NCBI GenBank assembly: GCA_947627195.1
Contig: CANQVC010000016.1
Location: 1 to 32,990, forward strand
Length of the DNA: 32,990 nucleotides
DNA from: an uncultured Bacilli bacterium
GTDB lineage: Bacteria; Bacillota_I; Bacilli_A; ML615J-28; CAG-698
Direction of reading: 5' to 3'
Both the position numbers and the translations under genes were made by a program. Below, one piece after another: positions 1 through 32,990 of the stretch. The notes under the pieces were generated by a model, which ran no database searches, had not been told where the DNA came from, and worked only from the letters and a program-made list of their open reading frames with translations. How positions within the stretch are numbered: position 1 is the first letter of the stretch; the number at the start of each line of letters is the position of its first letter.

Positions 1-150
1 GTTATCACAAATTGTTTTTCGACAGAAATATTGCCGTCTTTCTTCCCTGAAATCATAAATCGGATTGTAGATTGCTACTCTCTCCGTTGCGTTTTTTGTT
101 ATTCTGTTCACTCTTTTGGTTATCCCCTTTTTAATTTTTCTTTACTATCC
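1..150. other. Left-edge segment of foreign-looking sequence abutting virD4
   Basis: This stretch is richer in G+C than the coupling-protein gene beside it and does not continue that gene in any frame. On the minus strand a GTG at 109-111 opens a frame that stays open to the window edge (37 codons, beginning VNRITKNATERVAIYN). Another minus-strand frame starting at an ATG near 56 is also open to the edge. I cannot decide which, if either, is real, and recognise neither. The most economical reading is the end of another mobile element inserted into the virD4 gene. Confidence 0.35.
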
Positions 151-1680
151 CTAAGGAACGAACTCGTTACAGTTTGTTTTAATAATATCGGTAATATCTT
201 TACCATATCTGGCATTCAATTGACTAAATGATTGTAATACAAAAAGATATCTTATTCCTCTTGATCTTGCAACAGTGACCATTCCTTCGATATTTTCAAA
301 CTTTGGAAGGTTCCCAAATTCATCTAAAATAAAATAAGTATTACGTTTTAAAATTGCTGTACTTGTTTCGTTCTTTCTTAAATTTAAATTTGCTTTTTCA
401 ACAAGTTCTTTATACATTTGTGTAATAAATAATGTTACAAATGGATGTCTCGTAAATCGTTCATCTGGCACAACAACAAACACAGCACTAGGTTTCTCAT
501 CAAGAGAAATTATATCTAATTCATTGTCAGATGTTAAAGATAAAATGCCATCATCTGTTAATAGTTGCATATAACTATTTACTTCCGATAAATAACTTGT
601 TAGTGTTTTATCTGATGTTATTAATACTGTATTAACAAGACCTTTTACTTTAGAAAATTCATCACGGCTATCTACTAAATATTCTTTTAAAGCTGTTGTG
701 TCCTCGCTACAATATTTAGTAATGTTATGATAAATGTTGAATAAAAGTAATTGTTTTTCATCCATTATACCTTTTATGCAATCCTCGCAAAATGCTATTA
801 CTAATCCTAAAATCAAATTTCTAGCGCCCTCTTCCCATGTTGGCTGTTCTTTATTAGCTATAGGGCATAATGTATAAACTAAATCTTTTGCATTTTCATA
901 TATTTCATCTTTCAATTCCTGAACTCTAGTTCTTGCTTCTTTATAGGATAAAAATATTTCATCATTTGCATAATATTTACCATCCTTATTTTCTAAATTA
1001 TTTTCTATTTCCTTTACCATTCTTATTCTTCGTATCAATACATTCATTGGATTCCAACGAATTGAAGAATATGGCTCACGCAAATCTAATACATAAATTT
1101 GATATCCCTCTTCTTTAAGAAGACTTTCGTGTTTTTCATAAAGCTCTTTTTTAGGATCTGTAATAATAAGACTTGGTTTCGTTTCACTTTTCCCTAAGAT
1201 AACAATATTTTGGTCAACAAAACCTGTTGTTTTTCCACTACCAGTCGTACCTACAATCATTGCGTGAAGTTGAGATGTTTCAATAACTTCAATATCTCTC
1301 TTCTTTTTTTCTGCGCTAATCACAATACCATCTTCTTTATTTTTCAAATCCTTAAAACTTAGTAATTTAAATTCTTTCAATTTACGAATTTTTTTTGAAG
1401 TAAGCCACTCAGTATCTTCTAAATCATTTTCTTTTAAGGCAATGTTTTGAGCGTCAATTCTATACATTAACAAATAAAATATTGTTATAACACCAAAAAC
1501 CACTCCAACCAGTAAATAATAATTTTTATTTTTTAAAACATCTAATATAAAACTATTATTAAATAACTGAAACAGCAATAAAACTAATATTGCAATAAAA
1601 CTGAAAATGAGTAACCAAAGAATAAATTCTAATCTATATGATTTATGTTTTTTATTTTTAATCACTTTCTCTTTATTCAA
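151..1680 (-). CDS. virD4: VirD4/TraG-type conjugative coupling protein, C-terminally truncated
   Basis: This is the type IV coupling protein, a membrane-anchored hexameric ATPase that hands the relaxase-DNA complex to the conjugation channel. Two N-terminal transmembrane segments (about residues 17-40 and 53-72) precede a Walker A motif GTTGSGKTT (144-152). A Walker B-like ILDEFGNLP lies near residue 453, and the usual IIKTNCN motif is near the end. Family members continue past that motif for roughly another 100 residues; here the frame diverges to EFVP and stops. An imperfect palindrome (AACGA-AC-TCGTT, 157-168) sits at the break. The start is TTG at 1680, overlapping the relaxase stop by 8 nt, so the two genes are translationally coupled. 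The truncation is visible in the sequence; attributing it to a nested insertion is inference, and the 3' remainder would lie outside this window. Confidence 0.88.
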   Translation of the reverse strand: MNKEKVIKNKKHKSYRLEFILWLLIFSFIAILVLLLFQLFNNSFILDVLKNKNYYLLVGVVFGVITIFYLLMYRIDAQNIALKENDLEDTEWLTSKKIRKLKEFKLLSFKDLKNKEDGIVISAEKKKRDIEVIETSQLHAMIVGTTGSGKTTGFVDQNIVILGKSETKPSLIITDPKKELYEKHESLLKEEGYQIYVLDLREPYSSIRWNPMNVLIRRIRMVKEIENNLENKDGKYYANDEIFLSYKEARTRVQELKDEIYENAKDLVYTLCPIANKEQPTWEEGARNLILGLVIAFCEDCIKGIMDEKQLLLFNIYHNITKYCSEDTTALKEYLVDSRDEFSKVKGLVNTVLITSDKTLTSYLSEVNSYMQLLTDDGILSLTSDNELDIISLDEKPSAVFVVVPDERFTRHPFVTLFITQMYKELVEKANLNLRKNETSTAILKRNTYFILDEFGNLPKFENIEGMVTVARSRGIRYLFVLQSFSQLNARYGKDITDIIKTNCNEFVP

Positions 1681-2986
1681 AATTTTCTATCTTTCCTCCT
1701 TTCTTTTTTTCTTCTAAAGCTTTTTCTTTTTTTATTTCCTCTTCTATTTCTTCTAATCTTTTGGATAGGTCTCTTTCAAGCAAACCATTTTGAAAAGAAA
1801 AACTTAACAAAAATTTATTAAAAAGTTTATTAACTTTTTTCTCGCTAATTATAATTTTTCTTTTTAATTTGATATCATTGACTTTATGTTTTTGATATGA
1901 CTTAAACTCATATAATTCAGGCTTAATAAATTTTGCTAAATTAAGTACTAAATTGCCTTGCCTTTTTACATAATCCTTTTCTATCAAATCAATCATATTT
2001 AATACTTTATTATCTATTTTGTAGCCATACTTTTCATTATCTTTTTCCATCTTATCAATATTTACATTTTCAGTTGAATATAGGTGATTGTAAGAAACTA
2101 TTTTTTCTATTTGCTTTTTTCTATTAGCTAAAGCAAGATAAAAAGCTTTATCTGAGCAACGCAACTTTTTATCATACATAATCATTAACTTTACTATATG
2201 ATCAACTCTTTTTTGAAAAGGTTTCATATCGTTACTTCCATAAGAAATTCTACCAGTTTTAGGTAATTCTTTTGCAAGAGAAAGTATTTCTTTTTTTATT
2301 TCATCACTTGAGGTAATTGCAACATTAATTGCAGTCATTTTTTTCAATTCAGCAAGTGCTTCACTTCTTGTTTTATATAATGAATCATCATTATTTAAAT
2401 ATAGCCCAGCTTTCACAAACATTTTATCAATAGCATATCTGCTTATTTTTCCTTTACTCCTATACTTAAGTGAACCATCTTTATATTTATATAATGGCTC
2501 TTTTTCCCAAAACTGAAAATGAATATGTAAATGATGAGGTCTGTCTGTATGAAGAGAACACATTAAATCTATATTTTTTATATTGAAATTAGCATCATTT
2601 AAAAAAGTTGGAAAAATTTTTTTAATAAATTTAATTGATTTATTAATACTATTAATTCTATAACTATCTTCTTCACTTAGTGATATAAAACCATGCCAAA
2701 TATTTCCTTTATTTTTTGCTAATCTTTTTTTCATTAATTCTAATTCATTTTTTTCAATCATTCCATTTAAATTAAAAACTTTAGTTGACTTTTCAAAATA
2801 ATCTAAAGACGTAAATGTGCTAACTACTTTATCTCGCCTTGTTATATAGCTTAAAATGTTTTTTCCCCCTGTTAAATCATAAAATCCTCGATCCTTATTA
2901 TGATTTGTTATTTCTTCTAAAGTAGCGTTTCTTTTTAATTTGTATGATGTATATCTTATATTAAATATGATATTTGAATTAGAAAT
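1673..2986 (-). CDS. MOBP/MobL-like conjugative relaxase with apparent ATT start
   Basis: The relaxase nicks one strand at oriT through a tyrosine and stays bound to the 5' end during transfer. The histidine triad region reads HTDRPHHLHIHF (His146, 151, 152, 154 and 156 in the extended numbering), matching the HxDxxxxHxH metal-binding motif of MOBP relaxases. The first ATG in frame is at 2761, but 75 codons upstream are open and protein-like, including NILSYITRRDKV (residues 43-54). That segment resembles the YxxYxxRDE region of related relaxases and contains candidate nucleophile tyrosines (36, 47). This extension has no ATG, GTG or TTG; it runs to ATT at 2984-2986, five nucleotides after AGGTGA. 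Starting at 2761 would give 362 residues lacking the N-terminal active-site segment. The C-terminal half is Lys-rich and unrecognised. The stop overlaps the TTG of virD4. Confidence 0.85.
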   Translation of the reverse strand: MSNSNIIFNIRYTSYKLKRNATLEEITNHNKDRGFYDLTGGKNILSYITRRDKVVSTFTSLDYFEKSTKVFNLNGMIEKNELELMKKRLAKNKGNIWHGFISLSEEDSYRINSINKSIKFIKKIFPTFLNDANFNIKNIDLMCSLHTDRPHHLHIHFQFWEKEPLYKYKDGSLKYRSKGKISRYAIDKMFVKAGLYLNNDDSLYKTRSEALAELKKMTAINVAITSSDEIKKEILSLAKELPKTGRISYGSNDMKPFQKRVDHIVKLMIMYDKKLRCSDKAFYLALANRKKQIEKIVSYNHLYSTENVNIDKMEKDNEKYGYKIDNKVLNMIDLIEKDYVKRQGNLVLNLAKFIKPELYEFKSYQKHKVNDIKLKRKIIISEKKVNKLFNKFLLSFSFQNGLLERDLSKRLEEIEEEIKKEKALEEKKKGGKIENFE

Positions 2987-2995
2987 TTAAATCAC

Positions 2996-3445
2996 CTACT
3001 TCCTAATATCACGTAATACTTTTGCCTCATAATTCAATAAATAATCAGGTGTATCTCTAAAAACACCATTACGATATTTTTTACTATCTATTTGATATCC
3101 CTCCAATTCAAGTCCTTTTATTTCAAAAAGTGAACATAAAATAGATTTATTAATTGTTGCATTCAAAATAATTTCCTTTAAAAGTTTTATAATGCTATTT
3201 AACAACTCTTCATTTATTTCATTAATGTTTTTTTCATTTTCTTCTAAAGATGTATTATCATAACTTTTAAACAATGAATTGTAAAAAATAGGTAAACCAT
3301 AATATAATGCTTTGTTAATTACTTTATTAAATGAATTTTTATATTCATCTAGTTCCATAATTTTATCAATATACTCCCATAAACTCATATCATTTATTGT
3401 TATATATTTTCTAATATTTTTATCAGTATTTCTTTGCCCTCTCAT
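2996..3445 (-). CDS. Probable ribbon-helix-helix oriT accessory protein
   Basis: A protein of about 149 residues encoded between the putative oriT and the relaxase gene, where MOBP systems usually keep a small DNA-binding auxiliary protein (NikA, TraJ or MobC type). Its N-terminus has a short strand (RKYITIND) followed by two predicted helices (about residues 18-50, including FNKVINKALYYGLPIF), the order expected of a ribbon-helix-helix domain. The remainder is acidic and helical with no motif I know. The frame is open further upstream to 3508. I chose ATG 3445 because the domain begins directly after it and the longer start would cross the oriT hairpin, but no clear SD precedes it. Its TAG stop lies inside the SD that serves the relaxase, so expression is probably coupled. 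Function is inferred from position and fold pattern. Confidence 0.6.
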   Translation of the reverse strand: MRGQRNTDKNIRKYITINDMSLWEYIDKIMELDEYKNSFNKVINKALYYGLPIFYNSLFKSYDNTSLEENEKNINEINEELLNSIIKLLKEIILNATINKSILCSLFEIKGLELEGYQIDSKKYRNGVFRDTPDYLLNYEAKVLRDIRK

Positions 3446-3563
3446 ATAATCTAAAATAGTAAAAGTGGGTTTCCCACTTGTTTGCAACTTCAAAAATAGA
3501 ACAATCAAAGAGTGTTGTATTTTTCTTATCCTGCCTTATTTTTTTATTAATTTGCAACACCAA
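3423..3563 (-). CDS. Possible 46-residue ORF overlapping oriT
   Basis: A TTG-initiated frame with a strong AAGGAG six nucleotides upstream (inside the end of the preceding gene), ending at TGA 3423-3425. The product has a basic start followed by a more hydrophobic, aromatic tail (KWETHFYYFRLYERAKKY). It overlaps the proposed nick region and the start of the ribbon-helix-helix gene, so it may be a chance frame. I recognise no family. Confidence 0.25.
   Translation of the reverse strand: MVLQINKKIRQDKKNTTLFDCSIFEVANKWETHFYYFRLYERAKKY
3463..3560 (+). other. oriT: Putative origin of transfer (oriT) with MOBP nick motif
   Basis: On the plus strand TTATCCTGCC (3526-3535) matches the nick consensus of MOBP origins and Ti-plasmid T-DNA borders (YATCCTG|Y), predicting cleavage after G3533. 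To its left is a perfect 7-bp hairpin with a 3-nt loop (AAGTGGG, 3463-3469; CCCACTT, 3473-3479). A second inverted repeat, GTGTTG (3512-3517) and CAACAC (3555-3560), spans the nick motif. TTTGCAAC occurs twice (from 3482 and from 3551). The position immediately before the accessory-protein and relaxase genes is the usual one. The motif is seen directly; the function is inferred from motif and context. Confidence 0.6.
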
Positions 3564-3566
3564 ACA

Positions 3567-3899
3567 CTACTCCTTTATTTCCTTATTTTTTTCTTTCATA
3601 GATTTTTTATCGTTCTTTTTTATCCCTAATGCAATTAAAATTTTACCCTCTGAATTTTTTCTCTTCTCTACACTTTTAATTCCACCAATTTTTCCATTTT
3701 CTCTTGCTATTTTATCATTATCAATTGTCACTTTAATTAAATCGAACAGGCATTTGATATTTTTATCTGAAATGTCTGGCTCTTTTTCTTCAAATGCATA
3801 ATAGCATATATATTTTATTAACTTACCCACTTTTTTGTCGCTCATTGTTTTAATGGCATTTGCAAAACTCATTCTAAATTTGAAATTTTTTTCTTTCAT
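3567..3899 (-). CDS. Small protein resembling the N-terminal domain of replication-associated proteins (DUF6291-like)
   Basis: A 110-residue basic protein with a good SD (AGGAAAAAT before ATG 3899), 11 nt after the ArdC gene. The pattern FKFRMSFANAIKTMSDKKVGKLIKYICYYAFEE, followed by a segment about DIxDxxxxCLFDLIKVTID and a Lys/Asn/Gly-rich ENGKIGGIKS stretch, resembles a small helical domain found in phage and plasmid proteins linked to replication initiation (the DUF6291 type). In those the GxxGG linker commonly leads into a further DNA-binding region, whereas this protein ends in a charged Lys-rich tail. The family assignment is from memory of the pattern, and function is unknown. Confidence 0.6.
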   Translation of the reverse strand: MKEKNFKFRMSFANAIKTMSDKKVGKLIKYICYYAFEEKEPDISDKNIKCLFDLIKVTIDNDKIARENGKIGGIKSVEKRKNSEGKILIALGIKKNDKKSMKEKNKEIKE

Positions 3900-3910
3900 A
3901 TTTTTCCTTT

Positions 3911-5566
3911 CTATACTTTACTATTTATTCTGGAATATGTACTTTGTCTTGTTTTTTTAACATTTATTTTTATACTATTTTTATTTATTTTATCAATAAA
4001 ATCAATCGCATCATTTGCTAATTTATCATAATATGCATTAGGAATTTTAGGATTATACTGTCCACTTGATTTAAACAACCTTAATGCTGTTTCTTTGTTA
4101 GAATTACTATACATAGCTAGTCGCATCATTAATGATTTCATGTCTTTCTTCTTTGTTTCAAAAACCTCTTTACCTTCATATAATGAAATAAACTTATCGC
4201 CATCTTTTCCTTTCGCTAACTTATCAATAATTTCTTTATCATTAATCTTTGTTAACTTATCTAAATTTTTTTCTATACTTGTTATGTTTCCTATTCCTTT
4301 ACTTATTTCATAATTTACCATACTTGGTTTAATCAAATTAACTGGTTCTCCCATTTTAGTTCCTGTTAATTCTTCATATGTTACTTTTTTATATTGAACG
4401 TTTTGTTTACCTTTTTCTAAATTTATTTTATCTATTTCTTTTTCTAGGTCTTCTAAATTATTAAATTCTTTATCTATAAGTAAGCTTAACTTATCATTAT
4501 CAAAGAAAAAAGCCTTGTAAACTTTTTCACCATCTTGAATTCTTTTTTCAACTATTGCGTAAGGAATTACTTGCTTTGATTGTTTTATTATTTCACTATT
4601 TTTTTCTTTACTCATTACATATTTACAAATCTTATCAGCATCCTGAATAGCCATAAATAAAACATTAGGATCTTCTTTAATAACATCATACCATGACTTA
4701 ATATAAGCTGTATTATTTTCAATATGCTTTTCCTCTTTTGGTATTCCTAAATCTTGTTCAATAAACATTGAAGCAATTTCAGCTCTCAATTCCTCTATTG
4801 CATAACTTTTGCTCCCAAATCCACTTTTCAAATCTCTATTTAATCTTTTTTCATGCCCTGTTGAATGACCTATCTCGTGTAGAGCAGTTGAATAAAATTC
4901 ATTATAACTTAGAAAATCATCTCTTTTTGGTAAATGAATTTCATCTTTTAAATGATTATAATATGCTCTTGAACCTCCATATATAATAGGTGTTTCTTCC
5001 TTGCTCCAACTAAACAATATCATTTCCGCTCTATCATTCTTGTTTTTTTCATCCAATATTTGTATTTCTTTTTTAGGTAGACCAAGAACTAAATCACCAT
5101 TAAATACATGATAAAATTTACGATGTGCATAAACATTATCTTTTAAATATTGTTCTTTTTCTTCTAAAGTCAAATCATCTAGAACACTTTTATCAAATAT
5201 TTTTTTTGTATTGCGATCGAAAAATTCGAAAAATTCAATTTCAACTCCTTTACCTTTTGCAAGGCTATTTCCCCCTTCATCTTTTTTAAATGTATAACCA
5301 TTTTCTTTTATTTGATTATATGTTAACCATCTATTATCTTGGTAATTTTCTACCATACTCACTAAAGTTAAATAAAAATTATTTACACCTCGATATGGTT
5401 TTTTAGTTGCAAAAGATTCTGGTAAACTTGAATTAATCCATCCTTCTTTCCAAAGTCCTGTCCCTTTTTCCAAATTAGTTAAAACTGCATCAACGATTTT
5501 TTGCCTTTGCGGTGTTAGCTTTTCGTAGACACTTTTATTTCCCAAAAAACTTTCACTTTTTTTCAA
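3911..5566 (-). CDS. ardC: ArdC-type antirestriction protein with zincin metallopeptidase domain
   Basis: ArdC proteins bind single-stranded DNA and protect incoming conjugative DNA from restriction. Residues about 10-150 carry the ArdC N-terminal domain (LWKEGWINSSLPESFATKKPYRGVN lies at roughly 38-62, interrupted here only for reference to its WxxxW/PYRGVN pattern). A zincin domain follows, with HEIGH (230-234) and EELRAE (258-263) as zinc-binding and catalytic elements, as in polyvalent-protein metallopeptidases. The C-terminal ~120 residues (KGKDGDKFISLYEG, LMMRLAMYSNSNKETALRLFKSSG) match the C-terminal segment of the giant protein next door and the helix-bundle domain of NrS-1-like primase-polymerases. 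The start is TTG 5566: a stop lies just before it in frame, and GAGGAGG is 12 nt upstream. It overlaps the 44-residue gene by 14 nt. Confidence 0.85.
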   Translation of the reverse strand: MKKSESFLGNKSVYEKLTPQRQKIVDAVLTNLEKGTGLWKEGWINSSLPESFATKKPYRGVNNFYLTLVSMVENYQDNRWLTYNQIKENGYTFKKDEGGNSLAKGKGVEIEFFEFFDRNTKKIFDKSVLDDLTLEEKEQYLKDNVYAHRKFYHVFNGDLVLGLPKKEIQILDEKNKNDRAEMILFSWSKEETPIIYGGSRAYYNHLKDEIHLPKRDDFLSYNEFYSTALHEIGHSTGHEKRLNRDLKSGFGSKSYAIEELRAEIASMFIEQDLGIPKEEKHIENNTAYIKSWYDVIKEDPNVLFMAIQDADKICKYVMSKEKNSEIIKQSKQVIPYAIVEKRIQDGEKVYKAFFFDNDKLSLLIDKEFNNLEDLEKEIDKINLEKGKQNVQYKKVTYEELTGTKMGEPVNLIKPSMVNYEISKGIGNITSIEKNLDKLTKINDKEIIDKLAKGKDGDKFISLYEGKEVFETKKKDMKSLMMRLAMYSNSNKETALRLFKSSGQYNPKIPNAYYDKLANDAIDFIDKINKNSIKINVKKTRQSTYSRINSKV

Positions 5567-5687
5567 TTACAATTTTAACCTCCTCAATCGACACATCCTT
5601 GTCCTTTACTATATCATCAATTTCATATAAATCTTCTAATTCATAATCCATTGGAAGTACTATTTCTCTTTCTTTATCGCTGTTCAT
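5553..5687 (-). CDS. Small acidic protein (44 residues), translationally coupled
   Basis: ATG at 5685-5687 comes one nucleotide after the TAG stop of the giant gene (TAG-T-ATG), with AAGGGAG as SD inside that gene's last codons. The frame ends at TGA 5553-5555, inside the ArdC gene. The product is strongly acidic in the middle (PMDYELEDLYEIDDIVKDKD) and ends in VKIVIEKK. The tight coupling on both sides and the good SD support it as real. I recognise no family. Its size, charge and place between antirestriction-associated genes would fit a DNA-mimic or a small partner of a neighbour, but that is speculation. Confidence 0.6.
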   Translation of the reverse strand: MNSDKEREIVLPMDYELEDLYEIDDIVKDKDVSIEEVKIVIEKK

Positions 5688-5688
5688 A

Positions 5689-8600
5689 CTATGCTCCCTT
5701 AAAATTTGATGTTGGTTTGACAAATCCTATATTTTTATTTTTCCCATCGTTATATCTCTCAGTTACATCTTTAATCGCTTTAATTGCTGTAGATTCATAA
5801 TAATCTGGTGATTTGTTTTCTCTGAAGAGACCACTTGTTGTAAAAATTCTAATCATTTGTTCTTTATCACCATTACACCAAAACGCTAAATGATTCATTA
5901 AACTCATATCAGAATTGCTATGATTATTTCTTATATCCTCACCCTCATATAATGCTTTAAATACATCTCCGTTTTTACAATTCATTGCTTTATTGATAAT
6001 TTCTTTATCACTTATCAAACTAAGCCCTTCAACACCTTTTTTTAAACCATTATAATCAACTCTTTTATTACATTTTTTCTCTAAAATATCTTTAATATCT
6101 ATATTATCAAAATTATTTAACTCCTTATTTTTTCCGCCAATTAAATCCCCAGTCATAGCAATAAAGTGTGATTTTTGATAAAATTCTAAATCACCATCCA
6201 TTGAAAAACTTCTCAAATCCATTCCTATTGTTTTACCAAAAATATGAGCTCCTATTTTACTAATTGACATTTCTGCATAACTATTATTTGAACTTTTTAA
6301 CACTCTTTCTAATAAATCAGAATAATTTCCGTTTTCATCAATAGAATGATCTAAATCAATTGCACATATACCATCTTTCCCATCTAATGCATAGGCAAGG
6401 GTTACTCCTCCTTTTGCTTTTAGAAATTCACATGCATCATCAAAACTTGCCCATGTCGACGAATCATCACTTTTCGCAAAACTGCCATTATTAGGATCTA
6501 TTAAATATTTTTCTAACCTTTGTTTTTCAAGATTTTCTTTAGTTCTTACCACAACCCAATTTTGTCTATTTAACATTTCTTCTGGCACATTCTTCTTCAA
6601 TATCTCAATTCTTTGATTTATCTTTTCCATAACTTTTTCACTAGGTTTTTTTAGCTCTGTCTCATAGTCTTCTTTAGATTTTCCTACTACTAAATTTTGA
6701 TATTCCTCTTTTGACAAAGTAATTGTTTCTTTATTTTGGTTTCGCAATGTAATTTTAAAATCATCTGGTAAGCTAACCATTAAAAATTTTTCATCATTTT
6801 CATTAATTAAACCATTAGGCAAATAATAGCTATAAAATGAATATTTTCCTTTTGGCATTTTGAATAATGTTGCTTCATCGTATTTTTTTATTCTTGCTTC
6901 ATTTATTAGAGAAAGTGTATTCCATCTTTTATTAGTTTTACTTTCTTTATAACTAAAATCGACCAAACTTGCTCCGCTCGTTTCTTCAAATAATTCATAA
7001 GGACTTATTTTTTTTATTTCAGATTTCTCTTTATCTTTTAATTCAACTTCAAAAGTATTAGGCAAATTAATTTCTATTCTTCCGTTTTTAGATTCTTTAA
7101 TAAATATATTAGGAATATAGTATTTTTCATCTTTAAACATTGAATAATTTGGTAATTTAAATAGCGAAGCATTCTCATATTTACCTATCATTGCTTCAAT
7201 TGGTAAATCTATTCTTACAAATTCTTTTTCTTTTTTTTCAATATAATAATCTTTATCATTCGATGATGAAACTATTTCTTTAAAAAGAATGGCATTAATT
7301 TTTTTTGTATTATTATTTTTGTTTAAAATTACTTCTTCATTTTCTTCCATAATAATTTCGTAACAGAGCTCTCTTGAGTCACTTTTTAAATCCGTAATCA
7401 TTCTTCCATCTTTAATTCGATTATTAAAAATATTATATGTATAACCTCTATATTCTTCGTTGGTTAATGGCATTTTAAAAAATGAATGTTTTTCATAACT
7501 TTCTATTAAAGCACTTCTAGGAACGTTAATAGTTATCCAATTTTTCCTTTTTTCAATGGATTCATTTTGTTTCATATATTCATCATTGTAACGACTATTA
7601 TAAGAAACAATTAAATCATTAATCTCACTATAACTATTTATACTTGTAAATTCATTTTTCAAATAATAATCGTACAAACTTTCTAACACTTTACCTTTTT
7701 GATTATATAATGCTTTAAATTGTATTTCTTCTAAATCTGTATTTTCATCTGTTAAATATTGATATAATTCTTTATAGAAATTTATCTTATAACTATCCTT
7801 TACAATATCTAACGCTTCTTTATTTTTATATTCCATCATAAAAGACGAAAATTCATCTGTTATTTTTTGATGAAATGAATTTTGATACGTTTTGTCTATT
7901 TTGAGCTCTTGGCTTTCATTCAATATAATATCCTCCTTTTTTCTATCAAAATTATTTAAAAAACTCCTTTTGTCATATTGCTCATCTTCAATAATAACCT
8001 CATCTTTTTTATTTAAATCCAGTTCTTGATTTATCTGTATTAATTCTTTTTCTAACATTTCTAATTTTTCCTTATATTCAAATGGAACATCTATTTCTTT
8101 TTGGGCATCAATTAGATCTTTATTAAGTTCTTCTAAGCGTCTTATGGCATATTCTTCTTTAAGCTTAAAATCCTTAAAAAAATTTTCTATTCTAGTCATA
8201 TTTCCTATCGCACTTGTTCCAATATCAAGGTGATATATTCCGTTAGCATTAAGTGTAATTGAACGCTCCATAGTTAATAAAGCTACTGGATCTAAGCTTA
8301 TTTTAAAACCATTATATATAGCTACAACTTCATTATCATTTGCCTGAATTAATGCATCATTTAATGCAATTGTTCCATCTTTTTTATCTGTATAATTTAT
8401 TCCTTTTACATTGATTAAAAATTTTTCATTATCTGAATGAAAATTTTTATCTAAAAGAAGTATATCTTTTTTCAATCTTTCTAAATATAATTCTTGTTTT
8501 TTTATTGCTTCTGGTAAATCTCTTCTTACTTTATCTTGCAATGCATATAGATTCTTTTTATATTGACCTTCTAGTACTTTAAGTTTTGCTACTTCCGTAT

Positions 8601-11600
8601 CAAGTTCCATTTTTCTTTTTATTTTTGGATTCGCAGCAGTAATAGCTTTAATTTCTGCATATGTAAGTGTTGTTTCATCAATATCCATTGCTTCTCTAAT
8701 AACTAAATCCCCTCTATCAATTTGTGATATGAAACGTTGTTTGTTTTCTAATATCTGATAAGAATAGCTATCAAAAGTTCTTTCTGTTACATACGTATAT
8801 ATTTCTACTTCTTCATTCATATTTCCTTGACGAATAATTCTGCCTTCCCGTTGCTCTAAATCGCTAGGTCGATATGGAGTATCTAAATGATGTAATGCAA
8901 CAAGTCTTGTTTGAACATTTGTTCCTGCTCCACATTTTTCTGTACTTCCTATTAATACTCGTACGATTCCATCATTAACTTTTGAAAAAAGCTCTTGTTT
9001 CTGCATATCACTATTTGCCTCATGAATATAAGCTATTTCTTCTTTTTTAATTCCTAATGAAACTAATTTGTATTTTAAATCATTATAAACATCAAAAGAT
9101 TGTCCAACAACATAATCAGAAAAATTGCATTTAGGGGTTGACATATCACAAAATACAATTTGTGTTCCCCTAAAATCATTTGTTCTTTTATATATCTCAT
9201 AGATTCTAAAACTACATTCATTTATTTTACTTCCGACTTCATCTTTAAGACTTGGATCAAAACATCTTACATCTAGTGCTAATTTTTTACCATCACTTGT
9301 CACTTTTAACATATTATCTATATGTGGATCAACTCCACCATTACTTATTTCTTCAGCCCTATTTGCTATTTCGTATGCAAGATTAACCGTTATATCACTA
9401 GGTTTTAAGTTAACAACATTTCTAGTAGCTTTTGGTACATTAAGTTTAACCATTTCACTTGTTTTTACATCCGCAAAACTTCGGTATAAAGTTAATAATT
9501 CTGGTAAATTAGTAAACTTAGCAAATCTTGTTTTAGCTTTATATCCTTCTCCACTTGGAGATATTTCAAGAGAGGTAATAGTTTCACCAAAATCGGCTGC
9601 CCATAAATCAAAAAATGTTAAACCTAACTCATTTAATGTTCTAGGCTGTAAATATGTCTGCATTGTATACATTTCAGTCATTGAATTAGATATAGGTGTA
9701 CCTGTGGCAAAAACTACTCCTTTATCTGCATTGTGTATTTCATTTATATATTCACATTTTAATTGTAAATCACTTGCTCTTGAACTAGCAGCTTGAGAAA
9801 TACCTGATACATTATTCATTTTCGTATATAAAAATAAATTTTTGTAAAAATGAGCTTCATCAACAAATAAATAATCTACACCTAGATTTTCAAATATTAA
9901 CACATTATCTTTATTGTCAGCATCAAGCAATTTTTTCAGAGTTGTCTCTTTACTTTTTTTAATTCGTTCAAGATTTTTTAATGCCCCATGTGATAAATTA
10001 TGATCTTTATCTTTGTTCATTATAGTAGCTTCAATTTTAACAATTTCGCTTTTAATTTTGTTTATTTGTCTTTCTGTAGAAATAGGAATTTTTGAGAAAC
10101 TACTTTGTGCCATAATAATTGCATCAAAATCGCCAAGTGCAACTCTAGATACAAATTTTTGCCTATTATCCTTATCTAAATCATTTTTTGTTGTTACTAA
10201 CAATTTAGCATTCGGATATAAATATCTAAATTCACTTGCCCATTGACCTACCAAATGATTAGGTACTACTATTAATGGCTTTTTAGCTAATCCATATTGT
10301 CTTAGTTTCATAATTGTAGCACAAATTGTGTAAGTCTTGCCTGCACCTACGACGTGGTGTAATAAAGTGTTACCACTAGTAATAATTCTATGTACAGCAT
10401 CTTTTTGATGTTTTTTTAACTCTATGGCAGGATTCATCTCAGGAAATTGTAGATAACTTCCATCGTATAAAGGTAATCGTATTTGATTAAATATGTTATT
10501 ATATTCTTCTTCTAAAACATCTCTTCTTGCTGGATCTTTAAATATCCAATCTTTAAATAATTCTTTGATTTGATTTTGTTTCTCTCGTGCATAAAGTGTT
10601 TCTACTTGATTTAATACTCTCTTATCTTTATCATCCACTTTAACTAAATCATAAATCGTTGTGGATTTTAAATTTAAAGCATCTTCAAATAATCGAAATG
10701 CACTTGCTCTCGAAGTACTTAAACTATTAATTTTTTCACTATGATAATTTCTTAAAAAACTACGATTAAAATCAACACGGTAACTTGAATCATGCTTATT
10801 ATAAAAAATATTTAAATCATCTTTAAAATAATATGGAATATTTAAGATTTCAACCAAAAAATCTTTATAATAAGATAAATCTATCCAACTTGCACCAAGT
10901 CTTACTGATATTTCACTTGCCTTTATAGGAGTAGGTAGTACACTTTCTAGGGCTTTGATATTTCTTTCATAGTTTTCATTAGGATATATTTTACTAAATG
11001 CTTTTGCTTTAATTAATTTGCTTTTTATATTTCCACTTAAATATTCATCGCTTGTCACAAAACCTGAATATTTATCATTTAAATTTATTTTATCTGGATC
11101 TCTATATATAGCACTATCAAGTTCATGTATAACTTCATCACAGTTTTTTTCTGTAAGTGTAGCAATATAAAATATATCAACACATCCACGTTCATTTTTT
11201 GATATTTGTAATGCCGTAAAAACATCATCTGTTTTTGTGATAACTGAATATGGTCTTATTGTCCTTTTAGAAAAAATATCTGATTTGTATGCAATAGTTT
11301 TATCGCTAGACAAAACCTCACTTGCGAAAAGCAAAGCACTATCACCATCATCTTTAAATAACTTATAATTTACTTTGTTATTAATGAATCCAAATTTCTT
11401 TATAAAATTATCATACATTTCATTAAGCTTTTTTTGTTCATCGTTTAGTTCCTCATCATTGCAACCATTTATTTGTAAATTTAAAAGATGCCTTATTTCA
11501 TTTCTTAAAGCAATCATATTGATTATTCGCTCTTTAGCATCACTCGGACTTTTAGGAATACTTACTTCTTCCATCTTTTCTCTTATTCTCATATAAATTT

Positions 11601-14064
11601 TGCCATCAATTTCTGTATAACAAAATTCCTTAACACTATAATCTACATCAATTTTTAATTCATCATTTATTATAGGTAATGGATTATATATATCAGAAGG
11701 AAGATTTTCAATTGCTTTTTTCAATGATTCTTCTAAAGAAACATCATTTTCTTTCACCGTTAATGAATTAGCTCCATATAACCCTATTTCTTTGTCCAAT
11801 GTACCTAAAATCATATCCTTATGTAATAAGAAATATTGATTAATATTAAAATCATCAAAAACTTTAGCTGTTGAAAGCCAATCACATTCATCATTTGATG
11901 GATATATTATTTCTTCTCTCTTTTGAAAAAATAAAATATCAGCTACAACAGATGTATTCGCATATTTTTTAAAAGCTGAATTAGGTAATCTTATTGCACC
12001 AAGTAATTTAGCACGACTAGCAATATATTCTCTAGCGCTAGGATTTAATTTATCCATTGTTCCTTTGCTAGTGACAATAGCAACTATTCCTCCACTTCTA
12101 ACCTTATCAATACTTTTAGCAATAAAATAATCATGAATTAAAAAATTATATTTATTATAATCAGTATCATATACTTGATATCCACCAAATGGTACATTTC
12201 CAACAACTAAGTCAAATGAATTATCCAAAAAATTGGTATCTTCAAAACTTTTGATTAATATTTGGGCATCTGGATATAATTTTTTTGCTATTTTTCCAGT
12301 AACATTATCTAATTCAACTCCATATAATTTTGATCCATTACGAATACTATCTGGCATATAGCCAAAAAAATTACCTGTTCCTAAAGACGTTTCTAGAATT
12401 TTGTTATTATTTCTAACACCAAATCTTGCAAGTGCACTATAAATAGCATTAATTATTTCTTTAGGAGTAAAATAAGCATTTAAAATACTTCCCTTGGCTC
12501 TTTCATAATCTTCTGCACTAAGTAAATTTTTTAATTCAAAATGTTCTTTATGCCACTTTGAATTTGTTTCATCAAACGGATAAGGTATTCCACCCCAACC
12601 AATATATTTCGATAAAATTTTTCTTTCATCAAGCGTCGGATTTCTATTTTCTTGATATAATAAATTAGATAATTTTATTGCATCAATATTATTTTTATAT
12701 CTTTGCTTTGCTCCACCCAATTCATTGCTTATATCATCTATATTACTATCATCTTTTTCTTCGTTTATTTCTAAATTGTCTATATAATAAGGAACATATT
12801 GAGAATAGAATACTAAATCAATACCATCATCTAATATTTCAGCACTAGCTATTTCATTTTTTTCATTTAGATAATATTCAAAAACATGAATATTATCTTT
12901 TATAATTGTTATATCATTTTGAAATTGTGAAAATGGTGTATACCAAGAAAGTGTCGTTGTTTTCTTGATACCTTCTTCAACTAAATCATTTACTATTTCT
13001 TTTAGTTTTTTACTATCTTCGCTATTATTTTCTTCAAAAAGATAAACTGGGAATTTTTCTTTTTCTTCTTCTGTTAAATAATTATCCAAATCAATCATCA
13101 AAGAAATTTTTTCTGCTACTTCTTTCCAATTTAAAAATACACTTACATTATCTTCTTTATGATTTATATCATGATTTTCTAAAAACAAACCTTTCGCATC
13201 TGAATTTAATTGATAAATTGAGCCATACTTTCCACCTATTCCATATTCATTTTTAATAAATTTTATAAAATCTGATTGAATTAAATTTTTTTGGTATTCA
13301 TTATAAATTCTTAGCTTTCCATTTACAAATCCACTACCTTGTTTAATTCCCCATTCAATCAATTTTTCAATGTTACTTTTTTCTTCAGTCGAAAAATCAA
13401 ATATGGTAATTGCTTTTTTATTACCTTTTTTATTTGTTTTTTTCTTTTTCTCGGTAGGCTCTTCTTGCTTTTCCGTAGAAATTGTTTTTATTAATTCATT
13501 TTGTTTTATTTTTTCTAGTTCATTTTCCAACTTTTGAGTAAGTTCATATATTTCTTTAAATAGATTGGCATTTTCTTTTAAAGAAAAAGGGAAAGGATGT
13601 AAGTAAATAACTTCATCATCCTTTATCTTAGATTTTATATATAAGGAATAACTTACACCCTCTACAATTAATTCATCTTTTAAAAAATGATTATATAATA
13701 AATGATTTGTTTGAAAAAAATTTTTTACATTTTTATAGATTTTCCTATAATCGCTTAGATAATAATTTATTTCAAGATTTGAATTTAATATATCAAGAGA
13801 TGAAATAAGATTAGAAGTTGATGGATAAATTTTTAAATACTTTGTTTCTCCATATGTACTGTTTTCATTAAAAACAAATTTTTTATTTCCATCAATATCA
13901 TAATACAAAATTCCTTTGTGTCCACTTTTTATTCTTCTTTCCATAGCATTCCATTCTTCAAAAGAATAACAAATACTTAAATTTTTATCTTTAATAAAAA
14001 TTTCAGCTACATCATGTAGAGAAAGATGACGATTTAAATTAACAAATTTATAAAATCTTTTCAA
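5689..14064 (-). CDS. Giant polyvalent protein: N6-adenine methyltransferase, SNF2-type helicase, repeated modules, primase-polymerase-like tail
   Basis: This ~2,790-residue protein is of the type that large conjugative elements and phages inject or express early to protect and process incoming DNA. In order: an N-terminal domain with CYSFEEWNAMERRIKSGHKG (about 32-51), typical of large polyvalent proteins; a Lys-rich linker (~205-218); an N6 methyltransferase with catalytic NVPFGGY in the NPPY position (~621); and a SNF2-like helicase with HHVVGAGKTYT (~1238), FVDEAHF (~1402), ATGTPISNSMTEMY and EQREGRIIRQGN (~1740). Coiled-coil stretches follow (~1800-2000), then three related ~100-residue modules near 2178, 2288 and 2381. 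A primase-polymerase-like part has ICAIDLDHSID (~2570) and a C-terminal NGDVFKALYEG domain (~2693). The TTG at 14064 has no SD. In-frame codons run on upstream to an ATT at 14118 six nucleotides after GGGGTGA, so the true start may be there. Confidence 0.88.
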   Translation of the reverse strand: MKRFYKFVNLNRHLSLHDVAEIFIKDKNLSICYSFEEWNAMERRIKSGHKGILYYDIDGNKKFVFNENSTYGETKYLKIYPSTSNLISSLDILNSNLEINYYLSDYRKIYKNVKNFFQTNHLLYNHFLKDELIVEGVSYSLYIKSKIKDDEVIYLHPFPFSLKENANLFKEIYELTQKLENELEKIKQNELIKTISTEKQEEPTEKKKKTNKKGNKKAITIFDFSTEEKSNIEKLIEWGIKQGSGFVNGKLRIYNEYQKNLIQSDFIKFIKNEYGIGGKYGSIYQLNSDAKGLFLENHDINHKEDNVSVFLNWKEVAEKISLMIDLDNYLTEEEKEKFPVYLFEENNSEDSKKLKEIVNDLVEEGIKKTTTLSWYTPFSQFQNDITIIKDNIHVFEYYLNEKNEIASAEILDDGIDLVFYSQYVPYYIDNLEINEEKDDSNIDDISNELGGAKQRYKNNIDAIKLSNLLYQENRNPTLDERKILSKYIGWGGIPYPFDETNSKWHKEHFELKNLLSAEDYERAKGSILNAYFTPKEIINAIYSALARFGVRNNNKILETSLGTGNFFGYMPDSIRNGSKLYGVELDNVTGKIAKKLYPDAQILIKSFEDTNFLDNSFDLVVGNVPFGGYQVYDTDYNKYNFLIHDYFIAKSIDKVRSGGIVAIVTSKGTMDKLNPSAREYIASRAKLLGAIRLPNSAFKKYANTSVVADILFFQKREEIIYPSNDECDWLSTAKVFDDFNINQYFLLHKDMILGTLDKEIGLYGANSLTVKENDVSLEESLKKAIENLPSDIYNPLPIINDELKIDVDYSVKEFCYTEIDGKIYMRIREKMEEVSIPKSPSDAKERIINMIALRNEIRHLLNLQINGCNDEELNDEQKKLNEMYDNFIKKFGFINNKVNYKLFKDDGDSALLFASEVLSSDKTIAYKSDIFSKRTIRPYSVITKTDDVFTALQISKNERGCVDIFYIATLTEKNCDEVIHELDSAIYRDPDKINLNDKYSGFVTSDEYLSGNIKSKLIKAKAFSKIYPNENYERNIKALESVLPTPIKASEISVRLGASWIDLSYYKDFLVEILNIPYYFKDDLNIFYNKHDSSYRVDFNRSFLRNYHSEKINSLSTSRASAFRLFEDALNLKSTTIYDLVKVDDKDKRVLNQVETLYAREKQNQIKELFKDWIFKDPARRDVLEEEYNNIFNQIRLPLYDGSYLQFPEMNPAIELKKHQKDAVHRIITSGNTLLHHVVGAGKTYTICATIMKLRQYGLAKKPLIVVPNHLVGQWASEFRYLYPNAKLLVTTKNDLDKDNRQKFVSRVALGDFDAIIMAQSSFSKIPISTERQINKIKSEIVKIEATIMNKDKDHNLSHGALKNLERIKKSKETTLKKLLDADNKDNVLIFENLGVDYLFVDEAHFYKNLFLYTKMNNVSGISQAASSRASDLQLKCEYINEIHNADKGVVFATGTPISNSMTEMYTMQTYLQPRTLNELGLTFFDLWAADFGETITSLEISPSGEGYKAKTRFAKFTNLPELLTLYRSFADVKTSEMVKLNVPKATRNVVNLKPSDITVNLAYEIANRAEEISNGGVDPHIDNMLKVTSDGKKLALDVRCFDPSLKDEVGSKINECSFRIYEIYKRTNDFRGTQIVFCDMSTPKCNFSDYVVGQSFDVYNDLKYKLVSLGIKKEEIAYIHEANSDMQKQELFSKVNDGIVRVLIGSTEKCGAGTNVQTRLVALHHLDTPYRPSDLEQREGRIIRQGNMNEEVEIYTYVTERTFDSYSYQILENKQRFISQIDRGDLVIREAMDIDETTLTYAEIKAITAANPKIKRKMELDTEVAKLKVLEGQYKKNLYALQDKVRRDLPEAIKKQELYLERLKKDILLLDKNFHSDNEKFLINVKGINYTDKKDGTIALNDALIQANDNEVVAIYNGFKISLDPVALLTMERSITLNANGIYHLDIGTSAIGNMTRIENFFKDFKLKEEYAIRRLEELNKDLIDAQKEIDVPFEYKEKLEMLEKELIQINQELDLNKKDEVIIEDEQYDKRSFLNNFDRKKEDIILNESQELKIDKTYQNSFHQKITDEFSSFMMEYKNKEALDIVKDSYKINFYKELYQYLTDENTDLEEIQFKALYNQKGKVLESLYDYYLKNEFTSINSYSEINDLIVSYNSRYNDEYMKQNESIEKRKNWITINVPRSALIESYEKHSFFKMPLTNEEYRGYTYNIFNNRIKDGRMITDLKSDSRELCYEIIMEENEEVILNKNNNTKKINAILFKEIVSSSNDKDYYIEKKEKEFVRIDLPIEAMIGKYENASLFKLPNYSMFKDEKYYIPNIFIKESKNGRIEINLPNTFEVELKDKEKSEIKKISPYELFEETSGASLVDFSYKESKTNKRWNTLSLINEARIKKYDEATLFKMPKGKYSFYSYYLPNGLINENDEKFLMVSLPDDFKITLRNQNKETITLSKEEYQNLVVGKSKEDYETELKKPSEKVMEKINQRIEILKKNVPEEMLNRQNWVVVRTKENLEKQRLEKYLIDPNNGSFAKSDDSSTWASFDDACEFLKAKGGVTLAYALDGKDGICAIDLDHSIDENGNYSDLLERVLKSSNNSYAEMSISKIGAHIFGKTIGMDLRSFSMDGDLEFYQKSHFIAMTGDLIGGKNKELNNFDNIDIKDILEKKCNKRVDYNGLKKGVEGLSLISDKEIINKAMNCKNGDVFKALYEGEDIRNNHSNSDMSLMNHLAFWCNGDKEQMIRIFTTSGLFRENKSPDYYESTAIKAIKDVTERYNDGKNKNIGFVKPTSNFKGA

Positions 14065-14098
14065 ATGGTTGGAATGTTTGAATATTTCATCTAATATT

Positions 14099-14407
14099 TC
14101 AACTCTTGATTTTATAATTATATATCACCCCTTTTTCTTTAAATACTTTTTTTATTACCTCCTTTTTTTCTTTGAGAGATGGAAAGTAAATAATGTTTAT
14201 AGCATTTTTTGCTTCAACAAGATAAATTAATCTTATAATTTCATTTTTATTAAATAATAAATGCTTACTTAATCTTTTTTTTAGTTCCTCCTTTGATATG
14301 CCTAATTTCCTTGACACATAAATTAGTGTAAGGTTGTTTTCAAAAATCCATTTTTTAAATGCATTTTTCTTCAATGAATAACCTTTAACCTTTTTTTCAT
14401 CACTCAT
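14099..14407 (-). CDS. Small basic protein, possible helix-turn-helix regulator
   Basis: A 102-residue Lys-rich protein between the sigma-like gene and the giant gene. Residues about 20-60 (WIFENNLTLIYVSRKLGISKEELKKRLSKH) have the spacing of a helix-turn-helix, with VSRKLGISKEELKKRL as turn and recognition helix. The rest (KNAINIIYFPSLKEKKEVIKKVF) has no motif I know. Small regulators of this kind are common at the head of conjugative-element operons. It starts at ATG 14407 with a weak GGAAAGG upstream, and its 3' end overlaps the possible extended N-terminus of the giant protein. A regulatory role is inferred. Confidence 0.55.
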   Translation of the reverse strand: MSDEKKVKGYSLKKNAFKKWIFENNLTLIYVSRKLGISKEELKKRLSKHLLFNKNEIIRLIYLVEAKNAINIIYFPSLKEKKEVIKKVFKEKGVIYNYKIKS

Positions 14408-14437
14408 AACATTTTCTTTACCTTTCCATTCTAAGAA

Positions 14438-14456
14438 GGCAAATATTTTTTTTGCC
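14438..14456 (-). promoter_or_regulatory. Hairpin between the sigma-like gene and the small basic gene
   Basis: A 6-bp perfect stem (GGCAAA at 14438-14443 with TTTGCC at 14451-14456) around a T-rich loop lies in the 71-nt spacer. No U-run follows it on the transcribed strand, so it is more likely an mRNA stability or attenuation element than a terminator. Confidence 0.35.
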
Positions 14457-14478
14457 CCTCACTTATATAGGACAAAAA

Positions 14479-14913
14479 TCAAGGTTTTGTACGTGTGTTT
14501 TTTAAAAATTTTTTTATTTTTTTTAATGATGCATAATAAATTTCTGATACTGTTGAAAAACTTACATCTAAAACACTAGCAATTTCTCTTAATGTTAGAT
14601 TGTTCCAAAAGTACAAATGAATTACCTTTTGTTGCTTTAATGTAAGATGCTTAATTGCCTCATGTAACTTTTGATATAATTCTTCTTTTTCTGCTACATC
14701 ATCATTAACTAAATTTGAATTATCCATTAATTCATATCCATCTCTTTCATATAAAAGGTCTAAAGAAATTGTTTTTGCCTTTAATCTTTTTTCTTTCTTT
14801 AGTTCTCTTTCAAAATCACGATTTAAGTTATTAACATACTCTTCTTCAGTTGCATTGTTAACTTCAACAATTTCATATTTATGTTCATCAATTTTATAAA
14901 TTACTTTTTTCAT
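14479..14913 (-). CDS. Sigma-70 region 4-like transcription regulator
   Basis: A 144-residue protein whose C-terminal 60 residues form a sigma region 4 helix-turn-helix: LTLKQQKVIHLYFWNNLTLREIASVLDVSFSTVSEIYYASLKKIKKFL (about 88-135, quoted here as its pattern; the key helix is LREIASVLDVSFSTVSEI). The N-terminal half is charged and has no region 2, so it cannot be a complete sigma factor. Comparable short region-4 proteins sit in the regulatory section of Tn916-like and Tn1549-like elements and in phages. It is the first gene of the element's operon here. ATG 14913 has a perfect AGGAGGA seven nucleotides upstream, but that SD is locked in a long hairpin (14918-14959), which points to translational control. 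It probably regulates the transfer operon. Confidence 0.75.
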   Translation of the reverse strand: MKKVIYKIDEHKYEIVEVNNATEEEYVNNLNRDFERELKKEKRLKAKTISLDLLYERDGYELMDNSNLVNDDVAEKEELYQKLHEAIKHLTLKQQKVIHLYFWNNLTLREIASVLDVSFSTVSEIYYASLKKIKKFLKNTRTKP

Positions 14914-14917
14914 TATT

Positions 14918-14959
14918 TCCTCCTATGTTTGACTTTTTTAGAAAAATCAAATAGGAGGA
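14918..14959 (-). promoter_or_regulatory. Hairpin sequestering the SD of the sigma-like gene
   Basis: In the minus-strand transcript UCCUCCUA (from 14959) pairs with UAGGAGGA (ending at 14918). The stem continues with UUUGA/UCAAA and U-rich/A-rich pairing, interrupted by a 2-nt bulge, giving about 18 bp and a ~4-nt loop. The whole SD of the next gene is buried. An anti-SD upstream of an SD is an established design for translational control. What opens it is not visible. Confidence 0.6.
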
Positions 14960-15014
14960 GAATGGTTATTAATTTTTATCTTTTTTTGTCTAATTTTTTC
15001 CTTTAGGAAAAAGA

Positions 15015-15058
15015 AAAAGCATTTATAAAACGTTTTTAAACATTTTATAAATGCTTTT
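15015..15058 (-). terminator. Long perfect hairpin, terminator-like
   Basis: A 16-bp perfect stem (arms 15015-15030 and 15043-15058) with a 12-nt loop. On the minus strand it is followed directly by a T-rich tract, as in an intrinsic terminator; the plus strand is also T-rich after it. It lies between any promoter upstream of 15,060 and the sigma-like gene, so it may attenuate the operon. Confidence 0.55.
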
Positions 15059-15096
15059 ATGCTTTTATTTTTATAATATTTATTTGTGTAGTCAGT

Positions 15097-15126
15097 ATAC
15101 GCCACTATATCTAAATAGTGGCGTAT
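15097..15126. repeat. Perfect 12-bp inverted repeat
   Basis: ATACGCCACTAT (15097-15108) and ATAGTGGCGTAT (15115-15126) with a 6-nt spacer. It is more GC-rich than its surroundings and has no adjacent T-run. It could be an operator, a recombination site or a leader hairpin; the sequence does not decide. Confidence 0.5.
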
Positions 15127-15146
15127 TCTGTTTATCGTTACAATAC

Positions 15147-15180
15147 AAAAAAATCCCCCATTCCTAACAACTAGAGGGAT
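15147..15180 (-). terminator. Terminator-like hairpin in the leader of the mobile-element operon
   Basis: On the minus strand ATCCC (15180-15176) pairs with GGGAT (15157-15153), with a further CTA/TAG pairing inside, followed by seven T residues and G. It is the first of several hairpins in a row ahead of the sigma-like gene. Confidence 0.4.
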
Positions 15181-15458
15181 AATTTTATACAATACATACA
15201 AATTCCCCTAAGTTCTACATGTAAATTTGCATCCCTATGGTTTCTATGTACTGCATATATTGATAAAATAAATAATGTGTTTAAGTAATACAAATTTCGA
15301 TTATCTTAGATAGTATACCATATTTTACCAGTTTCTTCAACAGGAAAGATGATTTTTTTAGGATTATTATGATTATTTTATGAATATTTCATATGATAAA
15401 ATAAGATAATTTCAATTGTGTATCTATACTTTTAATTAAAAATTACACTATCACGACA

Positions 15459-15507
15459 AAAAATGGGCTACTTCATATTAATTTAATATGATTAGCCCTT
15501 TTTTTGT
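15459..15507. terminator. Bidirectional terminator after the ABC/secreted-protein operon
   Basis: GGGCTA (15465-15470) pairs with TAGCCC (15493-15498), and inside it CATATTA pairs with TAATATG. A-run on the left and T-run on the right make it work in both directions. It closes the minus-strand operon ending at 15635 and insulates the mobile-element leader. Confidence 0.75.
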
Positions 15508-15634
15508 ATAGTTTAAAAGTGTTGTAAAAATTGATTATATTAAACTTAATTTAAAATTAACTTTCTGTATATAATGACAAATACTACAATTTAATTTATT
15601 ATATTCACGATATAAATATTTATATAGAAAATAA

Positions 15635-16291
15635 TTATTTATATAATCCCAACTGTCCATTTTTTAGTTCATATATTTTATCAAACATTTTTGCAAATTC
15701 TAGATTATGTGTTACCGTTATAACAGTCACACCTAAATTATTTAATTTTTTTAACATTGCAAAAAGTTGATTGGCATTATCATTATCCAAATTACCTGTT
15801 GGTTCATCCGCTAATACTAATTCAGGATCATTAATCATGGCTCTTGCTATAGCAACTCTTTGTTGTTCACCTCCTGATAGTAAATTAGCCTTTTTATTTA
15901 GTAATGACTTAATCCCCAATGCTTCAGCTATTTCATTAACTTTATAATTATTTGACTGTTTTTTATTAAATATAGTAGGTAAAATTATATTTTCTTCAGC
16001 AGTTAAATTTCCTATTAAGTTATATTCTTGAAATACAATCCCTATATGTTTGTTTCTAAATTCAGCCAATTCATCATTTGATAATTTTTCTAAATTTTTC
16101 TCATCAAAAATGTAAAATCCTTTAGTTGGTTTATTTAGAGTAGCTAAAATTTTTAATAATGTTGTTTTCCCACTACCACTTTTGCCAATAATTGCAATTA
16201 ATTCACCTTTTTGAAATTCAAATGATAAATTATTTAGAACAAAAGTTTTATCATTATCATAACTTTTATATATATTGTTTAGTTTATACAT
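15635..16291 (-). CDS. ABC transporter ATPase subunit (MacB/LolD type; bacteriocin-export-like)
   Basis: A 218-residue complete nucleotide-binding subunit: Walker A GKSGSGKTT (~36-44), signature [15 protein letters not shown] (~138-152), Walker B LVLADEPTGN (~159-168) and a switch histidine in TVTHN. The LxADEPTGNLD form is typical of MacB/LolD/FtsE-type ATPases that serve FtsX-like permeases, including those of lactococcin 972-type bacteriocin loci. It starts at ATG 16291 with GGAGGG upstream and lies 12 nt after the second permease gene, last of a five-gene operon. It probably energises the two permeases. Whether the complex exports the secreted neighbours, or confers immunity to them, is inference. 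Confidence 0.85.
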   Translation of the reverse strand: MYKLNNIYKSYDNDKTFVLNNLSFEFQKGELIAIIGKSGSGKTTLLKILATLNKPTKGFYIFDEKNLEKLSNDELAEFRNKHIGIVFQEYNLIGNLTAEENIILPTIFNKKQSNNYKVNEIAEALGIKSLLNKKANLLSGGEQQRVAIARAMINDPELVLADEPTGNLDNDNANQLFAMLKKLNNLGVTVITVTHNLEFAKMFDKIYELKNGQLGLYK

Positions 16292-16303
16292 TATTCCCTC
16301 CTT

Positions 16304-17416
16304 TTAGATGATTTGTTTATATTTTATAAATCTAGTTGATATGGTTGTCAAAATTATTGGAACCATTATAATTGCAATTAGCGTTAAGAAAAATTTAGGA
16401 ATTGATGCCATTGCAAACGTTAAACCTTTTGATGCACTAATTGCAATTAGTGAAATAAACATTCCTATAAAAATTGACAATATAGCTGAAATAACACTTA
16501 TTATTGACATTTCTATAATGATCATCTTCCTTAGATGTTTTAATTTCATTCCTAATGTACTTAAAATGGAATAATATTTTTTTCTTTCTGCTATCGATAA
16601 ATTTATAGATATATATATATTGAAAAAGGAAAATACAGAAACTAATATAAAAAACGTAACTGGTATGTTAGAAAACATCATAAATTCTTCCATCTGACTA
16701 TCAAATATTTTTTTATATGAATCTACAAAATATCTTGAATCAGGTGCATTATAAATCATTGATATTGTATTAATAACTTCATCTTCATTTTGATTACTTG
16801 TAATATAGTATGTATCAATTATATACTTATAAATTCCAGAGTCATTATTAATTATTGACATATCCACATATTGCCCATAAATATCTAATGTTGTTATAAC
16901 TATGTTTTCATTCAAACTTTTTTCTAATATTTTAATAAATCCGCCTACTTGGTATTCTATTCCGTTAATTTCAATTAAGTTATTATTAACTGAATTCTTT
17001 AAATTTTCACTTAAATATACCAAAGGTTTTTCTGTATCATAGACTTCGCTTAATTCTATTTCGTAATTATAAAGATTTCCATTGTAATAAATTATATTTT
17101 TTTTAATGTCTGTCCCGATGATCATACAGTCATAATCATATGAGACTATTCCCGTATTATAAACATAAGGTATTACATAATCAAATTCTTCTTTAAATCT
17201 TTCATAATAATTAACTGGAATATTAGAAAAACGCTCTTCATTTACATATGAGATATATTCTCCTTTAGAAAGGGCTAAAGACTTACTAACACTATGTTCA
17301 ATAGATGCAATATAAAAAAGTGAAAAGACTAGTGCTGAACCTGCTATAACAAACGAAAAAAGACTAAAAAATAATTTTTTACTAATGTTTTTTAAACTCA
17401 ACTGGAATATAGTCAC
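16304..17416 (-). CDS. FtsX/MacB-like ABC permease (second)
   Basis: A 370-residue membrane protein with one N-terminal transmembrane segment (about 14-36), a ~210-residue extracellular domain, and three C-terminal transmembrane segments (roughly 248-272, 300-330, 340-362). This is the FtsX/MacB layout. GTG 17416 begins two nucleotides after the TAA of the first permease, and the SD GGAAG is inside that gene, so the two are coupled. With the first permease it would form a heterodimer driven by the neighbouring ATPase. The family is clear from topology and context; the substrate is unknown. Confidence 0.75.
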   Translation of the reverse strand: MTIFQLSLKNISKKLFFSLFSFVIAGSALVFSLFYIASIEHSVSKSLALSKGEYISYVNEERFSNIPVNYYERFKEEFDYVIPYVYNTGIVSYDYDCMIIGTDIKKNIIYYNGNLYNYEIELSEVYDTEKPLVYLSENLKNSVNNNLIEINGIEYQVGGFIKILEKSLNENIVITTLDIYGQYVDMSIINNDSGIYKYIIDTYYITSNQNEDEVINTISMIYNAPDSRYFVDSYKKIFDSQMEEFMMFSNIPVTFFILVSVFSFFNIYISINLSIAERKKYYSILSTLGMKLKHLRKMIIIEMSIISVISAILSIFIGMFISLIAISASKGLTFAMASIPKFFLTLIAIIMVPIILTTISTRFIKYKQII

Positions 17417-17418
17417 CT

Positions 17419-18651
17419 TTAGTCTTCCTCCATATAAAAATCAATTGGTTTTTTAATACTAATACATGAAATAATTATATTTATTAAAGAAGAAACAAGA
17501 ACAAATATTACGACTAAACTAAAACTCAATAATATAACATACTTGAAATTGACAAACTTTAGAGTTCCACTTATTAGTGAAACAAACAGTAATATAATAA
17601 TGCTCAGTAAAACGGAAATAACAGAACAAATAAGTGATTTAATAAAATTTTCAAATATCGAAAGTCCCATAATTTGTTTATCCTTATAGCCTATTATTTT
17701 ATAAATTCCTGTATTTTTCTTATTGATTTTAAATGTATACAAAGTAATATTAATTAGATTTAAACATCCCAATATTGAAAAAACACTAATAACGCTTATT
17801 ATGATTTGAAAAAAAATTTTCCTACTTATGATATTTTTATAAATCATATCTTCTCTACTTATGAAAATTTCATTTTCTTTAAGTGGGATATCAAAAATTT
17901 CCTTTAATTTATATTTTATTTCCTCTGGCGTCATATTTTCATCACTTATAATAACATCATTATTATAAGTTGGTAAATTCAAAGTATCGTAATAACCATG
18001 TGAAACATAAGCATGCGTTGTATATAAATAATCTGCTATTATTTCTTCACCTCTTTTTTTAGCTAATTCAATACTTTGCTCTCTTTCAATTGTATTAGAT
18101 ACAACTCCCACTATTTCTAAATCACCATAATTTGTGCTAAGCATTTGTCCAACAACATTTTCATAACCAAATAATAACATAGCAGTATCTAAATCTACAA
18201 TTGTAACAGGTTCTATAGTGTCTTTATCCCATTTATTACCATACAATAATTCTAGTTTTTGAACACCTTCATCTGCTTGTTCATGATCATAAATTTTTAC
18301 ACCAGTATTAATAAAATCTTCTGAAACAACATAAAATGAAACATTTTGTCTACCCTTGGCCCATAAATCAAATGAAGATTGCATATGATTTACATATTGG
18401 AATTCATTTTCTACTTTTTTAACTTTTTCTTTTGTAATTTCAAAACCTTGTGGTAAGTATTGAGTTTGATTCATTTCTTCTACTCTAACCGCATTTTTAT
18501 AAAAAATAATACCAGAATCTATTTTATTGATTGAAACACTTCTAAACATTATTAATAAGAAAATAACCATTATTGTAACAAAAAATAAAATATAACTAAA
18601 AATAAATATTTTTAGATTCGACTTTATTCTTTTTAAAATATGTAACAACAT
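17419..18651 (-). CDS. FtsX/MacB-like ABC permease (first)
   Basis: A 410-residue permease with the same topology: an N-terminal transmembrane segment (about 13-36), an extracellular domain of ~240 residues with LEIVGVVSNT, as in MacB periplasmic-core-like domains, and three C-terminal transmembrane segments (about 283-310, 335-360, 372-398). It lies 12 nt downstream of the second secreted-protein gene and is coupled to the next permease. MacB-like systems without a periplasmic adaptor in Firmicutes serve in peptide export, bacteriocin immunity or envelope stress. The direct linkage to two secreted proteins favours a role with them. Confidence 0.75.
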   Translation of the reverse strand: MLLHILKRIKSNLKIFIFSYILFFVTIMVIFLLIMFRSVSINKIDSGIIFYKNAVRVEEMNQTQYLPQGFEITKEKVKKVENEFQYVNHMQSSFDLWAKGRQNVSFYVVSEDFINTGVKIYDHEQADEGVQKLELLYGNKWDKDTIEPVTIVDLDTAMLLFGYENVVGQMLSTNYGDLEIVGVVSNTIEREQSIELAKKRGEEIIADYLYTTHAYVSHGYYDTLNLPTYNNDVIISDENMTPEEIKYKLKEIFDIPLKENEIFISREDMIYKNIISRKIFFQIIISVISVFSILGCLNLINITLYTFKINKKNTGIYKIIGYKDKQIMGLSIFENFIKSLICSVISVLLSIIILLFVSLISGTLKFVNFKYVILLSFSLVVIFVLVSSLINIIISCISIKKPIDFYMEED

Positions 18652-18663
18652 GTAAACTACCTA

Positions 18664-19485
18664 CTATTTTGCGTAATATGATTTTTTTAATTCTCCCATT
18701 ATAAATTCGATATAATTGCTATTTACATCTGGGGCATATGGCGTAGTCATATTTGCCATTTCTGATGGAGTTAAATTTAATTGGTATTCACCATTTTGAT
18801 ATTTATATTTATTTTTATCTGTACTTTTCAAATCATCATAAGAAATTGGCATTAAGTCATAATCGTAAACGAAATAGTATTCTTCGAATACGGGATCATG
18901 AAGAGTTCGTCCTTTCTCAACTTTACCTGTGAATCCACCATATTTTACTTCTTCCAATACATATCTTTCAACCAATTTTATTTCAAGAGATATAACTGCT
19001 ACAGAAAAATAATTACAATCTCTATTGCTAACATTGAATTCCATTTCTTCTCCTTGAGCATGTCGATAACCCCACGCTTGATAATTTTCTAATGCTAAAT
19101 TAATAGAAGCGCCTTCTATTACTTCATAACCAATACTTGTTTTCATTGAATACTCTTTTTCCAATGTGATTGATTCTTCAAATGCTCCAACAATCTTACC
19201 GTTTTTAACTTCTTTAAATGTAGTATTAGTTAAGCCTACAGTATTCACACGTAACTTAGCATATAAATAATACGTGTAATATTCATATTTGTCAGTTCCG
19301 CCAATCCATACGGGAATTCTATTACCCTTTGTATATTTATATGTTTTTTCGATAATCTCATAATCAGTCATATCAGTTCCATAATATCCAGATCCAGCAG
19401 AATATGCATTAACATCGATGTCATTACTTATTATTGTAATAAAAGATAAAGTCAATAAAACAATTATTATTAATATTTTCTTCAT
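18664..19485 (-). CDS. Secreted protein of unknown function (B), paralogue of its upstream neighbour
   Basis: A 273-residue protein with a clear Sec signal peptide: MKK, a hydrophobic core, and a likely type I cleavage after DVNA (residue ~27). The mature part is rich in Tyr, Thr and alternating residues, suggesting beta structure, with one Cys (NRDCNYF). The central region MKTSIGYEVIEGASINLALE followed by EFNV...VISLEIKLVERYVLEEVKYGG lines up by eye with FSVTAKVNDIESGIGVTWSK...TTEV...YAVDAKITEVTYHG in protein A, so the two look paralogous. There are no anchors, so the protein is probably released. SD AGGAG precedes ATG 19485, and the gene is 12 nt after protein A. A secreted effector, toxin or bacteriocin-like protein is a hypothesis; I recognise no family. 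Confidence 0.75.
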   Translation of the reverse strand: MKKILIIIVLLTLSFITIISNDIDVNAYSAGSGYYGTDMTDYEIIEKTYKYTKGNRIPVWIGGTDKYEYYTYYLYAKLRVNTVGLTNTTFKEVKNGKIVGAFEESITLEKEYSMKTSIGYEVIEGASINLALENYQAWGYRHAQGEEMEFNVSNRDCNYFSVAVISLEIKLVERYVLEEVKYGGFTGKVEKGRTLHDPVFEEYYFVYDYDLMPISYDDLKSTDKNKYKYQNGEYQLNLTPSEMANMTTPYAPDVNSNYIEFIMGELKKSYYAK

Positions 19486-19497
19486 TATATCTTCTCC

Positions 19498-20250
19498 TTA
19501 ATCTCCTGAAAAAAACAGTTCACTATTACCGAAATCAGAATTATTATCAATTAGATATTGTCCAGTTTGATAGTTTGGTAGATCGTCGGCTCCTATAAAT
19601 GCATAATACGCTACATATCCAATTGTTGCCCACGCTGATTCATTAGTTGGTGTTTTCCATGTATAACTACTCCAAGAACCAGATGATTTTGTCGATGTAC
19701 CATGATATGTTACTTCAGTTATTTTTGCGTCTACTGCGTATAATGCCATTACAACAAAAGGTGCTGTATAGTCATTTCCAACTTCTGTTGTAATTTTAAC
19801 TCCATTTGCATATCTTGTAGTTTTTGACCAAGTTACTCCAATACCCGATTCAATATCATTTACTTTAGCAGTCACTGAAAAAGTTAATTCATTTGTGTGA
19901 TAAAACTCATCGGTCATAAAAAAAGACATTTTGCTAATACTTACTTGTTCAATATATAAGATAGACCTTTGCATAGTTATTTGTTGTGAACTTAAAACAC
20001 CTGCATATCTTATTCTAAATTTATTTCCCAAATAAATATCACTACAAGTTATAGATCTATTATTGCTCGTCTCACTAAGCTCATAGTAATATCCTAAATG
20101 TTTACTATCTGCAGGATCATTTTTTGAATCATAAGCCGGTGATTTGACACCTTCATGAAAAGTTGTATCAGCTGCATTAATCTCTATACGAGTGCTTCCA
20201 ATAAATAAAGCAATCAACAGCACACATACTACAATAATTATTTTTTTCAT
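19498..20250 (-). CDS. Secreted protein of unknown function (A)
   Basis: A 250-residue protein with a Sec signal peptide (MKKIIIVVCVLLIALFIG, likely cleavage after INA, residue ~26). The mature chain is Ser/Thr/Tyr-rich and predicted mostly beta, with a central stretch similar to protein B (IESGIGVTWSKTTRYANG, AVDAKITEVTYHG) and a Trp-containing SGSWSSYTWKTP segment. There is no lipobox, LPxTG or C-terminal anchor. It is first in the operon, with a good SD (AAAGGAG), behind a ~315-nt structured leader and a strong promoter. Being first and closest to the regulator, it is probably the most abundant product. Function is not recognised; with the ABC genes it may form a secreted antimicrobial or surface-acting system. 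Confidence 0.75.
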   Translation of the reverse strand: MKKIIIVVCVLLIALFIGSTRIEINAADTTFHEGVKSPAYDSKNDPADSKHLGYYYELSETSNNRSITCSDIYLGNKFRIRYAGVLSSQQITMQRSILYIEQVSISKMSFFMTDEFYHTNELTFSVTAKVNDIESGIGVTWSKTTRYANGVKITTEVGNDYTAPFVVMALYAVDAKITEVTYHGTSTKSSGSWSSYTWKTPTNESAWATIGYVAYYAFIGADDLPNYQTGQYLIDNNSDFGNSELFFSGD

Positions 20251-20403
20251 TTTATTCTCCTTTCTTTAAATTATACATTTAAAAGCACATTTAAGTGCCT
20301 AACCCAAATTAAGAGAATCACCTTATTCCATATATAAAGCTTGTTTAAAATATAGATTTTATTCATAACATTACCCCATCCCATTCAAATTGGGAAAAAA
20401 TGC

Positions 20404-20549
20404 AAAAAACTCCCTATTACAAGAGAGTTCACGCTTACAAATATTTATTAATAATCCTTCCTATTTATAAGTTAATGGCTGTTTTCACAGCATCAAATCA
20501 CATATATACAATTGGAATTAATATAAAACGCTAATTTAACTCTCTTGTA
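20404..20549 (-). promoter_or_regulatory. Structured leader with alternative terminator and long-range stem (riboswitch-like attenuator)
   Basis: In the transcript, ACAAGAGAGUU (from 20548) can pair perfectly over 12 bp with AACUCUCUUGU (20429-20418). The latter's AACUCUC is also the 5' arm of a terminator hairpin with GGGAGUU (20414-20408), followed by a U-run (20407-20404). The two pairings exclude each other, the hallmark of an attenuator. Between the arms is a GCUGU-GAAA-ACAGC hairpin with a GNRA tetraloop (20491-20478). I do not recognise a known riboswitch or T-box consensus. Confidence 0.6.
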
Positions 20550-20573
20550 CATAAAATGTTTAATTCTACTTAT

Positions 20574-20602
20574 ATTATACTTCATTTTTTCAATTATTGC
20601 AA
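20574..20602 (-). promoter_or_regulatory. Promoter of the secreted-protein/ABC operon
   Basis: On the minus strand TTGCAA (-35) and TATAAT (-10) are 17 bp apart. Transcription would start near 20567, just ahead of the structured leader. Confidence 0.75.
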
Positions 20603-20714
20603 GTAATTTTATATTTTTTATTTATGATTATTCGTTTTTGTTAAAAATAATAAATAATTTAATATAATTACTTGATTTTTTACTAATACTATATGTTAAA
20701 TTGTTTTTAAGGAA

Positions 20715-20921
20715 TTTTATATTGATATACAAGTTCGAATCCCCCACCTGATTCATAAAATAATTAAAAATGTAGCCGTTAAAATGCAACATTTTGTACT
20801 AAATGATTATCTTTAAAAAGTTCAATAAAATGGATATTTTTATATAAAAAACAGTAAAAAAAGCCCTAAAACAACTAAATTTTAGAGCTTTTTTGGATAT
20901 AAAGCCTATTCTTCCTAGATG
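20715..20921. repeat. Direct repeat, left copy (~207 bp) flanking the RiPP cluster
   Basis: Nearly the same sequence recurs in the same orientation at 27689-27896, with scattered substitutions and small indels. Shared landmarks are ATTTTATATTGATATACAAG, GATTATCTTTAAAAAGTTCA and the terminal CTTCCTAGATG. Both copies hold two hairpins that work as terminators on the minus strand. Here the repeat ends the RiPP operon; no tRNA follows this copy. Confidence 0.85.
20862..20889 (-). terminator. Terminator of the RiPP operon, inside the left repeat
   Basis: On the minus strand AGCUCUAAAA pairs with UUUUAGGGCU (one U-G wobble) around an 8-nt loop, followed by a U-run. It lies about 130 nt after the nucleotidyltransferase stop. 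Confidence 0.75.
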
Positions 20922-21020
20922 TATAAACACTATTAATAAAATTTAGGATATACAAAAATGTGTCCAACTTTCTTGAGTAAGTCCAGTCCATCTATAATAC
21001 ATATTAATATATAAAACAAT

Positions 21021-22505
21021 TTATTTTATAATAAGAGGATTATTCCAAAATGGAACTAATAAAAACAGTGGAACTAATTTTAAATCATTTAATTCATATA
21101 AAACAATATTCATCCCAATTGGTTTTTTACTATTAATTTCTAAAATATCATAGTAAATTTTTATTTTTATTTTTTCATCATATTGAATAATTTTTACTTC
21201 GTTTTCTTTATATTTAATTGCTTTTTTTTCCATTTCTTTATCATAATGATTTACTCCTCTAGGCAAATATGTTCCAGATAAATATATATTTCTTTTTTCA
21301 TATCTTACGACTATAGACCTATATGGAGCAATAAATTGACCATATATATCATAATAAAATAGTTGAACCTGCATAATATAATTCAAATTAAAATTCAATT
21401 TATCAAATTCAACACAAAGCGATTTTTTTTTTGGAAAAATCTCAATTTCATTATCTCCTTTTTTAAAAAACGGAATCAAGCCAACCATTTTATTATAATT
21501 ATTACAATTATTATCCAAAAAAAACTTACCTTTCATATGATTTCTATAGAATTCTAAAACTTCATGTTTAAAAATAAACCTACTTATTATTGGACAATCG
21601 AAATTACTTCTATAAGAATTTATATTTAAAATATTATTTTTTTTAAAGATATCCTTAATTATATCGGTGTTATAAATTTCAGAAATAGTATGTATTACTA
21701 AATTCAAAGCATCTTTTAAATCATTTTTACATATAATTTCATAAAATTTTGTCCAATTTAAAACACTTTGATATTTAGTGATAAATTCATATAAATCTAC
21801 AATGTATTGTAATGTATGTTTATTTCTATATTGTAAATAGTACATATTTTCAATGTATTGATATAAATATAATATTAAGTTTGCGAAAGTTATTTCTAAT
21901 GAAAAAGTTTTGCAAATTTCATTTTTTACTTTAACTTCAATTAAATTTTCATATGATTTTAGTACATAATGAACAGGCGTTTTAACTTCTATACAATAAA
22001 TAATGTTATTTAAAACAATTTCAATTTTATACTCACCCATAAAAATAGTATCTGTTAAAGATGTATCAAGATTACTTTTAAAACTATTATATAAAATATT
22101 CCTAACTTTTTCAAAATCATTAAAGTCATTTAAAATAATATCTATATCTGAATAAGTTCTTTTAATATCATTGTAAATTAAACTTTCTAATATATATCCT
22201 TTATATACAATAAAATTAATATTATTTTTATTTAACAATCTAACCAGTATTTCTAAAAAATCTATATATTTTCTTCTTTTGGTCTTTTCATTAAAAAAAA
22301 TAGCTTTTAACTTATTGCTCTCATTTGGCAATAAATTATTTTGAATGATGTCATTACAATAGTGCAATAACAATTTATGTTCAATAATGGTTTTTATTAC
22401 ATCATCAGAACAAAATTCATTATTTATATAAAATTCATTTTCAGTGATTAAATCAATTTTATTTCTAATTAAATTAATTATAAAAAAGCCTGCAAAATCA
22501 TTCAT
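21021..22505 (-). CDS. Nucleotidyltransferase-like protein of the RiPP cluster (NTP_transf_5 type)
   Basis: A ~494-residue protein. Residues about 100-140 read FIVYKGYILESLIYNDIKRTYSDIDIIL in pattern: a K-G, then R-x-YSDIDI, in which the paired Asp (SDIDI) is the metal-binding motif of the nucleotidyltransferase fold in the family often found in lasso-peptide and other RiPP clusters. The C-terminal ~180 residues have a beta-rich appearance (YDIYGQFIAPYRSIVVRYEKRN) and are unrecognised. I chose ATG 22505 (MNDFAGFF), which overlaps the previous stop by 8 nt; the frame opens further up at 22532. In phosphorylating lasso clusters this family accompanies an HPr-kinase-like enzyme, as here. A tailoring role on the peptide is inference. 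Confidence 0.7.
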   Translation of the reverse strand: MNDFAGFFIINLIRNKIDLITENEFYINNEFCSDDVIKTIIEHKLLLHYCNDIIQNNLLPNESNKLKAIFFNEKTKRRKYIDFLEILVRLLNKNNINFIVYKGYILESLIYNDIKRTYSDIDIILNDFNDFEKVRNILYNSFKSNLDTSLTDTIFMGEYKIEIVLNNIIYCIEVKTPVHYVLKSYENLIEVKVKNEICKTFSLEITFANLILYLYQYIENMYYLQYRNKHTLQYIVDLYEFITKYQSVLNWTKFYEIICKNDLKDALNLVIHTISEIYNTDIIKDIFKKNNILNINSYRSNFDCPIISRFIFKHEVLEFYRNHMKGKFFLDNNCNNYNKMVGLIPFFKKGDNEIEIFPKKKSLCVEFDKLNFNLNYIMQVQLFYYDIYGQFIAPYRSIVVRYEKRNIYLSGTYLPRGVNHYDKEMEKKAIKYKENEVKIIQYDEKIKIKIYYDILEINSKKPIGMNIVLYELNDLKLVPLFLLVPFWNNPLIIK

Positions 22506-22971
22506 TATTTTTAATTCCATTCCCATTAACAATTTTATTTGATAATTCTAATATTTTTTCTTTATTTTTTGATATACGTTCAACATATTCTCTTGGCTTC
22601 TTTGCATATAATTCAGCAATATCACATGATAATTCACAAATCATATTTATAAAATGATGATACTCTAATTGAATATTTTCAATGGAGTATAAATATCCAA
22701 TAATATTGTTTTTATCATTATTGCTATCATATGTGACTGTAAAATCACCTTTTGTAATTACATTATTATTCTCAACCTTTACAACTCTATGTATCTTAAA
22801 GAAACTATCCGAATAGACTAAAACAATATCTCCTTTTTTAACTTCATCAATATATTTTTTAATTGTGACTTTACCCTCCTGCACCCAAGGAATCATACAT
22901 TCACCAGAACATGTAAAAGGGATTGTTCCAAATTTATTTATCATAAATTTCATTATATTTAACTCTGACAT
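22498..22971 (-). CDS. S24/S26 signal-peptidase-like protein with Cys at the nucleophile position
   Basis: A 157-residue protein with a peptidase S24/S26 core. GECMIP (23-28) occupies the place of the GxSMxP box, KKGDIVLV (45-52) and KIHRVVKV (59-66) are the usual following strands, and TKGD (73-76) contains the general-base lysine (K74). The catalytic serine is replaced by Cys25. No transmembrane segment is obvious, unlike a normal signal peptidase I. ATG 22971 has the SD TAGGTGA and begins 4 nt after the exporter's stop; a longer start at 23025 would overlap the exporter by 50 nt. In RiPP loci such proteins are candidate leader peptidases. With Cys it may act as a Cys-Lys dyad, or it may be inactive. 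Confidence 0.75.
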   Translation of the reverse strand: MSELNIMKFMINKFGTIPFTCSGECMIPWVQEGKVTIKKYIDEVKKGDIVLVYSDSFFKIHRVVKVENNNVITKGDFTVTYDSNNDKNNIIGYLYSIENIQLEYHHFINMICELSCDIAELYAKKPREYVERISKNKEKILELSNKIVNGNGIKNNE

Positions 22972-22975
22972 TTTT

Positions 22976-24745
22976 TCACCTATAATTTTCAGCTTGTTTA
23001 TTAAACATTTCACAGTATTTACCATTTATATTTATTAATTCATCATGTGTTCCACTCTCTAATACTTCCCCATCTGAAATGAAGAAAATTTTGTCACATT
23101 TTCTAACATTCGATAATCGATGTGAAATTAAAATCATAGTAGTATTTTTTATCTCATTCAAAATTAAATTATTTAAATTATATTCCACTATAGGATCTAA
23201 AGATGCAGATGGTTCATCTAAAATCAACAAACCAAATTTTTTTGTAAATAATCTACAAATTGCGAATAATTGTAATTCACCACCTGACAATTCAAGTCCA
23301 TCTTTATGAAACTCTTTCGTTAAATATGAATCTAATGTGAACTCACCCTTTTTCATTACTTTATCAAAACCAACTAATGCAAAAATTTCATTAATTTCTT
23401 CATCAGTGATTTTATCATTGTAAAACTTCATATTTTCACGAACTGTTAATGAAAAACTAACACTTTTTTGAAAGGCAACGCCTACATTATTTCTATAATT
23501 ATTAAGATCCAAGGAAGCAATAGGCTCATTATTTATAAATATTGATCCTTCTTCTGGATCATATAATCTCAATAATAAATTAGTTATTGTTGTTTTACCT
23601 GCTCCATTTTCGCCAACGATTGCTACTTTTTGTCCCTTTTTTATATTAATATTAATGTTGCTTAATACATAAATATCTTTATATTTAAATTTTAAATTTT
23701 TTATTTCAATACTAAAAGGTAACTCGTTAATTTGGTTTGTATTATGAGAATTTTCAATATATGAAATAGTATTAAAAAAATTATAGATTCTTTCGCCATA
23801 TAGTGAAATATTTTGAAAATTAGGAATAATCTTTAAAAAATTAGTCAATTGGTTTTTTAATGTAGTTGCTGATACAATTAATGCAGCAAAATCAGCAATT
23901 TCTATACCTTGATTATTTTGAATTCTATAACATAAATAAATAATTGTACATCCCATAAAAATGTAAGTATTTAGAAATTCTAATATACCTAATATAGTTA
24001 ATTTAACTTTGTATTTATTAGCTACCTTAACTAATTCATCAGTATTTTCATCAAATTTTTTATTTAAAATTTCTGAAGCTTCCGTAGTTTTAATAACTGA
24101 TGCATAATCCTTTAAATAATATAATCTATTAATATATCCGTGTCCCCTATTATACAAAATAGATTCATTATTTTTATTATAATGTAGTTTGGTAATTTTA
24201 GATGATAAAATTGTGGCAATAATTACAGACATCACAGAAAACAGAATCACAATCCAATCCATACTAATCATTAAAATAACCAGAGATATTATTGTAATCA
24301 AAGAGGAAATTAAATTCCAGATAAATCTTGCTGCAGCATGAGATTGATTTACTAATTGATTTACTGTCCAAGAATAATTATCATAGAATAAGTTATCATC
24401 AAAATATTTAAAGTCGGTAACACTTATTTTATCAAATATTTCTTTATTTATATTTGAACGTATTTTTACAATTAATTTTTCTCCCAAATATATTTCTATA
24501 ATATTGCTAATAACATTTATAAATAACATTAAGCCCAATATTAATGAAACACCAATGATTACTTTATATAAAGGAATATTAATAGATGCAAGTGAAAATT
24601 TTAAAAGATAAATATCAAGAACAGTAAATAACGGAGTAAATAAGCAAGTAACAATTATAAAAATAAAAAAGCTTTTACCATATTTAAGAAAAAATGATAA
24701 TAGATACGTAAAATTTTTAAACATTTTTGTTGATTTGGTTTTCAT
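22976..24745 (-). CDS. ABC exporter (fused membrane and ATPase domains) for the RiPP
   Basis: A 589-residue type-1 exporter half-transporter. Six transmembrane segments lie in the first ~320 residues, followed by an ATPase with Walker A GENGAGKTT (~378-386), signature LSGGELQLFAICRLF (~487), Walker B LLILDEPSASLD and a switch ISHRLS. There is no N-terminal C39 peptidase domain, so leader removal must be done by another protein; the neighbouring S26-like protein is the obvious candidate. AAGGAG precedes ATG 24745. It probably works as a homodimer in the cytoplasmic membrane, exporting the modified peptide. Confidence 0.88.
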   Translation of the reverse strand: MKTKSTKMFKNFTYLLSFFLKYGKSFFIFIIVTCLFTPLFTVLDIYLLKFSLASINIPLYKVIIGVSLILGLMLFINVISNIIEIYLGEKLIVKIRSNINKEIFDKISVTDFKYFDDNLFYDNYSWTVNQLVNQSHAAARFIWNLISSLITIISLVILMISMDWIVILFSVMSVIIATILSSKITKLHYNKNNESILYNRGHGYINRLYYLKDYASVIKTTEASEILNKKFDENTDELVKVANKYKVKLTILGILEFLNTYIFMGCTIIYLCYRIQNNQGIEIADFAALIVSATTLKNQLTNFLKIIPNFQNISLYGERIYNFFNTISYIENSHNTNQINELPFSIEIKNLKFKYKDIYVLSNININIKKGQKVAIVGENGAGKTTITNLLLRLYDPEEGSIFINNEPIASLDLNNYRNNVGVAFQKSVSFSLTVRENMKFYNDKITDEEINEIFALVGFDKVMKKGEFTLDSYLTKEFHKDGLELSGGELQLFAICRLFTKKFGLLILDEPSASLDPIVEYNLNNLILNEIKNTTMILISHRLSNVRKCDKIFFISDGEVLESGTHDELININGKYCEMFNKQAENYR

Positions 24746-24755
24746 TTTATACTCC

Positions 24756-25539
24756 TTATAAGTCTAATTTTTTCAAAAGAACTCTAAAATTATCAAAAGA
24801 TGTAAACATAATATGATATGCTTCATCGCTTTTAGTAATATTTATTATTTTATTGAATTTTTCATCATTATTCCTTGAATATCTAGAATTTTTTAATAAA
24901 TTATCAAAAAATTCCTTATTAGACATTTTACAAATTATATTTTTAGTATCGTTATATTGAATAAATAAAAAAACTTTTTTGTAAGTACAACTTTTTTTTA
25001 GTATTTTTTGTAAAATATAAATATCTAGCTTTTTTGTCATCATCTATGACTTCAAAAGCATCCGTCAATTCATTACGTAATCTTATTGGAAAATTCAATC
25101 CTATTACATCATTATTATTTAAAATAACACAATCATCATCAATTAATACATAATCATCATTTTTTGTCAAATTATATACTACTGTTGTTTTTCCGCTTTT
25201 TCTTGGTCCTAATAAACATATAACTTTATTTTTATATATCAAACTTGCTCCATGTAGCACATAGCATCCTAATTTATTAATTATATATTTTTCTATGTCA
25301 TTTATCAAAAAAAACATCCATTTTTTATCATTTATTGAAGTATAAATATAATTTTCTTTATTTTTTCCCTTTTTATTTTTTCCTATGATAATCATATCAT
25401 CTGTAACTTCAATCACATCTTTTTTTATCCATCTTTTAAAAAAATAATCAAAAAATAATGGATTTTTATCTAATATTTCATCTTCTATATAGAAAGAAAA
25501 ATTAATATTCTTTATTATATTACAATAACAATTACTCAT
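24756..25539 (-). pseudogene. HPr-kinase-like protein, split by a frameshift at an A6 run
   Basis: Two overlapping frames make up one ~260-residue HPrK-like protein. The first (195 codons from ATG 25539) has YVLHGASLIYKNKVICLL then GPRKSGKTT (Walker A, 111-119) and LIDDDCVIL, as in HPr-kinase-like enzymes (His97 before the P-loop). The second, in another frame and ending at 24756, carries the normal continuation LDIYILQKILKK...FFDNLLKNSRYS. Five A residues instead of six in GACAAAAAAGC (25027-25037) would fuse them. The start overlaps the PqqD-like stop by 8 nt. In lasso-peptide clusters such kinases phosphorylate the C-terminal Ser of the precursor, and the precursor here ends in RSS. The shift may be a real mutation, transcriptional slippage or a sequencing error. 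Confidence 0.7.
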
Positions 25540-25843
25540 AACTAATCAATATCCTTAATTCAATCATGTCTTTAATAGTTTTAAGAATATCATAATTTAA
25601 TGACTTAAGGCTTTCTTCATTTAAAATAAAGTGCTTTTTATACTGTTCCTCTATATCTTCAACAAATAAAATATCAGAATTACTATTTTTAATTAAATTC
25701 CACAAAAATAAACATGTTGAATTCATAACAATTATTCTATCTAATTCTTCATCATAAAAATAACCTTCGTTATCAATTTCGTCACAAACAATTTTAGAAT
25801 TTAAGGTCACATTGATTTGTGCATCTTTAATTGTAATTTTCAT
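25532..25843 (-). CDS. PqqD-like RiPP recognition protein
   Basis: A ~103-residue stand-alone RiPP recognition element. YDEELDRIIVMNSTCLFLWNL has the PqqD pattern (beta hairpin, then aliphatic 'N-x-T-x-xxLW' helix), followed by VEDIEEQYKKHF and a C-terminal helix (ILKTIKDMIELRIL). It would bind the precursor's leader and present it to the radical SAM enzyme encoded just upstream. I placed the start at ATG 25843, which has AAGGAG eight nucleotides upstream; the frame opens slightly earlier but that codon falls on the SD itself. It overlaps the radical SAM gene by 17 nt, so the partners are made together. Confidence 0.8.
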   Translation of the reverse strand: MKITIKDAQINVTLNSKIVCDEIDNEGYFYDEELDRIIVMNSTCLFLWNLIKNSNSDILFVEDIEEQYKKHFILNEESLKSLNYDILKTIKDMIELRILISYE

Positions 25844-27209
25844 AATTATCACTCCTTTTTATTTTGTAAATTGAAAACTCATCAGATGTATCTATGTTTA
25901 GTTTTTCTAATTCCCATCCTATATATTTTTCATTTTCAACTAAATGATTTAATACTATTTCCCAATATTTTTTTATTTCATTACATTCCCAATTAGATGC
26001 ATAACTATATTCATCAGAACTATTCTTTAATGGACATCCAGAGCCACAAAATGGAAAAGCAAAACACGATTTACATTTTTCAATATTATTCATAAAAATT
26101 TCTGCATTTAAATCATAATATTCATTTAATATAATATTGCCGTTACTAATCGTTCCCAATAATGTTGCTTTATCTTTTGCATCTAAACAAGTAACTACTT
26201 TGTTATTTGTAATTAACCAAGGATTAAATCCTAAAATAGTGCCACATAAAAAATCAACTTTAGAATCTTTAAATTTACCACACGTTAATATCTTGGGTAA
26301 GTTATGGTCATAAATATATTCTTTTAACGCTATATAATGTGATGATAATTTATAATTATCTAATTTATTATTACTGCTTTTAAAATCAGCATTAAATTTA
26401 GCTCTACCTATTGGTGCGACTGGTTCAATATCCCAATTTCGAATTTTAGAATATCTATTTATAATGAACAAATACATATCCTTAATTTTTTCAAAATCTT
26501 TAAGCCATATTGTAGACCTTAATTCTACTATAATATTTTTATCCATCAAATATTTAATTGTATTATCAACAACATCAAATGATTTTTCTCCATTATATAC
26601 TTTTCTGTTTTGGTTTTGAAAATATTCGTTTCCATCAAATGATACCAAAACATAGTCTAAATTTTCAGAAATAAATTCTAATTGTTCATTATTTAAATAT
26701 CCATTGGTAGTCATATTTATATATGCTTTTACACCAGCATGTTTCTCTTTTGTTCTAATATATAAAACACATTTTTTTAATAATTCAAAATTTAAAGTAG
26801 GTTCTCCTCCACCTGCAAAATAAAAACTAACATATTCTATGTTATTAGAGATTTTTTGTCGTAAAATAGCATTTCTAAATATATAATCAACAAAAACTCT
26901 AACACTATCATACTCTAAAGTTCTACCCTTATCTGATGAAGAAAAAGAGCAATAATTACATCTGAATTGGCAAAGATCTGTCAAACATATCCCTGCACTA
27001 TTTGGATATATATAATTTAATTTTAATTTCTTTTTATCAAATCTTTTATCAATATATTCATAGTTATTAAATCTTTTTTCTTTCGAATCATCCAACATAT
27101 TAATTAAAGATTCTAATTTATGAAAGTCAATATTTACAACATTTCCTTTTATAATATATAAATATTCATTTAAAAATATAGAATTATCATTAATTTTAAA
27201 AATATTCAC
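25827..27209 (-). CDS. Radical SAM/SPASM peptide maturase
   Basis: A 460-residue enzyme. CQFRCNYC (Cys80, 84, 87) is the CxxxCxxC motif for the SAM-binding [4Fe-4S] cluster; FYFAGGGEPTLN follows as the SAM-contacting GGEP segment. The C-terminal third is Cys-rich: CGKFKDSKVDFLCG, then CLDAKDK, CKSCFAFPFCGSGC and a final WEC, which fits a SPASM domain binding two auxiliary clusters. Such enzymes install thioether or carbon-carbon crosslinks in ribosomal peptides (sactipeptides, ranthipeptides). The first ~60 residues are a leader-interaction-like extension. The start is GTG 27209 with GAGGAGG upstream. Neighbours (Cys-rich precursor, PqqD-like protein, exporter) make it the core modifying enzyme. 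The crosslink type cannot be read from sequence. Confidence 0.9.
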   Translation of the reverse strand: MNIFKINDNSIFLNEYLYIIKGNVVNIDFHKLESLINMLDDSKEKRFNNYEYIDKRFDKKKLKLNYIYPNSAGICLTDLCQFRCNYCSFSSSDKGRTLEYDSVRVFVDYIFRNAILRQKISNNIEYVSFYFAGGGEPTLNFELLKKCVLYIRTKEKHAGVKAYINMTTNGYLNNEQLEFISENLDYVLVSFDGNEYFQNQNRKVYNGEKSFDVVDNTIKYLMDKNIIVELRSTIWLKDFEKIKDMYLFIINRYSKIRNWDIEPVAPIGRAKFNADFKSSNNKLDNYKLSSHYIALKEYIYDHNLPKILTCGKFKDSKVDFLCGTILGFNPWLITNNKVVTCLDAKDKATLLGTISNGNIILNEYYDLNAEIFMNNIEKCKSCFAFPFCGSGCPLKNSSDEYSYASNWECNEIKKYWEIVLNHLVENEKYIGWELEKLNIDTSDEFSIYKIKRSDNYENYN

Positions 27210-27232
27210 TTTATCCTCCTCAAATTTAAAGC

Positions 27233-27530
27233 GTATAGATGCATAATATAATTAATTTTTATTAATTTAAGATGATCTTGTTGTACAATAAGAAGCTGCA
27301 CCACATCCTGCTGAATTTGCAAGACATGATTGTGAACCTACAGCCCCAGTTTGACACGAAACTGCTTGACTAGAACATGTGATTGCACCAGATGAACAAG
27401 AAACAGAAGCAGCGTATGCCTCATATTCTCTTATTAAATTTCCTTCATAAACTGCCATATCAGGCGTAACATAATTTTCCATTTTACCTCCAAATAATAA
27501 TTACCAAAACATTTTTATATGCATCTATAC
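27233..27530. repeat. Perfect 13-bp inverted repeat flanking the precursor gene
   Basis: GTATAGATGCATA (27233-27245) recurs as its reverse complement TATGCATCTATAC (27518-27530). The pair encloses only the precursor gene and its SD; the promoter (27579-27607) and the maturase gene are outside. It could form a long-range mRNA stem or be the ends of an invertible or exchangeable cassette. Confidence 0.6.
27267..27482 (-). CDS. Cys-rich RiPP precursor peptide
   Basis: A 71-residue peptide. Residues 1-23 (YVTPDMAVYEGNLIREYEAY) form an acidic, likely helical leader. The core is Ser/Ala/Gly/Cys-rich with six cysteines at 29, 36, 43, 53, 60 and 66. The spacings are 7, 7, 10, 7 and 6, each Cys preceded by Ser, Thr, Gly or Tyr, in repeats such as SCSSGAITCSSQAVSC. 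The C-terminus is TTRSS. GGAGGT precedes ATG 27482. It sits first in the operon, under its own promoter, directly upstream of a radical SAM/SPASM enzyme, so thioether crosslinking of the six Cys is the likely modification. It differs from the SCIFF/thermocellin type, which I expect to be shorter with a different Cys pattern. The exact leader cleavage site is not evident. Confidence 0.85.
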   Translation of the reverse strand: MENYVTPDMAVYEGNLIREYEAYAASVSCSSGAITCSSQAVSCQTGAVGSQSCLANSAGCGAASYCTTRSS

Positions 27531-27553
27531 TTTTTGGATTTTATTTTGGTAAT
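27500..27553 (-). promoter_or_regulatory. Stem-loop in the precursor mRNA leader
   Basis: ATTACCAAAA (27500-27509) and TTTTGGTAAT (27544-27553) form a perfect 10-bp stem with a 34-nt loop, ending about 12 nt before the SD. It contains one arm of the 13-bp inverted repeat, so the two pairings compete for the same region. Confidence 0.5.
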
Positions 27554-27556
27554 AGT

Positions 27557-27572
27557 GAAAGTTTATACTTTC
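27557..27572. promoter_or_regulatory. Palindrome at the transcription start of the precursor gene
   Basis: GAAAGT-TTAT-ACTTTC is a perfect palindrome covering about +1 to +16 of the predicted transcript, a usual place for a repressor operator. No regulator gene is in the cluster. Confidence 0.45.
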
Positions 27573-27578
27573 AACAAC

Positions 27579-27607
27579 ATTGTAACATATTTTTAATTTT
27601 TATGCAA
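27579..27607 (-). promoter_or_regulatory. Promoter of the RiPP operon
   Basis: TTGCAT (-35) and TACAAT (-10) on the minus strand, 17 bp apart, give a transcript with a ~90-nt leader before the precursor gene. Confidence 0.7.
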
Positions 27608-27688
27608 ACGTTTTTATTATTATTTTCACTTAATTTATTGTAATTACTATATTTCTTATTAATCTTATAGTAAAATTATTTTCAAAGA

Positions 27689-27896
27689 TTTTATATTGAT
27701 ATACAAGTTCAAATCCCTCTGATTCATAAAATGATTAAAAATGCAGCCGTTAAAAAGCTACATTTTGTCCTAAATGATTATCTTTAAAAAGTTCAATAAA
27801 ATGGCTGTTTTTATATAAAAAACATTAAAAAAAGCCCTAAAACAACTAAATTTTAGAGCTTATTTGGCTATGCAGCCTTTTCGTTCTTCCTAGATG
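27689..27896. repeat. Direct repeat, right copy (~208 bp), downstream of tRNA-Gln
   Basis: Second copy of the repeat at 20715-20921. Homology ends in TAGATG at 27896, inside the CCA end of tRNA-Gln, so the repeat corresponds to the 3' flank of that tRNA. In this copy the first hairpin (AAAATGCAGC with GCTACATTTT) is fully paired in minus-strand RNA through a G-U wobble. Confidence 0.85.
27833..27860 (-). terminator. Terminator of the rimO/tRNA-Gln transcript, inside the right repeat
   Basis: The same AGCUCUAAAA/UUUUAGGGCU hairpin with U-run as in the left repeat, about 35 nt after the tRNA. Confidence 0.7.
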
Positions 27897-27969
27897 GCAG
27901 GAACAGAAGGATTCGAACCTTCGAATGATTGGGTCAGAGCCAATTGCCTTACCGCTTGGCGATGTTCCT
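27895..27969 (-). tRNA. tRNA-Gln (anticodon CUG)
   Basis: A full cloverleaf can be drawn: acceptor AGGAACA/TGTTCCT, D-arm GCC-AAGCGGTAA-GGC, anticodon arm ATTGG-CTCTGAC-CCAAT (anticodon CTG), T-arm GAAGG-TTCGAAT-CCTTC, discriminator G and encoded CCA (27895-27897). The D-arm sequence is typical of bacterial tRNA-Gln. It lies 48 nt downstream of rimO, across an AT-only palindromic stretch, so it is probably co-transcribed or has an unseen promoter. Confidence 0.93.
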
Positions 27970-28017
27970 ATATAAATAATAATATTAATATTATTAATAT
28001 TATTAATAATAATATTA

Positions 28018-29352
28018 TTATTCTATTTTTCCATATATATCATAAAAATCAACATCATATATATAACATGGATATATCTTTCCTATTTCTAGTTTTTTGT
28101 TTGTATCAATAATTACTCCACCATCAATATCATCAGGAGCAAACATATAAGTTCTTCCATAATATTTTTTAGTTTCTTCATCATATGATTCAATTACACA
28201 ATCATAAGTTTTATTTAAATATTTCTTATTTTGATTTAAAGAAATCCAACGTTGAACATCCATTAATTTATCTAATCTTTGTTGTTTTATTTTTGATGAA
28301 ACTTGACATGACATTGCATAACTTGGTGTATCTTCTTCTTTTGAATAAGTAAATGCACCTAAATGATCAAAGGGATTTTCTTTAATGAATGTTAATAATT
28401 CTTGAAAATCTTTTTCCGATTCATGAGGGAATCCAACTATTATTGTTGTTCTAATAACAGCATTAGGAATTTCCTTTCTTATTTTACCCATTAATTTAGA
28501 AATATATTCTTTATTACCTCTTCGATGCATCCAATTAAGAATTTTATTTGAAGCATGTTGAATAGGAATATCAAAATAAGGTAAAATTTTAGAATTTTCT
28601 TTCACAACTTGAATAAATTCATCTGTTATTTCATCTGGATATAAATATAAAATTCTTATCCAATAATCACCTTCAATTTTTATAATCTTTTTTAATAAAT
28701 CAGCAAGTGATGAATTAATATCATATCCATAATTTGATGAATCTTGACTAATTAAACATATTTCTTTATAACCTAAAGAAACAAGATTTTGTACTTCTTC
28801 AATTATATCTTCTTCTTTTCTACTTACAAAATTACCACGAATAAGTGGTATTGCACAATATGTGCAACGATTATTACATCCTTCAGATATTTTCACATAT
28901 GCTAATGGTTTAGGTGTACTTATAAATCTATCTTCCATATTAAGTGATGAACATAGAGCATTACAAATTTCATTTGTATTATGAATTATATTCGCCTTGT
29001 TTACCAAATTAATAATCAAATCACCAAATTTAATATAATCACGAATAGGAATCCATAAATCAACTTCTGGTATTTCCTTTTTTAAAACATCTAAATATCT
29101 TTGAACTAAACATCCTGTGACAACAATCTTTTTACCTTTATCTTGATATGTTAACATAGCATAAATAGTATCAATTGCTTCTTGTTTAGCACTTTCAATA
29201 AAGCCACAAGTATTAATAACAATAATATCTGATTTAGATATATCATCTACTATTTTCATTTTGTATTTTTTGAAAAAACCAAGCATCATTTCACTATCAA
29301 CTAAGTTTTTTTCACATCCTAATGATATTAAACTAATTTTTATTTCATTCAT
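28018..29352 (-). CDS. rimO: Ribosomal protein S12 methylthiotransferase RimO
   Basis: A radical SAM methylthiotransferase that adds a methylthio group to the conserved aspartate of ribosomal protein S12. The N-terminal UPF0004 domain carries Cys13, Cys49 and Cys81 (SLGCEKNLVDSE and NTCGFIESAK are diagnostic), the radical SAM motif is CNNRCTYC (Cys159, 163, 166), and the C-terminal ~65 residues form the TRAM domain. SLGCEKNLVDSE distinguishes RimO from the tRNA-modifying MiaB. The length of 444 residues is normal. It has its own promoter (29377-29405) and is a housekeeping gene, marking this side as chromosome. Confidence 0.94.
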   Translation of the reverse strand: MNEIKISLISLGCEKNLVDSEMMLGFFKKYKMKIVDDISKSDIIVINTCGFIESAKQEAIDTIYAMLTYQDKGKKIVVTGCLVQRYLDVLKKEIPEVDLWIPIRDYIKFGDLIINLVNKANIIHNTNEICNALCSSLNMEDRFISTPKPLAYVKISEGCNNRCTYCAIPLIRGNFVSRKEEDIIEEVQNLVSLGYKEICLISQDSSNYGYDINSSLADLLKKIIKIEGDYWIRILYLYPDEITDEFIQVVKENSKILPYFDIPIQHASNKILNWMHRRGNKEYISKLMGKIRKEIPNAVIRTTIIVGFPHESEKDFQELLTFIKENPFDHLGAFTYSKEEDTPSYAMSCQVSSKIKQQRLDKLMDVQRWISLNQNKKYLNKTYDCVIESYDEETKKYYGRTYMFAPDDIDGGVIIDTNKKLEIGKIYPCYIYDVDFYDIYGKIE

Positions 29353-29376
29353 AATTTATCACTCTTTATTTTACTA

Positions 29377-29405
29377 ATTATAACATAGCTTTTAATGATT
29401 TTCAA
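29377..29405 (-). promoter_or_regulatory. Promoter of rimO
   Basis: TTGAAA and TATAAT on the minus strand, separated by 17 bp, about 25 nt ahead of the start codon. Confidence 0.75.
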
Positions 29406-29446
29406 GATTGAAAATATTAAAATGTTATTTTTTATCATAAACTAAA

Positions 29447-29475
29447 AAGGATGAATCAATTATGAATTCATCCTT
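29447..29475 (-). terminator. Terminator after the fused ABC transporter gene
   Basis: AAGGATGAAT and ATTCATCCTT form a 10-bp stem with a 9-nt loop. On the minus strand it is followed by TTT, as expected for an intrinsic terminator closing the MarR-ABC operon. Confidence 0.8.
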
Positions 29476-29482
29476 ATTAATA

Positions 29483-32029
29483 TTATTCTGTTCTTAAAGC
29501 AATAACAGGGTCTTTCTTAGCAGCTATACTTGCTGGAATTAAACCAGCAATGAATGTTAAAAACATGCTAATTAAGATTAAGATAATTGCTCCTAAAATT
29601 GGTAATTTTGCAATATTACCAATACCTGCTAAAGCATTTAATAATATATTAACTGGTATATCCAGGATAACGGTAACTATTATACCAAGTAATCCAGCAG
29701 CAAATCCTATAATTAATGTTTCCGCATTAAATACACGTGAAATATCTCTCTTGCTTGCTCCAATACTTCTTAATACACCAATTTCTTTTGTACGTTCAAG
29801 TACAGAAATGTATGTAATAATACCTATCATTATTGATGATACAACTAATGATATACTAACAAATGCTATTAAAACATAAGCAATTGCATCAATTATTACA
29901 CTAACTGATTCCATCATTAAACCAACTAAATCAGTATATTGAATCTTACTATCATCATCTGTTTGCTGTTTATTATAATTTTCAATGAAATCAATTATGT
30001 ATTCTTTTCCATCAAAACTACTTGGATAAATGCGTATTGCACTAGGATCTTCTAAATCAGCTTTACCAAAAGCTGTTAAATTAGTAACTAATTGATATGG
30101 ATCAGTAATTGGTTGTCCTGTTAATACATTAATTGTTGGATTATTTTCTTGTTCTTTCACAATCTCTGATTGATTATTAACGTTCATTATATATTCAGTT
30201 AATTCTTTAGTATAACCAATTGCCCCATTAATAGATCCTGCTTGAGCATTTTCTTTTAAACGAATTATACCAACAATTTTAACATCAATTGATTTAGTAT
30301 TATCACTTATCACATTTCTAATAAATTCATTTTTAGCTTTATCAGTATTATCAGCACCATTATTTGATGTTGACCATTGACATTCCCATACATTATTATT
30401 TTTCTTGTATAATGAACTATTTGGTACAATATGATATGTTAAACCAATTAAATCATCAAAATCCATTTGCCATGATGTTGGTTTAAAAGATGGATCTTTA
30501 ATATGAGGAAGTATTTCCATTAAATAATTATAATCTAATAAACCTAAAGCATATAAAACATAATCATTAATTTCATTATTTTCATCAACTACTAATACAG
30601 CTTCATCAGCTTTAGTAGGCCAATTACCTTTTAAAACATCATATTGTGAATCTAATAATTTTTGATTATCTAACATTTCTTGCCAAATTGTAATTTGTTG
30701 CATCATGGTAATCATTTGTTGAGCAGCAGATTGAGGCATATGTAATTCATTTGTCATCATGCTTAACATTTCATTAGGAATTGTATAAGGTATTAATTGT
30801 CTTACATCGGTTTCTCCTAATGTATTTGTTTCTTCTTTGAAAACATTTATTTGGGCATTATAAGAATAAGCAATAGATGAAACATATGGTTCTAATTCTT
30901 CACGATGCTCTTCAATGTAAGCACGAAATGATTTTAAATCATTTTGCTTTACACCTGCGGAAAGCATTGAAGATAACATCTTTGTTAATACATCATTGCT
31001 ATGTGCTGCATCATCATCATGTTTTTCTTTATTAGAATTAGATGTACCAATAGCTTCCATCATAGAAGTTAAATCAACATTAGTACGTTCTATTGATAAA
31101 GGATAAGTAGATAATGTATCTTCTTCTACTTTATTAATATAAGTTTGAAATCCATTTGATAAAGATAAAACTAAAGCTATACCAATAATACCAATACTAC
31201 CAGCAAAAGCTGTTAGTAATGTTCGAGCTTTTTTAGTAAACATATTATGCAAACTTAATGATAAGGCTGTAAGAAAAGACATTGAAGTTTTTTCTTTTTT
31301 GTTTTTCTTGGCTTTTTCTTTAGGTTGTTCTTGTGGTTGATCTTCTACTTCAGTATATGGATTAGAATCATCAATAACTGTACCATCTAATAATTTAACA
31401 ATTCTTGTTGAATACTTTTCAGCAAGCTCAGGATTATGTGTAACCATAACAACTAAACGACTTTGAGCAACTTTTTTCAAAATTTCCATTACTTGAATAC
31501 TTGTTTCAGTATCTAGAGCACCTGTTGGTTCATCAGCTAAAATAATATTTGGATTATTAACAAGAGCACGAGCAATAGCCACACGTTGCATTTGTCCTCC
31601 TGATAATTGATTAGGTTTTTTATTAATTTGATCTCCTAAACCAACTTCATTTAAAGCATCAATTGCTCTTTTTCTTCTTTCATTTTTTGATACTCCTGAA
31701 AGAGTTAATGCAAGTTCAACATTTCCTAAAACAGTTTGATGAGGAATTAAATTATAACTTTGAAAAACAAAACCAATACTATGATTACGATAACTATCCC
31801 AATCACGATCATTATAATTTTTAGTAGATCTACCTTTAATAATTAAATCACCTGATGTATATTGATCAAGTCCACCAATAATATTTAATAATGTTGTTTT
31901 TCCACAACCACTTGGTCCTAAAATAGAAACAAATTCATTTTGACGAAATGATACATTAACACCTTTTAGTGCTTGAACTGTGCTATCACCAGTTACATAA
32001 TTTTTTGTAATGTTTTTTAATTGTAACAT
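29483..32029 (-). CDS. Fused ABC transporter ATPase-FtsX permease (MacB-like)
   Basis: An 848-residue single-chain transporter. The N-terminal ATPase (~1-230) has Walker [10 protein letters not shown] (~38-46), signature [15 protein letters not shown] (~143-157) and [12 protein letters not shown] charged linker ([13 protein letters not shown]) leads to an FtsX-type permease: a transmembrane segment near 268-292, an extracellular domain of about 400 residues including [10 protein letters not shown] and a Met/Gln-rich [15 protein letters not shown] stretch, then three transmembrane segments (about 705-735, 758-785, 805-835) with [19 protein letters not shown] between the first two. Its ATG overlaps the MarR gene's end by 13 nt. 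MarR-linked MacB-like pumps usually export peptides or drugs; the substrate here is unknown. Confidence 0.9.
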
Positions 32030-32472
32030 TTTTTTACATCCTCCTCAACTATTAAATAAAATTTATTTATTTTTTCAATTAAAATATTTACATCATCTAT
32101 TCCCATTTTATTAACAACTTCTTCCAAAAAATAAATAATTTCTTGATATTTTTCTTTTAAAATTTCTTTTGCATTATCTTCTAGTTTAATATATACTTTT
32201 CTTGAAGAATCTTTATGAATCTTTTTTACCATTTGTTTATTTTCTAAACTAGAAATAAACCGACTAAAAGATTGCGGCGACATATTCATTTTCTGAGCTA
32301 ATTCTTTACAAGAATAATATTTATCTTGTTCTTGTTCTTTTTCCCATAAGTTAATAAATAAGAATATTTCTGAATAATTACATTGATTATAATCACTAGA
32401 TTTTTTCACAATCTTAGTAATTTTACGAAAAGTACCTAAAAGCTCAAATGTTTTTTCTAATTCTTCTTTCAT
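32017..32472 (-). CDS. MarR-family transcriptional regulator
   Basis: A ~151-residue winged helix-turn-helix regulator: YYSCKELAQKMNMSPQSFSRFISSLENKQMVKKI is the HTH region (key helix SPQSFSRFISSLE), followed by the wing SSRKVYIKLEDNAKEIL and a C-terminal dimerisation helix. I chose ATG 32472, eight nucleotides after GGAAG; the frame can also open at ATG 32487 or TTG 32493, which lack an SD and fall by the operator repeats. Three near-palindromic repeats lie directly upstream, so it probably represses its own operon, including the overlapping transporter gene, until a ligand releases it. Confidence 0.88.
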   Translation of the reverse strand: MKEELEKTFELLGTFRKITKIVKKSSDYNQCNYSEIFLFINLWEKEQEQDKYYSCKELAQKMNMSPQSFSRFISSLENKQMVKKIHKDSSRKVYIKLEDNAKEILKEKYQEIIYFLEEVVNKMGIDDVNILIEKINKFYLIVEEDVKKCYN

Positions 32473-32499
32473 GTTCTTCGCTTCCATTAACAACTAATA

Positions 32500-32564
32500 G
32501 TTAACATTGTTAACAACCAATAGTTAACATTGTTAACAACATTAAATTAGTTAACATTGTTAAC
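32500..32564. promoter_or_regulatory. Three MarR operator-like repeats
   Basis: GTTAACATTGTTAAC occurs three times identically (32500-32514, 32523-32537, 32550-32564), each nearly palindromic. Start-to-start distances are 23 and 27 bp. The third is embedded in a longer inverted repeat (AAATTAGTTAAC...GTTAACTAATTT). They fill the promoter/leader region of the regulator gene. Confidence 0.8.
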
Positions 32565-32664
32565 TAATTTAATTACATATATATTATCACAAAATAAAAA
32601 AAAGTAAATTAAAATACACTTAAAGATAAATGAAAACGATTTTCATATTTTAAGGTTTTTAAAA

Positions 32665-32684
32665 GACAAGATTTCTATCTTGCC
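32665..32684 (-). terminator. Terminator after the small hypothetical gene
   Basis: GGCAAGA and TCTTGTC (minus strand) form a 7-bp stem with one G-T wobble and a 6-nt loop, followed by TTTT. Confidence 0.6.
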
Positions 32685-32721
32685 TTTATAATATATTAAT
32701 ATGGTACTTATAAATATTATA

Positions 32722-32943
32722 TTAATTTACACGAACAATTTTTGATGATAATGTTACTTCTTTGGTATTTTTGCCATCTGTTACTACTATATTATAAGAA
32801 ACAGTTTCACCAATTTTAGCTTCTTTTACCATTCCTGTATCATCTAATAAATCAGGTGTTAAGAAAGTAAATTTGATTTGGATTGAATCATCTAATAACA
32901 TTAAAATGTCATATTCCCGAGTTTGCCCGCAATTTACCATCAT
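32722..32943 (-). CDS. Small hypothetical protein
   Basis: A 73-residue frame with ATG ATG at its start and a stop two codons upstream, ending 38 nt before a terminator. The sequence alternates polar and hydrophobic residues (IQIKFTFLTPDLL, VSYNIVVTDGKNTKEVTL), suggesting a small beta-sandwich or barrel. There is no signal peptide, and no clear SD precedes the ATG, so it could be the tail of a decayed gene. I recognise no family. The terminator behind it is the main support for a transcribed gene. Confidence 0.45.
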   Translation of the reverse strand: MMVNCGQTREYDILMLLDDSIQIKFTFLTPDLLDDTGMVKEAKIGETVSYNIVVTDGKNTKEVTLSSKIVRVN

Positions 32944-32990
32944 TAATTAAAATAATGTGGAATAATTATGTACTACGCGTCATTATAAAA

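Follow-up and report, generated by a model that had tools for sequence, protein, structure and literature searches.

The window analysed here is a stretch of 32,990 nucleotides from an uncultured Bacilli bacterium. A coherent set of genes for a ribosomally produced and modified peptide (RiPP) lies on its minus strand within positions 20922-27607, as an operon that spans from a precursor gene (27482) to a nucleotidyltransferase gene (21021). Between them are encoded a radical SAM/SPASM maturase, a PqqD-like protein (discrete RRE), an HprK-like kinase, an ABC exporter and an S26-type signal peptidase-like protein, SpI (Table 1). Gene ends overlap or nearly touch between maturase and PqqD-like protein, PqqD-like protein and kinase, exporter and SpI, and SpI and nucleotidyltransferase. 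These overlaps, together with the terminators on both flanks, indicate that the cluster is one unit. A sequence-only reading had proposed a RiPP cluster in which a SPASM maturase is combined with lasso-type tailoring genes. That proposal is supported, and every component it named can be recognized, with the reservation that the kinase gene is frameshifted as assembled.

Table 1. Features of the locus, with their positions in the window and the basis on which they were assigned
Feature	Coordinates	Strand	Basis or remark
Precursor peptide, 71 aa	27267..27482	-	ORF, composition, RBS
Radical SAM/SPASM peptide maturase, 460 aa, GTG start	25827..27209	-	PF04055 2.5e-15
PqqD-like discrete RRE, probable ATG start at 25843	25532..25852	-	PF05402, syntenic-PqqD profile
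HprK-like kinase, 5' part with HG, P-loop and DD motifs	24952..25539	-	profile E 1.3e-11
HprK-like kinase, 3' part, +1 frame	24756..25043	-	colinear weak match, HprK_rel_A C-terminal end
MsbA-like ABC exporter, 589 aa	22976..24745	-	PF00005 4e-29
SpI (S26, archaeal/SipW type), leader-peptidase-like, probable ATG start 22971	22498..22971	-	SpI profile
PF14907 nucleotidyltransferase, SDIDI motif, probable ATG start near 22505	21021..22505	-	PF14907
Intrinsic terminator, operon end	20857..20894	-	within dispersed repeat copy 1
Intrinsic terminator, upstream of operon	27832..27861	-	within dispersed repeat copy 2, beside tRNA-Gln
Dispersed repeat, copy 1	20748..20916	+	91% identity to 27719-27887
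Dispersed repeat, copy 2	27719..27887	+	91% identity to copy 1 (20748..20916)
GTATAGATGCATA, 5' copy of 13-bp inverted pair bracketing precursor gene	27518..27530	-	
GTATAGATGCATA, 3' copy, opposite orientation, between precursor and maturase genes	27233..27245	+	

Terminator-like sites number 5 in the region where 0.7 are expected, and more copies of the dispersed repeat occur in G000:C41 and C17. The 13-bp inverted pair GTATAGATGCATA is present in two exact copies, against 0.13 expected matches, and none of 100 shuffled sequences contained two. A promoter scan gave nothing beyond chance level, and in an Rfam scan the gathering score was reached by tRNA alone. Integration of the cluster at the tRNA gene was considered and rejected, since the 3' end of the tRNA-Gln has no second copy in the genome.

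The precursor gene is preceded by a good ribosome-binding site (TTGGAGG; TTGGAGGTAAAATG) and encodes the peptide MENYVTPDMAVYEGNLIREYEAYAASVSCSSGAITCSSQAVSCQTGAVGSQSCLANSAGCGAASYCTTRSS. Its core is rich in Ser, Ala and Gly, has few aromatic residues and carries six cysteines at positions 29, 36, 43, 53, 60 and 66, separated by gaps of 7, 7, 10, 7 and 6. The near-heptad spacing claimed earlier therefore stands in part: the three gaps of 7 are more regular than chance, but the last gap is 6. When six cysteines are placed randomly in the 47-residue core, at least three gaps of 7 arise in 0.2-0.3% of trials, or in 1.3% when repeats of any gap length from five upwards are counted. Among the 69 small ORFs (40-120 aa) of the window, the precursor alone is both Cys-rich and Ser/Ala/Gly-rich. 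It matched none of the family models of NCBIfam and Pfam, and no relative carrying the same precursor was found.

The remaining genes are best understood by comparison with the clusters for linear polyphosphorylated peptides (LPPs), which were described in 2026 by Popov et al. (PMC13381572) with lppA-K-B-S-D-N of Paenibacillus alginolyticus as the reference cluster. According to the text of that paper, LppK polyphosphorylates Ser3 of the core, while the leader, presented by LppB, is removed by LppS, the leader peptidase of these systems being a SipW-like S26 protein; patchy gain and loss of the clusters is reported as well. The LPP-like loci used to construct profiles belonged to the same class, and two further loci came from the same order; no window sequence was included. 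Searched against the 75 window ORFs, each profile returned a single match, namely SpI (E 3.9e-18, from a profile of nine LPP-like SpIs), the nucleotidyltransferase (E 1.5e-51, from a profile of three relatives), the kinase (E 1.3e-11) and the PqqD-like protein (E 1.5e-5, with the syntenic-PqqD profile). A refined HprK profile matched the window kinase plus, weakly, an ABC ATPase. The nucleotidyltransferase is also recognized by PF14907 (E 3.3e-14), and PF05402 alone is a weak match to the PqqD-like protein (E 0.11), for which a low-confidence single-sequence fold (pLDDT 54) gave no useful structural match. PDB sequence searches with the PqqD-like and SpI proteins yielded nothing meaningful, and plasmid searches with SpI and the nucleotidyltransferase found none. 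For the exporter the best NCBIfam model is MsbA, at 222 bits against a cut-off of 602.

SpI, HprK, PqqD and nucleotidyltransferase genes occur together in 19 of 40 SpI-anchored loci of the same class. The gene order of these relatives is HprK-PqqD-SpI, with the PqqD gene between those for the kinase and SpI, and several of the loci encode short YxxP precursors that end in an acidic EIWG-like tail. The operon shares with LPP systems an SpI-type leader peptidase, a discrete RRE, an HprK-like kinase, an NTP transferase, an MsbA-like exporter and a YxxP leader, and both lack a lasso cyclase and B2. To judge from gene content, the cluster minus its maturase and Cys-rich core is the conserved core of LPP clusters. 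Therefore, while the earlier observation that a lasso cyclase is absent holds for the operon genes, the accompanying statement that a protease is absent was mistaken: the leader protease is not missing, as the S26-like SpI protein has this function in LPP systems.

There are also clear differences from LPP clusters. The radical SAM/SPASM maturase is an addition of the window, as is the six-Cys core, and the text of PMC13381572, as distinct from its supplements, makes no mention of radical SAM. LPPs are defined by phosphates on a core Ser of an otherwise linear peptide; the maturase argues against a linear product here. Of the LPP leader motif YxxPxVLxHQxIxFETxxS, the precursor has YxxP, as YVTPDM (YxxPxM, with M in place of the usual V/L/I/F/A), and the remainder is missing; beyond YxxP, its likeness to LPP-type leaders is not significant, with a shuffle p of 0.03 and equally high scores for 17 of 923 small ORFs that are unrelated. 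In SpI the nucleophile is Cys instead of Ser, with the His, the Arg and the GD motif retained; of the homologues aligned, only the window protein and a remnant in a sister genome (G001) have this Cys, and Ser is found in all others. Finally, a +1 frameshift interrupts the kinase gene near 24973-25000, where the sequence is A/T-rich and has runs of A8, A6 and T7. Both halves are colinear with the family, the 5' part being 40% identical over 63 aa to the kinase of L106, a locus of the same order (E 2e-12), and the 3' part matching positions 209-280 of the 280 of HprK_rel_A (E 0.088). Since the cluster lacks the catalytic Ser, an unbroken kinase frame and the full leader motif, its outright assignment to the LPP class is unwarranted.

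The kinase frameshift and the Ser-to-Cys change in SpI raise the question whether the cluster is already decaying in the window genome, with a dead kinase, a possibly impaired peptidase and only the exporter kept, perhaps for self-protection or general efflux. In the sister species, the cluster has decayed. G001 has lost the precursor, the RRE, the kinase and the greater part of the maturase, and its SpI and nucleotidyltransferase genes contain frameshifts and stops. Next to these broken genes, a promoter fragment and a maturase scrap, the exporter is intact and 93% identical (dN 0.027, dS 0.24-0.30), with a dN/dS of about 0.1 that denotes purifying selection. This suggests that the exporter was perhaps retained for protection, and the pattern of remnants fits the patchy gain and loss known from LPP clusters. 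For the window itself we regard decay as rather doubtful. The ORFs of the precursor, maturase, RRE, exporter, SpI and nucleotidyltransferase are intact, and the Cys of SpI, being found in G001 too, predates the split of the two genomes. The frameshift, lying among homopolymeric runs, could reflect a real mutation, faulty assembly or a site of slippage; the phosphate branch may thus be dead in this strain, or rescued by slippage.

The maturase contains a CxxxCxxC motif at 80-87 and seven SPASM cysteines (322, 341, 379, 382, 388, 392 and 409), and in an alignment with 24 homologues both sets are complete and invariant. It belongs to no named family at family cut-off. The best NCBIfam model is PapB (NF047865), with 107.3 bits against a cut-off of 340, and SCIFF (TIGR03974; 71.1 against 425) and CcpM (83 against 500) are likewise far out of reach; assignment to any of these families was rejected. 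An AlphaFold model built from the 24-homologue alignment (pLDDT 76, pTM 0.79) has the CteB structures 5why/5wgg at Foldseek ranks 1-3. Superposition on 5wgg extends over 389 residues, from 1 to 433 of the model (VIA-align Z 27.8, rmsd 4.3), and takes in the N-terminal segment, where residues 1-67 are predicted, with moderate confidence, to form three strands followed by three helices, the order of an RRE. CteB is a thioether-forming SCIFF maturase, and from the CteB-like fold and the Cys-rich core it is a reasonable inference that thioethers may be formed here as well.

Close relatives of the maturase, other than the G001 remnant, were found neither in about 1,000 genomes sampled from family to phylum level nor in viral contigs. 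A scan of 85,000 species, limited to the one pattern [GHY]GGEP[TL][LV][NAE][FW][EDK], gave a best identity of 28% and no close relative; the loci it retrieved lack the accessory genes, and the cysteines in their Cys-rich small ORFs are spaced differently from those of the precursor.

It could be imagined that the maturase performs a different radical modification, such as a C-C or C-O crosslink, an epimerisation or an oxidation, and that the cysteines later form disulfides or are otherwise modified. Following CteB, the structural neighbours of the model are anSME, ChlB, TigE and SuiB, and EpeE is a neighbour too; anSME, TigE, SuiB and EpeE are SPASM enzymes with other chemistries, and the maturase lies under the cut-off of every thioether family. 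We consider this unlikely nonetheless, as no structure matches the full chain better than CteB and the core presents six regularly spaced cysteines and few aromatics. The similarity to SCIFF and ranthipeptide systems (CteA/CteB, PapA/PapB) comprises a SPASM maturase of similar predicted fold and six cysteines in about 40 residues, whereas the sub-threshold scores against TIGR03974 and NF047865, the Cys spacing, the separate RRE and the LPP accessory genes set the window apart. An ordinary ranthipeptide or sactipeptide cluster, with a kinase and a nucleotidyltransferase that do not act on the peptide, is distinctly improbable: PapB, the best named match, is a ranthipeptide maturase and the kinase is broken, but five accessory genes in one overlapping operon constitute a cassette that recurs in the class, and the maturase is far under the PapB, SCIFF and CcpM cut-offs.

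Combinations of this kind have precedents. SynChlorMet and HPr-rel-A, as named in NCBIfam, are earlier bioinformatic cassettes with HprK-like and PqqD-like proteins, and the former also has SPASM radical SAM proteins; the window proteins are below the thresholds of both sets of models. Discrete RRE, HprK-like kinase, NTP transferase and exporter are likewise found in the lasso clusters of the paeninodin type, in the description of PMC13381572. A lasso peptide was rejected here on the grounds that macrolactam cyclase and B2 protease are both missing among the operon genes.

Radical SAM genes are also present at other LPP-like loci. In L192 (G060:C193) and L197 (G095:C43), such a gene lies directly upstream of HprK-PqqD-SpI-NTase. 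It encodes a protein of about 340 aa from another subfamily, with AhbD/NirJ-like best matches, and no Cys-rich precursor was seen beside it; the L192 kinase scores 43 bits against ScmC of the SynChlorMet cassette (cut-off 125). Two loci of the same order show further arrangements: L105 combines radical SAM, lasso-type B2, PqqD, kinase and nucleotidyltransferase genes with a candidate precursor of 34 aa ending in KKGCKTCGC, and L106 has a kinase, a nucleotidyltransferase, an exporter, a B12-type radical SAM protein and a truncated SPASM-SpI fusion. Recruitment of radical SAM enzymes to the cassette is thus recurrent. The sequence-only reading had regarded a thioether-type enzyme with these tailoring genes as unusual, and the combination is indeed uncommon but not unique, given L192 and L197; that of radical SAM enzyme, PqqD-like protein and kinase occurs in L105 too. 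Among the loci examined, a six-Cys precursor was seen next to a CteB-like maturase in the window alone. Similarly, the suggested new RiPP family is supported only in part, since the accessory genes are those of the LPP core published in PMC13381572.

On balance, it seems more likely than not that the locus is an LPP-type RiPP operon that acquired a radical SAM/SPASM maturase of the CteB-like kind along with a six-Cys precursor, and its product is probably a secreted peptide with cysteine crosslinks. What is directly observed are the genes present and their families, the motifs and the structure of the operon, from which an order of steps is proposed. In such an operon, the discrete RRE would bind the YxxP leader, and the RRE-like segment at the N-terminus of the maturase would probably bind it too. 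With SAM and auxiliary clusters, the maturase would then form thioethers between the evenly spaced cysteines and residues close by, at a loss of about 2 Da each. By analogy with LppK, the HprK-like kinase would phosphorylate a core Ser close to the new N-terminus, and the nucleotidyltransferase may attach a group to this phosphate. SpI and the RRE would cut off the leader, as LppS and LppB do, and the MsbA-like exporter would secrete the product. Tentatively, and as a possibility rather than an expectation, a RiPP type might be envisaged in which one leader, RRE and SpI system serves both a thioether maturase and an HprK/NTP-transferase branch, leading to a crosslinked and phosphorylated or nucleotidylated peptide whose leader is cut by a signal-peptidase-like enzyme with a cysteine nucleophile.

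The locus offers a maturase and a regular six-Cys substrate that differ from those of the named families, as well as a leader peptidase in which Ser is naturally replaced by Cys. Furthermore, the existence of a radical SAM variant suggests that the cassette of RRE, SpI, kinase and transferase is a general chassis that accepts different primary modifications.

Within the window, the RiPP cluster lies between a conjugative module on one side and tRNA-Gln/RimO on the other, and may be the cargo of a conjugative element. A dispersed repeat of about 170-190 bp, with an intrinsic terminator inside, is present on each side of the cluster in direct orientation, and a diverged copy also adjoins the cluster remnant in the sister-species genome G001. 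In this remnant the exporter is the only intact gene, and it is under purifying selection.

As a separate observation, the window also encodes one ABC ATPase and two FtsX-like permeases, one of which has a weak likeness to bacteriocin-associated 7TM proteins. For the two secreted proteins next in coordinates, no family match was found.

Features of the cluster, its surroundings and related loci
Feature	Location
Decayed RiPP-cluster copy	L008 (G001:C21) 1552-4836
Dispersed repeat copies	window 20748-20916; 27719-27887; G000:C41:2190-2367; G000:C17:16134-16303
Genes of conjugative-element type	window 151-14064
VirD4-like coupling protein, CD1115 family	within window 151-14064
MobP3-like relaxase	within window 151-14064
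ArdC-like anti-restriction protein	within window 151-14064
2791-aa protein, methyltransferase and SNF2 helicase domains	within window 151-14064
ABC ATPase, two FtsX-like permeases, two secreted proteins	window 15635-20250
Exact 13-bp motif GTATAGATGCATA	window 27518-27530 (-) and 27233-27245 (+)
Radical SAM, lasso-type B2 protease, PqqD, HprK-like kinase, nucleotidyltransferase, two ABC exporters	L105 (G037:C48) 2170-9970
LPP-like core, radical SAM/SPASM gene	L192 (G060:C193) 6138-9266
LPP-like core, radical SAM/SPASM gene	L197 (G095:C43) 6226-9961

The precursor gene has a copy of GTATAGATGCATA on either side, mutually inverted, the upstream one being retained in G001 with one change. The two copies may serve as paired operators, fold into a stem in the RNA, or mark a site of DNA inversion.

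Radical SAM genes also occur in related loci. L105, from the same order, has a candidate precursor of 34 aa (MKRSYVKPTIVSFGMLETFILTGKTKKGCKTCGC). In L192 and L197, from the same class, the radical SAM/SPASM gene immediately adjoins the linear polyphosphorylated peptide (LPP)-like core, but belongs to a different subfamily from the window maturase. Elsewhere in this class, small ORFs close to LPP-like genes (L139, L140, L146, L151, L152) share the leader YxxPx[VIL]E[VI]xEFxLxxSIAxS, followed by a short core with the C-terminal end EIWG or similar; they are likely to be LPP-type precursors of the class.
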